A DNA stretch of 64,000 bases from Candidatus Methanomethylophilaceae archaeon (GTDB lineage Archaea; Thermoplasmatota; Thermoplasmata; Methanomassiliicoccales; Methanomethylophilaceae). The stretch covers positions 1 to 64,000 of the forward strand of contig CALUOK010000004.1 in assembly GCA_944322255.1 (NCBI GenBank). Reading direction: 5' to 3'. The number at the start of each line of letters is the position of its first letter. The stretch's first letter is position 1. A program made the translations under genes and the position numbers. Positions 1 through 64,000 of this stretch are shown piece by piece. The notes under the pieces are model-generated. The model worked only from the letters and a program-made list of their open reading frames with translations. It did no database searches and had not been told where the DNA came from.

Positions 1-198
1 CAGAAACTTCTGTTTGGGGCCTCTCTTGCCCATCTTATCACAGATAAGCAATGTGAGTATAAATATAAAATATCAACCAAAAAGTATCACATTACCGCGA
101 AGTATTTTGGGGTAGGTGACCAAAGAGTTGGTCTCACTCCAATGTTTTAATCTTCGATCAGCTTAATATGGCCTATGTCCTTTTAAGCAACGATTAGA

Positions 199-1614
199 AT
201 GGGCTCCGTTGACGATTCAATCAGCTATTTGCTTGATTCCGCACATCAGGCAAATGGTGAACGCAGAGAACAACTGCTACTTGAAGCAGCGAAAATAGGA
301 AGTACACAGGCATACTTTCTTCTGGGTGTCACATTCTATCACAAGTACATCTCCTTGAAAGATCGTAATGGCAATCCGCCTTCTTTCATCAACAGCTACA
401 GAGCATTTCCCATCGAGAAAAGCTATCCTTACAAATTGCCTGAAAACGACCCGTATATCGATATATTCAATACAGCCCGCCATTATCTATCCCTGAGTGT
501 CAAGAACGGCTATCCTTTAGCCCACGGATATCTAGGTAAACTAGATCTTGAACGTCTCAACTTTGAAAGCGCCGTCAAGCACTTTGAAGAGTTCTATGAT
601 TCTGGCGATAATCCGTCAAACTCAGCCTTGGAAGATGCTATTCCATTCGCATTTCTCAGTAGTGCGTACTATTATGGAAAATATCTTCCTCAATCTTATG
701 AAAAGGCTTTCAAATGGGCTGATAGATCGAATTCTGATCCAACTTCTAAAGTGATTCTTGGACTATGTTACTTATATGGAAAGGGAACAGAACCAGACGC
801 ATACAAGGCTCAATTTGTTTTTGAACATATACCTGCAGGAGGTTATGTTGGCGAAGAGATTGCACGTTCTTATGGCCATTATTATGCTGGTTTCACATAC
901 TTTTATGGATTCCATCCATTCGATGTGGATTATGCAACAGAAGATAGTATTTCTTTCTTAGATGAAGAGCTTTTGGAATCGACATACGCTTCTACACCAG
1001 ATGAATTAGTAAACGGTAGTCGTCTTAACTGTAATTTTTCATATTATGACGCAGCCTTACACTTATCTTATTCAGATCTTGAATGCGCTAAGGAACTGCT
1101 ACATAAATGTATCACAGAAGGCGACATCATCGTAGATGGACAATATGAGGAAGAGCTGAACTCTGGAGGAACATTAATTGCTACTTATTCAGATGGCTAC
1201 ATTCGTTATTACATTCCAGGCCCTAATCGCAGAACAGAACCTGTTCCTGATTTAAGATACAATGGAAGTTACATATATATCGATAAGTCTGAAATTGGTG
1301 AATACATCGCTGCTTGGAAGACTAACTTTCAGATGTATGAGGCGTTATGTGGTAAATCCGGTAACCGTACTACCATTGGTGAAAAAAATATGGTAATATC
1401 TTCCAAGAATGGAGTAGGGTTACACCATAATAGTCCTGTACGCATCAAATCAAGATCACAGCTCAATGAAGTATTGAACGATTATGCATACGCCAGTAAA
1501 AAATTCGAAGAACTGACATATAAAATCATATCTGTTAAGAAGCCTCGGTTTATCAAAAAGGATTTCGACATATGGTCAATATTTGAAAAGAGGACTAAAA
1601 ATTCATTATTTTAA
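199..1614 (+). CDS. Sel1-like repeat protein, function unknown
   Basis: Predicted protein of 471 residues built largely of Sel1/TPR-type helical repeats. Recognisable units include the stretches around residues 35-60, 105-130 and 180-205, with patterns such as AYFLLGVTFY, AHGYLGKLDLE and KVILGLCYLYGKGTEPDAYKA. Sel1 repeats usually mediate protein-protein contacts. No signal peptide or catalytic motif is visible. The gene is clearly more AT-rich than the housekeeping genes later in the window, which suggests horizontal acquisition. A TATA-like stretch at 162-169 lies about 32 bases before the ATG, so transcription could start near the codon. It could be a regulatory or defence-associated adaptor; the sequence does not decide this. 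Confidence 0.6.
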   Translation: MGSVDDSISYLLDSAHQANGERREQLLLEAAKIGSTQAYFLLGVTFYHKYISLKDRNGNPPSFINSYRAFPIEKSYPYKLPENDPYIDIFNTARHYLSLSVKNGYPLAHGYLGKLDLERLNFESAVKHFEEFYDSGDNPSNSALEDAIPFAFLSSAYYYGKYLPQSYEKAFKWADRSNSDPTSKVILGLCYLYGKGTEPDAYKAQFVFEHIPAGGYVGEEIARSYGHYYAGFTYFYGFHPFDVDYATEDSISFLDEELLESTYASTPDELVNGSRLNCNFSYYDAALHLSYSDLECAKELLHKCITEGDIIVDGQYEEELNSGGTLIATYSDGYIRYYIPGPNRRTEPVPDLRYNGSYIYIDKSEIGEYIAAWKTNFQMYEALCGKSGNRTTIGEKNMVISSKNGVGLHHNSPVRIKSRSQLNEVLNDYAYASKKFEELTYKIISVKKPRFIKKDFDIWSIFEKRTKNSLF

Positions 1615-1675
1615 ACAGATAAGAGAGACAACAGTTAAAAACCACACCTGGATTGGCTAGTGTCGAGGTGTTTAG

Positions 1676-2089
1676 ATGTATATTGACACTACAAGCCTTG
1701 ACAGAATGGCCCTGATGGTGAATGATACCGAAGACGTCCTTCTGGAGATGTCGCAGATTCATCCACATGAATACTTAAGGTTCGAAGAATCACGCCTTTG
1801 TCTCCAATCCAGATGGTTCTCGTTGAACCCCATTGTCGGAGCGCTGCAATCTGCCGAATTTGCCACACTTCGCAACAAACTGATTAGACTACGTCATGAT
1901 TGCGCTATTTTCTATTGCCAGTTCATCACATTCGTCAACAAAGGAGAACTTTCGGCTAGACTATTGGATAGTTGGGTCGATGGAATCCAGTTGTGCTATG
2001 AAATAAGAGGTCTCATCGAGGAATTGAGACGGAGGCGGGATTCTAGAAAGTGTATGATTGGCACGGTACAACCCCTCGTCAATATATGA
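1676..2089 (+). CDS. Hypothetical helical protein
   Basis: Open frame of 137 residues that I do not recognise. The protein looks mostly alpha-helical and ends in an arginine-rich segment. It lies 61 bases after the Sel1 gene on the same strand and shares its AT-rich composition, so the two may be co-transferred. After the stop, the same frame continues for a while with protein-like sequence interrupted by further stops (see the next region), so this could be the intact N-terminal part of a decayed longer gene. No catalytic motif, signal peptide or membrane segment is visible. Confidence 0.4.
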   Translation: MYIDTTSLDRMALMVNDTEDVLLEMSQIHPHEYLRFEESRLCLQSRWFSLNPIVGALQSAEFATLRNKLIRLRHDCAIFYCQFITFVNKGELSARLLDSWVDGIQLCYEIRGLIEELRRRRDSRKCMIGTVQPLVNI

Positions 2090-2524
2090 TCCGTTTCGTA
2101 AAGGTTTTCAGAGTCTTCTATACTCCTTGATGATGAACGCGACCAGGATGCTACTACGACGGCCGTCGCTGCACAAACTGCGATCTTGGTCATCCAGCCG
2201 TCATTATCGGAATTCTCGTAGACGATTTCGGGGGAAGCAGGACATTGTCACCATCTCATCCAAGATTACTCATGGCGATAGTGAATTGTATGAAAATACA
2301 GAATGTGGTGATAATTCGTCAAGCTCAAAATACAAGAACTTGGACACACGACAACATTATGGTATATAATCTCCTGCGTCTCGTGCCCTTCAGGGGTACG
2401 CTCCGCGCGCATATCGGCCCGTCGGCGCCTTCCCTTTCTGAACATTCTCTCGGCGCGCGCCGGTCACGTAAGCGCGGCTACGCCAGGCCCCTCTCCGGGC
2501 ACTAAGGCCCAGGAGAGAAAGAAA
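2090..2524. other. Intergenic region with decayed coding sequence and a long leader
   Basis: Bases 2102-2240 and 2135-2370 contain protein-like stretches in two plus-strand frames. One reads LLDDERDQDA and then meets a TAG; another reads RRCTNCDLGHPAVIIG and continues to about 2370, with a CxxC pair. Stops and frame changes break both, which looks like gene decay. From about 2370 base composition shifts sharply to GC-rich. A TATA box at 2362-2370 precedes the next gene by about 160 bases, so that gene would have an unusually long GC-rich leader. Nothing else is evident. Confidence 0.35.
2362..2370 (+). promoter_or_regulatory. TATA box for the SprT-like gene
   Basis: The sequence GTATATAAT is a good archaeal TATA box, and no closer candidate exists in the GC-rich stretch before the start codon at 2525. 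Expected initiation is near 2392-2396, giving a leader of about 130 nt. The leader ends with a purine-rich ribosome binding site (AGGAG at 2510-2514). Confidence 0.45.
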
Positions 2525-3214
2525 ATGGAAAACTGCAACAGCGAGATGCTGAACAGGGCCATGCGCAAGGCTGGCATCAGAAACGGATTCGAGGACATCT
2601 CGGCGGAGTTCTCCGCCTTCAGGGACTTCAAGCTGAAGTGGACCAGGAGCTACAAGTGGATCAGCTTCGAGGTCTCGGACTACCTGAGGAACGCGCCGGA
2701 GCACGTGATGCAGAGCCTGGCGGAGACCGTCTTCGCCAGGATCAGAGGGGAGGACAGGACCGCCTACTCCGAGGAGGTCTGCGACTACCTGAACTCGAAG
2801 GAGTTTTTGGAGGAGAACCAGGGGATGTACCTGAAGAGGTTCAGGGGCATCAGCGAGACCGCACGCGGCGAGAGCGTCGACCTGCTGAACTGCTACAGGA
2901 GGCTGGCGGAGAGGGGGCTCGTGGAGTACGATCCGGACCTCGTCATCAGATGGAGCAGCGTCGGGGACAGGAGCAGGAAGGTGGGGAGGTCCAGCGTCCT
3001 GGTGAGGACCATCGTCATGAACCCGGCGCTGGACTCGGAGGACGTTCCGGAGGAAGTTCTTGACTACGCCCTATACTCCCAGATCTGCCACGTGAACCTG
3101 GGGTTCGGACCCACGAGGGAGGACGACGCCGAGAGGTATGAGACGATGCTCACAAGATTCACTGAAAGGATTTCAGCAGAAACAGAACTGAGAAGATTCG
3201 GCCTAGTAATATGA
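2525..3214 (+). CDS. SprT/M48-like zincin fold protein with degenerate active site
   Basis: Protein of 229 residues. The C-terminal half follows the layout of SprT-like or YgjP-like zinc metallopeptidases: a strand pattern VRTIVMNPALDS, a segment VPEEVLDYALYSQICH, then residues resembling the second part of the site. In active members the second segment carries HExxH. Here the equivalent positions 185-189 read S-Q-I-C-H, so the first histidine and the catalytic glutamate are gone. The N-terminal 120 residues are helical and unassigned. The start is supported by AGGAG about 10 bases upstream. GC-rich codon use resembles the core genome. It may be a binding protein derived from a protease; the fold call is from motif pattern only. 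Confidence 0.45.
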   Translation: MENCNSEMLNRAMRKAGIRNGFEDISAEFSAFRDFKLKWTRSYKWISFEVSDYLRNAPEHVMQSLAETVFARIRGEDRTAYSEEVCDYLNSKEFLEENQGMYLKRFRGISETARGESVDLLNCYRRLAERGLVEYDPDLVIRWSSVGDRSRKVGRSSVLVRTIVMNPALDSEDVPEEVLDYALYSQICHVNLGFGPTREDDAERYETMLTRFTERISAETELRRFGLVI

Positions 3215-3220
3215 AACTAA

Positions 3221-3237
3221 GGGGGATATATTCCCCC
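3221..3237 (+). terminator. Hairpin terminator candidate
   Basis: GGGGGATATATTCCCCC forms a short, GC-capped hairpin starting 6 bases after the stop codon of the SprT-like gene. No long T-run follows. It also lies directly before the left target duplication of the transposon. Confidence 0.45.
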
Positions 3238-3241
3238 ATTT

Positions 3242-3251
3242 AACTCGAGTT
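3242..3251. repeat. Target-site duplication of the outer transposon, left copy
   Basis: Palindrome AACTCGAGTT, identical to 6458-6467. Because the sequence is palindromic, it could instead be an outer extension of the inverted repeats; the 10-bp length fits several IS4-superfamily groups better than IS1634 proper. Confidence 0.55.
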
Positions 3252-3345
3252 GGACAGTTGAATCTCGGGGATAGAATCTATTTTGATGTTTTACAGGGGC
3301 AATCGCGAAATCAGAAGAGCGTCCTGAAGCGTATGTGGTAAACAA

Positions 3346-4857
3346 ATGACTTTCAGGACAGCTGACGCTATGGCCGAGGGCAATAAATCCCTGCCGTATG
3401 GGATCATCCATACAGTCCGCGCCTGCTTCCGCAGGCTCGGTCTGTATGGGTTCCTAGATGGTCTTAAGGAGAAGGGAGTGCCGCTGAGCTCCGTGATCGA
3501 GCTGATGTGCGTGTACCAACTGAACGGCGGCAGCTCCATGAACGAGTGCGGAGTCCTTTCGGACTCCGTGCTCGTCCGGGAGGAGCTGTGTCACGGCCAT
3601 AGGATCACCAGGAAGACGATCGAGAGGAGTCTGTTTCTGCTGGACCTCTATTTCGAGGAGACCATCGTGCATCTGTGGGACAGGCTGAACGAGATCTACC
3701 CCGACATGTCGACCGACGTGTATGTTGACGGATCCCACATCCCCCGTGAAGGGTCTGGTACCGGAGCGTACACCGCCGCCGGCGAAGGCGGCGGCACTGT
3801 ACAGCTCCAGGACCAGTTCATGATCGCCCAGCTGGTGGAATCGGGGCTTCCCGTGTCTGTCGAGGTCTATCGCGGGAACCTCAACGATCCTCCGCAGTAC
3901 GCTGACTTCGTGCCGCAGCTCATGTTCCTGCTGAAGAAGGGGTCCATGATCATCATGGACCACGGCGGTTCCGCCAAAGACCTGCTCCACGAGATCAAGT
4001 ATGGGGAGATGGACTATCTCACGAGGGTCCGTATGAACAACAGCGACATCGAACGCATTCGCAATGAGATAGAACGGGCGGAGTACGTCGGGAACGGTAC
4101 GATGTGCATCCATCACCGTTTCGAATCGTCGGATAGGCACACGTACCTGTACTTCTCGGTGGACAGGTACATCATGGGGCATCTGTCCGCGGAGCGCAAA
4201 GCGCTCCGCATGATGCAGATGGCCCGTGATGCCAAGGACTTCACAGAGGATCCCGACCCTCGCAAGGTCGTGAAGACCGTCAAGAACCCGTTCATCAAGG
4301 TGAAGTCGGTGAAGGTCGAGGTTGAGATGACCCTGAACCCATGGCTCGAAGAGGATGTGGCCAAGGCAATCCGCGAGACGGAGAAGGATGACTGCGGATG
4401 GTTCAAGCTCGAGTGCTCGAAGGGGCTCACGCCACTTCAGGCGCTCGACCTCTACCGGCACAGAGCGGGGATAGAGGCTCTGATATCATCTCTGAAGAGC
4501 GTCGTCAACCTGAAACCGCTGAGGGTTTGGAGCGCGAGCAGCACCCGTGGAGCGGTGCTGCTGGGTTTGATCGCCCAGCTGTGCATCTCGATGGTCCGCT
4601 ACGACATGGAGCCGGATACAGTCGAGAAGAGAGTCGACGGCAAGGTTGTCAGGATGGAGCACAAGCCGTCTACAGCCACGATCTGCAAGAACCTGTGCCA
4701 TTGGACAGTTGTCCTGATTCCGAGGGATGGGTTCCGTGTGGAACGCATTTTCACCGATGAAAACGACCTCACAAGGCTCATTTCGGCTGTTTTGGAACGC
4801 TATCGAGGGTGTTTTGATGGGCTTTCCAGGGCCGCAGGCCCCTGGAAAGCCATATAA
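3346..4857 (+). CDS. IS4-superfamily (IS1634-like) DDE transposase
   Basis: Full-length transposase of 503 residues with an RNase H-like DDE core. The first acidic motif is in DVYVDGSHIPREG (about residues 125-137). The second follows the typical sequence VEVYRGNLNDPPQY and is in SMIIMDHGGS. The last glutamate lies in the C-terminal segment YRHRAGIEALISSLKS, where the Y-(2)-R-(3)-E-type signature is typical of this superfamily. The enzyme cuts and re-joins the element ends. The gene starts about 95 bases inside the left end and stops 14 bases before an internal end-like sequence. No frameshift is seen, so the transposase may be functional. Placement within IS1634 rather than another IS4 group is by layout only. 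Confidence 0.75.
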   Translation: MTFRTADAMAEGNKSLPYGIIHTVRACFRRLGLYGFLDGLKEKGVPLSSVIELMCVYQLNGGSSMNECGVLSDSVLVREELCHGHRITRKTIERSLFLLDLYFEETIVHLWDRLNEIYPDMSTDVYVDGSHIPREGSGTGAYTAAGEGGGTVQLQDQFMIAQLVESGLPVSVEVYRGNLNDPPQYADFVPQLMFLLKKGSMIIMDHGGSAKDLLHEIKYGEMDYLTRVRMNNSDIERIRNEIERAEYVGNGTMCIHHRFESSDRHTYLYFSVDRYIMGHLSAERKALRMMQMARDAKDFTEDPDPRKVVKTVKNPFIKVKSVKVEVEMTLNPWLEEDVAKAIRETEKDDCGWFKLECSKGLTPLQALDLYRHRAGIEALISSLKSVVNLKPLRVWSASSTRGAVLLGLIAQLCISMVRYDMEPDTVEKRVDGKVVRMEHKPSTATICKNLCHWTVVLIPRDGFRVERIFTDENDLTRLISAVLERYRGCFDGLSRAAGPWKAI

Positions 4858-4887
4858 AACACTAACTGTCCAATGAATCTGAAATCC

Positions 4888-4895
4888 AAATTTTT
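4888..4895. repeat. Target-site duplication of the ISL3 element, left copy
   Basis: AAATTTTT at 4888-4895 is repeated exactly at 6306-6313. Eight base pairs is the duplication length typical of the ISL3 family. Confidence 0.85.
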
Positions 4896-4949
4896 GGGCC
4901 TATTACAAAATGAGTGGAAGCGAGGCAATCTGAACAGTGGTTCTTTTGA
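4896..4949. repeat. ISL3 terminal inverted repeat, left
   Basis: 54 bp that match the reverse complement of 6252-6305 at every position by eye. This is longer than most ISL3 repeats, which are usually 15-40 bp. Confidence 0.85.
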
Positions 4950-4955
4950 CATCGT

Positions 4956-6230
4956 TCAAACGAATCTGCATGAGTCTCTGAAGTACACGATCCTGGACAG
5001 ACGGTCGCTCCGATGGTATCCATTCGCCAGACGCTTGCTGAACTGGACCTTCGCGTTCAGCCCTTCCTGGTAGGCGTTGTTCACGCCGGTTTCAATGGCA
5101 AGGAGTATCCCATCGAAATGAGTCCTGACTGTCTTAGCCAGAGCCCTGAATGCTCCGGATCCCTCTTTCTCAACCCATTCCACCCACCGGGCGAGGTGGT
5201 CTGCGGCCACCTCGACCGATGGGGAGTCGTACATCTGCCTTAGGGACTCCTTCATGGCGTAGGACTTCGCCACGACCTCGTTGTCGGCGGTGATGTCGAG
5301 GAGCGCTTCGCGCTCCTCCAACGTCAGCTTGCCGGGATCTTTGAGCAGCGCATATCTGACGGACTTCAATCTCTGGCCGTTGACCTGGCCGGAGGCACGG
5401 TCCCCGTCGAGCTTCTTGTTGGCCAGCTGGATGAGGTGGAAGGGATCAAAGACCATGTGCGCGTTGGGCAGGAACTGCCCAACTCCCGCGATGTAGTTCT
5501 TGCCGAAATCACAGGAAACGACGGTTATGTTCTCCGGATGTCCGTTATGTGCCAGCAGCCATTCTCTGAACTCTCCGACAACGTCGCTGTTCTTCCCTTT
5601 GCAGATGAAGACAATCATCCCCGAGTCAACGTCGGTGACCAGCGTGATGTATCTGTGGTTCTTCTTCGCGGAGGTCTCATCGATCCTGATACGCCTCAGC
5701 CAGTTCAGATCCATGCCGTCGAGCTGCATCCTGACCCTTCTGTCAACGATGTGGTCGAGCACCCTCCAGGAGACCCTCATTTCCCTGGAGACCACCGCCA
5801 GAGGTTTACGGGACATCTCCCTGACGGCGACCGCCTCGAACCTCTTGGTGTATGTCACCTTGGGCTCCGCCCAAGGTACCTTCATCTGTGTGACGGTACC
5901 ACAGCCGCTGCATCTGCATCTCGGGACCTTGGCATGAATGTAGCACACGGTCTCGCCGAGATTCTCGTGCCTCCATTCGCGTTCCTTGTAGTCATGGATC
6001 GTCAGAGGAGTGCGGCAGTCCGGGCAGACGCCCGGACTGCCCACATAGGACAGATGAACGTGTAGAACCTTGACCCCGTCGTAGAACCCTCCCTCGGAGG
6101 ATGTTATCTCCCAGTCATCGGTCTCGACACCGAGGACGAAACACATCGCATCGTCCAGGGAGATGCTCTCACAAGTGTATCCATTGGCCGGAGGAATCAC
6201 GACCTTCTCTTTCTTGCCCTTAGAAACCAC
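4956..6230 (-). CDS. ISL3-family transposase
   Basis: Protein of 424 residues read from a GTG codon. The N-terminal zinc-binding region has CPDC (about residue 75) and CSGCG (about residue 110), as in ISL3 transposases. A helix-turn-helix follows, then the DDE core with RRIRIDETSAKKNHRYITLVTDVDSG, VSCDFGKNYIAGV and FDPFHLIQLANKKLD. The last acidic residue is expected near LLAIETGVNNAYQEGLNAKVQ. These are family hallmarks. The gene occupies almost the whole element. No nearby ATG gives a full-length product, so GTG is accepted. Confidence 0.85.
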   Translation of the reverse strand: MVSKGKKEKVVIPPANGYTCESISLDDAMCFVLGVETDDWEITSSEGGFYDGVKVLHVHLSYVGSPGVCPDCRTPLTIHDYKEREWRHENLGETVCYIHAKVPRCRCSGCGTVTQMKVPWAEPKVTYTKRFEAVAVREMSRKPLAVVSREMRVSWRVLDHIVDRRVRMQLDGMDLNWLRRIRIDETSAKKNHRYITLVTDVDSGMIVFICKGKNSDVVGEFREWLLAHNGHPENITVVSCDFGKNYIAGVGQFLPNAHMVFDPFHLIQLANKKLDGDRASGQVNGQRLKSVRYALLKDPGKLTLEEREALLDITADNEVVAKSYAMKESLRQMYDSPSVEVAADHLARWVEWVEKEGSGAFRALAKTVRTHFDGILLAIETGVNNAYQEGLNAKVQFSKRLANGYHRSDRLSRIVYFRDSCRFV

Positions 6231-6251
6231 GAATCGGAATGGACATCGGAA

Positions 6252-6305
6252 TCAAAAGAACCACTGTTCAGATTGCCTCGCTTCCACTCATTTTGTAATA
6301 GGCCC
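6252..6305. repeat. ISL3 terminal inverted repeat, right
   Basis: Exact reverse complement of 4896-4949. It ends in GGCCC directly before the 8-bp target duplication 6306-6313. Confidence 0.85.
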
Positions 6306-6313
6306 AAATTTTT
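6306..6313. repeat. Target-site duplication of the ISL3 element, right copy
   Basis: AAATTTTT, identical to 4888-4895. Confidence 0.85.
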
Positions 6314-6336
6314 GTGGATGTCTGGCTATGTCCATT

Positions 6337-6457
6337 GGACAGCAGAATCCGTCTGGAAAAATTTCTCACAGACACTAAGATGTGAAGTTCAGATTCTGCA
6401 ATATGGGTGAGAATCTTGAAATCGAATAATTGGCTCAAACTGAAAACTCAACTGTCC
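6337..6457. mobile_element. Possible 121-bp MITE-like or remnant segment with transposon-type ends
   Basis: The segment begins GGACAGCAGAATCC and ends ACTCAACTGTCC, so both ends resemble the GGACAGTT end of the outer element. It has no coding capacity. It may be a short non-autonomous relative or the tail of a second copy. The reading rests on 6-8 bp at each end and is tentative. Confidence 0.3.
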
Positions 6458-6467
6458 AACTCGAGTT
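6458..6467. repeat. Target-site duplication of the outer transposon, right copy
   Basis: AACTCGAGTT, identical to 3242-3251. Its last base is part of the stop codon of the SEFIR gene, so the insertion fell exactly at the 3' end of that gene without altering its product. Confidence 0.55.
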
Positions 6468-7828
6468 TAACGACAAGTACCAATCTTGTCCGGAACAATA
6501 TAGTCTGTAATCCACGGCGCCCATCCAAAATTAATCTGGTAATGATAATTTGGATTAGTGGCTTCTTTGATTTTTGACTTCAAAGAATCGATATCTTCCA
6601 CCTCAAAAAGACTAAGCAGCTTCTCAGAATGATTAATAGATTGCATACGTTCCCACAACTCAATGTGACCATCAAGATAGATATACAATCTGGGAAACCA
6701 CGGACGATCTTTTCCTGATATGGAGCTAAGATGATACAAAACAATATCAGCTGCCGAGAGGTCTCTTGAATCAAAATACGGAACGTAGGGACGACTCGTC
6801 AACAAGAATGCTTGCATAGATATTTTGTTCAAATTCAACTGTCTCACAAGAATCTCATCGATGCTGCGACAATAGAAGTTAAAATGAGTAAATGAGGTGG
6901 GTGTGAGTGTCTTTTCCCAGGACTCGACGAAATATGTCTTATTAAATAATGACGAAAAGTCATCAATTCTATCGAATTTGAGGAGAATTGTGGCAAATAA
7001 AACTGCGAACTCCCATTTGAAAAAATCTGCAAGATCCTGGCGTGGTGGATCATTCCTGAATCTAAGATTATTGTCAAGATACTCTAGGAATTCGCCCATA
7101 TTTATGCCGACAGGATGTTCTTTTCTGATTCTATCTACATAGAACTCTATGACAAGATCACGGCAGATTCTCTCGTTGTCTATGATGGATTTGTATGATG
7201 GCCCGTCAGTTATTTCTGATTCGATAAGTTCCTTCAGTACCTTCACAACCTCATCGAACAGTTTCCTCTCTGATGTGACATCTAAAGAGGAGATTCTGAT
7301 TAAGGTTCGTATTTCGGAGTAGTCCACAGATTCGTCGTCCAACCAAGCCGGACGCTGACCGAGCTTCGGTTTTCTGACCTCTGGCTTATCATATATCAGA
7401 CGAACAAGCGATTCATACTCTTTTTCAAAGTCATCTTTGGTGAAATCGATATGGTAGATATCTTTCAGGAAAGTGGGTACAAAGGTCCTTTCACCGTCAC
7501 GCTCTATGACAATTGGAACTACTTTGCTCTGCTCTATGTTGTTGTAGACTTCCTGACTCAGAATCGTACTTTCGATTCCAACTCCGCCCTTGCGAGCATT
7601 GGCTTTCTCCATGTATGACTTATCGCAGAATACAAGGACGAAGTCCACGTTGGGATCATTCACCGATTTCTCCATGTATGGAATCAGATGATTGCCGTGT
7701 TTCAGGTCGTATTGGTCGAAGTAAACTTGGATCCCATCGCCCAGAAGCCTTTCTACTATGTTGCGTACGTAGTCTGACTTTTCACGAGAGTATGAGATGA
7801 ACACAAGCTTGGTCTGATCATCAATCAT
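6467..7828 (-). CDS. SEFIR/TIR-domain protein, putative defence effector
   Basis: Protein of 453 residues. The first 150 residues match the SEFIR branch of the TIR-like fold: KLVFISYSREKSDYVRNIV, a DQYDLKHG motif, FVLVFCDKSYMEKANARKGGVG and VVPIVIE. Such domains are signalling or NAD-cleaving effectors in prokaryotic immunity. The remaining 300 residues are helical, contain no motif I recognise, and may be the sensor. The gene is the last of the type I restriction operon and overlaps the hsdS end by 8 bp, so the two are translationally coupled. This suggests a back-up abortive response linked to restriction. Enzymatic activity is not proven by sequence. Composition is AT-rich compared with hsdM and hsdR. 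Confidence 0.75.
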   Translation of the reverse strand: MIDDQTKLVFISYSREKSDYVRNIVERLLGDGIQVYFDQYDLKHGNHLIPYMEKSVNDPNVDFVLVFCDKSYMEKANARKGGVGIESTILSQEVYNNIEQSKVVPIVIERDGERTFVPTFLKDIYHIDFTKDDFEKEYESLVRLIYDKPEVRKPKLGQRPAWLDDESVDYSEIRTLIRISSLDVTSERKLFDEVVKVLKELIESEITDGPSYKSIIDNERICRDLVIEFYVDRIRKEHPVGINMGEFLEYLDNNLRFRNDPPRQDLADFFKWEFAVLFATILLKFDRIDDFSSLFNKTYFVESWEKTLTPTSFTHFNFYCRSIDEILVRQLNLNKISMQAFLLTSRPYVPYFDSRDLSAADIVLYHLSSISGKDRPWFPRLYIYLDGHIELWERMQSINHSEKLLSLFEVEDIDSLKSKIKEATNPNYHYQINFGWAPWITDYIVPDKIGTCR

Positions 7829-9374
7829 GAAGAAGCCTCACTGAATTACATTGAATGAGCAATTTATCAATTACATCAACTAACTTGGTCTGCTCTTCAA
7901 TTGGAGGGATCGGAATAAGGATACCACTTAGTTTTGAAGAAGAAATATGAACGATGATGTTGCCTGTGGATAATTTGGACTTTTGATCGATGCAATATGG
8001 CGAGTATAAAACATATGATAGAAACATGGGATTGAAACCATGTTTTGAGATGCACAGAAGATCTCCACCATATGCTATCGTCTCATCACCAAGATATGCG
8101 ACACTCTTGGCGATGTCAATATTGTTCTCGCCAGTCAATGTCAGAAGGACGTCGCCGTATGTAGCATGATTCACCGATTCAAACAGAGATTCCGGAATGA
8201 AGGATTTGCATTCGGCGAATGAATATGTATAGGAGGTATAGATCTCACCATAACGTATGCATGGACGCCCTTGATCCAATGTATCTGTTCTTTTGATCCC
8301 ATTGCCCCTTGTCTGAATACCAATAGAGCCGAATCTCATCCAGGTCCAATTCTCCGGAATCTCGAACGGGATCTCGTCGTCGATGCACCTCTCGTCTTTG
8401 CCGTTGATGGTCTCGAACCAGCTGCCGTCGCGTTTGAAGATGAAGGACTCGTTCTTGTCCCTCTTGATCTTCCCTTCCTTGACCAGACGGCGCTTCTCCT
8501 CGCGGATGCGCTCGACGAGAACGGATGCCGGCTCATCGTCGGGATCCTGCTTCGTCAGCTTCCCCTGGATTGCAAAATTCAATATTGATTGTAAGAGACG
8601 AGGTGAAATCCGATTTCTTAAATTGAAATCTGCTTCTTCGATTAAACCATACTCATAAATCAGATTATCAACAGCAGAAAATCTTGATATTATAGACTTC
8701 TGTTCAGATATTGGTGGTATTGGAATCAATATTTGGTTCATCCTTTTCTGATTCATCTTGGGTTGTGCTGTTCCAGTAACATATGGAGTCAAATCTATTG
8801 AATTGATAAAAAGACAAATGTAGTCAAGAGACATGACGTCGTATGTCCCCAATACATGAGCATGATTATTTACCCAGTATTTACCCTCGGCGATAAAGGC
8901 AATAGGTTTGCTACGAAGAACAAGATTGGCTCCATCTTCTCCAATCAATAAGAGTCTTTCATCAAAAATAAATCTGTCAACTTTATCAATTACACCAGAT
9001 GCTCCGTAGTAATCATATGTTTTAACCAGATGTGAACGCTCTTCAGAAGATAATGGAATGCGTTCTGCATCCCTGTTAATTGTTATGTTGAGGAAACGCG
9101 ACCACGTCCAATTATCAGGAATTTCGAACGGGATCTCGTCGTCGATGCATCTCTCGTCTTTGCCGTTGATGGTCTCGAACCAGCTGCCGTCGCGTTTGAA
9201 GATGAAGGACTCGTTCTTGTCCCTCTTGATCTTCCCTTCCTTGACCAGACGGCGCTTCTCCTCGCGGATGCGCTCGACGAGAACGGATGCCGGCTCATCG
9301 TCGGGATCCTGCTTCGTCAGCTTCCCCCGGATGGCCGCCTGGAGGATGGATGCCCTGAGGTCGTCTGCCTTCAT
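7821..9374 (-). CDS. hsdS: Type I restriction-modification specificity subunit HsdS
   Basis: Protein of 517 residues with two target-recognition domains. Each is preceded by a nearly identical conserved segment that starts GKLTKQDPDDEPASVLVERI and ends with IPxNWTW. The first copy is at about residues 17-90 and the second at about 275-345. HsdS reads the two half-sites of the bipartite DNA target and holds HsdM and HsdR. IPIPPISEQKSII and IPIPPIEEQTKLV close the two domains, as usual in the family. The start codon overlaps the hsdM stop in ATGA. The two variable domains are AT-rich, whereas the conserved segments are GC-rich, in keeping with domain swapping. Confidence 0.92.
   Translation of the reverse strand: MKADDLRASILQAAIRGKLTKQDPDDEPASVLVERIREEKRRLVKEGKIKRDKNESFIFKRDGSWFETINGKDERCIDDEIPFEIPDNWTWSRFLNITINRDAERIPLSSEERSHLVKTYDYYGASGVIDKVDRFIFDERLLLIGEDGANLVLRSKPIAFIAEGKYWVNNHAHVLGTYDVMSLDYICLFINSIDLTPYVTGTAQPKMNQKRMNQILIPIPPISEQKSIISRFSAVDNLIYEYGLIEEADFNLRNRISPRLLQSILNFAIQGKLTKQDPDDEPASVLVERIREEKRRLVKEGKIKRDKNESFIFKRDGSWFETINGKDERCIDDEIPFEIPENWTWMRFGSIGIQTRGNGIKRTDTLDQGRPCIRYGEIYTSYTYSFAECKSFIPESLFESVNHATYGDVLLTLTGENNIDIAKSVAYLGDETIAYGGDLLCISKHGFNPMFLSYVLYSPYCIDQKSKLSTGNIIVHISSSKLSGILIPIPPIEEQTKLVDVIDKLLIQCNSVRLLHD
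8363..8565. repeat. 203-bp direct repeat within hsdS, copy 1
   Basis: Identical to 9125-9327 except for one visible base difference (C versus T within GATGCAYCTCTCG). It encodes the conserved segment before the second recognition domain. Such long near-identity inside one gene can support recombination between recognition domains. Confidence 0.85.
9125..9327. repeat. 203-bp direct repeat within hsdS, copy 2
   Basis: Second copy of the repeat at 8363-8565, encoding the N-terminal conserved segment of HsdS. Confidence 0.85.
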
Positions 9375-10840
9375 TGCTTCTCACCCAGGATCTTCTCGAT
9401 CTGCCCGAGGATCTCATCCATCTTCGCCGTGAGCTCGGCACGCTCCTTCCTGAAGTTCGCTATGAGCTCCTCCGGAGGGAGGATCTCGTCCGACTCCTGG
9501 ATGGGGTCGCAGCGGTTGAGGTCGTATCCAGACTGCTCGATCTCATCGATGGTGTAGCATTTCGCCTTGTAGTTACCGTCGGAATCCTCGATCTCGATGC
9601 GGTCGTTCCACCAGTCCATCGCCGGCTGAAGATGCTCTAGCCTCATCGGCTTGGTCTTAGAGAAGTGCTTGTAGCCTTCCGGCATGTCGACACGGTAGAA
9701 CCATGTGCTCTCGGTAGGGCCAGTGTTGTCGAAGAACAGGACGTTGGTCTTGATCGATGTGTACGGAGCGAAGACGCTTCCCGGAAGGCGGATGATGGTG
9801 TGGAGGTTGAACTCCGACATCAGGCGCTTCTTGATGTTCGCCTTCACATCGGAACCGAAGAGGAACCCATCCGGCAGGATGACTGCCGACCTCCCGTTCT
9901 TCTTCAGACGGTACATGATCAGGACGATGAACAGGTCGGCGGTCTCGCTGCTGCGGAGATCCATCGGGAAGTTGTTCTTGATGATGTCCTTCTCCGAACC
10001 TCCGTAGGGGGGATTCATGACGATGACGTCGAACTTGTCCTTCTCCTCGTAGTCGCGGACGTTGCGTTCCAGGGAGTTGGCGTGGAAGATCATCGGGGTG
10101 TCCACACCGTGGAGAATCATGTTGGTGATGCACAGGAGGTACGGGAACGGCTTCTTCTCTATCCCGTACACCGACCTGCCCAAGATGTCGGCATCCTGGG
10201 ATGTGGTCGTCTGTTTCTCCAGGTGCTTGAGAGTAGATGTGAGGAACCCGCCGGTACCGCATGCGAAGTCGGCAACGGATTCCCCGAGTTTGGGATCAAC
10301 CATCTTCACGATGAAATCCGTGAGTGCCCTGGGGGTGTAGAACTCTCCGGAGCTTCCCTGGTCCTGGAGTTCCTTGAGTAGAGACTCGTAGATGTCGTTG
10401 AACGCATGACGCTCCTGAAAATCGGTGAAGTCCACCTCGTCGATGATGTTGACGACCCCGCGGAGCAACCCACCGTCCTTCATGTAGTTGTTGACGTCCT
10501 CGAACACCGCCTTCACGATGGCCTGCTTCAGCGGCGTGTCCTCTGTGACGTTCAGATTCCTGAGTCCCGGGAACAGCTCGTTGTTTACGAAGTCGATGAG
10601 CTCGGGACCGGTCATCGAGCTGCCGTCCATCCTGTTGGCCGCCCAGCTGTGCCATCTCAGCCTTTCGGGGATGATGGAATGATAGTCCTCATCGAGGATC
10701 TCCCACTCCTCCTCACGGGCATCGTAGATCTTGAGGAAGAACAGCCATGTCATCTGTTCCAGACGCTGTGCGTCGCCGGAGACGCCGGCATCGTTGCGCA
10801 TCTCGTTCCTGAGTCTCTTGATCAACGTGTTCAACTGCAT
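9371..10840 (-). CDS. hsdM: Type I restriction-modification N6-adenine methyltransferase HsdM
   Basis: Protein of 489 residues. It has the HsdM N-terminal helical domain (residues 1-130) with RLEQMTWLFFLKIYD, then the class I methyltransferase core with the AdoMet motif DFACGTGGFL and the catalytic NPPYGG motif of N6-adenine methyltransferases. It methylates host DNA at sites chosen by HsdS and is part of the restriction complex. The start codon lies 9 bases after the hsdR stop and the stop overlaps hsdS. All motifs are intact. Confidence 0.93.
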   Translation of the reverse strand: MQLNTLIKRLRNEMRNDAGVSGDAQRLEQMTWLFFLKIYDAREEEWEILDEDYHSIIPERLRWHSWAANRMDGSSMTGPELIDFVNNELFPGLRNLNVTEDTPLKQAIVKAVFEDVNNYMKDGGLLRGVVNIIDEVDFTDFQERHAFNDIYESLLKELQDQGSSGEFYTPRALTDFIVKMVDPKLGESVADFACGTGGFLTSTLKHLEKQTTTSQDADILGRSVYGIEKKPFPYLLCITNMILHGVDTPMIFHANSLERNVRDYEEKDKFDVIVMNPPYGGSEKDIIKNNFPMDLRSSETADLFIVLIMYRLKKNGRSAVILPDGFLFGSDVKANIKKRLMSEFNLHTIIRLPGSVFAPYTSIKTNVLFFDNTGPTESTWFYRVDMPEGYKHFSKTKPMRLEHLQPAMDWWNDRIEIEDSDGNYKAKCYTIDEIEQSGYDLNRCDPIQESDEILPPEELIANFRKERAELTAKMDEILGQIEKILGEKQ

Positions 10841-10849
10841 GATGGCACC

Positions 10850-13168
10850 TTAAGCGTAAATCGCGTTCTGAAGCTCGCGGACCGCCGCTTCATATTGTTC
10901 CTTCCCGCCGAACGCGTTCATTATGCGGGGAAGACTGCCGAACATCCTGAAGTCCGGAAGTGTAAGGATCTTCTTGTCCGTGATGTCGTTCTCGGAGCTC
11001 TCGGCGTACTTGTCGAGCAACGTCTCAAGAATCTGCCGGGCGATTGACGAGTACTTGTCTAGAATATCCGTGCTGCGGACCCTATCCGCACGCTCTCTGC
11101 GGGTGATGAGGTCCGAGCCGTATGCGATGGAGCATAGGATGTCGAAGATGTCCAGTTCTTCGTTCGGATAGTAGTCCAGGAGGTTCTCTATCAGGACTCC
11201 TTCCGATTCGAGGTCCTCTATGACCTTCCTCTTGCTGTCCTCGGAGTTCCATTTCTTTATGAAATCCGCTATCGCGGGGCAGTCCATGCGGAGTTTCTGC
11301 TTGGAGAACTCGATGATGTTGTCCTTGGAGAAGCCCTCTGGACCATAGACGCCGATGAAATCGTCGTAGATGTCGACGTTGACCTTTCCACGGACGTAGA
11401 TCTTCTCCCTCGGAGTGGTCTTACCTCCCCCACCTCCTCCCCCGTTGCCTCCGGGTGGATTGCCATGTGGTCCGACCCAAGCGGGCGGGAAGTAGTCCCA
11501 ATCATCATCAAGGAAGTGTCTGGCGTTGTCTCTGAAGTCTACGAGGACGAAGAACCACTTGTTGCGTTGGGTGTCAAGTCTGGAACCCCTGCCGATGATC
11601 TGTTTGAACTCCGTCGCGGAGTTGACGGTCTTGTCTATCGCCACGACCTTCGTCATGAAGCAGTCCGAACCGGTTGTGAGAAGCTCCGATGTTGTCACTA
11701 TGACAGGATAGCGGGAGTTCTTGTCGTTGAAATCGTCAAGATACTCCTTTCCTGAATCCCCCGTGATCCTGACGACGTACCTGTCATCCTCCTTCATGCG
11801 CTCCGGACACAGGTCCGTCAATGCTATGCGCATGGCCTCGGCATGAGGGATGGTCCTGCAGAAGACGATGGTCTTCGCATACGGGTCGACACGGTTGACC
11901 ACTTCCAGGACCTTCCTGGCCACGGTGCGGGTGCGATCGTCGACCATGACATGGAGGTCGTAGTCCCTTCTATTGTACGGACCGTCGAGCTGGTTGCCGT
12001 TCTGATCCGTTATCCCCTCTTCGGGATACCACTCATCGTCTATCGATGTGGTCACGGATTCCAGGACGAAAGGTGCCAGGAAACCGTCGTCCACACCTTG
12101 TCTGTATGAGTACATGTAGACGGGTTTTCCGAAGTAGAGTGATGTGGAGACCTCCTTATCTTCCTTGGGAGTGGCCGTCATACCGATCTGAATGGCGCTG
12201 TCGAAGTAATCGAGGATCGCATGCCACTCCGAATCCATCTTGGCGCTGCCGCGATGACACTCATCGACGAATATCACGTCGAAATAGCTCGGGTCGAATT
12301 CCTTGTAATGGTCGGATTTGCCGTCGCTGCCCACGAACTGCTGGTAGAGTCCGAGGACTATGGAGTTCTTGTTGGAAATCTTCCTGTTGTTGAACTTCTC
12401 GATGACGTTCGAGAAGACCTTGAAATCGTTGGCGATGGTCTGGTCTGCCAGGTTGTTGCGGTCGACCAGATACAGTATCTTCCTGGCTCTTTTCGATTCC
12501 AGAAGTTTGTATATCGTCTGCATGGCGACCATGGTCTTCCCGGTACCGGTTGCCATTGCTACAAGGATGCGTTTCTGTCCTCTTTCCACGGCTTCCAGTA
12601 TACGGTTGACAGCCACCATCTGGTAATATCTGGGGGTCTTGCCACCCATCTGAAAATAGAATGGAACTGATAGTGAGGATCTTGACTCCACATCCTTACC
12701 ATCCAGGTAACGTTGCCACAACTCCTCCTCGGTCGGGAAACTCTGCATCCCGAAGCTACGTTCCTCCCCGGTGAGATAATCATACTCCTCGAAACCCAGG
12801 CCGTTGCTACTGTAGACGAACGGGGCATCGAGGTATTCATGGTATCTCTTGGCCTGTTGGAGACCGTCACTGACGGCATGTTTGGCGTCTTTTGCTTCAA
12901 CGATGGCCAGGACGATGCCACTCATGGACATCAGGTAATAGTCTGGTTTGACTATCTTCGATGAATCTATGAAGGGCTGTTGGGTTCCCTGATCTATATG
13001 GACTTGTCCTTTGGTAATGGATCTCTCCATGAAGATCTGGCTCTTGTCCCAGCCCTTTTGGATGATAGCGGGGGTGATGAAATTGAGTTTCACCTCCTCT
13101 TCCGTCATGCCCTCAATGTTCATCGAACCAAAGATTACCATGTCAACGTCCGATATCGGGTTATGCAT
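10850..13168 (-). CDS. hsdR: Type I restriction endonuclease/translocase subunit HsdR
   Basis: About 772 residues. The N-terminal nuclease domain has KPDYYL followed by VLAIVEAKDAK, a PD-(D/E)xK-type core. The superfamily 2 helicase motor has Walker A ATGTGKTM, the DECH box in FVDECHRG, and motif III TATP. Motif VI-like IGRGSRLD lies further on. A glycine stretch near residue 580 links to the C-terminal domain that binds the methyltransferase. I prefer the ATG at 13168 over an in-frame TTG at 13177. The gene follows the AbiJ-like gene by about 35 bases on the same strand. The subunit translocates DNA and cuts unmodified DNA. Confidence 0.92.
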   Translation of the reverse strand: MHNPISDVDMVIFGSMNIEGMTEEEVKLNFITPAIIQKGWDKSQIFMERSITKGQVHIDQGTQQPFIDSSKIVKPDYYLMSMSGIVLAIVEAKDAKHAVSDGLQQAKRYHEYLDAPFVYSSNGLGFEEYDYLTGEERSFGMQSFPTEEELWQRYLDGKDVESRSSLSVPFYFQMGGKTPRYYQMVAVNRILEAVERGQKRILVAMATGTGKTMVAMQTIYKLLESKRARKILYLVDRNNLADQTIANDFKVFSNVIEKFNNRKISNKNSIVLGLYQQFVGSDGKSDHYKEFDPSYFDVIFVDECHRGSAKMDSEWHAILDYFDSAIQIGMTATPKEDKEVSTSLYFGKPVYMYSYRQGVDDGFLAPFVLESVTTSIDDEWYPEEGITDQNGNQLDGPYNRRDYDLHVMVDDRTRTVARKVLEVVNRVDPYAKTIVFCRTIPHAEAMRIALTDLCPERMKEDDRYVVRITGDSGKEYLDDFNDKNSRYPVIVTTSELLTTGSDCFMTKVVAIDKTVNSATEFKQIIGRGSRLDTQRNKWFFVLVDFRDNARHFLDDDWDYFPPAWVGPHGNPPGGNGGGGGGGKTTPREKIYVRGKVNVDIYDDFIGVYGPEGFSKDNIIEFSKQKLRMDCPAIADFIKKWNSEDSKRKVIEDLESEGVLIENLLDYYPNEELDIFDILCSIAYGSDLITRRERADRVRSTDILDKYSSIARQILETLLDKYAESSENDITDKKILTLPDFRMFGSLPRIMNAFGGKEQYEAAVRELQNAIYA

Positions 13169-13195
13169 ATTAATCAAATTTGACCACTCGAAGAT

Positions 13196-14074
13196 TCATC
13201 GAATCATCTGGTATTCAGATAGGATCTTACGATGTACAGTATGGAGGAAACGGTACAACCTAACACATACTGGGCTTCCTCCTCGTCTATCTGTAGATTT
13301 GGGCCAATATGCGCCACTCCGGGTATGTTGTTTCTGGCCCTGATAGGGGGAATATATGGATTGCAGGAACTGCCCGGTACTGTCATCCTGGAATATCGCC
13401 ACACCGTTTTCCTTGAGGAGCCTGAACCTGGCCATGAAATCGTTCTTCTTCTCTGGCAATGGGATGTGGAACTCTTCGAGGATTTGATCCACGACTGACT
13501 CCAACGCCAGAGAAGATTCCCGAACCGCGTTCTCGAAGTCACCTTCATGACATCTATCGAAGGCCTCATACAGGTGGTTGTTTGCCTGATCGAAGCCCTC
13601 GTGAAAGAGAATTGTCAGACATGGTTCGATGAACTCCTCATACACAGTCTCTTCTTCGATGAAGATGAACTCTCTATTCTTTACACGGATTCCGACATAG
13701 TTCCTCTCGAAGATTGTGTTCAGATTATCGGACAACGTCTTATGATTGTAATGGTTGATGATTGCATAGTGGGCTGCCTCGACCATCATATAGAACAACT
13801 GGTCTTTGACAGAATAGAAAAGGTCTGCAAGCCTCTTCTCTTCATTAAGAATCTTATCATTGGATCTGACTCCCGTAGCCACGACACATTCACTCAGCAC
13901 AACAGAGAAAGGACTGCGATCTCTCGAGAATCTAAGCGGATCTGAGGTTATATCTTTCAAGGCAGACAGTATGCACTCGGTGCACATGATTTTGATTTCA
14001 TCGGTAGTCTTATCTACGGTCAGTGGCCGAGGTCCCCTCGGTTGCGATCTTTCGTATACGGATGATTTGATCAT
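13196..14074 (-). pseudogene. AbiJ-like abortive infection gene with C-terminal frameshift
   Basis: Starting at the ATG at 14074, the frame encodes an N-terminal region of unclear function. It then has the AbiJ/DUF7014 pattern: a degenerate strand pair ending NREFIFIEE, followed by helices such as ANNHLYEAFDRCHEGDFENAVRES. This is a HEPN-like fold seen in abortive infection proteins. The conserved end PPIRARNNIPGVAHIGP and a last helix lie in another frame that stops at 13204. The shift needs one surplus base near 13341-13351, in or beside a run of five C on the minus strand. As read, the product ends with an unrelated tail at 13196. It could be natural inactivation, phase variation or an assembly error. 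The gene heads the restriction operon. Confidence 0.6.
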
Positions 14075-14146
14075 GACATCACCGACAAAATCATTGATAT
14101 GATGAAACCCAATTGAATACCTGAGTATAGAACTAGTGGTGAGTGT

Positions 14147-15268
14147 TTGGATTATGCATTTTGTCCAGAACTGAAGAGGAACGTCGGTGCCGATGAAGTC
14201 AAACGCTACGGGTACTCCAGATGCCATTTTATCTGTCCGGAATGCAAGAAGCCCGTCCTGTACAGGGACTGGGACAACAGCAGACCCTACTTCGCACACG
14301 CGAAACACAATCCCCGCTGCTCCAGATCCACCACGTCCGGTGGGACCATGTTCAGGAAGATGGACATCAGAGAATACGGGAATTTCCCGGTGATGTCCAC
14401 GGACATCGACCACAACCACATGTTCGACCTTGCCAGGGCGATTGAGAGATCGGGCATCAACGGTGCCGACGTCATCTCGCGCTCGTGCTATATCCATGCC
14501 GCACGCAAGGGAAACGAGAGAGCGATCACCTACCTCTACAACAGATTCGGAAACTACGCCAGCAAGGTCCCAGAACTCGAAGTGGAGGACGTGGTGAGGG
14601 TCGCCTACAAGGAAGGTCGGAAGCTGTACGATGACGAGAGGTATCCTGAAGCGACACCTTATCTGCAGGTCGCGGCGGACGGCAAGGTTCTGGGAGCCTC
14701 GGAACTTCTAAGACTATCCAAGAACAGAGCAGAGATCGACCGGGAGCTCAGCGTCAAACCCATCCAGGATATGGTGCCTGAGGATATAGAGAGTCTCAGA
14801 CACTGTGCCAAAAAAGGCCACACGACTGCGATGAGACTGCTCGGTTTGGCCCTGCTTGACGGTTCTGCCGCGATAGCCTCGGGAGTGCAGGGGATGAAGT
14901 GGCTCATATCCGCACATGAAGGTGGGGATGTGGAAGCCTCCAAGAAGCTCGTGGAGCTGTACGAATCCGGTATGAAGGGCGTCAAACCCTTCATCATAAC
15001 TCCCGATATCTACCTGAGCAGTCTCATCAACAGCTCCGCCGACCCATACAAGATCGGGAAGATCCTGTTTGACGGGAAGATTGTGAAGCGCGATGTCCCG
15101 CGTGCGTTGGAGTTCTTCATGAAGGCCAGTGAGGAGGGTGATGTGCGTGGGGACAGGATGCTCTCCAGCATCTATGCCTTCGGAGATGGTGTCGAGGCTT
15201 CCGAGGAGAAGGCGACTTATTGGAAGAAGGAAGCGGAGAAGAAGACATTGGAATCTAAACGATGGTAA
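14147..15268 (+). CDS. CoiA-like zinc domain fused to Sel1 repeats
   Basis: Protein of 373 residues from a TTG codon preceded by GGTGAG at a short distance. Residues 1-60 contain CHFICPECKKPVLYR and PYFAHAKHNPRCS. This is the zinc-binding lead-in of competence protein CoiA-like families, which often precede nucleases. Residues 110-370 form Sel1-type repeats, for example AMRLLGLALLDG and RALEFFMKASEEGDV. The nuclease core of CoiA is not evident, so this is probably a sensor or adaptor. It is divergent from the AbiJ-like gene, with only 72 bases between them, and so shares a control region with the restriction operon. A defence role is inferred from position. Confidence 0.55.
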   Translation: MDYAFCPELKRNVGADEVKRYGYSRCHFICPECKKPVLYRDWDNSRPYFAHAKHNPRCSRSTTSGGTMFRKMDIREYGNFPVMSTDIDHNHMFDLARAIERSGINGADVISRSCYIHAARKGNERAITYLYNRFGNYASKVPELEVEDVVRVAYKEGRKLYDDERYPEATPYLQVAADGKVLGASELLRLSKNRAEIDRELSVKPIQDMVPEDIESLRHCAKKGHTTAMRLLGLALLDGSAAIASGVQGMKWLISAHEGGDVEASKKLVELYESGMKGVKPFIITPDIYLSSLINSSADPYKIGKILFDGKIVKRDVPRALEFFMKASEEGDVRGDRMLSSIYAFGDGVEASEEKATYWKKEAEKKTLESKRW

Positions 15269-15373
15269 CTCCGGAAATCAGGTCTGGCTCTTGTTATCAA
15301 ATCGTGCATAACAGAGGTTTCAGCGAGTGCTGAACTCAGATTGAGACGGGTTTATCATAATGGGGCTGCATTA

Positions 15374-17254
15374 TCACTTATCAATAAAATGTTTTGAATT
15401 GATTGAAACTGCTTTTATCATAGCATTTGTTGCATTGTTGATGGTGGTTTTCAGTTCAACAGCACTGGGGGGAATGTCCGAAACGTCTTTAGAATGCGAA
15501 AGAAGTGAGGAATGACGATATTCCCCAATTGATTCTATTGTTTTATAGTCCTTTCCGTACAGTTCTTTACCACTTTTCTTTTTGTTAGCAAAACTCCAGA
15601 TTGTTTCCTTCAAACTAAAGCAGTATGAACAGGCAGTAAGGATGTCGTTTCTATCTAAATTGATTTTAAGCATGCTGTATATAAAAAAAGATCTAGTTCT
15701 TAGCAGCATCACCTTTCTGAATTTCTCCTGAGGATCCGATTCAATGCTATGTGGGAAATTTAAACAGAATCTGTCTATGTAATCCCAAATGCCGGTATTG
15801 TTCTTCTTTATGGCTGCCATTAGTTTTTCATGTTTCATTTCTCTAGTTCTCATCAGGTATTCTGTCGCAGAAATCAAACAAAATGCATTCCATTCATCAC
15901 CATCATTTTTCAACAATATGGGGTGTAGTAAATTTTTAAACAGAATGTTGCGTCCAGGTTGTTTGGTTCTTTCTGCAAAAGTGAAGAATCTTTTTGGATC
16001 GATAAACACCATGTTGGGATGTTCAAGGATTAGCATTTCAATGAGACGGAATTCATCATCATCCAGTTGGTGTTTTGAGTATGTAAAATGATTATAGAAT
16101 TCAGACGCACTCCTCTCTATTTTTGGTATTTCAGCATTGATCGGGTTGGGGGTAAAATTATTCTCGATTTGCTCTTTGTACCTCTTGTAATCAATCACGT
16201 CCAGATTGATGAGGGATGAGACGAATTTTCTGAACATTATTTTCAAGTCATCATAATCGACATCCGTCTCAAACGTGGGGTAATTCTCATTATACCACCC
16301 GATGTGTGTAAGCATTATTTCATCCGATCTTCCAAAACCGGATTTATCTATGTTTAGAGTTAAGCCTATTTTAGACAATTCGGTCGCATACATGCCCTGG
16401 ATCCGAGTACTAAGCCGAGATAACTGGGCATTATCCAATTCATCAACCGTGTTGAAAAGAATGTACATATCATCCTGGTATCTCACGATTTTGAAGTTTT
16501 GTATTTCTCTGACAGAGTCCAAGTAGTCTCTCAAATTAAAGTCAGCATCCTCAAGATACACAATACAGGATAGGTACGAGAGTGCCACAGAATTGTCTAT
16601 TGTAGGGTATTTCCCATTACCACAGTATTTAAACAATTCTTCATAAAACAGAAGTGAATAGAGGTGTAGTTCTGATACAGCTTTTATCTTCTGCGTTATG
16701 ATTTTAAAGAAGGTATCCAACGATATTGAATCATAGAAATTTTTAATGTCTGTTTTTATATAATATCCAAAACCACTAAAGTTATTCACTTCTGAACAAT
16801 ATTTCACATAACTGTCGTGATAGTTGGCATCAAGTTTTTCATAATTTCCGCTATAATAGCGATGTACACGATCGTCTTTTCTTTCTTCAAAATTAGACCA
16901 GATTTTCCTTCCAAAACATTCTATGACCAGAAATAATAGGGGCGATACCAGCGTAATGTTCCTAATATTCCCATCTGAGCGAAGGGCATATGTGGGTTCT
17001 TTATACCAAAACGAATCAAGCATTACCACAGAGCTGTTGCTTATATATTCATTATAAAATGTTATTTTTAATTTGAAATAGATGTTTTGTAAGGGATACC
17101 ACTGGAGAAGATGCATGTGTTTAGAATCCGCAACGTATTCGTACATGCAGATTACGTTATTCCACTCTTCTTTGCTAATGTTTAGTATGTCTCTTCCACG
17201 GGCATCATTTATGAACAATCCGCCAACATTTGATGTAGCGCCATTTTCTGACAT
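15374..17254 (-). CDS. Abi-type (UG class) reverse transcriptase with HEPN-like tail
   Basis: Protein of 626 residues. The reverse transcriptase core has motif A in KTDIKNFYDSI (D169) and the catalytic YQDD box at 259-262 in RYQDDMYILF. Motif D-like text follows (GLTLNIDKSGFG). There is no maturase zinc or endonuclease domain, so it is not a group II intron protein. The C-terminal third is helical and carries RHSSLLSH, with R580 and H587 spaced as in HEPN RNases (Rx4-6H). Length and layout recall lactococcal AbiA. Such enzymes act in phage defence, often by untemplated or protein-primed DNA synthesis. The gene is AT-rich and lies 20 bases downstream of the GIY-YIG gene. Confidence 0.75.
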   Translation of the reverse strand: MSENGATSNVGGLFINDARGRDILNISKEEWNNVICMYEYVADSKHMHLLQWYPLQNIYFKLKITFYNEYISNSSVVMLDSFWYKEPTYALRSDGNIRNITLVSPLLFLVIECFGRKIWSNFEERKDDRVHRYYSGNYEKLDANYHDSYVKYCSEVNNFSGFGYYIKTDIKNFYDSISLDTFFKIITQKIKAVSELHLYSLLFYEELFKYCGNGKYPTIDNSVALSYLSCIVYLEDADFNLRDYLDSVREIQNFKIVRYQDDMYILFNTVDELDNAQLSRLSTRIQGMYATELSKIGLTLNIDKSGFGRSDEIMLTHIGWYNENYPTFETDVDYDDLKIMFRKFVSSLINLDVIDYKRYKEQIENNFTPNPINAEIPKIERSASEFYNHFTYSKHQLDDDEFRLIEMLILEHPNMVFIDPKRFFTFAERTKQPGRNILFKNLLHPILLKNDGDEWNAFCLISATEYLMRTREMKHEKLMAAIKKNNTGIWDYIDRFCLNFPHSIESDPQEKFRKVMLLRTRSFFIYSMLKINLDRNDILTACSYCFSLKETIWSFANKKKSGKELYGKDYKTIESIGEYRHSSLLSHSKDVSDIPPSAVELKTTINNATNAMIKAVSINSKHFIDK

Positions 17255-17274
17255 CTTACTTCAATTCTTCAGGA

Positions 17275-18138
17275 TTACAGATCCTGTGCGCTTTCTTTGC
17301 TCAGAAACGTATCCAAAGTTTCGCCGTTTTCGGTTTTCCATTCAATCCAGCCGTTGGAACTTCTCCCCTGTATCACTCCCGAAGAGGCAGAGTAGCTGTC
17401 GAAGTGGCAGTCCTTGGTGAAAATCCCGTCAACGATCGTCCCCTCAGCGATGAGTTTCTCCCTCAGTTTGCAGTAGCCGGTGGACTTGAAGCTGTTGGAC
17501 ACGGTGTCTGATATCCTCGACCCCTTCAGGACGACGAACCCGTCCGATACAGGCATCCCTCTGGCATCGTATCCGATCTTTCCAGACATGTGGAACACGG
17601 TCCCCTTGCATTCCTCCTCAGTGGTGATCGGTGGCTCCAGGAAGCGGTGCCCCATAGCTCCAATCAGGATGCGCAGGTTGTACAGGAACTCCTCCATCTC
17701 GGCCCTGTCGGGCTCGGACAGGGATGATTTCGTCGGTTTGTTCATGTTCACCAACCGGCATCTGCCAGCGTTCATGGCGAGGGTGTACAGGGAGCTCTCC
17801 AGATACTTCGCCTGTGCTTTGTTTAGCTCGTTATCCCTGCTGACGAACACGATGCACTCTGTCCAATCCTGCCACACATCGTTGGAGATGTGCTGGTTCA
17901 GCCTTTTCAGAACCTCCTCGGCCTCTCCTATGTACACGTTGTCACTCTGATCGTCGGACTTCCCTATCAGGAAGTAGACGCCGGTGTACTGCAGCTCAGG
18001 CCTGTCGGTGCATTTGGATATGAGCGTACGCGGGACCTTGAACGCCAGTCCGGTCCAGTTGGACAGTTCACATTTCCATCTGCCGCCGGTATCTCCCTCT
18101 ATGAGGAAGAGGCGAATCGATTTTCCGAAGTTGCTCAT
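17275..18138 (-). CDS. GIY-YIG nuclease-family protein with DUF4357-type tail
   Basis: About 287 residues from the ATG at 18138; the frame also opens at 18219. I prefer the shorter form because it starts MSNFGKSIRLFLIEGD, typical of this family. The GIY-YIG core lies in TGVYFLIG, then VYIGEAEEVLKRLNQH, with the catalytic arginine in LKRL. A C-terminal segment resembling DUF4357 includes SSGVIQGRSSNGWIEWK. These proteins cut or bind nucleic acids and are often found inside restriction and defence islands. It is the first gene of a two-gene unit with the reverse transcriptase. It is GC-rich while the partner is AT-rich, so they may have different origins. Confidence 0.75.
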   Translation of the reverse strand: MSNFGKSIRLFLIEGDTGGRWKCELSNWTGLAFKVPRTLISKCTDRPELQYTGVYFLIGKSDDQSDNVYIGEAEEVLKRLNQHISNDVWQDWTECIVFVSRDNELNKAQAKYLESSLYTLAMNAGRCRLVNMNKPTKSSLSEPDRAEMEEFLYNLRILIGAMGHRFLEPPITTEEECKGTVFHMSGKIGYDARGMPVSDGFVVLKGSRISDTVSNSFKSTGYCKLREKLIAEGTIVDGIFTKDCHFDSYSASSGVIQGRSSNGWIEWKTENGETLDTFLSKESAQDL

Positions 18139-18266
18139 AGGGATCCGTCCAGTGGAAGGAGGTTCTAATTCTTCATTATGTTGTTCAGATTCCGATTCGG
18201 ATGAACCGTTTCTCACCATGCTTAATCAATGAGAAGGACTTGGTCACTTCCGATGGAGGTCGTGAT

Positions 18267-18488
18267 GTGAAGATGTTGAAGAAACTCAGGGAGGACTTCC
18301 GTAACGGAGGCTACATCGACGTTCTGAGGAAAGCAAGGATGATTTCCCAGATGATCAGAGTCAACAAGATGTCCCCTGATCATGAGATGTCTGTTCTCAT
18401 CGCCAAGGAGGTGAACGATCTGTTCTTCAGAGACTATCCTGCAGCCACGCAGAGGTTCATGAACAGCTTTTCCAACAGCAAGAAATGA
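18267..18488 (+). CDS. Small hypothetical protein
   Basis: Frame of about 73 residues from the GTG at 18267, preceded by GGAGGT (18255-18260) at 6 bases. An ATG at 18273 is a possible alternative; the frame opens further upstream at 18201, overlapping the 5' end of the divergent GIY-YIG frame. The protein is charged and helical (MLKKLREDFRNGG, VNDLFFRDYPAATQRF). I do not recognise it. Its position next to the nuclease and reverse transcriptase unit makes a regulatory or protective role possible, but this is speculation. Confidence 0.45.
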   Translation: MKMLKKLREDFRNGGYIDVLRKARMISQMIRVNKMSPDHEMSVLIAKEVNDLFFRDYPAATQRFMNSFSNSKK

Positions 18489-18715
18489 TTGTGGTTGCTG
18501 CCGGTTTAGCCATGGTAAACTTCTGAATCCCGATTTCTTGGGGAACTGGGTACACCTTCCCGCTTCACATGTTCTGATGTCCAGCAACCTTTGATAATTC
18601 CAAAATCATTATTTATTGTTATAACGTAATGGTGTCTGAGGTCGGGAAAAAAGCTGTAGAATCATCCTCGAGGGCATGGCCATCACCATCGAGAACAGCA
18701 GCAGGGAGTGATTGC

Positions 18716-19366
18716 ATGGGAACGGTGAAAGTGGATGCTTCGCAATGCTGGAACGAATTATTTCAGATCCTCCATAGGGTCGTCACCGACGATGAGCGCT
18801 ACGTGGTCGAAACCGGGGGCGGCAACGCGGTCATCGTGAGTGAGGAGACTTGGGAGGGTCTGATGGAGACCATATGCATCCTATCCGATCCGGAGATGCT
18901 GTCCTCCCTGGAGGAGGCCGAGTCGGAGTACCCCGACGGATGTGTGGAGTGGAGGGAGTGCCTGAGGCGCATGGGTGAGTGGCCGTCATGTAACGAATCA
19001 CCATCAGACAGGGAACAAAATGGCGGTGAGGTCGGAGAATTGGCGACGGAATCTTTCTTCGAGGACATGATTATCGACACCCCGGAAGCAGCGGCCAACC
19101 TGGAGGCGCTCTTTGAGAGCGATGTCATATGGAAACGTGGGGATACAAGGTTCCGGTACAACGACCCAGAAGTGCTGAAGAAACTATACGAGAAGCACTG
19201 CAAGAACGAGGACATGGTCATCGACACCCCGGAAGCAGCGGCCAACCTGAAGGCGCTCTTTGAGAGCGGGGTGAAGTGGAAACGCGGGAACACCGAGTTC
19301 ACCTACGGTAAGGTCGATGACGAGTTCGTCAGAGAAGTGACGGAGAAGTACGGCGGGAAGGACTGA
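18716..19366 (+). CDS. YefM/Phd-like antitoxin with duplicated C-terminal module
   Basis: From the ATG at 18716 (ribosome site GGGAG 8 bases upstream) the product has 216 residues. Residues 1-85 match the YefM/Phd antitoxin fold and closely resemble the antitoxin at 20810; both contain GNAVIVSEE and LSDPEMLSS. A linker follows, then two tandem modules of about 45 residues, each beginning D-M-(I/V)-I-D-T-P-E-A-A-A-N-L and continuing with WKRG. No toxin gene follows. The tandem modules are not a known toxin to me; they may replace the usual toxin-binding tail. The frame opens at 18629, but the shorter start fits the antitoxin family better. Confidence 0.6.
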   Translation: MGTVKVDASQCWNELFQILHRVVTDDERYVVETGGGNAVIVSEETWEGLMETICILSDPEMLSSLEEAESEYPDGCVEWRECLRRMGEWPSCNESPSDREQNGGEVGELATESFFEDMIIDTPEAAANLEALFESDVIWKRGDTRFRYNDPEVLKKLYEKHCKNEDMVIDTPEAAANLKALFESGVKWKRGNTEFTYGKVDDEFVREVTEKYGGKD

Positions 19367-19524
19367 CTCACGGTCATGCCTGAAGGGCATAGCTCCATGT
19401 CCGTGTCGGAGTCCATCTGGTTGTTCGGTGCGAGTCGGATCATAAGGTAATGGCGTTCGTCCGATCCCCGCTGTTCTCCATCGTTCTCGCTCGTGGGGGC
19501 GGTTCCATCGCTGGTACTGACCAG

Positions 19525-19533
19525 GATAAATAC
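19525..19533 (+). promoter_or_regulatory. TATA box of the DUF1638 gene
   Basis: GATAAATAC lies 23-31 bases before the ATG at 19556. With the usual archaeal spacing, initiation would fall at or next to the start codon, that is, a leaderless message. Confidence 0.55.
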
Positions 19534-19555
19534 GCCGTCATGGAATCATGTATCC

Positions 19556-20422
19556 ATGACCGAAGGTGTGCTGGGGATCATCGGATGCCCCATGCTTGTT
19601 GACAACCTCGTCTGGAGCCTGAAGGACGACACGGACGAGAAGGACATTACCATCATCGACACGGGGCACGAGGGCCCCCTCCGCGAGCAGCTGGACGCCT
19701 GCTCGATCCCCTACAGGACCATAGGCGAGGAGGACGCCCTCTCCGGGGGATACGTCCCGACCGAGGGGAGGTTCAACCTCCTGGTCTACCTCATGGACCT
19801 GGGCCTGCACTCGGTCCCCGAGGAGCTCAGGTCCAAGACGGAGGACGTCGCCACTAGGATGCAGCCCTACGTGGATGCCATCGGGTTCTACCTGGGAACC
19901 TGCGGCACGTACCACTGGGACATCCCCAAGTGGTGCGAGGAGAAGGGTCTGAAGCCTGCCGAGATGTTCCGCGACAGTGACGGGTGCCCGTGCGACGACT
20001 GCGTCGGTGTCAACATCGGCGGAGGTCCGAGGTACCTGGAGATGCAGAAGCGCTACACCGGATACCTCTACATGTTCCCGTCGATGGTCGCCAACAACGA
20101 CGCATTCCTCAGGGCCAACAACCGTGAGGCGGAGGAGTCGATGAAGCACATGACCCCCGAGATGATGGAGATCCTCGGCATCGAGCCCGGCCAGGACGGG
20201 TACATGAGATGGCTCCTGAGCCTCGGCCACTACCAGCACATGCTGAAGCTCGACAACGGGATCGGTGACGTCAGCCATTACGACGAGGGTCTGGAGAAGC
20301 TGAGGGAGAGGAACCACCTGGACATCGTCGTCGCGGAGCCGGGATGGGCGACCACCCAGCCGACGGAGGACCTCTACGCCAAGTGCAAGTCGATGCTCGA
20401 CGCGGCGCACAGGTCCGGATGA
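19556..20422 (+). CDS. DUF1638 family protein
   Basis: Protein of 288 residues starting MTEGVLGIIGCPMLVDNLVW, the characteristic opening of DUF1638. These proteins are abundant in methanogenic archaea and often lie near corrinoid methyltransferase genes; their biochemical role is not established. Visible features are cysteines in GCPM, GTCGTYHWDIPKWCEEKG and CPCDDCVGVNIGGGPRYLE, compatible with metal or cofactor binding. The start was chosen from the family beginning and the TATA box 23 bases upstream; the open frame extends to 19493. No methyltransferase neighbour occurs here. It supports a methanogen-related host. Confidence 0.75.
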   Translation: MTEGVLGIIGCPMLVDNLVWSLKDDTDEKDITIIDTGHEGPLREQLDACSIPYRTIGEEDALSGGYVPTEGRFNLLVYLMDLGLHSVPEELRSKTEDVATRMQPYVDAIGFYLGTCGTYHWDIPKWCEEKGLKPAEMFRDSDGCPCDDCVGVNIGGGPRYLEMQKRYTGYLYMFPSMVANNDAFLRANNREAEESMKHMTPEMMEILGIEPGQDGYMRWLLSLGHYQHMLKLDNGIGDVSHYDEGLEKLRERNHLDIVVAEPGWATTQPTEDLYAKCKSMLDAAHRSG

Positions 20423-20809
20423 TCCGACAGGGGCGCGGAGTTTCCGTCCGCGCCCACCAAACCTTGTTCCCACCTGCATCCCTTGTGTGAGGCTCGAATC
20501 CTCCAGCGGTTAGATCTGATCGCAATTCTCTCGCATCGGCACATCAGGACTGTCATGGCGGTCTAACGTTGAGCGACCGTAGACAATGCCGCCATCCACA
20601 TCTATGGTCGAACGTCGATGGGCACTCGGAACACGGCATTGTTCGCAAAGCCGCTTGACGGGAGCGGATACGGTTCCGGGATGCCTGCACGTCAGAGGCC
20701 GGACGGGAGCAGGCACTGGGGCCCGTATATTCGTCTGTGTGTCTATGGAACTTGTGAACACACCGAATATGTACATGATAACGTACATTCAAATAATGGG
20801 GATGTGGAT
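20423..20809. other. Intergenic region with hairpin and TA operator
   Basis: No convincing gene is present. A long hairpin is formed by ATGGCGG (20555-20561) and CCGCCAT (20589-20595), with TCTA/TAGA pairing inside. A tRNA-like T-arm text, CTCGAATCC, occurs near 20494 but no tRNA can be folded around it. The end of the region holds the operator and promoter of the following toxin-antitoxin pair. Confidence 0.4.
20769..20788. promoter_or_regulatory. Inverted repeat, likely autoregulatory operator of the YefM/YoeB pair
   Basis: ATGTAC (20769-20774) and GTACAT (20783-20788) form an inverted repeat 21 bases before the antitoxin start. YefM-type antitoxins bind such palindromes and repress their own operon. 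The inner text ATAACGTA also occurs at about 18620-18627, upstream of the other YefM-like gene. Confidence 0.5.
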
Positions 20810-21076
20810 ATGGACACCATGGAGACTGTGAATGCCACGCAATGCAGGAAGGATCTATTCTCGATCCTCGATCGGGCGGTCAGGGACAACGAGAGGTGTG
20901 TGGTGACCACCAAGAACGGGAACGCCGTCATCGTGAGCGAGGAGGCATGGAACAGTCTGATGGAGACCCTCTACATCCTGTCGGACCCGGAGATGCTGTC
21001 CTCGATAGAGGAAGCCGAATCCGAGTATCCCGATGGTTGCGTGGAGTGGAGAGAGTGTCTGAAGGATACAGAGTGA
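20810..21076 (+). CDS. YefM/Phd family antitoxin
   Basis: Protein of 88 residues from ATG at 20810 (a second in-frame ATG is at 20819). It has the YefM fold pattern: VNATQCRKDLFSILDRAV, then CVVTTKNGNAVIVSEEAWNSLMET. YefM antitoxins bind operator DNA through the N-terminal half and neutralise YoeB-type RNases through the C-terminal tail. The stop codon overlaps the toxin start in GTGA, the usual coupling that keeps antitoxin in excess. It is strikingly similar to the first 85 residues of the product at 18716, so the two loci derive from a duplication or from related imports. Confidence 0.8.
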   Translation: MDTMETVNATQCRKDLFSILDRAVRDNERCVVTTKNGNAVIVSEEAWNSLMETLYILSDPEMLSSIEEAESEYPDGCVEWRECLKDTE

Positions 21077-21351
21077 TCCTGTCGAAGAGGGCGCAGAAGG
21101 ATCTCGAGGAGCTTGTCAGAGAGGGTCATCGTGAAAAAGTGACCGTCATGCTCCAGAGGATGGAGGCCGATCCGTTCTATCCACCGTACGAGAAGCTCTC
21201 CCTGAATCTCAGCGGGAAGTACTCCAGGCGCATAACGATCAGAGACCGTCTCGTCTACGAGATCCGCCAGGCTGATGACTGCAGGGGTGTGGTCTTCGTG
21301 CTGAGGATGAAAGGCCATTACAAGGGGATCCACGCTCTGCTGTCGTTGTGA
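21073..21351 (+). CDS. YoeB-family mRNA interferase toxin
   Basis: Protein of 92 residues from a GTG that overlaps the antitoxin stop by 4 bases, with AAGGA just upstream. It matches the RelE/YoeB fold: VILSKRAQKDLEELV at the start, then EKLSLNLSGKYSRRITIRDR, LVYEI and a final RMKGHY. The segment LSGKYSRRI corresponds to the conserved YoeB active-site strand, and the C-terminal H-Y pair is also typical. YoeB cleaves mRNA on the ribosome. All main residues seem present, so the toxin is probably active. Confidence 0.82.
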   Translation: MILSKRAQKDLEELVREGHREKVTVMLQRMEADPFYPPYEKLSLNLSGKYSRRITIRDRLVYEIRQADDCRGVVFVLRMKGHYKGIHALLSL

Positions 21352-21436
21352 CGTCGGGTGACGAACGGTCTGTTGGTACGAGACGATCCTCCCGGTCGGT
21401 CGGAACTGTATGGTAAAACGTTAAGGTGGGGATGAC

Positions 21437-21991
21437 GTGCCCTGCATCATGTGGGAGCTCGACGTCCTCCAGTGGTTCGATTCCGTCCACGGTCCCGTTC
21501 TGGACCCGCTAATGGTCGGAATCACCTACAGCGCCACCTCTGGTCTGGTGTGGTTCGTCCTGGGCTTCCTGATGACATGCTCCCAGAGATGGAGGAGGTG
21601 CGGCGTTTCGGTCATAGTGTCGGTCATCGCCGCGTACGTCGTCGTGGATGTGGTCCTCAAGCCAATGGTCTGCAGGGAGAGACCGTTCATGGTGGAGGAC
21701 CTCGACCTCCTGATCCTGGCTCCGGACTCCTGGTCCTTCCCGTCCGGCCACACGGCCTCGGCCTTCGCCGGTGCGACCGCCCTGCTGATACACAGCAGGA
21801 GGTGGGGCGCCGCGGCCATGGTCTACGCCGTGCTAGTGGGAATCTCCCGTCTCTACCTGTGCGTCCACTGGCCCACCGACGTGGTCGCCGGTGCGCTGGT
21901 CGGCATCGCCGTGGCGTTCGCCGCGACGTGGTTCATGTCCCGCTGGATCCCGTACTTCAGGGAGCTGGACCGGGACGGGGCGCTGGTCTGA
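21437..21991 (+). CDS. PAP2-family membrane phosphatase
   Basis: Protein of 184 residues (GTG at 21437; an ATG at 21449 is an alternative). It carries the three PAP2 motifs: KPMVCRERP, SFPSGHTAS and SRLYLCVHWPTD. Five or six hydrophobic helices place it in the membrane. In archaea such enzymes dephosphorylate polyprenyl diphosphates or lipid phosphates; the exact substrate cannot be read from sequence. It is in a single-gene unit after the YefM/YoeB pair and convergent with dapB. Motifs are complete. Confidence 0.85.
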   Translation: MPCIMWELDVLQWFDSVHGPVLDPLMVGITYSATSGLVWFVLGFLMTCSQRWRRCGVSVIVSVIAAYVVVDVVLKPMVCRERPFMVEDLDLLILAPDSWSFPSGHTASAFAGATALLIHSRRWGAAAMVYAVLVGISRLYLCVHWPTDVVAGALVGIAVAFAATWFMSRWIPYFRELDRDGALV

Positions 21992-22026
21992 CCCGATCTG
22001 CCATGCCAATCGGAATTGGTTGGACT

Positions 22027-22098
22027 GGCTATGATCTGACTTGTAGATTTGGCTATGAGTTTGCTTGTAGGTTTGGCCATGAAGCTGCTTGTAGATTT
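22027..22098. repeat. Three tandem 24-bp repeats
   Basis: Three contiguous units at 22027-22050, 22051-22074 and 22075-22098 share the pattern GGCTATGA-(6)-CTTGTAGATTT, with a few differences between copies. They lie between the PAP2 gene and the 3' end of dapB. The multiple of three would allow coding, but the frame has no gene context. Function unknown; possibly a simple expansion. Confidence 0.7.
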
Positions 22099-22133
22099 GA
22101 CCGACAGCCACGATGTCCGGATGTCTGGCACAT

Positions 22134-22156
22134 TTGTGTCGACACTGTTGACACAA
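22134..22156. promoter_or_regulatory. Inverted repeat between convergent genes
   Basis: TTGTGTC and GACACAA form a 7-bp inverted repeat with a 9-bp spacer that itself contains the palindrome core GTCGACAC. It is either a bidirectional transcription stop or a protein-binding site. Confidence 0.35.
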
Positions 22157-22176
22157 TTTCAGAAAGGAAGGAGAAT

Positions 22177-22192
22177 GGGGGCTCCCGCCCCC
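22177..22192 (-). terminator. Terminator hairpin of dapB
   Basis: GGGGG, six loop bases, CCCCC, about 20 bases beyond the dapB stop on the minus strand. Confidence 0.45.
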
Positions 22193-22212
22193 GGAAATGA
22201 TTTGAAAAAGGC

Positions 22213-23022
22213 TCACTCGAGCACGTCGGCCATGGAGTAGACCCTGCCCTTGGCCTGCTTCACGACCCAGCCGGCCGCCATGACGGCCCCGCCCACGAAG
22301 ATCTCCCTGGAGTGGGCCTGGTGGCGGATCTCGATCCTCTCGGAGTTGCCGATGAACATGACGGTGTGGTCGCCGACGATGTCCCCGCCCCTGATGGCAT
22401 GGATGCCGATCTCCTTGCCGCGGGGGCAGTGGCCCTGCCTTCCGTAGACGAAGTCCTTCCCGCCCATGGCCTCGCTGATGATCTCGGCCGCGGTCATCGC
22501 GGTGCCGCTGGGGGCGTCCTGCTTCTGGTTGTGGTGCGCCTCGATAATCTCCACGTCGTAGTCGTCGCCCAGGAGGAGGGCGGCCTGCCTGATCAGCTTG
22601 TTGAACACGCCGACTCCGATGGAGTAGTTGGTGGAGATCACGGCCGCCACGTTGTTCCTGACGACGGCGTCGGTGATGCTCTGCTTGACCTCGTCGGAGA
22701 GTCCGGTGGTCCCGATGATCAGGTTGACCCCGGCGTCGGCGGCGATGGGCGCGTTGACGGCGGTGGCCTTGGCGATGGTGAAGTCCAGGAGGACGTCGGT
22801 CTTGGAGTCCTTCAGCACCTGGGCCAGGTCCTTGGAGTCCGACACGGGCACCCCGAGGGCGCCGACGCCGACGACCTCGCCGATGTCCTTCCCGACGTTC
22901 ACCAGGTCGAACGCGGAGGACACGGTCATGCCCTCGGTGGCCAGGATGCGCTTCACGAGCATCTGTCCCATCCTTCCGCAGGCCCCTACGAGGCCCACCC
23001 TTGTAACGTTGCTGTCTGCCAT
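22213..23022 (-). CDS. dapB: 4-hydroxy-tetrahydrodipicolinate reductase
   Basis: Protein of 269 residues with the dinucleotide-binding GLVGACGRMGQ at the start and the DapB signature EIIEAHHNQKQDAPSGTA, in which the histidine pair and the lysine are catalytic. It reduces the product of DapA in the diaminopimelate pathway to lysine, using NAD(P)H. I chose the ATG at 23022; the frame extends upstream to 23160, but the extra residues are not family-like. A TATA-like CTAAATAC at about 23053-23060 (minus strand) lies about 30 bases upstream. It is a single-gene unit here with no other lysine gene adjacent. Confidence 0.92.
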   Translation of the reverse strand: MADSNVTRVGLVGACGRMGQMLVKRILATEGMTVSSAFDLVNVGKDIGEVVGVGALGVPVSDSKDLAQVLKDSKTDVLLDFTIAKATAVNAPIAADAGVNLIIGTTGLSDEVKQSITDAVVRNNVAAVISTNYSIGVGVFNKLIRQAALLLGDDYDVEIIEAHHNQKQDAPSGTAMTAAEIISEAMGGKDFVYGRQGHCPRGKEIGIHAIRGGDIVGDHTVMFIGNSERIEIRHQAHSREIFVGGAVMAAGWVVKQAKGRVYSMADVLE

Positions 23023-23082
23023 GGTTATCTGAGGCTCATGATGCAGGGATACCGTATTTAGGTATCGGGTTCCAGGAAAATC

Positions 23083-23153
23083 CACGGTTGCGAAAAATAC
23101 AAAGTGAAATTCACGGTTGCGAAAAGTTAGGAACAAAATCCACGGTTGCGAAA
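23083..23153. repeat. Three phased copies of CACGGTTGCGAAA at 29-bp period
   Basis: The 13-mer CACGGTTGCGAAA occurs at 23083-23095, 23112-23124 and 23141-23153, exactly 29 bases apart. Flanking bases are also shared (AAATCC or AAATTC before, A-rich after). They lie upstream of dapB on its minus-strand 5' side. Phasing near three helical turns would put the copies on almost the same DNA face, as with iterons or cooperative operators. No known site is recognised. Confidence 0.75.
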
Positions 23154-23281
23154 TTTCCATCCTAACAGGAACGCGGTGGCCTTCTCATACCGATGTGGCA
23201 GGACTGTCATGCATCACATCAGAGATGTGCATGTGTTCGAACCGTAAAGTCATTTAAACGTCGGACGGGATCGAAGAAACC

Positions 23282-23443
23282 ATGGAGGATTCGTACATCT
23301 TCTCGGAGAAGTTCATGGAGGGACTCAGAAGGGTCGGTCCGGGATCCCAGTTCTGGTACAGGAGCAGGTTCGATCCGTTGACGGTCAACGAGTACATGAT
23401 GATCGTCGAGTACGAGTCCAAGGTCGATCTCAATGAGCAGTAA
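23282..23443 (+). CDS. Small protein upstream of zeta-like remnant, putative antitoxin
   Basis: A 53-residue acidic frame (MEDSYIFSEKFMEGLRR to KVDLNEQ) ends in overlap with the ATG of the following zeta-toxin-like remnant. Small genes in this position before zeta-like ATPases often encode the partner protein. It is too short to be recognised by motif. Coding potential is supported by the overlap and by its good codon composition. The pair is probably non-functional because the ATPase gene is broken. Confidence 0.45.
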   Translation: MEDSYIFSEKFMEGLRRVGPGSQFWYRSRFDPLTVNEYMMIVEYESKVDLNEQ

Positions 23444-23716
23444 GCTGTACGCCATCGTCGGGCCGAACGGTTCCGGGAAATCATCCGTTATCAGAAGCAC
23501 GGAGCTGGACATAGTCTGCCCATTCATCATCAATCCTGACAACTTCGCCAGATGCATCAAGGATGTGGACGATGAGACCGAAAGATGCCTGTCCGTTATG
23601 AGGCCTTTTTCTGCGACAAGGGAGGAGATTTCCTCAGGGTTGTAGCTGTCAAGAGGAACGGTGTGGTCAGCATGTCCGACAATGTTCCGGGATGGATCCG
23701 TGATTCGCAGCTGTGA
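23433..23716 (+). pseudogene. Decayed zeta-toxin-like P-loop kinase gene
   Basis: The first part reads KLYAIVGPNGSGKSSVIRS with an intact Walker A, then FIINPDNFAR, as in zeta-type toxins and related ABC-type ATPases. The frame then ends early at a TAG (23643-23645). A different frame from about 23600 gives FFCDKGGDFLRVVAVKRNG and then NVPGWIRDSQL, which matches the usual end of the same family, stopping at 23716. The central kinase domain, roughly 100 residues, is missing. This is thus an internal deletion plus frameshift. Intact relatives phosphorylate small metabolites such as UDP-N-acetylglucosamine and are countered by a small antitoxin. Confidence 0.65.
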
Positions 23717-23771
23717 ATCCTTGTCGGAACATGGAATGTGACGGACGCGTCTCTTTCTCTGGGTGGGAAGA

Positions 23772-23790
23772 GGGCCCCCTGCGGGGGCCC
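23772..23790. terminator. Strong hairpin terminator
   Basis: GGGCCCCC TGC GGGGGCCC, a perfect 8-bp stem, lies 11 bases beyond the stop of the carboxymuconolactone decarboxylase-family gene (minus strand). Confidence 0.65.
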
Positions 23791-23800
23791 GTTACGGGAC

Positions 23801-24181
23801 TCACTCGTCCCACTCGGCGAAGAGCTTGGAGATGCCCTTCTTGGCCACCGACCAGCAGGGGACCCCGCCGATCAGCACCGCGACCTTGATGGCCTCCAGG
23901 ATCTCCTCCTTGGTGGCGCCGTAGTTCTTGGCCACCCTGGCCTGGGCGTACACGCAGTCCTCGCACATCCTGACCGCCACGCACGACAGCGCCATCAGCC
24001 TCTTGGTCTTCCTGTCCAGGGCCCCGTCCTCCACCATGACCCTGTCCATGGTGTGGAGGGTGTCTATGAAGGAGGGGTCCAGCTCGTTGATAGCCTTCAG
24101 CGTGTCCGGGGCGTATCCGCCCATTCCGCTGCACATCTGTCCGAACTTGTTGTTGCCGCATCCCGGCCCGTTCTGAGTCAT
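23801..24181 (-). CDS. Carboxymuconolactone decarboxylase (AhpD-like) family protein
   Basis: Protein of 126 residues from ATG at 24181. The core RLMALSCVAVRMCEDCVYAQARVAKNYGATKEEILEAI matches the CMD/AhpD family with a CxxC pair, in which the cysteines act in peroxide or disulfide chemistry. A cysteine- and glycine-rich start (GPGCGNNKFGQMCSGMGG) is unusual. Many archaeal members are annotated alkylhydroperoxidase-like; the substrate is unknown. It lies 53 bases downstream of the inositol phosphatase-family gene on the same strand, so co-transcription is possible. Confidence 0.75.
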   Translation of the reverse strand: MTQNGPGCGNNKFGQMCSGMGGYAPDTLKAINELDPSFIDTLHTMDRVMVEDGALDRKTKRLMALSCVAVRMCEDCVYAQARVAKNYGATKEEILEAIKVAVLIGGVPCWSVAKKGISKLFAEWDE

Positions 24182-24234
24182 GGGGGAGGGATGTCCCGGC
24201 GAGGGGAAAAGGGTGTCCGTCCCGCGGGGCGGAT

Positions 24235-25044
24235 TCAATGGCCATTAAGGGGCCCGCTTCGGTACGGCGTCCTGCCGTCGAAGGCCTCGGACACCGTCTC
24301 CAGCAGTACCTCCATGTTCTCCTCGGTGTTCGCCGCCAGCACCGGCGACGGCCCGTCGAACCTGACGTCCCCGTCTATGCCGCGGAAGATCCCGCCGGCG
24401 GCCTTCACGCAGGTGAGCGCCGCGGCGTGGTCCCACGGCGACAGCCTGATCTCGAAGTACAGGTCGATGGCGCCCTGGGCCAGCATCGAAAGCTCCACGG
24501 CGGCGGTGCCTATCCTCCTGATGTCGTTGATCCTGGGGTAGAGGGACTCGCTGACGTCGAAGACCCTGGGCGCCAGCTCCTTCCCGTAGCAGCACCAGGC
24601 GGTGCTGAGGATGCAGTCCTCCAGGGGCCTGTCGGAGACGTGCATCGGCGTGCCATCCATCCATGCCCCCCTCCCGACCTCGGCGGAGTACATCCTGCCG
24701 GTGAACGGGTTGTGGACCACGCCGATGTACGGCTCCCCGTCCTTGAACAGAGCCACGGATATCCCCACCTCGGGGATCCCCCTGGAGAAGTTCATGGTCC
24801 CGTCTATGGGGTCCACGATCCAGGTGTACCCCTCGTCGAGGATGGGGGACTCGTCGCCCTCCTCGCCGACGAACGCCGAACCCGGGACGAGCGAGGTGAG
24901 CCTCGATCTGAGGAACCTCTCGTTCTCTATGTCCGCCGAGGTCACTATGTTCTCCCTGGAGCCCTTGTCCGTCACGGAGAAAGAGTGCGCCGCGGCGACC
25001 CTGCGCCCCGATTCCGACACCACGTCGACTATCCTTCCAAGCAT
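24235..25044 (-). CDS. Inositol monophosphatase / archaeal fructose-1,6-bisphosphatase family
   Basis: Protein of 269 residues with all family motifs: GEEGDE (first metal site), WIVDPIDGTMNFSRG (metal and phosphate site) and SPWDHAAALTCVKAAGG (third metal ligand). Enzymes of this family in archaea hydrolyse inositol-1-phosphate and often fructose-1,6-bisphosphate, so a gluconeogenic role is possible. It is divergent from the PPK2 gene with a 54-base gap that must hold both promoters. Substrate choice cannot be read from sequence. Confidence 0.85.
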   Translation of the reverse strand: MLGRIVDVVSESGRRVAAAHSFSVTDKGSRENIVTSADIENERFLRSRLTSLVPGSAFVGEEGDESPILDEGYTWIVDPIDGTMNFSRGIPEVGISVALFKDGEPYIGVVHNPFTGRMYSAEVGRGAWMDGTPMHVSDRPLEDCILSTAWCCYGKELAPRVFDVSESLYPRINDIRRIGTAAVELSMLAQGAIDLYFEIRLSPWDHAAALTCVKAAGGIFRGIDGDVRFDGPSPVLAANTEENMEVLLETVSEAFDGRTPYRSGPLNGH

Positions 25045-25098
25045 CGTCCCTCGGAGCCGTCGATATTGATTTTACCTTTGCGGTCGATTCGCTGGCTC

Positions 25099-26493
25099 AT
25101 GGCGAATACGATCTCGGACGAGCTGGCCGAGGAGCTCACCCTCCTGCAGAGGCGCATCGTGGACGGGGGCCACCAGGTCCTTGTGGTCTTCGAGGGGCGC
25201 AGCGGGAGGGTCATGGGCCGTGTGATCAACGAGTTCATGAACCTGCTGGAGCCCCGCGGCATCACCTACACCCACTTCATCCCGGAGGCCATGACCAGCC
25301 CCAGGGACATGCTCAGGTACATAGCCAGGGAGCCGGCCAAGGGCAAGATATCCATCTACGACCGCTCCTGGTACTCCCGCATCGTGGCCCTGGCCAATGA
25401 GGACGGGGAGATGGACGTCGAGGAGATGCAGGGCATGGCCATGTCGCTGGAGCGCTACCTGGCCTACAACGGCGTGATCCTGGTCAAGGTGTTCCTGAAC
25501 ATCCCGGACGAGACCATGGACGACATCGCCCAGAGGATCGGCAAGAAGAGGATCAAGTGCAGCACCTTCCTGACCGACGACCACATCGACCCGAAGAAGT
25601 GGAGGGACAAGCTGGTGATGCCCATCATCGCCTCCACCAACAAGCCCTACTCTCCCTGGGACATCGTGGACGTCCAGGACCTGGACGTGTGCATGTCCAT
25701 GGTCGTGCACACGTTCATCGACAGGGTCACCCACCGCATCGAGCATCCCTACCACCCTCCGGAGAAGGCTGTGGAGCCGCTGTACCCCAACCCCCGCAAG
25801 GACGCCGACCTGACCCTGGAGGCCAAGAGCTACAAGTCCGAGCTGAAGGAGCTGTCGGAGGACGTGGCCAGGCTGCAGCTGAAGCTGGCCGAGTCCGGCA
25901 GGACCATGGTCCTGGTGTTCGAGGGCTGGGACGCCGCCGGGAAGGGCGGGAGCATCAAGAGGCTGGTCCGCGCCCTGAACCCAAGAGGATACTACGTGGT
26001 GCCCGTCGCAGCGCCGGTGGGGGACGAGAAGGTGCACACCTACCTGTGGAGGTTCGCCATCAACATGCCCAAGGCCGGGCACATAACCATATTCGACCGC
26101 TCCTGGTACGGCAGGATGATGGTGGAGCCCATCGAGGGCTTCTGCTCCCAGGAGGAGTACGGCAGGTCCGCCGGGGACATCCGCGTGTTCGAGAGGCTCA
26201 TCTCCGAGATGGGCGGCATCGTGATCAAGTTCTGGATGGAGGTCTCCCCGGAGGAGCAGCTGGCCAGGTTCAACGCCAGGAAGGCCAACCCCGCCAAGGC
26301 GTGGAAGATCACCGACGAGGACTGGCGCAACCGCGAGAAGTGGGACGTGTACGAGGAGTACGTGGACCGCATGATCGAGGCCACCAACACCCCCTACGCG
26401 CCGTGGGTGGTGGTGGAGTCGGAGGACAAGAAGTACGCCAGGCTCAAGGTCCTGAGGACAGTGAAGGAGACCCTGGAGAGGGAGCTGGACTGA
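25099..26493 (+). CDS. Two-domain polyphosphate kinase 2 family phosphotransferase
   Basis: Protein of 464 residues made of two tandem PPK2 domains. The C-terminal domain (from about residue 240) has an intact Walker A in VFEGWDAAGKGGSIKRL, the FDRSWYGRMMVEPIEG motif, and a lid with WKITDEDWRNREKW. In the N-terminal domain the phosphate loop is degenerate (VFEGRSGRVMG), although YDRSWYSR is kept. This is the layout of class II PPK2, polyphosphate:AMP phosphotransferases, where only the C-terminal domain is active. They make ADP from AMP and polyphosphate. The start at 25099 opens the first domain directly. A GC-rich hairpin follows the stop. Confidence 0.85.
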   Translation: MANTISDELAEELTLLQRRIVDGGHQVLVVFEGRSGRVMGRVINEFMNLLEPRGITYTHFIPEAMTSPRDMLRYIAREPAKGKISIYDRSWYSRIVALANEDGEMDVEEMQGMAMSLERYLAYNGVILVKVFLNIPDETMDDIAQRIGKKRIKCSTFLTDDHIDPKKWRDKLVMPIIASTNKPYSPWDIVDVQDLDVCMSMVVHTFIDRVTHRIEHPYHPPEKAVEPLYPNPRKDADLTLEAKSYKSELKELSEDVARLQLKLAESGRTMVLVFEGWDAAGKGGSIKRLVRALNPRGYYVVPVAAPVGDEKVHTYLWRFAINMPKAGHITIFDRSWYGRMMVEPIEGFCSQEEYGRSAGDIRVFERLISEMGGIVIKFWMEVSPEEQLARFNARKANPAKAWKITDEDWRNREKWDVYEEYVDRMIEATNTPYAPWVVVESEDKKYARLKVLRTVKETLERELD

Positions 26494-26501
26494 TCCGACG
26501 G

Positions 26502-26518
26502 CGGGGCGTCCCGCCCCG
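26502..26518 (+). terminator. Hairpin after the PPK2 gene
   Basis: CGGGGCG TCC CGCCCCG, followed by TCCCTTTT, 8 bases beyond the stop codon. Confidence 0.6.
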
Positions 26519-26556
26519 TCCCTTTTCGTCGATTGCCGATGACGGTGTTCGACAAT

Positions 26557-26565
26557 GTTTAAATA
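26557..26565 (+). promoter_or_regulatory. TATA box of the mevalonate cluster
   Basis: GTTTAAATA lies 24-32 bases before the ATG of the regulator gene at 26589, predicting a leaderless polycistronic message for the four-gene cluster. Confidence 0.55.
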
Positions 26566-26588
26566 GGCCGGCCAGGTTGTCCTGACCA

Positions 26589-27281
26589 ATGGTTGACGAG
26601 TTCAAGCAGAAGATCGCCGGCGAGATAGCCATCTCGCCCGATCCCGGCAAGACCATCAGGAAGTGGAGGGAGGAGTTCGGGCTCTCCCAGCACCAGCTGG
26701 CCGACGCCATGGGCGTCTCCCACTCCGTCGTCAGCGACTACGAGTCCGGGAGGCGCAAGTCCCCCGGGGTCAACGTGGTCAAGAAGATGGTCGACGCCTT
26801 CATAGAGCTCGACACGCAGAACGGCTCGCCCGTGATATCAAGGTACAATCCTGACTACAAGCTGGATTGCATCATAGCCATGGACGAGTTCCCCGGCGGG
26901 GTGGACGTGGAGGCATTCATATCCGCCATCTCCGGGAAGAACCTGAACCCCGACAGGGTTCTCTCGAAGTCCATCTTCGGCTACACGATAGTGGACTCCG
27001 TGAAGGCCATCCTCTCGCTGGGTTCGGATGATTATCTCAAGATCTACGGGTGGAACACCGAGAGGGCGCTCATATTCACGAACGTCCACTTCGGGCGCTC
27101 CCCCATGATCGCCGTCCGGGCCCATCCGCTCACGCCCGGGATGGTCGTGTACGTCCAGCCGGAGAAGACCGACCCGCTGGCCATCAAGCTGGCGAGGCTG
27201 GAGGGCATCCCGCTGGTCACCACCGACCTGGACGTGGACGGGATAGTGTCGAGGATGGACTCCCTCAAGGAGGGGATTTGA
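26589..27281 (+). CDS. Archaeal XRE-type HTH regulator of the mevalonate cluster
   Basis: Protein of 230 residues. Residues 20-70 form a Cro/C1-type helix-turn-helix ([21 protein letters not shown], then [13 protein letters not shown]). The C-terminal 130 residues are an alpha/beta domain typical of archaeal COG1709-type regulators, with no known ligand. The stop codon overlaps the HMG-CoA synthase start (TGATG), so it is the first gene of this operon. This conserved position suggests that it senses an isoprenoid-pathway signal. That role is inference from context. Confidence 0.75.
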
Positions 27282-28333
27282 TGGATGTAGGAATCGTAAG
27301 TTACGGAGGATACGTCCCCAGGTACAGGATCAAACCCGAGGAGATCGGCAGGATCTGGGGAGTGGATGGGAAATCTATGGGCAAGGGGCTGATGATCTAT
27401 CAGAAGTCCGTCCCCTCGCCGGACGAGGACGTCGTCACTATCGCCACCGAGGCGGCCAGGTACATGATGGACAGGGTCCCCGACGTGGACCCGAAGGACA
27501 TCGGCGCCATCTACGTCGGATCGGAATCCCACCCCTATGCAGTCAAACCGACCGCGACCATCGTCGCGGAGGCCATCGAGGCCACACCCGCCATGACCGC
27601 CGCGGACATGGAGTTCGCGTGCAAGGCGGGAACCGCCGGCATCCAGGCCTGCATGGGCCTGGTCGGAGCGGGAATGGTGAAGTACGGCGTCGCCATCGGC
27701 GCCGACACCTCCCAGGGAGCCCCCGGGGACGCCCTGGAGTACTCCGCCTCCGCCGGAGGGGCCGCCTACCTGATCGGGTCCGAGAAGGTGATCGCCAAGA
27801 TCAACAAGACCCTCAGCTTCACCACCGACACGCCCGACTTCTGGAGGAGGGAGGGCCAGCCCTACCCCAAGCACGGAGGCAGGTTCACCGGTGAGCCGGC
27901 CTACTTCAAGCACATCACGTCCGCGGCCAAGATGATGTTCGAGGCCATGGGCACCACCGCCGCCGACTACAAGTACGCGGTGTTCCACCAGCCCAACGGC
28001 AAGTTCCCCACCAGGGTCGCCAAGCAGCTGGGATTCTCCGACGAGCAGATCCAGTACGGCCTGCTCACGCCGAACATCGGCAACACCTACAGCGGGGCCG
28101 TGCCCCTGGGTCTGGCCAACGTGCTGGACCACGCCGAGCCCGGCGACAGGATCTTCGTCACCTCGTACGGCTCGGGAGCCGGGAGCGACGCCTTCGACAT
28201 CACCGTCACCGACGAGATGGCCAACTACAGGAGGGACAACGCACCGACGCTGGAAAAGGTCATGGCCGACCCGATCTACGTCGACTACGGGATCTATGCC
28301 AAGTTCAAGGGCAAGATCCTCATGCCGGAGTGA
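27281..28333 (+). CDS. Hydroxymethylglutaryl-CoA synthase
   Basis: Protein of 350 residues of the archaeal HMG-CoA synthase type. The nucleophilic cysteine is C114 in [11 protein letters not shown]. Thiolase-fold features such as [12 protein letters not shown] (general base region), [18 protein letters not shown] and NIGNTYSGA are present. It condenses acetoacetyl-CoA with acetyl-CoA, the committed carbon-building step towards isoprenoid membrane lipids. It is followed directly by a thiolase and a DUF35 protein. In archaea these three form one complex in which acetoacetyl-CoA is channelled. The start is set by overlap with the regulator stop. Confidence 0.95.
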
Positions 28334-28337
28334 TAAC

Positions 28338-29507
28338 ATGAGGGATGTAGCAATCATAGGAGCGGGAGTCACCAAGTTCGGTGAGCTCTGGGACAAGTCG
28401 TTCAGGGCCCTCGGTATCGAGGCCGGGATCAAGGCCATGTCGGACGCCAACCTGTCCGGCAACGAGATCGACGGGATCTTCATCGGCAACATGTCCGCCG
28501 GCCAGTTCATCAAGCAGAAGCACATCGACGCGCTGATCGCCGACTACACCGGCATGGCGACCAACCACATTCCCGCCACCAGGGTGGAGGCCGGGGGAGC
28601 GTCCGGAGGCGTCGCCTTCAGGCAGGCCGTCATGGCCGTTGCGTCCGGAATGCACGACGTGGTCATGGTCGGAGGCGCGGAGAAGATGACCGACATGGAC
28701 GACGTGTCCATCAACAGCGTCCTGGACGCCACCGCCGACGCGGAGTGGGAGGCCGGAATGGGAGTGACCTTCGCCGGTCTGCACGCCATGATCGCCAACC
28801 GCATGATCCACGACGGCATCGCCACCAGGGAGGAGATCGCCTCGTTCTCCGTGAACAGCCACTTCCACGGCGCGCTGAACCCCAACGCCCAGTTCAGGAA
28901 GGCCATCACGCTGGACACCGTCCTCAAGTCCGGACCCACCGCGACACCCCTGGGCATGTTCGACTGCGCCCCCATCTCCGACGGAGCGGCCGGCCTGGTG
29001 CTGTGCCCCCTGGAGGACGCGAAGAAGTACACCGACTCCTACGTGAAGGTGTCCGCGGTCGCCCAGGCCAGCGACACCCTGGCCCTGTTCCAGAGGCCGG
29101 ACATCACAACCTACCAGGCCACCGTGGAGGCGGCCAAGCGCGCCTACGAGCAGGCCGGGATCACCGCGCAGGACATCGACGTGGCGGAGGTGCACGACAC
29201 CTACACCGTCACAGGCATCATGGCCCTGCAGGACCTGGGCTTCTACAAGAGGGGCGAGGCCGGCAAGGCGGTGCTCAACGAGGAGTGCCACTTCGACTCC
29301 GGCAAGATCGCCATCAACACGTCCGGAGGCCTGAAGGCCCGCGGACACCCCATCGGAGCCACCGGAGTGGCCCAGATCGTGGAGATCGTGGAGCAGCTCA
29401 GGGGATCCGCCGACAAGAGGCAGGTAGAGAACGCCAAGTACGGACTGGCCCAGAACACCGGAGGAACCGGTTCCGCGGTCACCGTCAGCATCCTGGAGGC
29501 GATGTGA
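28338..29507 (+). CDS. Acetyl-CoA C-acetyltransferase (archaeal thiolase)
   Basis: Protein of 389 residues in the archaeal SCP2-type thiolase group. The nucleophile lies in the RVEAGGASGG region, where the usual cysteine position reads A-G-G-A-S. Histidine and other catalytic elements are in EVHDTYTV and the closing GGLKARGHPIGATG. It makes acetoacetyl-CoA from two acetyl-CoA for HMG-CoA synthase. The gene starts 4 bases after HMGS and overlaps the DUF35 gene by one base. The cysteine in this alignment is uncertain by eye and should be checked against a structure. Confidence 0.9.
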   Translation: MRDVAIIGAGVTKFGELWDKSFRALGIEAGIKAMSDANLSGNEIDGIFIGNMSAGQFIKQKHIDALIADYTGMATNHIPATRVEAGGASGGVAFRQAVMAVASGMHDVVMVGGAEKMTDMDDVSINSVLDATADAEWEAGMGVTFAGLHAMIANRMIHDGIATREEIASFSVNSHFHGALNPNAQFRKAITLDTVLKSGPTATPLGMFDCAPISDGAAGLVLCPLEDAKKYTDSYVKVSAVAQASDTLALFQRPDITTYQATVEAAKRAYEQAGITAQDIDVAEVHDTYTVTGIMALQDLGFYKRGEAGKAVLNEECHFDSGKIAINTSGGLKARGHPIGATGVAQIVEIVEQLRGSADKRQVENAKYGLAQNTGGTGSAVTVSILEAM

Positions 29508-29911
29508 TGTCATCTGTTGCAAGGGAGTGGAGGGAGGTCCCCGGAAGGTACAACCTCAAGGGGACGAAGTGCGCCAACTGCGGGACGATCTACTTCCCCA
29601 GACGCGACTTTTGCCCTAAGTGCCGCCGCGCCGGAATCGGGAAGATCGAGGAGTACGACATCTGCAGGACCGGGGAGGTCTACACCTACTCGATCGTGTA
29701 CGACGCACCCGCCATGTGCGACATGATCAAGCCCTACGCGGTCGTCATGGTGAGGACCGACGACGGCGTCATGATCGCCGGCCAGCTGGTGGATGTGGAC
29801 CTGGAGAAGGTCGCCATCGGCATGAGGGTCAGGGCGGTCATGCGCAAGCTGTCCACCGACGGCGAGTCCGGCATCATCCGCTACGGGTACAAGTTCGTCC
29901 CCGCCGAGTGA
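29507..29911 (+). CDS. DUF35 OB-fold/zinc-ribbon protein of the thiolase-HMGS complex
   Basis: Protein of 134 residues with an N-terminal rubredoxin-like zinc ribbon (CANCGTIYFPRRDFCPKC) and a C-terminal OB fold (VYTYSIVYDAP, MIAGQLVDVD). In archaea this small protein bridges thiolase and HMG-CoA synthase and holds the shared CoA-binding site. The ATG overlaps the thiolase stop (TGATG), showing tight coupling. All four zinc cysteines are present. Confidence 0.92.
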   Translation: MSSVAREWREVPGRYNLKGTKCANCGTIYFPRRDFCPKCRRAGIGKIEEYDICRTGEVYTYSIVYDAPAMCDMIKPYAVVMVRTDDGVMIAGQLVDVDLEKVAIGMRVRAVMRKLSTDGESGIIRYGYKFVPAE

Positions 29912-29926
29912 TCGTGAAACTTCAAA

Positions 29927-29947
29927 CCCCGGGGTCCTCCCCCGGGG
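29927..29947 (+). terminator. Terminator of the mevalonate cluster
   Basis: CCCCGGGG TCCTC CCCCGGGG is a perfect 8-bp stem 15 bases after the DUF35 stop. Confidence 0.6.
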
Positions 29948-30039
29948 CAACACCCTTATCCCGACGTTCAACCGGGGTTCACATCCCGTTCCGCCGAGCG
30001 ATTTTTTAAGCAGTGCCGGCGGGATTCACCGGCGATAGA

Positions 30040-32064
30040 ATGAACCCCTCAAACGTCAAGCTGATCGCGGTGGCGTTCGTCGCGGTGCTCCTCTGCGCCG
30101 GCGCCTCCTACGCGATGTACGACAACGATGAGGCCGGGGGATCCCCGTGGTCCCTGTCCAACGTCGTCGGCATGATGCCGGACGAGAGGCCCGACGCCGT
30201 CGACGACTTCTTCGTGAACGTGAACTTCGACGACTCCGCGCTCCAGCCCGGATACATGTACAGCGACACGCTGAACGACCTCAACACCCAGGTGCAGTAC
30301 CAGCTGCTGGCCTTATCCACATCGACCGAGCCCACGGGGCACGCCCACGAGATCCTGCTCGCTGCAGTCGCTTCCTACGCGGACTCCGCGTCCCGCGACG
30401 CCTTCGGCATGTCGGAGCTGGAGCCCCACGTCTCCGACCTCATGGCCGCTGAGAGCCTGGAGGACCTCACGGCCTTCCTCACTGGCAGCGGCTACACCGT
30501 CGCCGAGCCGCTGATGAAGATCACCATGGACCTCGGCATCCACGACACCAGCCATTGGGCGACCTACATCTACCCAACGACCCTGACGCTCCAGGACCCC
30601 GCCGCGTACTCGTCGGCGACCGCGGACCAGACCATCGCAGTGTACGACGCGATGTACTCGGAGCTGCTCGTCCTCATGGGGTACACCCCCGAGCAGGCCG
30701 CGGAGATGAACGCCGCCGCGGACGCCATCGAGAGGACCCTCGCCTCCGCCTGCCTCCCCGCGTCCGCGAAGAACGACATCGTCGGCTACTTCGAGCACAT
30801 GGACAACCCGGTGACGGCCGAGGAGCTCTCCGCCACATACACCAACTTCCCGGCCGCGGACATCCTGGGCGCGCAGGGGTACTCCGACGACGAGTACGTC
30901 CTGTGCGAACCCGACTGGATGGCGGCCCTGGACGCTCTGTACACCGAGGAGAACTTCGAGGGACTCAGGACCCTCCTCCTGCGCAACACAGTCTACATCG
31001 CCTCCCAGTTCATGGGCGACGGCTTCCAGGACGTCTACCTCAAGTACAGCGGCCTCACCGAGCAGACCGCACTCACCGTTTTCGCCGTGGGCGGCGCGAC
31101 CAGCGTGTACAACGGCGTGCTCAACCAGGTGTACCTCGACGCCTACGCCCCGGATCCCGGGGTCGTCCAGCAGCTCGAGGGGCTGTTCCAGACCCTGAAG
31201 GACACCATGGCCCAGCGTCTCATGGAGAACCAGTGGATCGGCGAGGAGACCCGCGCCTACGCGCTGGAGAAGCTCGAGGCCATGACCATCGTCATCGGAG
31301 GGCCCGACTCCCCCGACTACTCGGCATTCGAGCTTCCGTCCACGACCGGCGAGGCTGGCCCCCTGGCGGACTACATCTCCATGGACATGTTCAACAAGGC
31401 CGCCGAGTCCGCCAAGGTGGACGCGCAGCGCACGGGGGCGTACACGTCCGGCAACATGTCGTACAAGGTCGACGCCTCCAACCACATCAACGCCAACACC
31501 GTGTTCGTCTCCGCCGCCTTCCTCCAGGGAGGGTTCATGGTCGGTTTCGACGAATCCGAGGAGGCCAAGCTGGCCGGCGTCGGGTTCGTCCTCGGCCACG
31601 AGATAACCCACGCGTTCGACCCCAACGGCAGCCGCTTCGACGAGACGGGAGCCTTCGAGGAGTGGTGGACCGCGGATGATCGCGAGCGGTTCGAGACGCT
31701 CTCGGGCGCGTACGCTGACTACTTCGACATGTTCCCGCTGCTCCCGGAGGGGACGTACACCGACGGCGACATGGTCTGCGGGGAGGCCGTGGCGGACCTC
31801 GGCGGCATGGCGATCGTCCTGGACATCGCCGAGGGCATCGAGGGGTTCGACTACGCCGGGTTCTTCGAGAAGTTCGCCGCCTACTTCCACGAGACGCTGA
31901 CCCCGGAATACGCCGAGATCGTCGGGGCCGCGGACGTCCATCCCAGGTACTGCTACCGCGTGAACGCGACCGTCCAGCAGTTCCAGGTCTTCCACGACAC
32001 CTTCGGCGTGGAGGAGGGGGACGGGATGTGGCTGTCCCCGGAGGACAGGTTCCAGATCTGGTAA
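30040..32064 (+). CDS. Secreted M13 (neprilysin-like) zinc metallopeptidase
   Basis: Protein of 674 residues. A signal peptide or membrane anchor is visible in residues 6-26 (VKLIAVAFVAVLLCAGASYAMY). The zinc site is complete: H520-E521-I-T-H524 within GHEITHAFDPNGSRFDE, and E582 in GEAVADLGG with D586 as in the family. The large helical N-terminal part caps the active site. M13 enzymes cleave peptides outside the cell. They are common in bacteria and rarer in archaea, so import is plausible. A T-rich TATA-like stretch lies at about 30001-30008. The gene stands alone, with hairpins on both sides. Confidence 0.88.
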   Translation: MNPSNVKLIAVAFVAVLLCAGASYAMYDNDEAGGSPWSLSNVVGMMPDERPDAVDDFFVNVNFDDSALQPGYMYSDTLNDLNTQVQYQLLALSTSTEPTGHAHEILLAAVASYADSASRDAFGMSELEPHVSDLMAAESLEDLTAFLTGSGYTVAEPLMKITMDLGIHDTSHWATYIYPTTLTLQDPAAYSSATADQTIAVYDAMYSELLVLMGYTPEQAAEMNAAADAIERTLASACLPASAKNDIVGYFEHMDNPVTAEELSATYTNFPAADILGAQGYSDDEYVLCEPDWMAALDALYTEENFEGLRTLLLRNTVYIASQFMGDGFQDVYLKYSGLTEQTALTVFAVGGATSVYNGVLNQVYLDAYAPDPGVVQQLEGLFQTLKDTMAQRLMENQWIGEETRAYALEKLEAMTIVIGGPDSPDYSAFELPSTTGEAGPLADYISMDMFNKAAESAKVDAQRTGAYTSGNMSYKVDASNHINANTVFVSAAFLQGGFMVGFDESEEAKLAGVGFVLGHEITHAFDPNGSRFDETGAFEEWWTADDRERFETLSGAYADYFDMFPLLPEGTYTDGDMVCGEAVADLGGMAIVLDIAEGIEGFDYAGFFEKFAAYFHETLTPEYAEIVGAADVHPRYCYRVNATVQQFQVFHDTFGVEEGDGMWLSPEDRFQIW

Positions 32065-32076
32065 ACAAGACCCCGT

Positions 32077-32096
32077 CCCCGGGACGATGCCCGGGG
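32077..32096 (+). terminator. Hairpin after the M13 peptidase gene
   Basis: CCCCGGG, 6 loop bases, CCCGGGG, 13 bases after the stop codon. Confidence 0.5.
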
Positions 32097-32184
32097 GCGG
32101 TAAACCAGTTAAAACTCTCCGCGCCGGGTTGTGCGCGGAGGGGAAAGGAGCTAATGGAGCAAGACAGACAAGGAGATGGCAACG

Positions 32185-35100
32185 TCAGTCCACGGACACC
32201 TCCACATGGCTCCCGTCCTTCTCACGGGTCACCGATATCTTCCTGTCGATCCTCTCCCTGAGCAGGTCCACGTGGGAGATCACGCCCACCATCACGTTCC
32301 CGGCGGTAAGGTTGTCCAGCACGTCCAGCGCCTGGTTAAGCGACTCGGAGTCCAGGGACCCGAATCCCTCGTCGATGAACAGGGCGTCCACCCTGCTGCC
32401 TCCGGCCATCATCTGTATGGAGTCGGACAGTCCCAGCGCCAGGGACAGGGCGGCCTTGAAGGACTCCCCTCCCGAGAGCGACTGGACGCTCCTGACCTTG
32501 CCGGTGAAGTTGTCCAGCACGTCGATGTCCAGGGCGGTCTGCGACCTCTTGCCGTCGTCGTCCGCCTTCCTGAGCAGCTCGAACCTGCCGCCGGACATGT
32601 CGGCCAGCCTGCGGTTGGCGCACTCCAGCACCCTGTCGAAGTACCTGGCCTGGACGAACTGCTCGAACTGGACCTTCCTGGACCCGGCCAGGCGGCCGTT
32701 GGCCACGTCGGCCATCGTCGTCAGGGCGTCCAGCTCGCGGCCCTTGCCCTCCAGCTCCTGCCACCTGCCCTTCAGGTGCTCCCAGATGCCGGAGTTGTTC
32801 CTGAGCCGCTCCGAAGCGGAGGCCAGCTCGCCGTCGACCTTCTCCCTGGCCGCGACGCACTCGTCGACGGCCCTCTGGAACGCCTCCATGTCCGGCACCT
32901 CGCGGCCGGCCAGCTCTTGGTTCAGCTCGGCGGACCTGCTGCGGCAGTACTCGTCCTCGGACCTGTACCGCTCTATCTCGGTGTTCAGGGCCTCGACGTC
33001 GATCCCGGCGAGCCTGTGGAAGCCGTCCATGTCCATGCCCATCTCGGCGAGGAGGGACTTCAGCCTCTTCCCGGCCTCGTCCATGCTGGGGACCAGTTCG
33101 GCAAGCTCATTCTCTACTGCCTCCCTGCGGCTGGTCTGCACGGCAAGCTCGGTCTCGGCGTCCAGCCTCCTCCTGCGGACGTCCTCCACAGTCGACACTG
33201 CCCCGGCGATCCTGGCCTCGTTGTCGGCCCTGGCCCTCAGGGCCTCCTCCTCCGAGGGGTACTGGAGGCCCTCCGTAACGGTGGCCAGCTCGGCCTCCGC
33301 GGCCGACAGGGCCTGCCTGGCCTCGTAGAGGCGCCCGGTGTTCTCCTCCACGGACCTGGACATGTAGTCGCGCCTCTCGGTCAGCATCTCGGACCTCCTC
33401 CTGAGGTCGTCCAGACCCCTGATGAGGGCCTCCCTGTTCCTGACGGACTCTCCAAGCTCGGCGACCTGGTCGGACAGCGACGATATGGCGGAGTCCAGGG
33501 CGTCCATGCACCCAGCGGCGTCGCCCTCGCATCCGGAGACCTCCCTCAGCCTGGCCAGGGACGCCTCGTACTCCGCGCGGCGGGCGGCAAGCTCCTCTGC
33601 GGCCTTGGACCTGGCCTGCTCCTCCTTCTCCCTCCTCTTCCTGAGCCTGTTGATGGACTCCCTGTCCGGGACGTCGTCCGGCACCGTTGCCGGGGAGGGG
33701 TGGTGGACGGACCCGCACACCGGGCAGGGCACGCCGTCCTCGAGCCCGGCGGCCAGCAGGCCGGCCTGGGACCTGAGGAACAGGGACTCGGCGGCCTCCA
33801 GTTGCTCGGAGAGCGTCCTGACCTGCCCGTCATGGAGCAGGAACGAGTTCTCCAGCAGCCTGACCTTGCCCTCGAACTCCAGGCACATCGCCCCCTTGTC
33901 GCGCTCCATGCGCAGTCTGGAGGACTCCGCGCGGAGACCGTCCAGCCTCGCGGATTCCGCAGCCAGGGCGGATTCGGCGCCGACGGCCGACTCCAGCCTC
34001 TGCGCCACGGTCGCCAGCTCCGCTGTGGTCTCCTCCAGGCTCCTGGAGGAGCTGTCCATGGAGAGCCGGGCCTGCTCGGCCCCGCTCCTCAGCGAAGCCA
34101 CCCTGGCGGACAGCTCCCTGCCCCTGGCGTACCTGGGCATCATGTTGTCTATGCGGGAGTTGGCGAATCTCAGCGACTCCGCCAGGGCCTCCGCCTCCCT
34201 GACCTCGTCCGCGCGTGAGTCCAGTTCCGCCAGCGTCCCCTCCAGCTCCGAGATCCTGCCCTCCGAGCTCTCGAGGTCGGACTCCACCGACCTCATCCTG
34301 GAGTTCACGGTCCTCATCTCGCTCTCGGCCGCGGCTATTGGCGCGGAGCGGGCGATCATGTCGCGGGTGGAGACCATCCCGTCGACCTCCTCCTTCCTGG
34401 CCAGGAGAGCCTCCGCCCTCTCGGTCACGGACCTCAGCTCCTCGAACTTCGCGTGGATCCCGGCGGCCTCCGCCCTCCTCTCCACGGCCTCCATGTAGGC
34501 CCTGTCGGCGTCGGCCTTCCTCACCGAGAGCAGGTCCACGGCGGACCTGTCCCGCTCCACGGTGAGCTCGATGATCCTGGACTGCTCCTCGCGGGGCAGG
34601 TCGGAGAGGTTCTCAGCCAGGTCGGTGACGACCTGCGAGACCTTCTCGTCGGCGTCCGCCCTCATGTGGTCGAAGCTCCTCTCCTTCTCGTTGCTCATGG
34701 TCCCCAGGACCTCCTGGAGCTCCCGGTACTCGTCGGTTCCGAACAGGTTCCTCAGGATGGAGGTCCTGTCCTTGCTGCTGGTGTCCAGGAGCTTGATGAA
34801 CTCCCCCTGTGCCAGCATGACGATCTGGCACCACTGCTTGGAGTCCATGCCGAGGATCTCCCCGACCTTCCTGTCCACCTCCCTGACGTTCCTGGCCACG
34901 ATCTGGCCGTTGGTGTACAGCTCCGCGGAGGGCTGGCCGCGCCTGGGCGAGCCGTCGCGCCCGGTCCTGATGTAGGGCGGCTCGCGCACCACCCTGTACT
35001 CCGTGCCCAGGTGCTCGAAGGTGAGCTCCACCCTGGGTCTGGCGGACGTGAGGTCGCTCTGGAGGGTGTCGGCCTCCCTGCGGCTGCCGCTGGTCTTCCC

Positions 35101-35256
35101 GAACAGGGCGTAGGTCATGGCGTCGAAGATCATGGTCTTCCCGGACCCGGTGTTGCCGGTGATCAGGAACAGCCCTGAACCCATGCGGGAGAAGTCCACG
35201 GTGGTGGGGGACGAGTACGGCCCGAAGGCCTCCATGCGGAGCAGAATCGGCTTCAT
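32185..35256 (-). CDS. sbcC: SbcC-type SMC-like ATPase subunit of the SbcCD nuclease
   Basis: Protein of 1023 residues. Walker A is GNTGSGKT at 34-41. Two long coiled coils flank a zinc hook CPVCGSVHHP near residue 510, of the SbcC type. The ABC signature LSGGESFKAALSLALGLSD and Walker B ALFIDEGFGSLD are near the end. With SbcD it opens and trims hairpins and blocked DNA ends. The start overlaps the sbcD stop by 4 bases (ATGA). The hook and signature resemble bacterial SbcC more than archaeal Rad50, suggesting transfer from bacteria. Rad50 is the alternative name for the same superfamily. Confidence 0.9.
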   Translation of the reverse strand: MKPILLRMEAFGPYSSPTTVDFSRMGSGLFLITGNTGSGKTMIFDAMTYALFGKTSGSRREADTLQSDLTSARPRVELTFEHLGTEYRVVREPPYIRTGRDGSPRRGQPSAELYTNGQIVARNVREVDRKVGEILGMDSKQWCQIVMLAQGEFIKLLDTSSKDRTSILRNLFGTDEYRELQEVLGTMSNEKERSFDHMRADADEKVSQVVTDLAENLSDLPREEQSRIIELTVERDRSAVDLLSVRKADADRAYMEAVERRAEAAGIHAKFEELRSVTERAEALLARKEEVDGMVSTRDMIARSAPIAAAESEMRTVNSRMRSVESDLESSEGRISELEGTLAELDSRADEVREAEALAESLRFANSRIDNMMPRYARGRELSARVASLRSGAEQARLSMDSSSRSLEETTAELATVAQRLESAVGAESALAAESARLDGLRAESSRLRMERDKGAMCLEFEGKVRLLENSFLLHDGQVRTLSEQLEAAESLFLRSQAGLLAAGLEDGVPCPVCGSVHHPSPATVPDDVPDRESINRLRKRREKEEQARSKAAEELAARRAEYEASLARLREVSGCEGDAAGCMDALDSAISSLSDQVAELGESVRNREALIRGLDDLRRRSEMLTERRDYMSRSVEENTGRLYEARQALSAAEAELATVTEGLQYPSEEEALRARADNEARIAGAVSTVEDVRRRRLDAETELAVQTSRREAVENELAELVPSMDEAGKRLKSLLAEMGMDMDGFHRLAGIDVEALNTEIERYRSEDEYCRSRSAELNQELAGREVPDMEAFQRAVDECVAAREKVDGELASASERLRNNSGIWEHLKGRWQELEGKGRELDALTTMADVANGRLAGSRKVQFEQFVQARYFDRVLECANRRLADMSGGRFELLRKADDDGKRSQTALDIDVLDNFTGKVRSVQSLSGGESFKAALSLALGLSDSIQMMAGGSRVDALFIDEGFGSLDSESLNQALDVLDNLTAGNVMVGVISHVDLLRERIDRKISVTREKDGSHVEVSVD

Positions 35257-36398
35257 TCGCCGCACCCCCCGGTCTCGATGCACTCCCTGAGGATCTCGCG
35301 TTGGTAGTCGGTGAGGTCCTCGCCGGTGACCTGCCTGTAGAACTCGGAGAACAGCTCCTCCGGGCCGATGCCGGCCAGCGGGCTCAGGTCCACGGACCCG
35401 TGGTCCGGGGCGGGGGCGTCGCGCCTTCTGATGCTCACGGACATGGTGCGGGGGTACACCTTGTACAGCTCCGCCACCGCCTGCCCGGGCTGGGAGTCCA
35501 GCTCGGCGATGATGTAGTCGTCCCTGGAGGACTGGTCCTCCAGCCCCGCCGAGATGAGGTCCTCGATGCTCCCGCGGATCACCCTCAGGTCCCTCAGGGG
35601 GACCAGGGGCACGGTCTCCACCGACACGTCGCCCTTGCCGCGGATGTCCGCCAGGACCATGCCCTTGGGATGCCTCGACTCCGACGCCGAGTACTTCAGG
35701 GGGGATCCGGAGTACCTTATGGTCTCCCTGGAGACGGACTGGGGGATGTGGAGGTGGCCCAGGGCCACGTAGTCGAAGGGGTCCAGCCTGTCGGCGGGGA
35801 TGCACTCGATCCCTCCGACCTCCGGCCTCTGCTCCTCCGACTCGGAGACGACGGGGCCGCCGCCGGACCCGGTGAAGAACTGGTGGGACACCAGCAGGTT
35901 CCTCTCGTCGGGATCCACGCCGGATGCAGCCAGCACGGCGTCCATGGCCTCGGGGTACCCGTGGACCTCCACGCCAAGGGCGCTGCGGACCTCGGAGACC
36001 TTGAAGTACGGCAGCAGGTAGACGTTCATCCTCCCGTAGCCGTCCTCGACGGTGAGCCTCTCTGCTCTCCCATCGAACTCGCCGGCGATGTGGACCCCGT
36101 TCCTGCTCAGGATCGGGCCGCAGAAGGACAGCCTCGTCCCAGAGTCGTGGTTGCCGGAGACGATGTAGACCTCGCAGCCCTCGTCCGTCACCCTCTCCAG
36201 GAAGTCACCGAACATGGACACCGCCTCCTCGGTGGGGACGGCCCTGTCGTAGACGTCTCCCGCTATGATCATCGCGTCGGGACGGTGCTCTTGGACGGCC
36301 TCCACCATCCGGTCGAGTATGAACCTCTGGTCCTCGACCATGGAATAGCCGTGGACACGCTTCCCGAGATGCAAATCCGAAGTATGTAAGACCTTCAT
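35253..36398 (-). CDS. sbcD: SbcD/Mre11-type nuclease subunit
   Basis: Protein of 381 residues with all phosphoesterase motifs: HTSDLHLGK, IIAGDVYDRA, VSGNHDSG, SHQFF and ALGHLHIPQ. YSMVEDQRFILD and the C-terminal KVYPRTMSVSIRR are typical of bacterial SbcD. It supplies nuclease activity to the SbcCD complex in DNA end repair. It is first in the sbcDC operon, divergent from an HTH gene; a TATA-like element (reverse of GTATTTAA at about 36465-36472) lies in the shared gap. AGGGGG just before the ATG serves as ribosome site. Confidence 0.92.
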   Translation of the reverse strand: MKVLHTSDLHLGKRVHGYSMVEDQRFILDRMVEAVQEHRPDAMIIAGDVYDRAVPTEEAVSMFGDFLERVTDEGCEVYIVSGNHDSGTRLSFCGPILSRNGVHIAGEFDGRAERLTVEDGYGRMNVYLLPYFKVSEVRSALGVEVHGYPEAMDAVLAASGVDPDERNLLVSHQFFTGSGGGPVVSESEEQRPEVGGIECIPADRLDPFDYVALGHLHIPQSVSRETIRYSGSPLKYSASESRHPKGMVLADIRGKGDVSVETVPLVPLRDLRVIRGSIEDLISAGLEDQSSRDDYIIAELDSQPGQAVAELYKVYPRTMSVSIRRRDAPAPDHGSVDLSPLAGIGPEELFSEFYRQVTGEDLTDYQREILRECIETGGCGE

Positions 36399-36474
36399 AT
36401 TGAACCCCCTATGATTTTCGTAGACCGTTGTTTCGGCCCTCTAGACACTGATATGCGTCGTGCTGTATTTAACA

Positions 36475-36491
36475 TTTACACTTTTTGTAAA
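36475..36491. promoter_or_regulatory. Palindromic operator between sbcDC and the HTH gene
   Basis: TTTACA CTTTT TGTAAA is a perfect 6-bp inverted repeat. A further half-site TGTAAA lies at 36504-36509. The palindrome overlaps or adjoins the promoters of both divergent units, so a regulator, perhaps the neighbouring HTH protein, could control both. Confidence 0.5.
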
Positions 36492-36540
36492 AGATACGGA
36501 AACTGTAAAGGTTTTTATCAAACGGTGTGAATCATCGTGC

Positions 36541-37089
36541 ATGGTTCAGGAGGGGAGGAGGCCGATCCAGGCCGCCGTCAAGGACGTGTGCTCGATCTCG
36601 TACGTGTCCGAGAAGCTGCAGGTGTCCCGCCCCTCGCTCTACAAGTACATGGAGCTCTACGACTCCGGGGATGTCTCCAAGATTCCCGACAGGGTCACCA
36701 GGTTTTTCGACTTCCTCATGTCCGGACAGAGGTCGGAGGACGACGCCATACTGTACTTCATAAACGAGAGCCGCAACCCCGGGCAGGTCGAGGCCCAGAC
36801 ATATGCGGTCTCAGACCCGGACGCAGGCATCGAGTGCATAGTCGGCGGCGGAAGGGCGATGATCACGTTCCCAGGGGTGCAGGACCCGTCGGACGTCATC
36901 GTGGAGGTGATGGTCAGGACCGACAGGGGGTACGCCGTCATAGGCGAGTACCGGCCGGAGCCGGGCATGAGGTTCGTCACGATAGACAACCTCGTGCCGG
37001 AGCACACGTTCTTCTACAGTGTCAGAACGGCCTCCGGCGGGATGCCTGCCACCGAGCCGGCGGCGTTCACCCTGGACAAGAAGGTGTGA
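36541..37089 (+). CDS. HTH protein of unknown function, likely transcriptional regulator
   Basis: Protein of 182 residues from ATG at 36541; the frame opens at 36460. Residues 10-45 (VKDVCSISYVSEKLQVSRPSLYKYMELYDSG) read as a helix-turn-helix. The last 100 residues form a beta-rich domain resembling a fibronectin-type or sensor sandwich (ITFPGVQDPSDVIVEVMVRTDRGYAVIGEY). I know no family with this combination. It is divergent from sbcDC across a palindromic operator, which suggests autoregulation and perhaps control of the repair genes. No direct evidence of target. Confidence 0.5.
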   Translation: MVQEGRRPIQAAVKDVCSISYVSEKLQVSRPSLYKYMELYDSGDVSKIPDRVTRFFDFLMSGQRSEDDAILYFINESRNPGQVEAQTYAVSDPDAGIECIVGGGRAMITFPGVQDPSDVIVEVMVRTDRGYAVIGEYRPEPGMRFVTIDNLVPEHTFFYSVRTASGGMPATEPAAFTLDKKV

Positions 37090-37094
37090 AAGGG

Positions 37095-37114
37095 GGCCCC
37101 GGGGGCTCGGGGCC
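37095..37114 (+). terminator. Hairpin after the HTH gene
   Basis: GGCCCCG, 6 loop bases, CGGGGCC, 6 bases beyond the stop codon. Confidence 0.55.
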
Positions 37115-37212
37115 TTGAGGTGGACGGATAGGATGTCGTCCGTCATCGTCGTAATTTCATTTTCATCACTCCTGCCTCACGGCATCACCCCCTCGGTTTC
37201 TGGGTATTTGAA

Positions 37213-37251
37213 CGGGATACCGTGCAGTCACACAGCAGAGCGTGACGCACG
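37213..37251. repeat. Direct repeat flanking the RNA locus, copy 1
   Basis: Pattern CGGGATACCGTGC...CACAGC...GCGTGACGCACG, closely matching 37604-37641. Both copies can pair TGAC with GTCA just downstream and CGTGC with GCACG internally. The copies bracket the promoter and body of the candidate RNA. Confidence 0.7.
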
Positions 37252-37293
37252 CCGTCAGACATACGATGATGATTAAGCTATCAACGACGGAAC

Positions 37294-37302
37294 CTTTATC
37301 TA
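37294..37302 (+). promoter_or_regulatory. TATA box of the candidate structured RNA
   Basis: CTTTATCTA preceded by GGAAC. The spacing predicts a start at about 37321-37326, exactly where the terminal helix of the folded RNA begins. Confidence 0.5.
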
Positions 37303-37322
37303 TCGACAGCATGTTTTGGAAC

Positions 37323-37600
37323 TGATCAGGTGAGTTTGACTCCCCGGGTGAACCCCGAGGAGTCGGGCATCATGCGATGCCCATGTCCCGGATGCTTTAC
37401 CAGACATCCAGGACGACGACCGCGTCATCAGTGATAATGACCACAGTCATCCTGCAGGCCCCGTGGGCCCGAAAAAGAACAAACTCATCCTCTCACCTGA
37501 CCTACCGAGTAGCTCGCAGGGCTCCGCGATGGGTGAGATCGCGGAGTCCCCCCGCGGCTCACATCCCGGCGGAAAAGGGCTACTCGGAGTTCATCTGATA
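37323..37600 (+). ncRNA. Candidate structured non-coding RNA, about 278 nt
   Basis: The two ends pair over 12 bp: 37325-37336 with 37588-37599, including three G-U pairs that are only allowed if the plus strand is the RNA. Inside are hairpins GACTCC/GGAGTC (37338-37364), GGGCAT/ATGCCC (37365-37382), GTCC-GGATG/CATCC-GGAC (37385-37414), GTCAT/ATGAC (37424-37441) and GGCCC/GGGCC (37457-37469). A larger domain has CCGAGTAGC/GCTACTCGG (37505-37513 with 37579-37587) enclosing CTCCGCGAT/ATCGCGGAG. No convincing protein frame is present. I find no RNase P core (GAGGAAAGUC) and no SRP helix 8 signature, so the class is unknown. A TATA box fits the predicted 5' end. Confidence 0.6.
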
Positions 37601-37603
37601 AAG

Positions 37604-37641
37604 CGGGTACCGTGCACGTACACAGCAATGCGTGACGCACG
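37604..37641. repeat. Direct repeat flanking the RNA locus, copy 2
   Basis: About 85 percent identical by eye to 37213-37251, with small insertions and deletions. It begins 4 bases after the predicted RNA 3' end and can form GTGAC GCAC GTCAC. Confidence 0.7.
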
Positions 37642-37662
37642 TCACTGAGAATGGAATCGGAA

Positions 37663-38121
37663 TCAGACCTTCTGGAGCTCGACCATGGCGACGTTCTCCA
37701 CCGCCTGCTCCTCAGGCGAGAGGAAGCAGCTCCTGAGTCCGAGCCTCTCGGCCTTCCACTCGGTCGCCTCCACGATGGAGTCGTCCCTCGTCATCCCGAT
37801 CCCGTCGAGGTGGGGGTCGTCCACGTCCATGAGGATGGCGACGTATTCGTCCCTGCCATCCTTGGGCCTCATCTTGGACATGGCCTTGCCGATCTGCCTC
37901 TCCCAGGCGCAGTAGAGGATTATCTCGGTGGGGAGGGTCTTCGACCTGTTCGTGCCCTCGGCGAACGCCCTCTCGGCGTGCGTGGCCGCGGCGAGCGCGT
38001 GCTCCCTGCCGGCGACCATGTCCGGGTCCAGCAGGACCACGTCCCCGCCCATTGAAGTGAAGTGTGACACAATCTCCTCGAAGGCGGCCGGACCCCTCAT
38101 GCCGATGACATCGAACCTCAT
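37663..38121 (-). CDS. KEOPS complex subunit Cgi121
   Basis: Protein of 152 residues. The core segment HALAAATHAERAFAEGTNRSKTLPTEIILYCAWERQIGKAM is the hallmark of Cgi121. This small subunit of KEOPS helps to make threonylcarbamoyl-adenosine (t6A37) in tRNA and binds the tRNA 3' end. I start it at the ATG at 38121 because MRFDVIGMRG aligns with the usual beginning; the frame itself is open much further upstream, antisense to the homoserine kinase gene. It lies divergent from homoserine kinase and convergent with the structured RNA. No other KEOPS gene is nearby. Confidence 0.82.
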   Translation of the reverse strand: MRFDVIGMRGPAAFEEIVSHFTSMGGDVVLLDPDMVAGREHALAAATHAERAFAEGTNRSKTLPTEIILYCAWERQIGKAMSKMRPKDGRDEYVAILMDVDDPHLDGIGMTRDDSIVEATEWKAERLGLRSCFLSPEEQAVENVAMVELQKV

Positions 38122-38261
38122 GCCACCCGGCACGGGTTCGACGGATATGAAACATCCGCCCGGCAACGCATCAGGCCGGAAGACGCCTGCTAGACAGTCG
38201 AACGGCCCACGGGCGTCTTGGGAGACACATGTCTGAGCGCCTCGCTCTTCTCCGAAAATCC

Positions 38262-38270
38262 TTATAATAA
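38262..38270 (+). promoter_or_regulatory. TATA box of the threonine operon
   Basis: TTATAATAA lies about 38-46 bases before the homoserine kinase ATG at 38308. Confidence 0.5.
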
Positions 38271-38307
38271 ATCGAGCGGTACAGCCCGATAGGAACGCGT
38301 GAGTGAA

Positions 38308-39240
38308 ATGGCCGACGAATGGATAAGGATAGCTGCGCCCGCAACAACCTCCAACATCGGTGCCGGTTTCGACGTATTCGGACTGGCGCTGAAGGATCCC
38401 TACGACATCATCGAGGGAAGGAAGATCGAGTCCGGAATCGTGATCTCCGAGGTCACCGGACCCGGATCCGAGAGCATCCCCACCGATCCCGAGCAGAACT
38501 CCGTGAGCATTGCCGCCATGGAGGTCCTCAGGAGGTGCGACGCCGACTTCGGAATCGAGATCAAGATCAAGAAGGGCATCCGTCCCTGCAGCGGAATCGG
38601 CTCGTCCGGAGCGTCCGCGGCCGGAGGCGCCTTCCTCGCGCACATCCTGTGCGGCGAGAAGCTGACCCCCCAGGAGGTCGTGCTCTGCGCGGCCCACGCC
38701 GAGGACGTCACGTCCGGCGGGTTCCACGCCGACAACGTCGCGCCCTGCGTGCTCGGAGGGTTCACTGTCATCCGCTCCTACGAGCCGTTCGAGGTCATCT
38801 CCATAAAACCCCCGGAGAACCTCGGAATCGTCGTCGCCATGCCCGACGTCCTGGTCCCCACCAGGGAGTCCAGGATGGTCCTGCCCCACGAGGTGCCTGT
38901 GAAGGACATGGTCTTCCACCTCGGCAACGCGGCGTGCATGGTGTACGGCATGCAGACCGGCGACCTGGGCCTCATCGGCAGGTCCGTGAAGGACGCCGTG
39001 TTCGAGCCCGCCAGGACCAAGCTCGTGCCCTACCTGAAGAAGGCGGAGGCCGCCGCGATGTCCCACGGCGCCGTTGCGTCGTTCCTCGGAGGCTCCGGCC
39101 CCTGTATCATATCTTTCTACGACAAGAGCTCCCATCAGGGCGAGGCCATCGCCGAGAGCATCGTGGCCCTCTACGCCGAGCACGACATGGGATGCGAGAC
39201 CTGGATCACGGAGCCCGGCTCCGGTTGCAGGAGGATCTGA
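38308..39240 (+). CDS. thrB: Homoserine kinase
   Basis: Protein of 310 residues of the GHMP kinase superfamily. Motif 1 is WIRIAAPATTSNIGAGFDVFGLAL, motif 2 the glycine-rich PCSGIGSSGASAAGGAF (ATP binding), and motif 3 FLGGSGPCIISF. It phosphorylates homoserine in the threonine pathway. The frame can also start at a GTG at 38299; the ATG at 38308 gives a typical beginning. Threonine synthase follows after one base, so the two form an operon for the last two steps of threonine synthesis. Confidence 0.93.
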   Translation: MADEWIRIAAPATTSNIGAGFDVFGLALKDPYDIIEGRKIESGIVISEVTGPGSESIPTDPEQNSVSIAAMEVLRRCDADFGIEIKIKKGIRPCSGIGSSGASAAGGAFLAHILCGEKLTPQEVVLCAAHAEDVTSGGFHADNVAPCVLGGFTVIRSYEPFEVISIKPPENLGIVVAMPDVLVPTRESRMVLPHEVPVKDMVFHLGNAACMVYGMQTGDLGLIGRSVKDAVFEPARTKLVPYLKKAEAAAMSHGAVASFLGGSGPCIISFYDKSSHQGEAIAESIVALYAEHDMGCETWITEPGSGCRRI

Positions 39241-39241
39241 A

Positions 39242-40459
39242 ATGGCAGCACACAAGGTAATCTGCTGGGACTGCGGAGCCGAGGTCGATGACCCCTTCGT
39301 GAACACATGTCCCAGATGCGGCGGCCTTCTGACCGTCAAGATGGATCTGGAACCGGTCAAGGAGATGAAGCCCGAGGACCTCCGCAAGGAGCCCATCGGG
39401 GTCTGGAGGTACGCCCCCTTCATGCCCGTCGACCCCGCCCACAAGGTGTCCATCCAGGAGGGAGGCACCCCCCTGTACCCCACCAGGGCGCTGGGCGCCG
39501 AGATCGGCGTCGAGAACACCTTCGTCAAGTTCGAGGGCCTCAACCCCACCGGGTCCTTCAAGGACAGGGGAATGACCGTTGGAGTCTCCCACGCCAACGA
39601 GCTGGGAGCCAAGGTCGTCGGATGCGCGTCCACCGGGAACACCTCCGCCGCCCTCGCCGCGTACGCCGCCAAGGCCGGCATGAAGTGCGCCGTGTTCCTG
39701 CCCTCCGGCAAGGTCGCCATGGGCAAGCTGGCACAGGCCCTGTTCTTCGGGGCCAAGGTGCTGTCCGTCGACGGCAACTTCGACGACGCCCTGGCTCTGG
39801 CCAGGAAGATGGCCGACGAGAGGAAGCTGTACCTCCTGAACTCCATCAACCCCTACAGGCCCGAGGGACAGAAGTCCGTGCTCTTCGAGATCATGGACCA
39901 GCTCAGGTACAACGTGCCCGACAGGATCATCCTGCCCGTGGGCAACGCCGCCAACATCTGGGCGGTGTACAAGGCGATCACCGAGCTCCAGGAGGTCGGA
40001 TGGATCGACAAGGTCCCCATGCTCACCGGGATCCAGGCCGAGGGCGCGTCCCCCGTCGCCCGCGCATTCAGGCAGCACGCCGAGGACTTCATCCCCGAGG
40101 AGAACCCCGAGACCGTGGCCACCGCCATCAGGATCGGAAACCCCGTCAGCGGCAGGAAGGCCCTGAAGGCCATCTACTCCACCGGCGGATACTCCACCAC
40201 CGTCACCGACGAGGAGATCATCAGCGCCCAGCAGCTCCTTGGAAGGAGGGAGGGCGTCTGCGTCGAGCCCGCCTCGGCCGCGTCCGTCGCCGGACTAAGG
40301 AAGCTCCGCGCCGAGGGCATCGTGGACAGGGACGAGAGGGTCGTGTGCATCTGCACCGGTAACGGCCTCAAGGACCCCGACACCATCATCAACAACTGCG
40401 AGCCCCCGATCAAGTGCGGCAACTCCGTCGCCGACGTCGAGAGAATCCTCTCCCAGTGA
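39242..40459 (+). CDS. thrC: Threonine synthase
   Basis: Protein of 405 residues. An N-terminal zinc-ribbon-like segment (CWDCGAEVDDPFVNTCPRCGG) precedes the PLP-dependent fold. The PLP lysine is in NPTGSFKDRGM, and the phosphate-binding loop is in GCASTGNTSAALAAYAAKAG. It converts O-phosphohomoserine to threonine. The zinc-ribbon start is common in archaeal threonine synthases. The gene directly follows thrB and ends 2 bases from the convergent helicase gene. Confidence 0.94.
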   Translation: MAAHKVICWDCGAEVDDPFVNTCPRCGGLLTVKMDLEPVKEMKPEDLRKEPIGVWRYAPFMPVDPAHKVSIQEGGTPLYPTRALGAEIGVENTFVKFEGLNPTGSFKDRGMTVGVSHANELGAKVVGCASTGNTSAALAAYAAKAGMKCAVFLPSGKVAMGKLAQALFFGAKVLSVDGNFDDALALARKMADERKLYLLNSINPYRPEGQKSVLFEIMDQLRYNVPDRIILPVGNAANIWAVYKAITELQEVGWIDKVPMLTGIQAEGASPVARAFRQHAEDFIPEENPETVATAIRIGNPVSGRKALKAIYSTGGYSTTVTDEEIISAQQLLGRREGVCVEPASAASVAGLRKLRAEGIVDRDERVVCICTGNGLKDPDTIINNCEPPIKCGNSVADVERILSQ

Positions 40460-40461
40460 GA

Positions 40462-42783
40462 TCAGAAATCGAAGAGGCTGGCCTGGCGAGGGCCGGTCTC
40501 TTCCATCTTTTCCTTCTTACCCTTCTTATGGTCGTCTCCCTTCGGGGAGGGTCCGGCCGTCCTCTCCGGCTCGTTCTCGGGGACGTACCCGTACGCCGCG
40601 GCCATCTCGGCCATCATGGCGTCCTCCTCCTCGGAGGGGGACATCGAGTAGGCGGAATCGTCCACGACCCTTGTGGAACCGACCTGGTCCTTCATGCTCC
40701 TGGCCAGGGCCGGACCGACCTTGGGCATCGCCGCGAGGACGGACTCCTCCGCGGCGGCGATGTCGTCCTTCGTCCTGTATCCGGCGTTGAACAGGACCCT
40801 CGCCCTGCTCCTGCCGACCCCCCTCAGGGACACCAGGTCGGAGAGTTCCTCCTTGACGCCGTACCTTATCCTGGTGGCCAGCGGCCTGATCTTCGTGATC
40901 GCGTCGGGGTTGAATATGTAGGCGATCTCGGACATGGCGTAGATGATCCAGTCCATCCTGTCCACCTTGGCGCGGATGTCCCCCGGGCCTATGCCCATGG
41001 AGTCCGTGATGGTCTCCTCCGGGACCTCGTCCATCCAGTCGTTTATCAGGACGGCGGTCTTCAGGTCGCTCCTGAAGTACTCGTAGTCGTAGTCCTCGAT
41101 GTCGTCCGGGTCCACCAGGAGCCTGTCCATCCACATTGACTCCTCCTCTTCCAGACGCTTCTCGTCGCACTTCTTCGGGTACATGCCCACAACGTCGGGT
41201 GTCATGGACGCGGCTATCAGGATCTGCATGGGCTGGGTGGAGTCGTCCACCTTCAGCACTGCGTCCCTCAGGATGGACGCCGTTACCGGGTCGATGTACA
41301 GGTCGGACACCCTCTTGCCGAACGGCAGGATCACCACGGAGTCCCCCTGGCGGCGGACCATCTTCTCCCCGGCCAGGAAGTCCACCACGTCCCCCACCAC
41401 GCTCTCTATGCCGAACAGGCTGGAGGTGGCGCCGAAGAACGTGTCCTTCATGAAGTCCACGATCTCCTCGTCGGACTCGGCGTCGCCGGTGGCGATTATG
41501 CCCAGGATGTGGCTTCTCAGGACCTTCTCCTGGAACAGCTTGGAGGTGAGGCGCTCGGTGTCGTGGTCCACGTAGTCGGTCATGAGGTGCTCGAAGTCGC
41601 GGTCGTTCTTCGCAACCAGCACCGCCTCCCCGTAGGGGTCGTACCCGGGTCTGCCGGCGCGCCCGCACATCTGCTTGACCTCCATGACGGAGATGGGCAC
41701 GTTGGCCCCGTTCTCGTAGCGGTAGGTGTCCCTGACCACAACCCTCCTGGCGGGCAGGTTGATCCCGGCGGCCAGCGTGGGCGTGGCCACTATGCACTTG
41801 ATGGTCCCGGCCCTGAACGAGTCCTCGATGTACTTCCTCTGCCTGTAGGTCAGCCCGGCGTTGTGGAAGGCCGTGCCGGACCTCACGCAGGACGCCAGCT
41901 TGCGCCCGGTGGCGGTGGACTCCGAATCCCCTTCGAGCAGTGACTCCTCCGCCTTCGGGAGTTGCCTCCCGAACCTCGGGCCCAGATGCCCCGCGAGCCT
42001 GACCGCCTCCGCCTCAGTGGACCTCCTTGAGTTCACGAAAACCAGGCACTGTCCCCCGTCCTCCACGGCCTGGACCACCAGGGATGACACGGCGTCCTCC
42101 CTCTGTGGGACCTGCCTCTCGGTGCGGTCGCCGAAGACGATCCTCCCGGGGAGGTACGCGCCCTCCATAAGCGGCACAGGGCGCCAGTCGCTCCTGACCA
42201 GGGAGGCGTGCAGCCAGTCGGCCAGGTCGTCGGCGTTGGATATGGTGGCAGAAAGCGCGATGACCTGCAGGTCGCTCCTGCGGCGCATCATCTTGGTGAG
42301 GGCCACCTCCAGGGTGGGCCCCCTGCCGGGGTCGTGGATCATGTGGATCTCGTCGGCGATGACCAGCTTGACCTCGTCCATCCACCGGCTGCCGTGGCGG
42401 ATCATGGAGTCCGCCTTCTCGGAGGTGGCGATGACGATGTCCGCCTTCTCCAGGCCCCTGTCGTCGGAGTCCAGGTCCCCGGTGCTCATGTGGACGTTGA
42501 TCCCAAGGTCGGAGAAGCGCAGGAAGTCGTCCCTCTTCTCGGAGGCCAGGGCCTTGAGCGGGACGATGTACAGCACGCGGCCCCTGTGTTCAACGAGGGT
42601 CTTGAGCGCGGCCACATAGCCGATGAGGGACTTGCCGCTGGCGGTGGGTATGGCCGCCACCAGGTTGCCGCCCTCCAGGGTCAGGGGTATGGCCTCCGCC
42701 TGGGGCGGGTGCAGCTCCCTGAAACCGGTGGCCATCAGCGCCTCGGCGACGCTGTCCGGCACGTCCAACTCGTCGATCCTCAT
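40462..42783 (-). CDS. Hel308-type superfamily 2 DNA helicase with PIP-box tail
   Basis: Protein of 773 residues from ATG at 42783. The Q-motif region FRELHPPQAEAIP is followed by Walker A IPTASGKS (45-52), the DEIH box in VIADEIHMIHD, motif III ALSATISN, and motif VI QMCGRAGRPGYDP. A winged helix and a ratchet domain follow, then a helix-hairpin-helix segment (LVSLRGVGRSRARVLFNAGY). This is the Hel308 layout. Hel308 unwinds stalled forks. The last seven residues QASLFDF form a PCNA-interacting box, so recruitment to the sliding clamp is likely. Confidence 0.9.
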   Translation of the reverse strand: MRIDELDVPDSVAEALMATGFRELHPPQAEAIPLTLEGGNLVAAIPTASGKSLIGYVAALKTLVEHRGRVLYIVPLKALASEKRDDFLRFSDLGINVHMSTGDLDSDDRGLEKADIVIATSEKADSMIRHGSRWMDEVKLVIADEIHMIHDPGRGPTLEVALTKMMRRRSDLQVIALSATISNADDLADWLHASLVRSDWRPVPLMEGAYLPGRIVFGDRTERQVPQREDAVSSLVVQAVEDGGQCLVFVNSRRSTEAEAVRLAGHLGPRFGRQLPKAEESLLEGDSESTATGRKLASCVRSGTAFHNAGLTYRQRKYIEDSFRAGTIKCIVATPTLAAGINLPARRVVVRDTYRYENGANVPISVMEVKQMCGRAGRPGYDPYGEAVLVAKNDRDFEHLMTDYVDHDTERLTSKLFQEKVLRSHILGIIATGDAESDEEIVDFMKDTFFGATSSLFGIESVVGDVVDFLAGEKMVRRQGDSVVILPFGKRVSDLYIDPVTASILRDAVLKVDDSTQPMQILIAASMTPDVVGMYPKKCDEKRLEEEESMWMDRLLVDPDDIEDYDYEYFRSDLKTAVLINDWMDEVPEETITDSMGIGPGDIRAKVDRMDWIIYAMSEIAYIFNPDAITKIRPLATRIRYGVKEELSDLVSLRGVGRSRARVLFNAGYRTKDDIAAAEESVLAAMPKVGPALARSMKDQVGSTRVVDDSAYSMSPSEEEDAMMAEMAAAYGYVPENEPERTAGPSPKGDDHKKGKKEKMEETGPRQASLFDF

Positions 42784-42871
42784 CGGGACTCCAACCGTGC
42801 CGGGATTGATAAACTGCTTGGTCCGGAACTTGTGCGGACAGTATCGCACATGATGGATGTTCTAGAGTTAC

Positions 42872-42880
42872 CTTTAAAAG
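42872..42880 (+). promoter_or_regulatory. TATA box of the transglutaminase-like gene
   Basis: CTTTAAAAG 24-32 bases before the ATG at 42904; predicts a leaderless message. Confidence 0.5.
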
Positions 42881-42903
42881 AGAGGGCGTGTAATCCCGCG
42901 CCG

Positions 42904-44016
42904 ATGAATACGAAGATCGTCGCGGCGCTGGCCGTGTTCTGCTTCATTGCCGTCCTCTTCGCGCCCTCTGCCGATGCGGAGGGAGGACCCGTCGGGGACT
43001 ACGTCTCCCAGCTGGACGCCAACGGGCAGAAGGTCTATACGGACGTCGCCGAGCGTTTCGACACGGAGCTCAGCGGCGGACAGCCGGCCGAGAGTCTGTC
43101 CTTCATGATCTACCTCTCGGACCCGGTGCTCTTCTCCACCGAGGAGGAGGCCGTCGCCTACGGGATGGAGATGGTCCAATCGGCCCTGGCGGCGATCTAC
43201 TACACGGACGCCGAGGCGGTGTGGCTCTGGGACCTGCCGGTCTCGTCACCCGAGGTGACGGTGGAGTGCGGGACGGTCAACCTGACCTTCCCCGACTCCG
43301 GGAGGGAGCCCGGGCGCTACACGATGCCCGTGTCCGTCTCCTTCACGGTCAAGGTCCCGTCGGAGTTCTCCGACACCGACCCAGAGAGGAACGAGGTCAT
43401 GGACGCCGTGACCGAGCTCAGGGAGGCGGCCGACCTCAAGGCCTCCGGCACCGTCGGGGACGTGGTCAAGGCCGTCGCCCAGAGCCTGTCGGGCGTCAGG
43501 GACCACACCGACGAGGAGGGCACCGTGAGCAACGCCTACGACGCGCTGGTCACAGGCGAGTCCTCGTCAGCCGGCATCGCCATGGCGTTCACCTACCTCT
43601 GCGAGAGGAACCAGGTCACCGCGGCCACAGTCAAGGGCACCGTCGTGACCGATTCGGAGGGCGCCACCGCCACCGGCTACTGGAACGTGGTCTGGGATGT
43701 GGAGGCCTCAAGGTGGTACGGCTCCGACAGCACCATCTACAACGGGAGCGACGAGACCCCGCTGCTGGCGGGCATGTCCTCGCTGGTGCTCCTGCCGTCC
43801 ATGGACGTCAAGCGCGGGTTCGGCTCCACGCACGTCACCGAACTGGACCTGTCCTCGCCCAACTCCCTGGAGTCCGTCGCCATCCCCGCTGAGGGGTACG
43901 ACTGGCCGGACGACAGGACGTTCATGGAGAAGTACGGCACGCACGTCATGGCCACGGTCATCGTGGCAGTGATCGTCGGCGTCATCCTGTACGCCATGAG
44001 GAACGGGGACCTCTGA
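42904..44016 (+). CDS. Membrane-anchored transglutaminase-like protein lacking catalytic residues
   Basis: Protein of 370 residues. It has a signal peptide (residues 4-25, [21 protein letters not shown]) and a C-terminal membrane helix ([19 protein letters not shown]) with a short cytoplasmic end, so it faces outward. Residues 205-285 follow the transglutaminase-like fold: [33 protein letters not shown] and [11 protein letters not shown]. The usual catalytic cysteine is replaced by serine (about S222) and the histidine of HxWN by glycine. It is thus probably a binding or structural relative. It lies directly before lonB but has its own promoter. Confidence 0.55.
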
Positions 44017-44052
44017 CAATGACAGGTCCCTTGAAGCAAGGTCAATCAACGA

Positions 44053-44060
44053 TTATATAC
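44053..44060 (+). promoter_or_regulatory. TATA box of lonB
   Basis: TTATATAC about 31-38 bases before the ATG; AGGGGGAA at 44081-44088 serves as ribosome site, so this message has a short leader. Confidence 0.55.
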
Positions 44061-44090
44061 AAAAACAAATTAAGATTCAAAGGGGGAACA

Positions 44091-46187
44091 ATGACAAAGA
44101 GAACAGATGTGAAGAGATGCGACCTCTCCGTCGAGGAATGGGCGGACAGGCAGACCTTCACAACCACCGAGCAGATCCACATCCCCGACCTGATGGCCGA
44201 CAGGGTCATCGGTCAGGAGGACGCAGTGGAGGTCATGCGCAAGGCGGCCTCCCAGAAGAGGCACGTCATGCTCATCGGGGAGCCCGGTACCGGGAAGTCC
44301 ATGCTGGCCAACTCCATGGTGGAGTACCTTCCGAAGGAGGAGCTGCAGGACATCGTGGCGTACCACAACCCCGAGGACTTCAACGAGCCCAGGATCAGGG
44401 TCTTCCCGGCGGGCAAGGGGAAGGCGGTCGTGGCCGAGCAGAAGGCCATGGCGGCGCAGCAGAAGACCCAGAAGAACACCATCTACATCTACGCGTGCCT
44501 GGGCCTGATCATACTCGGTCTCCTGGCCGGGATGCTGATGAACAACTTCACGATCACGCTGTTCGCCATCCTCGGAGCCATGCTCATATTCTTCATGTTC
44601 AGGACCCCCGGCGCCCCCAGGAACGACGTCGCGATAGTCCCGAAGGTCCTGGTGGGTCACGACGCGGGCGAGATGCCGCCGTTCGTGGACGCCACTGGAA
44701 CGCATGCCGGAGCCCTCCTCGGGGACGTCAGGCACGACCCGTTCCAGTCCGGAGGTCTCGAGACCCCGTCCCACGACAGGCTGGAGGCCGGAGCCATCCA
44801 CAAGGCCAACAAGGGCGTCCTCTACATCGACGAGATCAACCTCCTGAGGATGGAGTCCCAGCAGGCCCTGCTGACCGCCATGCAGGAGAAGAAGATGTCA
44901 ATCACCGGACAGTCCGAGCGCTCCTCCGGAGCCCTGGTCAAGTCCGAGCCCGTGCCCTGCGACTTCATCCTGGTGTGCGCCGGTAACATGGACGCCATCC
45001 AGGGAATGCACCCCGCCCTCAGGTCCAGGATCAGGGGATACGGTTACGAGGTGTACATGCGCAGCACCATGCCCGACACCGACGAGAACCGCGACAACAT
45101 CACCAGGTTCGTGGCCCAGGAGGTCAGGAAGGACGGCAAGATCCCCCACTTCGACAAGTTCGCCGTCGCCGAGATCCTCCGCGAGGCCCAGCGCCGCTCC
45201 GGGAGGAAGGGCGAGCTCACCCTCAGGATGAGGGAGCTCGGAGGTCTCATCAGGGTGTCCGGCGACATGGCAGTCCAGAGGGGCGCCAAGGTCGTCACCG
45301 CCGACGACGTCATCATGGCCAGGGGAACCGCCCGCAGCCTGGAGCAGCAGATCGCCGACAGGTACATCGAGGCCAACGAGGCCTACAAGATGTTCAGGAC
45401 CTCCGGCGAGGCCGTGGGAATGGTCAACGGACTGGCCGCCCTCAACGCCAGCTCCAACATGGCCGAGTACTCCGGCATCGTCCTGCCCATCGTGGCGGAG
45501 GTGTCCCCGTCCCAGGTCAAGAGGGCCGGGCACATCGTGGCCACCGGACAGCTGGGGACCATCGCCAAGGAGGCGGTGGAGAACATCTCCGCGGTCATCA
45601 AGAAGTACACCATGACCAACCTGTCCGACAGCGACATCCACCTCCAGTACATCGGGACCTACGACGGTGTGGAGGGGGACTCCGCGTCCATCACCATGGC
45701 GACGGTCATCATCTCCGCCCTGGAGAACATCCCCATCCGCCAGGACCTGGCCATGACCGGGTCCCTGAGCGTCAGGGGTAAGGTCCTTCCCGTCGGAGGG
45801 GTCACAGCCAAGCTGGAGGCAGCAGCGGCGTCCGGCATCAGGATGGCGCTCATCCCGGCCGACAACGCCAAGGACGTCATGATCGAGAACAAGTACTACA
45901 AGACTATGGACATCTACACCGTGGAGACCCTTCGCGACGTGTTCGAGTACGCCTTCGTGGACTGCCCGATGAAGCAGCAGTACCTGGACAAGCTCCTGCC
46001 CCTCAACAAGGACGGGATCTCTTCCGCGAAGAAGATCGAGCCCCCCATGGAGTACCACTACACCATTCGCGAGGAGCCCCCGGAGGTCCCGCCCCAGCCC
46101 CCTGTGGCCGAGACCGTTCCGGAGCCGGCCCCCGCGGCGGAGCCGGAGCACGTCGAGAACCCCTCGGCTGTGCCCGCGCCCCAGTAA
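44091..46187 (+). CDS. Archaeal membrane-bound ATP-dependent protease LonB
   Basis: Protein of 698 residues. Walker A is [13 protein letters not shown]; Walker B is LYIDEINLL. Two membrane helices sit between them (about residues 130-170), as in LonB. The Ser-Lys dyad of the Lon protease domain is S531 in EGDSAS and K574 in [10 protein letters not shown], 43 residues apart as in other Lon proteins. It is the main quality-control protease of the archaeal membrane. The C-terminal 40 residues form an unusual proline- and glutamate-rich tail ([13 protein letters not shown] and on), which may be a flexible adaptor. A hairpin follows the gene. Confidence 0.95.
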
Positions 46188-46196
46188 ATATCTTAC

Positions 46197-46214
46197 GACG
46201 GGGATTTCCCCGTC
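46197..46214 (+). terminator. Terminator of lonB
   Basis: GACGGGGA TT TCCCCGTC followed by TTCTTCCC, 9 bases after the stop. Confidence 0.6.
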
Positions 46215-46270
46215 TTCTTCCCAATCGACGTTTTTTAGAGAGGACTCAGTTCTTAAACGGTCACAGTCCG

Positions 46271-46279
46271 TTAAATACC
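46271..46279 (+). promoter_or_regulatory. TATA box of the surface protein gene
   Basis: TTAAATACC about 20-28 bases before the ATG at 46299; predicts a leaderless message. Confidence 0.5.
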
Positions 46280-46298
46280 CACACTCGGATTCGAATCC

Positions 46299-48860
46299 AT
46301 GAGCGGAACAGCCGTGTCCCGCACGGCCCTTCTGTTGATGGTGGCTGCCGTCCTGTGCTTCTCCCCGTGCATCGTCCCGGGGAACGGCTCGGACGGTGCG
46401 TCCGCCTGGGACGGGTCGGTGGACACATCATGGTATTCGGACGGTGGCACCTCATTCACTATAGAGACACCGTCCCAGCTTGCCGGACTGGCCCAGCTGG
46501 TCAACTCCGGGAAGTACTTCGAAGGGAAGAGGGTCGTACTCGGCTCGGACATCGATTTAGGCGGCCTGCCATGGACGCCGATAGGGTCGGGGGAGACCGT
46601 CAACTACAATCCCGTGTCCTTCAGGGGCGAGTTCGACGGCGGGTTCCACACCATCTCGGGACTCAGCGTCACCGGGTCCATCAAGAACGCCGGCCTCTTC
46701 GGTTACGTGTATCTGGCGGATGTTGCCAACCTCTCCGTTTCTGGGACGGTGGACGTCACCATCGAGGGCGGGGTCCCGTATGCAGGCGGCATCACCGGGA
46801 AGTCCTACGGATCGTTTATTGAGGACTGCCGCTCGGCGGTCTCCGTCAACGCGGTCTCCATCCGTGACAGTTCCGCGATAGCCGTGGCGGGCGGCATTGT
46901 GGGCAATTCAGCCGATGACAACATCGTGAACTGCTACAACGTCGGGACCGTGCATGCGGAGGTCCACGTGGAGAAGAGCATAGGTGGAAGTGGCATCGCC
47001 ATATCCGCCGGCATAGCCGCCGACTTGGAGCTCGCGTCCAACATCTTCAACTGCTACAGCTCGGGCATGATCACCGCCACGGCCGAGGGGCTTGGAGCGA
47101 ACAGGATGGTCGGGGCCATAATAGGGGACGCGTCGGCGGTGGACATCAGAGGATGCTACTTCCTGACAGGGACCGAGGGGCGGGACAGCTATCCGAACAT
47201 GCGCACCGCAGGTGAGTTCGGCTCCGATGGGCGGACGTTGGAGGAGATGATCATAAGGGATACCGATTCCATCATTCTCAGGGGATACGTCGTCCTGGAT
47301 CTCCTCAACCAGTACGCCGACACATTCAACGGGTACGACCTCGCCGACTGGTACGCGGGGGACGACGGCCTTCCTTGCCACAGGTACTCCGGCGGTCAGA
47401 GCGGCACGGATCCGGAGGAGCCGGTGGGTCCCGAAGAGCCCACGGACCCGGACGAGCCGACCGGCCCAGACGATCCCGGTGACGAGTTCGTTCCGGTGAC
47501 ATTCGATGTAGGGGACTTCATGTACACGACCCGCGAGGACGGGAACCTGACGCTGTCCCTGTACCGGGGTGACGACCCGGAGCCGGTGATCCCGGGCACG
47601 GTCGTACACGAGGGCGTGGAGTACAGGGTGACCGAACTGGGCGCCGGCTGCTTCCACCTCGGTGGGGAGGTGGTGACCCTCCCGGACACGTTCGACACCG
47701 TGAGTCCGTGGGCGTTCATAGACTCGGAGGTCAGGGTGATCAATCTGCCTGCATCCGTCCAGCCGATGGAGGGTCTGTACAGAACATACAACCTGCAGAC
47801 TCTGACCATCGATCCCGGCAACCCGTACATCACGGTCGTCGACAACATCATCTACTCCAAGGACATGACCGTTCTCCTGGCCTATCCGTACACGGGCCCG
47901 ACGGATGTCGTCACTATACCCGGACTCAAGAGCATCGGGAATTTTGCTTTCCGCTACACTCCAGTGGAGGTCGTCAGGATAGGTGAGGGCGTGGAGAGCA
48001 TGGGGAATATGGTCTTCATGGACTGTACGGAACTGAGGGAGGTGCACGTTCCGAGCACCTTGGACGATACACCCGATCTCGATTACACAGACGTCGACAG
48101 CATCCATGTCTCGGAGGACAACCCGCACATGAAGTCGGTCGACGGCGTCGTCTTCTCGAAGGACGGGACGGAGCTGATACGCTATCCAACAGGCAGGACA
48201 GGTTCGTACATGGTGCCGGACGGCATAACATCGCTCTGTTTCGGTTCTTTCAGACATTCGTCGCTGACGTCGCTGACGATACCCAGCACGGTGGATCGCA
48301 TCGGCGACAACATAGTCTACTCGTCCGAGGTGGAGAGCATCACCGTGGACCCGAGGAACGGGCACTACGTCTCGATCGACGGAGTCCTGTTCACAAAGGA
48401 CGGAAGCCTGCTCATCTCGTTCCCGCCGAGCAGGGGAGGCGACTACAGCATCCCATACGGCACCGAGACGATTACGGTCTCCGCCTTCTACAGATGCGAG
48501 CTCGAATCGGTGTTCATCCCGGAGACGGTCAGGACCATAGAGGATTTGGCATTCAGCTATTCCCCGAACCTGGAGAGGGTGGAGTTCGAATCATCGGATG
48601 TCGACATCGGTTTCGTGGCCTTCGAGCTCTCCTCGTACGAGGATCACACCTGCTGGATCGTCGCACCCGACGGGTTCCGTCTCCCGGCGGACAGCACGGG
48701 CAACGGGATCACCACGTTCATCTACGGCGAGAAGCCGGGCGAAGGCATAGGCGGTCTGTTCGAGGGCTCGAACAGCACCCTCGCGATAGCCGCTGCGGCC
48801 GTCGCTGCTGTCGTCGTGGTGTCCGTGGTCGCGGTCCTCATGCACAGGAGGACGGCCTGA
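46299..48860 (+). CDS. Large surface protein with GLUG-type and BspA-type leucine-rich repeats
   Basis: Protein of 853 residues. A signal peptide spans residues 8-35. The N-terminal part starts with a bacterial-surface type segment (IETPSQLAGLAQLVNSG) and GLUG-like repeats (NAGLFGYVYLADVANLSVSG, YAGGITGKS). A linker with proline-glutamate-aspartate repeats lies near residues 368-390. The C-terminal half is a BspA-type leucine-rich repeat array (LTIPSTVDRIGDN, VFIPETVRTIEDLAF). A membrane helix and a basic tail (LMHRRTA) anchor the end. Such proteins mediate adhesion to host or other cells, fitting a gut or rumen lifestyle. The repeats look bacterial in origin. Confidence 0.75.
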   Translation: MSGTAVSRTALLLMVAAVLCFSPCIVPGNGSDGASAWDGSVDTSWYSDGGTSFTIETPSQLAGLAQLVNSGKYFEGKRVVLGSDIDLGGLPWTPIGSGETVNYNPVSFRGEFDGGFHTISGLSVTGSIKNAGLFGYVYLADVANLSVSGTVDVTIEGGVPYAGGITGKSYGSFIEDCRSAVSVNAVSIRDSSAIAVAGGIVGNSADDNIVNCYNVGTVHAEVHVEKSIGGSGIAISAGIAADLELASNIFNCYSSGMITATAEGLGANRMVGAIIGDASAVDIRGCYFLTGTEGRDSYPNMRTAGEFGSDGRTLEEMIIRDTDSIILRGYVVLDLLNQYADTFNGYDLADWYAGDDGLPCHRYSGGQSGTDPEEPVGPEEPTDPDEPTGPDDPGDEFVPVTFDVGDFMYTTREDGNLTLSLYRGDDPEPVIPGTVVHEGVEYRVTELGAGCFHLGGEVVTLPDTFDTVSPWAFIDSEVRVINLPASVQPMEGLYRTYNLQTLTIDPGNPYITVVDNIIYSKDMTVLLAYPYTGPTDVVTIPGLKSIGNFAFRYTPVEVVRIGEGVESMGNMVFMDCTELREVHVPSTLDDTPDLDYTDVDSIHVSEDNPHMKSVDGVVFSKDGTELIRYPTGRTGSYMVPDGITSLCFGSFRHSSLTSLTIPSTVDRIGDNIVYSSEVESITVDPRNGHYVSIDGVLFTKDGSLLISFPPSRGGDYSIPYGTETITVSAFYRCELESVFIPETVRTIEDLAFSYSPNLERVEFESSDVDIGFVAFELSSYEDHTCWIVAPDGFRLPADSTGNGITTFIYGEKPGEGIGGLFEGSNSTLAIAAAAVAAVVVVSVVAVLMHRRTA

Positions 48861-48877
48861 CAGGGAACGCAAACATC

Positions 48878-48895
48878 GACGGGGGCCTCCCCGTC
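48878..48895 (+). terminator. Hairpin after the surface protein gene
   Basis: GACGGGG GCCT CCCCGTC followed by TCTTTTCTTTT; 18 bases after the stop. Confidence 0.65.
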
Positions 48896-48932
48896 TCTTT
48901 TCTTTTATATCTTGTAACTCTTCGTCCGTCCG

Positions 48933-49475
48933 ATGACCCGGAACGACTACTCGGGATACTCCCTCGTGATCGGGAGGTTCCAGCCGCTTCACAACGGACA
49001 CATGGAGGTCCTCCGCAAGTGCGCGGAGGAATCCGACCATCTCATAGTGGGCATCGGCAGCGCCCAGATCTCCCACGACCCGGACAACCCGTTCACCGCC
49101 GGTGAGAGGTACATGATGATCTCCGAGTCCCTGAAGGACGTGGGGATCACCGACTTCAGCATCGTGCCCATAGAGGACCTGAACAGGTACTCCGTCTGGG
49201 TGGCGCACGTGGTCTCCATGGTCCCGCCGTTCAAGAGGGTCTACACCAACAACCCCATGACCCGTCGCCTCTTCCAGGAGGCCGGATTCGAGGTCAGGAG
49301 GTCCCCCATGTACAACAGGTCCATCTACTCCGGGACGGAGGTCCGCAGGAGGATCGCCGCCGACGAGGAGTGGAGGCCCCTGGTGCCTGCCGCTGTTTCC
49401 GAGGTCATCGACGCCATCGACGGCGTGGGCAGAATAAAGGACATCACGGGAGGTTCCGTGGGTGCACCCCTATGA
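48933..49475 (+). CDS. nadM: Nicotinamide-nucleotide adenylyltransferase
   Basis: Protein of 180 residues with the nucleotidyltransferase motif GRFQPLHNGH and the second motif YSGTEVRRRI. This is the archaeal NadM type. It joins NMN and ATP to form NAD. A TATA box TTTTATATC at 48903-48911 lies 22-30 bases upstream, so the message is probably leaderless. The 3' end overlaps the pncC-like gene by 14 bases, which puts two steps of pyridine nucleotide metabolism in one operon. Confidence 0.92.
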   Translation: MTRNDYSGYSLVIGRFQPLHNGHMEVLRKCAEESDHLIVGIGSAQISHDPDNPFTAGERYMMISESLKDVGITDFSIVPIEDLNRYSVWVAHVVSMVPPFKRVYTNNPMTRRLFQEAGFEVRRSPMYNRSIYSGTEVRRRIAADEEWRPLVPAAVSEVIDAIDGVGRIKDITGGSVGAPL

Positions 49476-49944
49476 GGCGGAGCTCCTGGCGCACCGGCTG
49501 TCCCTGAACCATCGCACTATGTGCTGCGCCGAGTCCTGCACCGGAGGTCTCATCGGCGCCGCCATGACGGACATGTCGGGGTCCTCGGAGTACTTCCTGG
49601 GAAGCGCGGTCACCTACAGCAACGAGGCCAAGGTGAAGCTCCTGGGGGTGAGGGAGCAGACCCTCATCGACCACGGGGCGGTCAGCGAGGAGACCGCCAG
49701 GGAGATGGCCCTGGGGGCGGCGAAGCTGTACGGTGCGGATTACTCTGTGGCTGTCACAGGCATAGCCGGTCCGGGAGGCGCCACCGACACCAAGCCGGTG
49801 GGGCTGGTGTACATAGCCGTCTCGGACGGCTCCCGCGTGGTCGTCTCCAAGAACAACTTCGAAGGCGGCCGCCAGCAGGTGCGCGAGAGCACCGTGAAGG
49901 AGGCGTGCGGCCTCCTGAAGGATTTCATCGAGGGGATACTTTGA
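49462..49944 (+). CDS. CinA C-terminal family NMN amidohydrolase (PncC-like)
   Basis: Protein of 160 residues from a GTG with GGGAGGT seven bases upstream. It has the CinA C-terminal hallmarks CCAESCTGGLIGAAMTD, GSAVTYSNEAKVKLLGV and VAVTGIAGPGG. Family members deamidate nicotinamide mononucleotide, recycling it to nicotinate mononucleotide. The catalytic serine and lysine positions appear kept. It overlaps nadM at its start and the ThiF-like gene at its end (TTGA), so the three are co-translated. Confidence 0.87.
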   Translation: MHPYEAELLAHRLSLNHRTMCCAESCTGGLIGAAMTDMSGSSEYFLGSAVTYSNEAKVKLLGVREQTLIDHGAVSEETAREMALGAAKLYGADYSVAVTGIAGPGGATDTKPVGLVYIAVSDGSRVVVSKNNFEGGRQQVRESTVKEACGLLKDFIEGIL

Positions 49945-50618
49945 GCAGGTTCGAGAGACAGCTCCCCATCTTCGGGGAGGAGGGCCAGATGAGGATCATG
50001 GGTGCCAAGGTGGGCATCGCCGGCTGCGGGGGTCTGGGGGTCAACGTGATCACCGACCTGGCCGAGGCCGGTGTGTGCAGGTACGTCCTCTGCGACCACG
50101 ATATCCCCGACGTGACCAACCTCAACCGCCAGTTCATCTACTACGCCGGGGACATGCGCCCCAAGTCGGTGATATCGGCTGAGTGGATACTCGCCCTGAA
50201 CCCGGCCGCGGACGTGGAGGCCATCAGCGAGCCCGTCACGGCCGAGAACCTGGACATGTTCGCCGGCTGCGACGTCATAATCGACTGCCTGGACTCCTTC
50301 GAGGCCAGGATGGCCCTGGACGATCACTCGAGGAAGCTGGGCGTGCCGCTGGTCCACGCCGGGATCTCCGGCCTGAACGGCCAGCTCTACGTCTCGGTCC
50401 CGGGGAGGACCCCGTCGCTGAGGGACGTGCTTGGTACCGCGAAGGACCAGGAGGGCCCCGTTCCCGCGGTGGGCGCTGCTGTGGCAGCCGTGGCGGGCAT
50501 GCAGGCCATGGAGGCCCTGAGGGTGATCTCCGGACTGGGCTCAGCGTGCGAGGGCGTGCTGGTCACGCTGGACCTCCAGACCATGACGATGGAGAGGATG
50601 GAGTTCGAGGCCGACTGA
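49941..50618 (+). CDS. ThiF/MoeB/HesA family adenylyltransferase
   Basis: Protein of 225 residues from a TTG that overlaps the upstream stop. The E1-like fold is shown by GIAGCGGLGVNVITDLAEAG (nucleotide-binding glycines), the arginine segment NLNRQFIY, and DCLDSFEAR. Such enzymes adenylate the C-terminus of a ubiquitin-like sulfur carrier. No CxxC zinc pairs are present, and a clear catalytic cysteine is not obvious after HAGISGLNGQ. The partner carrier is not in the window. Coupling to NAD genes is unusual and its meaning unclear. Confidence 0.78.
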   Translation: MSRFERQLPIFGEEGQMRIMGAKVGIAGCGGLGVNVITDLAEAGVCRYVLCDHDIPDVTNLNRQFIYYAGDMRPKSVISAEWILALNPAADVEAISEPVTAENLDMFAGCDVIIDCLDSFEARMALDDHSRKLGVPLVHAGISGLNGQLYVSVPGRTPSLRDVLGTAKDQEGPVPAVGAAVAAVAGMQAMEALRVISGLGSACEGVLVTLDLQTMTMERMEFEAD

Positions 50619-50733
50619 GGCCATTATCCTGTCACAGTCGAGCGGTTTTGCCCTTGGTGAACATTCTTACGTTCTCAATGCGTTCCATGCCACGGCTGGT
50701 AGCGGAGCATGTCACTCCGGCCGGAGGGTTCCC

Positions 50734-52506
50734 ATGGGAGACACCAAGCTTGACATCCAAGTGACAGATGATGGGGAGGGACGCAGGAGGATAGCCCTGA
50801 CGGGATACCTCGACTCATCCACCGCCGACGACTTCTACGACCGTGTCTCCGGGAAATGCGAGGAATGGAGGGGCGACAGGGTCGTCCTGGACCTGGAACG
50901 GCTGGAGTACATCTCGAGCGCAGGCATAAGGGCGGCGATCGGGCTCATCAGGATCCTCAGGCCAGGGACGCTCGTCCCCGTCGGGGTCAACGGCTTCGTC
51001 AGGGACGTCCTGGAATCCATAGGGCTACTTGACGACGGTGACAGCGATGAGGTGGTGGACGAAGGGTCCGGATATGATGAGGACCTCGTGGAGGTGGCCG
51101 ACCTCAGGATCCAGGCCGATACCGCGCTCATTCCGAACATACTCGACTTCGTGTGTGAACTGGCCTCCGAATACGACCTCCCGTCAGAGGACTCGCCGCG
51201 TCTGAGGCTCGCTCTGGAGGAGATCCTCGCCAGTGTGTTCTCGTACGGGTACGACAACGACCGCATTCACACGGTGGACGTGGTCGTCGCCGTCGGAGAT
51301 TCCACCCTCAGGGTGTCCGTCATGGACAAGGGGCTGCCGTACGACTACAAGACCCTGCTGGAGACCAGGTCCGCGGACAGCGCAAACATCCTCACCCACA
51401 TGCGCAACGGCCCGATGATGAGATATCTCGGGAAGGACGGCAGGGAGCAGATAGTGAGCTTCCCGATACCGCCCAGGATCAGGGATGCGCCCCGGTGCCA
51501 GGCGGAGTCGGGGCCGGTGGATTTCAGCACCATCGAGATCCACCCCATGAGGCCGGAGGAGGGTATCCAGGTGGCCCAGTGCCTGTACGACGAGTTCGGC
51601 TACACCTACGTCAACGACATCGTCTACTTCCCCGAGAGGTTCAACGAGGCCGTGGCATCGGGGACGATGATGTCCTACACCGCCGTGGCGCCGTCCGGAG
51701 AGGTGGCGGGGCATCTCACCCTCATCAAGACCCCGTTGCTGCCCGGAACCGCGGAGCTTGCCATGGGGGTCGTCTGCAAGAGGTACAGGAAGGGGTCGGT
51801 CATGTCGCGTCTGACCGAGGCGGTCATGGCCGCCGCGACGGATGATAGTCTCACGTCGATATACGCCCAGCCTGTCGGATTCCATCCCTACACCCAGAGG
51901 ACATGTGCCGCCAACGGGATGTTCCCGTGCTCGGTCAACTTCAACTACACCGGCGCCGACCTGGCGATGTCCTACTTCTCGGAACACCGCAGGCACCATG
52001 TGTTCATGGCGGTCCGGATGCTGGCTGATGTCCGCAGGACGATTCACTGTCCGCCGGACGCCAGGGATGTGGTGGACTTCGTGATCGGCGGCTGCGGTCT
52101 GGACCGTGTCCATGCGGACCCGGTGGAGCCGGAGGGCGGTAGCCGGACCATCCTGGACGTGGAGGTCCACGGCGGCTCGGCATCCGCCAGCGTGTTCGTG
52201 CGCAGTGTTGGGGAGGACGTCGCCAAGGCGATTCGTCGCGTCAACAAGTCCGTGAGGGACTCCTGCTGCGAGGTCGCGTTCATCTTTATCAACCTCCAGG
52301 ACCCGTGCGCCGCGTCCGCATACGATGCCGCTGTGGCCCTGGGGTACTTCACGGTCGGCATGTTCCCGGGGACCTCCGAGAACGACTGGCTGATCATGCA
52401 CAACACATTCATCGGCGGGATAGACTACGGCAGCTTCGTCGCAGAGGGACACTTCTCGGAACTGCTGGAGATCGTCCGCCATCATGACCCGGAGGGATAT
52501 CTGTGA
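50734..52506 (+). CDS. STAS / RsbW-like HATPase / GNAT fusion regulator
   Basis: Protein of 590 residues; GGAGGG lies 5 bases before the ATG. Residues 1-100 form a STAS domain with the phospho-acceptor region RLEYISSAGIRAAIG. Residues 120-245 resemble an anti-sigma-type HATPase (LRLALEEILASVFSYGYDND, then VMDKGLPYDY). The usual asparagine of the N box is serine, and the glycine-rich lid is absent, so it is probably not an active kinase. Residues 265-420 read as a GNAT acetyltransferase (SGEVAGHLTLI, AMGVVCKRYRKGSVMSRL). A second, weaker GNAT-like half follows. It heads a four-gene coupled operon with acyl-activating enzymes and a MATE-kinase. Confidence 0.7.
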   Translation: MGDTKLDIQVTDDGEGRRRIALTGYLDSSTADDFYDRVSGKCEEWRGDRVVLDLERLEYISSAGIRAAIGLIRILRPGTLVPVGVNGFVRDVLESIGLLDDGDSDEVVDEGSGYDEDLVEVADLRIQADTALIPNILDFVCELASEYDLPSEDSPRLRLALEEILASVFSYGYDNDRIHTVDVVVAVGDSTLRVSVMDKGLPYDYKTLLETRSADSANILTHMRNGPMMRYLGKDGREQIVSFPIPPRIRDAPRCQAESGPVDFSTIEIHPMRPEEGIQVAQCLYDEFGYTYVNDIVYFPERFNEAVASGTMMSYTAVAPSGEVAGHLTLIKTPLLPGTAELAMGVVCKRYRKGSVMSRLTEAVMAAATDDSLTSIYAQPVGFHPYTQRTCAANGMFPCSVNFNYTGADLAMSYFSEHRRHHVFMAVRMLADVRRTIHCPPDARDVVDFVIGGCGLDRVHADPVEPEGGSRTILDVEVHGGSASASVFVRSVGEDVAKAIRRVNKSVRDSCCEVAFIFINLQDPCAASAYDAAVALGYFTVGMFPGTSENDWLIMHNTFIGGIDYGSFVAEGHFSELLEIVRHHDPEGYL

Positions 52507-53672
52507 CCGATCTGCACATCAGGGGGTTGGACGACCCCGACGTGAGGCTGGAGGGGATGCCGGCGACCCAGAGGCTCTGGGCCTCCGAGGACCCCTACGA
52601 CCTGGAGGGCACCGAGGACACGTTCCTGGAGGCCGTGAGGGAGAATCTCAGGCTCCACACAGGGTGCCCGTTCTACGCCGACTGGCTGGAGCGCAACGGC
52701 GTATCGCCGGAGGACATCAGGACGATGGACGACATCGTCCGCATCCCCCCGATTCCGGCGGAGTTCTACAAGACGCATGTGGTGAAGACCGCTTCCGACG
52801 ACGACATCGTCCTAACCCTGACGTCGTCCGGCACATCCGGGCAGAAGAGTCAGATGTTCTTCGACGAGTGGTCGATCTTCGCATCGGACAAGTCCGCGGA
52901 CGTCCAGATGGGACACTACGGCCGCATAACGGACGGGCCGGTGAACTTCCTGATGTACTCCTACGAGCCCGCGGAGGGCATCAACGCCGGGACCCTGAGG
53001 ACCCGCCAGATGATGCGCAGGTACGGCAGGGAGAACGAGCTGGTGTATGCGCTCAGGTGGACGGGCTCCGGACACGAGTTCGACATGTTCGGGTGCATCG
53101 AGGCCCTCCAGAGGTTCGAGGAGCAGGGCCTTCCCGTGTACATCCTCGGTTTCCCCGCTTTCCTTTACTTCACGTTGGAGAAGATGGAGGCCATGGGCCT
53201 TCCCAAGCTGAAGCTGAACCCCTCGTCGTTCGTCTCGATGGGAGGTGGATGGAAGGGGTTCGCGGACAGGCAGGTGTCCGCGGAGGAGTTCCGCCGTTAC
53301 GCATCGGACAGGCTGGGCCTTCCGGACAGGTGTTTCCACGAGACCTATGGGGCGGTGGAGCACGGCGTGGCCTACGTGGACTGCGACGAGCATCACTTCC
53401 ACGTCCCGGTGTACGACAGGGTGATCATTCGCGACCCCGTCACGATGGAGTCGCTGGGATACGACAGGAAGGGGATACTGAACTTCGTCTCGCCGATGAA
53501 CACGGCGGTTCCGGTCACCAGTCTGATGATGGGGGACTTCGCGGTCATGCATCCTCCGGGGAGCTGCAGGTGCGGGAACCCCGCGCCCTGGATAGAGATC
53601 GCGGGCCGCGCCGGGATCAAGGCGAACAGGAGCTGCGCCATCGCCGCGGCCGAGCTCCTCAGGAGGCGGTGA
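52503..53672 (+). CDS. LuxE-like acyl-protein synthetase
   Basis: Protein of 389 residues from a GTG that overlaps the previous stop (GTGA). The ATP-binding loop is LTLTSSGTSGQKSQMFFDE (residues 99-117). Further LuxE/PaaK features are FHETYGAVEHG and the closing CRCGNPAPWIEIAGRAG. LuxE activates a fatty acid as acyl-AMP and passes the acyl group through its own cysteine to LuxC. A candidate cysteine is in the final RSCAIAAAELL. The next gene encodes a LuxC-like reductase, so this is a matched pair. No luciferase gene (luxAB) is near. Confidence 0.8.
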   Translation: MTDLHIRGLDDPDVRLEGMPATQRLWASEDPYDLEGTEDTFLEAVRENLRLHTGCPFYADWLERNGVSPEDIRTMDDIVRIPPIPAEFYKTHVVKTASDDDIVLTLTSSGTSGQKSQMFFDEWSIFASDKSADVQMGHYGRITDGPVNFLMYSYEPAEGINAGTLRTRQMMRRYGRENELVYALRWTGSGHEFDMFGCIEALQRFEEQGLPVYILGFPAFLYFTLEKMEAMGLPKLKLNPSSFVSMGGGWKGFADRQVSAEEFRRYASDRLGLPDRCFHETYGAVEHGVAYVDCDEHHFHVPVYDRVIIRDPVTMESLGYDRKGILNFVSPMNTAVPVTSLMMGDFAVMHPPGSCRCGNPAPWIEIAGRAGIKANRSCAIAAAELLRRR

Positions 53673-53673
53673 C

Positions 53674-56133
53674 ATGAGGCAGCTGTGGAGGGGCGTGCCG
53701 GTGGATTCCACGGACGGTCTGTGGGACTCGCTCGACTCCGAGATAGATTCCACCCTGAGGGGAAGGCTCAGGACGTCCGATGTTCTGGACGCATGCGAGC
53801 GCATAAGCCAGAGGATACTTTCCGGCGACACCGCCCGTTACGAGGAGGCGCTGAGGGAGGATGGCAGTCCGGACCCGGCGCCCGTGCTGGCCGCCCTGGC
53901 GGAGAACCTGTCGCGCAGGGCCCTGACCAGGAAGCTGGTCGCCGAGTTGGGGACCGAGGCCCCCATGGATCTGTCCAGGCCGGTGCTCTCCGAGCAGTGC
54001 TACGAGGCGTGGAGGCCGGTCGGCGTGGTGGTTCACATCACCGCCGGCAACTCGCCGATAGTCGCGCCGATGGCCACGGTGGAGGGCCTCCTGACAGGCA
54101 ACATCAACATAGTGAAGTGCGCCAGCAACATGGGTGCGTTCGCATCCGCGGTGCTCGCAGACATGTGCGACGGCACCCCTCTGGTCGATTTCGTCTACCT
54201 TCTGAGGGTGTCCTCCAAGGACACGGAGAGGATGAGGTTCATCCTGGACCGCGCCGACTGCGTCAGCGTCTGGGGTGGGGAGGAGGCGACCCGTGCCGTG
54301 AGGGACATGACCCCGCAGGGGACGAGGTTCGTCTCCTGGGGCCACAGGATCAGCTTTGCGTACCTCGTCCCGGACAGCGTCACTCCGGAGAGCATGCGCC
54401 TGCTGGCGGCCAGCGTCTGCAGGAACGAGCAGCAGTCCTGCTCCAGTCCACAGTGCGTCCTGGTGGACACCGACGATCCGGAGGAGGTCCGGAACGTCGC
54501 CCGCATGCTCGCGGAGGCGTTGGACGACGTCGGCCCCCGGTTCCCCCGCGTGATGCCCGACGAGGCCCAGGCGGCGGAGATCGCTTCGGTGACGCAGGTT
54601 CACAGGTGCGACTGCTTCTTCTCCGGAGGAGGGATCATAGGCGGTCCGGGGGATCCATACAGGATCCTGATATGCGACCGGACCAAGTTCATGCCCTCGC
54701 CGCTGTTCAGGACGGTGTGGCTGTCCCCGCTCAGCAGAACGGACCTGGTCCCCACTCTCCGCGGGATGAGGGGATACCTCCAGACGGCGGGCCTCGCATG
54801 CCGCCAGAGCGACCTAGCCGAGCTCTCGGACATCCTTTATTCGGCGGGGGTCGACAGGATAACCCCGCTGGATTCCATGAGCGCCAGCTACTCGGGCGAG
54901 CCTCACGACGGCGGATACGCCCTGCCGAGGTTCATGAGGCGCGTGTCCCTGAGGACCGACCTGCCGATGCACGGTGTGTTGTCGATGTCGCAGATGGAGG
55001 AGCCGGAGGACATCCACGTCTCCGGTCCGATACAGGGCAAGGCGGACTACCCTCCGGTGCCGGACGAGGGCACGAGGGTCCTGATGAAGAGCGGCGGCAC
55101 CACTGGGGATCCCGTGTACTGCAGCTACACCCAGAGGGATTTCGACAACTACATCGTCAGGCCGGCCGTCAAGGCTCTCATAGCCGCCGGTCTGGACCCG
55201 GAGAACGACGTCCTGGCGGACTTCCTGAAGTCCGGCAACCTCTACGGCGGGCTCAACTCGTTCATATCCATCACGGACGCCATGTCCGCGAAGCACCTGA
55301 GCATCGGCGGCCTGGACGACGTCCGTCTGGCCGCGGAGTACCTGGTGAGGGGGAGGGCGACGGCCGTGCTCGGCGCACCGAGCTACATCATCCGCCTGTT
55401 CACCCAGAACCACGACCTCATGAAGGGATACGGCAGGGTGAGGAAGGTGTTCTTCGGCGGGGAGATGATGACCGAGGGCCAGATGGCGTATCTCAGGGAG
55501 GAGTTCGGCGTGGAGGTCATCAGGGGCGTCCTGTACGGGGCCAACGAGACCGGCACCATGGGCTACCAGTGCGACGAGTGCGGTCACAACGTTTACCACC
55601 TGTGCGCGGACATCCAGAGGCTTGAGATCGTGAGGCAGGATTCCGACGAGCCGGTCGGCGAGGGGGAGGCCGGGAGGATGCTCTTCACCGGGTTCCTCAG
55701 GGAGAACGGCCGCACGGAGAGGTACGACATAGGCGACCTCGGAAGATGGGTCCTCGGGGAGTGCCCCTGCGGAAGGAGGGAGCCCAGGTTCGAGCTCCTA
55801 GGCAGGCACGGCGACGTCGTGCGCATTGGAGGGACCTTCTTCAACTACCACCGCATCGCGGCGGTCCTCGCCCACAGGTTCGGATACAGCGGCCTCATGC
55901 AGATCGTACTGGGCACCGACGGGCTGACTGAGACGATGTCCATCCGCGTGCAGGAGACAGAAGCATCCACGGAAGGCGCCCTCGACGTCCTGGTGGAGGA
56001 GTACGACTCCTTCGCCAAGGTCGTTCCCACCGGTCTTGTCAGGGTCACGGTGGACCGCATCCCGGATTCGGATTTCATCATTAACGACAAGAGCGTCAAG
56101 CTCAGGACCATCGTGGACGGAAGGGAGAGATGA
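53674..56133 (+). CDS. LuxC-like acyl-CoA reductase fused to PaaK-type AMP-forming ligase
   Basis: Protein of 819 residues. Residues 1-400 match LuxC, an aldehyde-dehydrogenase-fold fatty acyl reductase: GVVVHITAGNSPIVAPMATVEGLLTG, then C256 in NEQQSCSSPQCVLVDT as the expected thioester cysteine. Residues 430-819 form a phenylacetate-CoA ligase or LuxE-like adenylating domain (VLMKSGGTTGDPVYCSYTQRDF, GVLYGANETGTMGYQCDECGH, GRMLFTGF, IGGTFFN). The fusion could activate an acyl substrate and reduce it to an aldehyde. The ATG is one base after the luxE-like stop, preceded by AGGAGG. I know no characterised protein of this architecture. Confidence 0.75.
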   Translation: MRQLWRGVPVDSTDGLWDSLDSEIDSTLRGRLRTSDVLDACERISQRILSGDTARYEEALREDGSPDPAPVLAALAENLSRRALTRKLVAELGTEAPMDLSRPVLSEQCYEAWRPVGVVVHITAGNSPIVAPMATVEGLLTGNINIVKCASNMGAFASAVLADMCDGTPLVDFVYLLRVSSKDTERMRFILDRADCVSVWGGEEATRAVRDMTPQGTRFVSWGHRISFAYLVPDSVTPESMRLLAASVCRNEQQSCSSPQCVLVDTDDPEEVRNVARMLAEALDDVGPRFPRVMPDEAQAAEIASVTQVHRCDCFFSGGGIIGGPGDPYRILICDRTKFMPSPLFRTVWLSPLSRTDLVPTLRGMRGYLQTAGLACRQSDLAELSDILYSAGVDRITPLDSMSASYSGEPHDGGYALPRFMRRVSLRTDLPMHGVLSMSQMEEPEDIHVSGPIQGKADYPPVPDEGTRVLMKSGGTTGDPVYCSYTQRDFDNYIVRPAVKALIAAGLDPENDVLADFLKSGNLYGGLNSFISITDAMSAKHLSIGGLDDVRLAAEYLVRGRATAVLGAPSYIIRLFTQNHDLMKGYGRVRKVFFGGEMMTEGQMAYLREEFGVEVIRGVLYGANETGTMGYQCDECGHNVYHLCADIQRLEIVRQDSDEPVGEGEAGRMLFTGFLRENGRTERYDIGDLGRWVLGECPCGRREPRFELLGRHGDVVRIGGTFFNYHRIAAVLAHRFGYSGLMQIVLGTDGLTETMSIRVQETEASTEGALDVLVEEYDSFAKVVPTGLVRVTVDRIPDSDFIINDKSVKLRTIVDGRER

Positions 56134-57857
56134 CGCAGAGGAGCCCGTATCTGGTGAACAGGGCGTTCCGCTCCTATCTGGCAGCCACGGTGATGTCCAC
56201 CATGGCTGTCTCCTTCGGCACCATGCTGGGAAGCATCGTGGTCGGCAACGTCATGGGGCCCACCGCACTGGGCGCGGTCAACGTGATGATGCCGATCATC
56301 CAGCTGTTGGCGGCCCTCAACGCGCTCATCAACATCGGAGGTGCCACCGTGATGGCGGTGAACGTCGGCAGGGGCAGGACGGACGAGGTCCGCGGGATCT
56401 TCACGAAGTCCATGATGATGTCCCTGGCGGTGTCGGTCGCCATAGCGGTGGTCGGCGTCCTGTTCATCGACGAGATAATGTCCATGCTGTGCACGGACGA
56501 CGAGCTCCTGGGTATGGCGAGGGAGTACGGCATCATGGTGTTCGCCATGAGTCCCCTGTTTGTTATCATGCCCGGACTGGGTGCTTACGTCAGGACCGAC
56601 AACTCCCCCAGGCTGGCCATGGCGTCGTTCATCGCCATGAACGCCACCGACCTCGTGCTGTCGTTCGTCTTCATGGAGTACCTTGACATGGGTCTGACCG
56701 GCTTCGCTCTGGGGACCGGCATCGGATACGTGGTCGGTCTGGCGGTCCTCATCCCCCACTTCATCGGGAGAGGGAGGGCCATCGGCATCGGGTGGGGGTC
56801 GGTCGGATGCTCCGAGATACTGACCATGGGGGCCCCCACCGCCCTCGGCATGGGGATGATCATGGTGAACATGCTGGGGATCAACCTGCTGGTGATGGAC
56901 AACCTGGGGTCGGACGGCATGGCCATCCGCTCGGTGTGCACCAACGTGCAGATGATCTCATCCATATTCGTCTCGGGGATCTCCCAGACGCTGCAGCCGG
57001 TCGGCGGCTCCCTGTACGGGTCCGAGGACCTCACGGGGATGAGGATGGTCGTCGGCATCGCGACCAGGCACCAGCTTGCTGTTGCCGCTGCCATAACCCT
57101 GATCACCCTGGCGGTGCCGACGGTGTTCCTGACCCTGTACGGCGTAACCGACCCGTCCATCCACGATGTGGCGGTGGGTGACCTGCGTCTGTTCGCCCCG
57201 TACATCCTGTTCCAGGCGGCGAACTACTTCATCATGGTGATCTACCAGGTGTTCGGGCATCGTCCCATCGCGCTGTCCATATCAGTGATGGAGTGCGCGT
57301 TCATCCTCGTGGCGGCATACGCCCTCACGCCGCTCAGCACCGATTTCATCTGGCTGTCTTTCGTCATCGGAGAATCCCTGGTCACGGTCGTAATCGTCGT
57401 CATGTCGCTGGTCATCAGGCACCGCTGTCCGGAGTTCTCCGGCGTCTCCCTGCTCAGGAAGCCCAGCGGAGAGGTCATGGACACATCCATGTCCGGCGAC
57501 GGTTCCGAGCTGTCGCAGGTGCTGGACGAGACCTCGGCGTTCCTGGAGGAGGTTGGTGTCGACAGGCCGCTGGCCGAGAGGGTGCGGCTCTGCTGCGAGG
57601 AGACGCTGCTGAACGTGGTGGACCACGGTCTCCGCCGGGACCCCGACAGGTTCGTGGACCTGATGGTGAGGGTCGACGGAGACGGGATCAAGGTCACCAT
57701 CAGGGACGACGGTCCGATCTTCGATCCAGTGAAGTACGACGAGGATACTGGATACGGTCTGATGATCGTCAGAGGCGAGTGCAGCACCCTGAACTACGCC
57801 AGGAGCATGGACCAGAACAACGTGTTCATAGGGTTCGACGCGGTCTGCCGGGGATGA
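56130..57857 (+). CDS. MATE transporter fused to an RsbW-like serine kinase domain
   Basis: Protein of 575 residues, overlapping the upstream gene in ATGA. Residues 1-440 make 12 hydrophobic helices of a MATE-family efflux carrier (LGSIVVGNVMGPTALGAVNVMMP, ISGISQTLQPV-type repeats). Residues 460-575 are a GHKL/HATPase domain with a full N box (CCEETLLNVVDHG), G1 (RDDGPIFDP) and G2 (GYGLMIVRGE). This domain therefore looks active and faces the cytoplasm. It could phosphorylate the STAS domain of the first gene and tie transport to that switch. MATE carriers export small organic cations or drugs; the cargo here is unknown. Confidence 0.78.
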   Translation: MTQRSPYLVNRAFRSYLAATVMSTMAVSFGTMLGSIVVGNVMGPTALGAVNVMMPIIQLLAALNALINIGGATVMAVNVGRGRTDEVRGIFTKSMMMSLAVSVAIAVVGVLFIDEIMSMLCTDDELLGMAREYGIMVFAMSPLFVIMPGLGAYVRTDNSPRLAMASFIAMNATDLVLSFVFMEYLDMGLTGFALGTGIGYVVGLAVLIPHFIGRGRAIGIGWGSVGCSEILTMGAPTALGMGMIMVNMLGINLLVMDNLGSDGMAIRSVCTNVQMISSIFVSGISQTLQPVGGSLYGSEDLTGMRMVVGIATRHQLAVAAAITLITLAVPTVFLTLYGVTDPSIHDVAVGDLRLFAPYILFQAANYFIMVIYQVFGHRPIALSISVMECAFILVAAYALTPLSTDFIWLSFVIGESLVTVVIVVMSLVIRHRCPEFSGVSLLRKPSGEVMDTSMSGDGSELSQVLDETSAFLEEVGVDRPLAERVRLCCEETLLNVVDHGLRRDPDRFVDLMVRVDGDGIKVTIRDDGPIFDPVKYDEDTGYGLMIVRGECSTLNYARSMDQNNVFIGFDAVCRG

Positions 57858-57932
57858 CCCGTCCTCCCTACACGGGTCGCTCCCGGAGGTAGGGACACAG
57901 TTCAAAAATACGTGAGTATGTTAGCATGGTCC

Positions 57933-58835
57933 ATGAAGCATCTGATGACCGGGAAGGTCAAGGAAGTCTACGAGGTCGACGCGGACACGCTGGAGTTCGC
58001 GTACACCGACAACATCTCCGTTTTCGACAAGATCATCCCCTCGAAGATCCCCCACAAGGGCGAGACGCTCTGCAGGACCGCCAAGTACTGGTTCGGCAAG
58101 CTGAACGAGGCCGGCATCAACAACCACTACATCAGCGAGCCCTCCAAGGACAGGATGAGGGTCAAGAGGGTCGACGTCATCCGCGACTACAGCAAGATCG
58201 ACGGCACCACCACCAACTACCTGATCCCCCTGGAGGTCATCTGCAGGTACTACGCCGCCGGATCCCTCCTGGACAGGCTCAAGTCCGGGAAGGTCAAGCC
58301 GGAGGACCTGGGATTCCCCGCGGGACACGAGGTCAAGAGAGGGGAGAAGCTCCCGAAGCCCTTCGTGGAGTGCACCACCAAGCTGGAGGAGCACGACGAG
58401 AACCTGACCGAGGCCGAGGCCAAGGAGATGGCCGGGCTCTCCGACGCCGAGTACCAGGAGATCGTGGACACCGTTCTCAGGATCGACCAGATCATCGCGG
58501 AGGAGGCCGGCAAGCGCGGGCTCATCCACTGCGACGGAAAGAAGGAGTTCGGATACGACAAGGAGAGGAAGCTCATGGTCGTCGACACCTTCGGAACCCT
58601 GGACGAGGACCGCTGGTGGGACGCCGAGGAGTACGCCAAGGGCAACATCGTGGAGCTCTCCAAGGAGTTCGTCAGGCAGTACTACCGCGAGACCGGGTAC
58701 CACGACGAGCTCTACGCCGCCAGGGACGCCGGGAAGCCCGAGCCGGACATACCCGCACTCCCCCAGGACATCATCGACCGCGTGAGCAAGCTGTACGTCG
58801 ACATGTACGAGCGCATCACCGGCGAGAAGTTCTGA
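57933..58835 (+). CDS. purC: Phosphoribosylaminoimidazole-succinocarboxamide synthase
   Basis: Protein of 300 residues (ATG 57933; other in-frame starts at 57912 and 57918). SAICAR synthase features are GKVKEVYEVD at the start, FDKIIPSKIPHKG, the substrate motif PLEVICRYYAAGSL and VDTFGTLDEDRWW. It joins aspartate to CAIR in purine synthesis. A TATA-like AAAAATACG at 57904-57912 is 21-29 bases upstream, favouring the 57933 start. The gene lies just after the acyl/MATE operon but has its own promoter and a strong terminator. Confidence 0.93.
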   Translation: MKHLMTGKVKEVYEVDADTLEFAYTDNISVFDKIIPSKIPHKGETLCRTAKYWFGKLNEAGINNHYISEPSKDRMRVKRVDVIRDYSKIDGTTTNYLIPLEVICRYYAAGSLLDRLKSGKVKPEDLGFPAGHEVKRGEKLPKPFVECTTKLEEHDENLTEAEAKEMAGLSDAEYQEIVDTVLRIDQIIAEEAGKRGLIHCDGKKEFGYDKERKLMVVDTFGTLDEDRWWDAEEYAKGNIVELSKEFVRQYYRETGYHDELYAARDAGKPEPDIPALPQDIIDRVSKLYVDMYERITGEKF

Positions 58836-58848
58836 TCATCAAACCCAT

Positions 58849-58870
58849 GATCCCGGGGCGACCCGGGATC
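58849..58870 (+). terminator. Terminator of purC
   Basis: GATCCCGGG GCGA CCCGGGATC is a perfect 9-bp stem, 14 bases past the stop codon. Confidence 0.65.
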
Positions 58871-59025
58871 TCATCACATTTTGAACCGGGGTCGCAGGTC
58901 TCACTTCTTGCACCTTTCCGGACTGCTTTAGCGCGGCACATCAGGATAGGATGACCCGAACGATAACAGGAACTTCGAATTCCGAAGTCCAGGACAAGGG
59001 TCCTGTATGATTTCATAATCGTAAA

Positions 59026-59082
59026 TGGAAGGAATTCTTTCTAGTAGGTGGAAGGAATTATTTCTAGTAGGTGGAAGGAATA
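59026..59082. repeat. Three phased copies of TGGAAGGAAT at 23-bp period
   Basis: TGGAAGGAAT begins at 59026, 59049 and 59072, with TTCTAGTAGG shared between the first two units. The array ends about 37 bases before the DUF4143 ATPase start and occupies its promoter region. The last copy also makes GGAATAATTTCC, a near palindrome. It may be an operator array; its AT-rich composition differs from the surroundings. Confidence 0.75.
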
Positions 59083-59118
59083 ATTTCCATTAAGTAATCC
59101 TCCATCCATCTTCATGAC

Positions 59119-60393
59119 ATGTCCCTCACTCCCGAAGGCTATAAACCGCGTATTGTGGACCAGATGCTCGAGCGGAAGCTTCACGTATTCGGGGCTGTGA
59201 GCATAGAAGGTCCGAAGTGGTGCGGAAAGACCTGGACAGCAGAGAACCATGCAGAGAGTGAGATCAAGATTGCAGAAAACAGAGGTCCTCTGACGAATCG
59301 CGACTATGTACTCGCGGATGTCAGCAGGGCATTGGTCGGAGACAGCCCCCATCTCATCGACGAGTGGCAGGAGGTTCCCCAGATATGGGATTCTGTCCGT
59401 TCCGACCTCGACAGTCATCCCGGCCATGGCAGATACATCCTGACGGGATCGTCTGTTCCCAGACGTGAGGAGTACATCCACAGCGGTATCGGGCGCATAG
59501 CGAAACTCAAGATGCGTACGATGACGCTTTTCGAGACCGGAGATTCGGATGGTAGCGCATCATTGCGTGAACTCATGCTCGGGAAGCTCGAGATGTCCGA
59601 GAAGAGGGATGTGGAGTTGGAACAATTGGTGGACTTCGTGGTTCGCGGGGGATGGCCGGCCGCCATGGGAGTGGATCCTGAGGATTACGGGTTGATTCCC
59701 AGAGAGTACATAGAGTCCGCCATCGAGGATGCATGCAGGCTTGACGGAAAGCGGAGGGACAGGGAGAAGATGACGATGCTGATCAAGTCTCTCTCACGTA
59801 ACGAGAGCACGGTGGTCAGCAACGAGACCGTCAAGAACGGTATGAGGTCCTATGATGACGAGAGCATCTCCAACGATACATACTATGACTACTCGGATTG
59901 TCTGGACCGCATCCATCTCCTGGAGGACACACCCAGTTTCAAGGCGAATTTCAGATCCAACGTCCGCATTGGAAAGAAGCCGAAACGTCATCTCACCGAT
60001 GTATCGCTGGCCGTTGCCGCTCTGGGCCTCAACCACAAGAAACTGATGGGGGATCTGAACACGTTCGGATTCATGTTCGAGTCCCTCTGTGAACACGATC
60101 TCCAGATATACGCTGAATGCGCAGGAGGTTCACTGTACCATTACCGTGACGATTCAGGCAGGGAGGTTGATGCCATAGTGGAATCAGAGGACGGGAGTTG
60201 GGGTGCGTTCGAGATCAAGCTGGGTGCGGGTCAGATCGATGATGCGGCCGAACACCTGCTCAGGATGAGGGACGTGTTCGAATCCAGAGGGAACACCCCA
60301 TGTGTGCTCTGCGTCATCAGCGGTTTGTCAAATTGGGCGTATCGGCGTCCCGACGGGGTCTTCGTCGTCCCCATAACCTCTCTCGGTCCGTGA
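59119..60393 (+). CDS. AAA-family ATPase with DUF4143 nuclease-like domain
   Basis: Protein of 424 residues. Walker A is GPKWCGKTWTA (about residues 31-41), and Walker B is in HLIDEWQEVP. GRYILTGSS is the usual sensor region. The C-terminal DUF4143 part has FGFMFESLCEHDLQIYAE and SGREVDAIVESEDGSWGAFEIKLG, which follows a PD-(D/E)xK-like order (D, then E-x-K). These ATPases are numerous in gut microbes and are thought to be mobile or defence-related, but their function is unknown. Three phased repeats precede it. Its 3' end meets the convergent UPF0179 gene with no gap. Confidence 0.82.
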   Translation: MSLTPEGYKPRIVDQMLERKLHVFGAVSIEGPKWCGKTWTAENHAESEIKIAENRGPLTNRDYVLADVSRALVGDSPHLIDEWQEVPQIWDSVRSDLDSHPGHGRYILTGSSVPRREEYIHSGIGRIAKLKMRTMTLFETGDSDGSASLRELMLGKLEMSEKRDVELEQLVDFVVRGGWPAAMGVDPEDYGLIPREYIESAIEDACRLDGKRRDREKMTMLIKSLSRNESTVVSNETVKNGMRSYDDESISNDTYYDYSDCLDRIHLLEDTPSFKANFRSNVRIGKKPKRHLTDVSLAVAALGLNHKKLMGDLNTFGFMFESLCEHDLQIYAECAGGSLYHYRDDSGREVDAIVESEDGSWGAFEIKLGAGQIDDAAEHLLRMRDVFESRGNTPCVLCVISGLSNWAYRRPDGVFVVPITSLGP

Positions 60394-60819
60394 TCAGAGC
60401 AGGTCAGCGGCGACCATCTTCTCGCCGATCGGGCACTCCAGGTCCTTCCCGAGGCTGGTGACGGTGTACTTCTGGCCGTCCCTCTTGCCGATGGCGTGGC
60501 AGCGCCAGTAGTTGGGGCAGGAGACCTCCTGGCACTTCGATTCGGAGTACGTCAGGGTGACACCCTCCATGGCCCCCTTCTTGGGGATGGCCCCCGGCGT
60601 GGGGACCTTCTCGACCTCGACGGCGACGACCTCTCCCTCGCACTGCTCGCAGGAGTGCCTCTGGCTCCTGACCTCGGCCACCCTGTACCTCGCCCCGGGC
60701 TCGAGGTTGAAGCAGACGCCCTTCAGCCTGCAGTCCTTGCATTCCGTGAGGGGGCCCATGAAGTAGAACTCGTTCCCCGCCTTCGCCTGCGGCTCGCTGA
60801 TGAGAGTTATGAGTGCCAT
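60394..60819 (-). CDS. UPF0179 family cysteine-rich protein
   Basis: Protein of 141 residues. It contains CKDCRLKGVCFNLEPG, CEQCEGE, and CQEVSCPNYWRCHAIGKRDGQKY, eight or more cysteines in pairs typical of UPF0179, an archaeal family likely to bind zinc or an iron-sulfur cluster. Function is not established. It lies 10 bases downstream of the G1P dehydrogenase gene on the same strand, a probable operon. Confidence 0.82.
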   Translation of the reverse strand: MALITLISEPQAKAGNEFYFMGPLTECKDCRLKGVCFNLEPGARYRVAEVRSQRHSCEQCEGEVVAVEVEKVPTPGAIPKKGAMEGVTLTYSESKCQEVSCPNYWRCHAIGKRDGQKYTVTSLGKDLECPIGEKMVAADLL

Positions 60820-60829
60820 TTTTCCACCT

Positions 60830-61888
60830 TCAGATGACGCCCGTGGCGCGGGCGACCTTCTCGGCCACCTCCGGGCTTATTCCGCTGTCCCCGAGGATCG
60901 TGAACCTGTCGGACCTGATCTCGTGGGCATGGGTCATCGCGTCGATGACGTCTTCCGCCGTAAGACCCAGGCCCCTGGCGGTCGTGGGGGCGCCGATCTC
61001 CTCCAGGGCGTCCCTGATCATCTCCCAGTCCCCTCCGTGGAGGTACATGGTCATGATGGACCCGACCCCGCACTGCTCCCCGTGCAGCGCCTTCCCGGGG
61101 TGCTTCAGGTCGATCATGTGGGAGAACATGTGCTCCGCACCGCTGGTGGGCCTGGAGCTGCCGGCGATGCACATGGAGATGCCGGACATGATGATGGGCT
61201 TGATGGAGAGCCAGACGCTGTCCTCCAGGTTGGGCTTGATCAGCTGGCTGTTCTCCACGATGGACTCCGCCGAGTACTTGGCGATGGTGTACGCGGTGCG
61301 GCTGAAGTCCACGTTCTTGAGCCTCCTGGCGAAGTCCCAGTCCATGATCGCCGTGAGGTTGGAGATGACGTCGGCGCATCCGGAGGCCAGCAGGCGGTAC
61401 GGGGCCTTGGCGATGACGCCGGTGTCCGCGATGACGCCCATGGGCGACGCGGACTCCACCGAACGGGAGCCGGAGTCGGACTTGAGGGACGCCCTGTTGG
61501 AGGCTATGCCGTCGTGGGCGGCGGAAGTGGGGATGCTTATGAACGGGAGCCTCAGGTCCCTGCTGACCACCTTCGTGAGGTCGATCTTGCTGCCGCCGCC
61601 GACCGCGAGGACGAAGCTGGAGCCGAACTCTCTGATGCGCTCCTCGGCGTACTGGGCGTTCTCCATGGTGGCGTCGCCGACCTGGACCACGTCCATGTCG
61701 TAGCCCTCCATGTAGTCGAGGACGTCTTTGGCGGCGGCCTCCAGGGTCCTGGTGCCGGTGATGATGGTCCCGGTGCGTCCGGTGTGTATGCCCTCGCACA
61801 TCTCCTTGACGCATCCAAGCACGTCGTGCCCCGCCACGATGTTGCGGGGGACCTCGACCATCTTGACCTTGGTGAAATCCTCGATCAT
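60830..61888 (-). CDS. egsA: sn-Glycerol-1-phosphate dehydrogenase
   Basis: Protein of 352 residues. The NAD-binding loop is VLAVGGGSKIDLTK, and the metal-site region has IPTSAAHDGIASNRAS with later histidines in GAEHMFSHMIDLKHPGKALHGEQ. The enzyme reduces dihydroxyacetone phosphate to sn-glycerol-1-phosphate, the archaea-specific backbone of membrane lipids. This is among the best markers that the window is archaeal. UPF0179 follows closely. It is divergent from a flavodoxin-like gene across 65 bases. Confidence 0.95.
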   Translation of the reverse strand: MIEDFTKVKMVEVPRNIVAGHDVLGCVKEMCEGIHTGRTGTIITGTRTLEAAAKDVLDYMEGYDMDVVQVGDATMENAQYAEERIREFGSSFVLAVGGGSKIDLTKVVSRDLRLPFISIPTSAAHDGIASNRASLKSDSGSRSVESASPMGVIADTGVIAKAPYRLLASGCADVISNLTAIMDWDFARRLKNVDFSRTAYTIAKYSAESIVENSQLIKPNLEDSVWLSIKPIIMSGISMCIAGSSRPTSGAEHMFSHMIDLKHPGKALHGEQCGVGSIMTMYLHGGDWEMIRDALEEIGAPTTARGLGLTAEDVIDAMTHAHEIRSDRFTILGDSGISPEVAEKVARATGVI

Positions 61889-61923
61889 CCCTCTCTGCCT
61901 CTCGGACGCTATTGTCGGAGGAC

Positions 61924-61931
61924 ATTATAAA
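61924..61931 (+). promoter_or_regulatory. TATA box of the flavodoxin-like gene
   Basis: ATTATAAA, 23-30 bases before the ATG at 61954; predicts a leaderless message. Confidence 0.55.
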
Positions 61932-61953
61932 GGGTGGCGCGATTCGCATCGGC

Positions 61954-62541
61954 ATGGAGAGGACCCTCATAATCTGCGGGAGCGCCGGCCGCGGCGGAGT
62001 CACGGAGACGATGTGCCAGACGGCCGCGGACGCCATAAGGTCCCGTGGGCAGGACGCCATGGTCGTCTTCCCGTCGGAGATGAGGATCGAGCACTGCCGC
62101 GGTTGCGATTCCTGCAGCAACGGGCCCTGCGTCATAGACGACGACATGCACAGGCTGTACCGCCTCTTCGCGGAGTCGGACTTCCTGATGCTGGCCACCC
62201 CGCTGCACTTCAGCGGGCCCTCGTCGCTGGCCAAGACCGTCATGGACAGGTTCCAGACCTACTGGCACGGGAAGGACCTCCCGCACCCCATCGCAATGGC
62301 AGGGATGATCTGCGCCGGCAGCGAGCATCCCAACTTCGAGCCCACGGTGGCGATAATGAAGGCGTTCGCCATAACCACGAAGATGAAGTGGATGGGTCAT
62401 CTGGAGTTCCCCGGCACGGACGTACGCGGGGACCAGGGGGTCGGGGAGGAGATCGACGGTTTCCTCGACCGGCTGTACGCCATCAGAGAGACGATACCCA
62501 CATCCCGGATATGGCCTCCGAACTCGGCGGGCGGCGAGTGA
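61954..62541 (+). CDS. Flavodoxin-fold NAD(P)H-dependent FMN reductase-like protein
   Basis: Protein of 195 residues from the ATG at 61954; the frame also has a TTG at 61912. The FMN-binding loop is ICGSAGRGGVTETM, and HCRGCDSCSNGPCVIDDDM is the cysteine-containing motif typical of iron-sulfur flavoprotein-like or NADPH-dependent FMN reductases. ATPLHFSGPSSLAKTVMDR is also typical. The role is probably electron transfer or redox defence. The 3' 59 bases overlap the convergent gene at 62483. Confidence 0.82.
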   Translation: MERTLIICGSAGRGGVTETMCQTAADAIRSRGQDAMVVFPSEMRIEHCRGCDSCSNGPCVIDDDMHRLYRLFAESDFLMLATPLHFSGPSSLAKTVMDRFQTYWHGKDLPHPIAMAGMICAGSEHPNFEPTVAIMKAFAITTKMKWMGHLEFPGTDVRGDQGVGEEIDGFLDRLYAIRETIPTSRIWPPNSAGGE

Positions 62542-63106
62542 AGGGTACGACGGAGGGATGCTCGTCCAGGACGGCCCTCCAGTTCTCCTCCGTCAGCGAA
62601 CCGTCGGTGTCCAGCAGGCACACCCTGTAGAACCCCATCTCCGAGAGGTCCGACAGCGTCCTGGCCGGATCACCCATCTTCCCTTTTCCGATCACGGCCC
62701 TCCCGCCGACGACGAACACCGTGGGCACGAAGCTGTCCGAGACCGAGTGGATGTCCTCCAGCTCCGCATCGGACTCCACGCAGTGGTACGGGCCCATGAC
62801 CATGTCGGCGGTGGTGTTGAAGGAGTCGAACAGGTCGTCCACGGTCTCCACGCAGGTCATGAACCAGATGTCGCACCCGCGGACCTTCATGTCCTTGACG
62901 ACGCCGGCGGTGAAGGTCCCGCGGGCCAGGCTGTCCATGTCCACGACCACCGCGGGGGACCTCTCGTCCGAGCGGGGGATGCGGCCGGCGGCTTCTGAGA
63001 ACGACTCCGACCTCCCGGAGGCGGTCGGGCGGGTGCCCTGGAACCATGCGTCGAGGGCGACGAGCCCGTCGCCGGTCTTCGCCGCGAACAGTGCCGGGAT
63101 TTGCAT
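62483..63106 (-). CDS. Hypothetical protein, possibly TIM-barrel and HisA-related
   Basis: Protein of 207 residues. Segments such as SPAVVVDMDSLARGTF, CDIWFMTCVETVDDLFDSF, PTVFVVGGRAVIGKGKMGD and YRVCLLDTDGSLTEENW alternate strands and helices as in a TIM barrel. They recall the HisA-related archaeal COG1411 family. HisA phosphate-binding motifs are not evident, so the assignment is weak. It overlaps the flavodoxin-like gene tail by 59 bases in convergent orientation. The desulfoferrodoxin gene starts divergently. Confidence 0.5.
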   Translation of the reverse strand: MQIPALFAAKTGDGLVALDAWFQGTRPTASGRSESFSEAAGRIPRSDERSPAVVVDMDSLARGTFTAGVVKDMKVRGCDIWFMTCVETVDDLFDSFNTTADMVMGPYHCVESDAELEDIHSVSDSFVPTVFVVGGRAVIGKGKMGDPARTLSDLSEMGFYRVCLLDTDGSLTEENWRAVLDEHPSVVPFTRRPPSSEAISGMWVSSL

Positions 63107-63189
63107 GCCGGTCGCATGGAGGGGGTCGGATATTGCCTTTGCGGGGCCCCGACTATTCGGGGCTTAAAATTGTAAACGGCGTTAAGCAA

Positions 63190-63198
63190 AGTATAAAT
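63190..63198 (+). promoter_or_regulatory. TATA box of the desulfoferrodoxin gene
   Basis: GTATAAATC about 35-43 bases before the ATG at 63233; the short leader contains AGAGGT as ribosome site. Confidence 0.5.
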
Positions 63199-63232
63199 CC
63201 TGCGAAGGCCCAGTGCTCTCCAGAGGTTTCAC

Positions 63233-63607
63233 ATGACACAGAAATACGTCTGCGCCAAATGCGGCACCGCTGTCGAGCTCATCTACAAAGGCGGATGCAC
63301 GCCCTCCTGCTGCGGCGAGCCCATGCAGCTCATGGAGCCCAAGACCGAGGACTTCGTGAAGGAGAAGCACGTCCCCTACATCGAGAAGCAGGACGGAGGC
63401 TTCCTCGTCAAGGTCGGGAAGGAGACCGCCCACCCCATGGCCGAGGACCACTACATCGTGTACATCGAGATCCTCGCCGACGGAGTCTACATGAGGAAGT
63501 ACCTCCAGCCCGGCGACGCACCCGAGGCGTTCTTCAAGACCGACGCCGCCGAGGTCCAGGCCTGGGAGTACTGCAACAAGCACGGACTCTGGAAGTCCAA
63601 CCAGTGA
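63233..63607 (+). CDS. Desulfoferrodoxin (superoxide reductase)
   Basis: Protein of 124 residues. Centre I is CAKCGTAVELIYKGGCTPSCCG, a desulforedoxin-like iron site of four cysteines. Centre II residues are in EKHVPYIE, HPMAEDHYIVYIE and CNKHGLW, which give the four histidines and one cysteine of the catalytic iron. It reduces superoxide to hydrogen peroxide without making oxygen, a usual protection in anaerobes. All ligands are present. It supports a strictly anaerobic host. Confidence 0.94.
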   Translation: MTQKYVCAKCGTAVELIYKGGCTPSCCGEPMQLMEPKTEDFVKEKHVPYIEKQDGGFLVKVGKETAHPMAEDHYIVYIEILADGVYMRKYLQPGDAPEAFFKTDAAEVQAWEYCNKHGLWKSNQ

Positions 63608-63712
63608 GGCCATCCCGCTGGAAACCCCTTACCAAACCCTTTTTCGAACCGTTCCGTGTCTTCTTTTTAATATTCAATCGGGATAACCGTGCAGTCAAGA
63701 GAGGTTCACACC

Positions 63713-64000
63713 ATGGCAAAGATCGTAGAGTCCACGGGTGACGATGCCAAAGCGAAGGCGAGGCACGCCAAGATCGCCAGGGAGAAGAAGGACGCCGAGA
63801 TCAAGGCGAAGGAGAAGGTCTCCGACGAGAAGTGGAAGGCCATCCGCGCCGAGGAGAAGCGCAAGGAGGAGATCAAGAAGCTCCCCAGGGAGGAGCGCGC
63901 CGCGGCCAGGAAGGAGCTGAAGGAGCAGATCAGGCACCGCAAGGACGTGGAGAAGCAGCAGAAGAGGGAGCGCAGGGAGGCCGAGAGGGCCAAGCGCGAG
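63713..64000 (+). CDS. Lysine/glutamate-rich helical protein, truncated by the window end
   Basis: The ATG at 63713 opens a frame of 96 codons still open at the end of the window. The sequence is almost wholly charged (KARHAKIAREKKDAEIKAKEK, then EERAAARKELKEQIRHRKD), with strong helix or coiled-coil character. Low complexity prevents a family call. A TATA-like TTTTTAATA at about 63664-63672 precedes it. The leader contains GGGATAACCGTGCAGTCA, nearly the same as part of the repeat at 37213. Confidence 0.5.
   Translation, partial: MAKIVESTGDDAKAKARHAKIAREKKDAEIKAKEKVSDEKWKAIRAEEKRKEEIKKLPREERAAARKELKEQIRHRKDVEKQQKRERREAERAKRE

Follow-up and report, generated by a model that had tools for sequence, protein, structure and literature searches.

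A four-gene operon joining a predicted STAS/HATPase switch, LuxE and LuxC-PaaK enzymes, and a MATE transporter in a gut methanogen

INTRODUCTION

Of the systems described so far, the switch-linked synthetase clusters of M. ruminantium are closest to the operon reported here, which lies in a 64,000-nucleotide stretch of DNA (the whole stretch analyzed, hereafter the window) from a member of the order Methanomassiliicoccales, family Methanomethylophilaceae (genome, 1.88 Mb; 96% complete). In M. ruminantium M1, serine phosphatases, an anti-sigma factor antagonist, and a MatE protein flank a nonribosomal peptide synthetase (NRPS) in the cluster mru0066-mru0071, which is possibly of bacterial origin and for which roles in sensing, in regulation, and in exporting a small product have been proposed (PMC2812497). 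The two systems share a gut methanogen host and a MatE exporter plus anti-sigma antagonist beside a carboxylate-activating synthetase, but they differ in the synthetase itself: an NRPS there, versus LuxE and a LuxC-PaaK fusion here, where Pfam searches of the operon recovered no NRPS domains; moreover, no GNAT-HATPase protein is described for the M. ruminantium cluster. A first-pass annotation of this DNA, made by a model from the sequence alone, knew of no described system with this composition. For the exact set of genes this holds, in that literature searches on LuxC/LuxE in gut bacteria, SpoIIE in Methanomassiliicoccales, and archaeal partner switching yielded nothing describing it, but it overlooks the published M. 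ruminantium cluster, in which NRPS, MatE, phosphatase, and STAS genes are similarly combined (PMC2812497).

With respect to its enzymes, the operon resembles the LuxC-LuxE fatty acid reductase of luminous bacteria (7xc6): both enzymes are present, and their catalytic cysteines align. In contrast to that system, LuxC is here fused to a PaaK-type ligase, and both proteins fall far below the NCBIfam equivalog cut-offs (65.8 versus 750 bits for LuxC and 80.7 versus 550 bits for LuxE). Pfam searches of the operon and its flanking genes found neither luciferase luxAB nor a LuxD-like gene, on which grounds we set a bioluminescence operon aside as improbable; in an archaeon, the natural substrate is probably something other than a long-chain fatty acid. 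Stand-alone LuxE-LuxC pairs, which we encountered in Clostridia and Bacteroidia, are likewise adjacent genes with the same catalytic residues but lack the PaaK fusion, the MATE-HATPase, the GNAT-HATPase protein, and the switch.

With respect to its regulatory components, the operon appears from its motifs to work like the Rsb/SpoII or SypE/SypA switches, albeit with the phosphatase missing at the window locus and with no sigma factor as a likely target. Features held in common with RsbU/RsbV/RsbW and SpoIIE/SpoIIAA/SpoIIAB are a STAS protein with a predicted phosphoserine, a HATPase with canonical boxes, and, in most relatives, a PP2C phosphatase, whereas the fusion of the kinase to a MATE transporter, the lack of a sigma factor, and the fusion of STAS to a degenerate HATPase and a GNAT-like region set the operon apart. 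The SypE/SypA system of Vibrio fischeri provides a precedent for a STAS protein controlled by a joined serine kinase-phosphatase whose target is something other than a known sigma factor (PMC10120452, PMC8256260), and archaeal relatives likewise have PP2C fused to HATPase; SypE, however, belongs to the response regulators and is linked to polysaccharide genes, with no transporter fusion or biosynthetic enzymes of the present kind.

RESULTS

Gene content. The operon consists of four coupled genes on the same strand (Table 1): genes 1 and 2 overlap in GTGA, genes 2 and 3 are separated by a single base, and genes 3 and 4 overlap in ATGA. This layout is as the first-pass annotation had read it, and the domains that it had assigned are all backed by profile or fold searches.

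Table 1. Features of the operon and its flanks, in window coordinates.
Feature	Position	Strand	Evidence
Four-gene operon	50734-57857	+	ORFs 50734-52506, 52503-53672, 53674-56133, 56130-57857
Left flank: ThiF/MoeB-like gene	49941..50618	+	Adjoins purC in relatives without the operon
Gene 1, STAS - HATPase_c_2 - GNAT-like fusion, 590 aa	50734..52506	+	ORF, Pfam
STAS domain, residues ~12-100	50767..51033	+	Pfam STAS 35.9 bits, above curated cut-off
Predicted phospho-acceptor Ser62 in ISSAG	codon 50917-50919	+	Invariant in 6 loci; analogy with SypA Ser56
HATPase_c_2 domain, residues ~119-245	51088..51468	+	Pfam 39.2 bits, above curated cut-off
GNAT-like acyltransferase region, residues ~265-586	51526..52491	+	AlphaFold + Foldseek; orthologue Pfam
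Gene 2, LuxE-type acyl-protein synthetase, GTG start, 389 aa	52503..53672	+	Pfam LuxE 105 bits, above curated cut-off
Gene 3, LuxC - PaaK-like ligase fusion, 819 aa	53674..56133	+	Pfam; PDB sequence matches 7xc6_A, 4r1l_A
LuxC acyl-thioester reductase domain	53767..54942	+	Pfam LuxC (PF05893) 280 and 282 bits, above curated cut-off
LuxC predicted nucleophile Cys256	codon 54439-54441	+	Alignment; invariant in 15
PaaK-type adenylate-forming ligase domain	55042..56118	+	Pfam AMP-binding 34 bits, above curated cut-off; 4r1l, 9s3l
Gene 4, MATE transporter + C-terminal HATPase kinase, 575 aa	56130..57857	+	Pfam above curated cut-offs
MATE transporter domain, 11-12 predicted membrane helices	56154..57434	+	Pfam MatE 83 bits; hydropathy
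RsbW-like HATPase, predicted STAS kinase	57483..57839	+	Pfam HATPase_c_2 53.6 bits
Right flank: purC	57912..58835	+	Directly after thiF in nearest relative G014

(i) Gene 1 has a GGAGGG ribosome-binding site immediately 5′ of it and encodes a STAS domain in which Ser62 is, by analogy, the predicted phospho-acceptor. The fusion of STAS to the HATPase-GNAT protein is confined to the window genome, the five other archaeal loci having a separate STAS gene. In the alignment, the HATPase of gene 1 has Ser167 in place of the N-box Asn and has lost the glycine-rich G2 box; across the six archaeal HATPase-GNAT proteins, four have lost the N-box Asn (with Ser, Gly, Gln, and Gly instead), and the G2 box is broken. 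This domain is probably a binding module rather than an active kinase. The C-terminal ~320 residues have no Pfam match in the window protein itself, although three orthologues (G027, G040, and G168) pass the Acetyltransf_1 cut-off. A GNAT fold is predicted there by an AlphaFold model (mean pLDDT, 70, and higher across the GNAT region), residues ~265-590 of which match PDB GNAT enzymes (Foldseek E, 4e-8; TM-score to target, mostly ~0.7-0.8). The corresponding sequence departs from the CoA-binding motif Q/RxxGxG/A, reading RKGSVM here and RGLGLF in G168.

(ii) Gene 2 encodes the LuxE-type protein, whose Cys378, unchanged across 13 homologues, aligns with the C-terminal acyl-carrying Cys of the structurally resolved LuxE (7xc6_E).

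(iii) Gene 3 joins LuxC to the PaaK-type ligase. In the LuxC half, QQSCSSPQ aligns with QQACFSTQ of 7xc6_A, and the PaaK half keeps KSGGTTG, YGANETG, and YDIGDLG, together with an invariant Lys809 (all invariant columns).

(iv) Gene 4 joins the MATE transporter to a second HATPase, a fusion that is kept in the six archaeal loci and in a Bacteroidales metagenome-assembled genome (MAG; G061). The boxes of this HATPase are canonical (E490/E491-N495-H499, D526-D527-G, and G541-x-G543-L, in columns invariant across seven fusions), and the N, G1, and G2 boxes are retained in all archaeal fusions and in G061. Because the canonical motifs reside on the MATE-linked HATPase and that of gene 1 is degenerate, the predicted kinase is the transporter itself, in agreement with the initial assignment of kinase activity to the MATE-linked domain. 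Given the number of predicted helices and the usual cytosolic N-terminus, this HATPase would face the cytosol.

Insertion site. In the closest relative (G014), thiF and purC are adjacent, with no operon between them: the operon is an accessory insertion at this site, and probably one that moves horizontally. Its G+C content equals that of its flanks, such that its arrival was not very recent or the donor genome was similar. Contamination or misbinning was rejected, as the operon lies within a 131 kb contig, its flanks are syntenic with the closest relative, and the G+C content matches.

Conservation within the order. Profile searches recovered the LuxC-PaaK fusion in 6 of 147 Methanomassiliicoccales genomes, representing three genera in two families; these distribution figures are lower bounds from sampled searches, and a scan of contigs in the whole collection with two peptide patterns gave six loci. 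All six archaeal loci place a HATPase-GNAT gene before LuxE, with LuxE directly upstream and MATE-HATPase directly downstream of LuxC-PaaK. Chance assembly of the genes was rejected, given the identical order in six genomes, one of which (G760) is a single contig. The co-occurrence of these genes is far beyond chance, and the four form a conserved unit.

Five of the six loci also contain, besides the separate STAS gene, a gene for a SpoIIE/PP2C phosphatase of the membrane, which in most cases carries a C-terminal HATPase as well; the gene lies upstream in four loci and is convergent in G760. The window genome is the exception: no phosphatase gene lies beside the operon, and one PP2C gene, along with separate HATPase and STAS genes, is found on another contig. 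With no adjoining phosphatase, the switch of the window genome would have to rely on one encoded further away, perhaps the PP2C on that other contig, or else work differently. The first-pass annotation had made its system interpretation depend on homologues of the four genes co-occurring in other genomes, as they do in these six loci and in bacteria; its list of parts was sound as a four-gene conserved unit but missed the SpoIIE-type phosphatase of most relatives, the degeneracy of the gene 1 HATPase, and the recurrence of the switch and exporter beside GH3 and NRPS synthetases in related methanogens.

Occurrence in bacteria. The Bacteroidales MAG G061 (55% identity) has LuxE, LuxC-PaaK, and MATE-HATPase; a check of this bacterial occurrence found that its MATE-HATPase contig also bears LolA and FtsK genes. 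An Eubacteriales MAG (G060; 54% identity) has GNAT, LuxE, and LuxC-PaaK, on contigs so short that the host assignment is less sure. Three other Clostridia possess a more distant LuxC-PaaK fusion (about 33% identity), and the best assembled of these (G168) contains, in a row, LuxE, LuxC-PaaK, MATE, a GNAT protein, and a further PaaK-type ligase. There is no STAS or PP2C gene at the G168 locus, and the HATPase on its MATE protein is degenerate, indicating that the chemistry can exist without the switch. In trees of LuxE and of LuxC, the Eubacteriales and Bacteroidales sequences share one clade with the archaeal sequences, as transfer would give, with some internal forks weak.

Other synthetases with the same switch. 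Searching the order for MATE-HATPase yielded two further strong fusions (G772 and G771), and STAS adjoins MATE-HATPase in eight of the nine fusion loci found in the order. The G772 locus is a row of GH3 acyl-amido synthetase, STAS, MATE-HATPase, and PP2C-HATPase genes. In G030, which belongs to the same genus as the window genome, PP2C-HATPase and STAS genes come after an NRPS gene whose product has the domain order C-A-T-C-A-T and ends in a reductase-type domain; a separate locus combines STAS and PP2C-HATPase with a pair of C39-peptidase ABC exporter genes. Together with the M. ruminantium cluster, the G772 and G030 clusters show that the STAS/PP2C/MATE switch repeatedly accompanies carboxylate-activating synthetases and exporters among gut methanogens, with LuxE plus LuxC-PaaK as one plug-in of this chassis. 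Judging from their families, LuxC and the terminal reductase of the NRPS would both release aldehydes.

DISCUSSION

We favor, with a probability of roughly 0.55, a reading in which the operon encodes a small-molecule pathway, probably with an aldehyde or aldehyde-derived product that is exported by the MATE protein, and in which the transporter-borne kinase, by phosphorylating STAS, and PP2C, by dephosphorylating it, set both biosynthesis and export. We infer the reactions, the product, and the direction of the switch as follows. LuxE would activate a carboxylic acid at the expense of ATP and bind it in thioester linkage to Cys378; from there the acyl group would pass to Cys256 in the LuxC half of gene 3, which would reduce it with NAD(P)H to the aldehyde. 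The PaaK-type domain would convert an acid to its adenylate or CoA ester, perhaps feeding LuxC or the GNAT domain, the latter of which could move an acyl group onto an amine, and the MATE protein would export the product. The HATPase at the cytosolic end of the MATE protein would phosphorylate Ser62 of STAS, and the SpoIIE/PP2C phosphatase would take the phosphate off; the phosphorylation state of STAS would then choose its partner, the transporter or the HATPase-GNAT protein, such that control at the protein level, needing no sigma factor, would start biosynthesis and export at the same time.

Three rival readings bear on this interpretation. One, which we consider improbable, is modification of proteins or of the cell surface, whereby acyl groups or aldehydes made by LuxE and LuxC-PaaK would be attached to a protein, lipid, or glycan, with the MATE protein flipping a lipid-linked or small precursor instead of exporting the completed product. 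LuxE is named as an acyl-protein synthetase and self-acylates, and the terms LuxE and LuxC occur in papers on flagellin glycosylation islands (PMC4875605, PMC7874193), but the partners that recur in the loci are an exporter and a switch, and no glycosyltransferase, flagellar, or lipid gene recurs among them.

Less probable again is a hitch-hiking switch that controls a separate DNA- or polymerase-level regulator, with the kinase and STAS acting on neither the enzymes nor the exporter. The precedent for such an arrangement is that classical Rsb/SpoII switches target sigma factors, and the window genome has that other set of PP2C, HATPase, and STAS genes elsewhere. Against this, archaea, as is well established, lack sigma factors; the kinase and the exporter form a single protein, and STAS is here fused to the GNAT protein; and the archaeal loci show no recurring gene for a regulator.

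Least probable of the three is a detoxification or carbon-use cassette, in which organic acids of the gut (e.g., aryl acids) would be reduced to aldehydes or alcohols, or imported acids acted on, with the MATE protein expelling a toxic compound: although PaaK-type relatives act on phenylacetate, MATE relatives are drug exporters, and the setting is the gut, the reduction of acids to aldehydes is costly and usually raises toxicity, simple efflux systems rarely come with a phospho-switch that has its own kinase domains, and related chassis adjoin NRPS and GH3 synthetases.

Beyond the favored small-molecule reading, the wider set of loci leads us to a more tentative proposal, in which we place less confidence than in the pathway itself: that a modular, mobile “switch-controlled exporter” chassis may be common to gut methanogens and gut bacteria. 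It would comprise a MATE protein with its own RsbW-type kinase, STAS, and a SpoIIE phosphatase, with LuxE/LuxC-PaaK, GH3, or reductase-ending NRPS enzymes added as the carboxylate-activating part, and the transporter would report export and set biosynthesis through STAS phosphorylation, a post-translational form of partner switching in Archaea that is free of sigma factors.

New here are LuxE and LuxC-PaaK as the putative synthetase of a switch-linked cluster, of which the NRPS version was already known from M. ruminantium (PMC2812497). The operon brings together, in gut methanogens, a predicted phosphorylation switch of bacterial type, a transporter, and non-luminous LuxC/LuxE chemistry, and the MATE-HATPase fusion is a handle by which more such clusters can be found. 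As far as we are aware, few small-molecule producers are known among the methane-making archaea of the gut. If the favored reading is true, the operon would be a testable case of sigma-free partner switching and would hint at undiscovered archaeal metabolites for signaling or competition in the gut.

Switch genes and LuxE-LuxC pairs beyond the operon

Adjoining LuxE-LuxC pairs that lack the other partners are scattered across Clostridia and Bacteroidia (L070, L072-L078, and L082). In G005, an archaeon of the same order that carries the LuxC-PaaK operon, the HATPase-GNAT gene is frameshifted (at about 10891-10900 of its locus, L032), reflecting either an assembly error or decay.

STAS and PP2C genes also lie beside genes of other kinds within the family, as listed in the table together with two window genes outside the operon. 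In G030, another genome of the window's genus, the same switch accompanies a peptide exporter (L102).

Features outside the operon and in related loci (coordinates count within each stretch)
Feature	Location	Strand	Remark
Lon-type protease	window 44019-46187		adjoins next gene
Large repetitive surface protein (predicted)	window 46299-48860	+	adjoins Lon-type protease gene
Additional AMP-binding (PaaK-like) ligase, weak	L035 2528-3973	+	G040 (same order), immediately upstream of phosphatase
Further PP2C, RsbW-like HATPase with canonical boxes, STAS	L097 (G000:C11:12000-30000) 6794-11355		window's genome, contig other than the operon's
GH3-type synthetase, STAS, MATE-HATPase, PP2C-HATPase (consecutive)	L156 (G772:C90) 1936-7539	+	other genus of family
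NRPS (C-A-T-C-A-T plus terminal reductase-type domain), then PP2C-HATPase, STAS	L103 (G030:C1:963000-980000) 251-10159	+	methanogen
C39-peptidase ABC exporter pair, then STAS, PP2C-HATPase	L102 (G030:C1:435000-452000) 2600-9153	+
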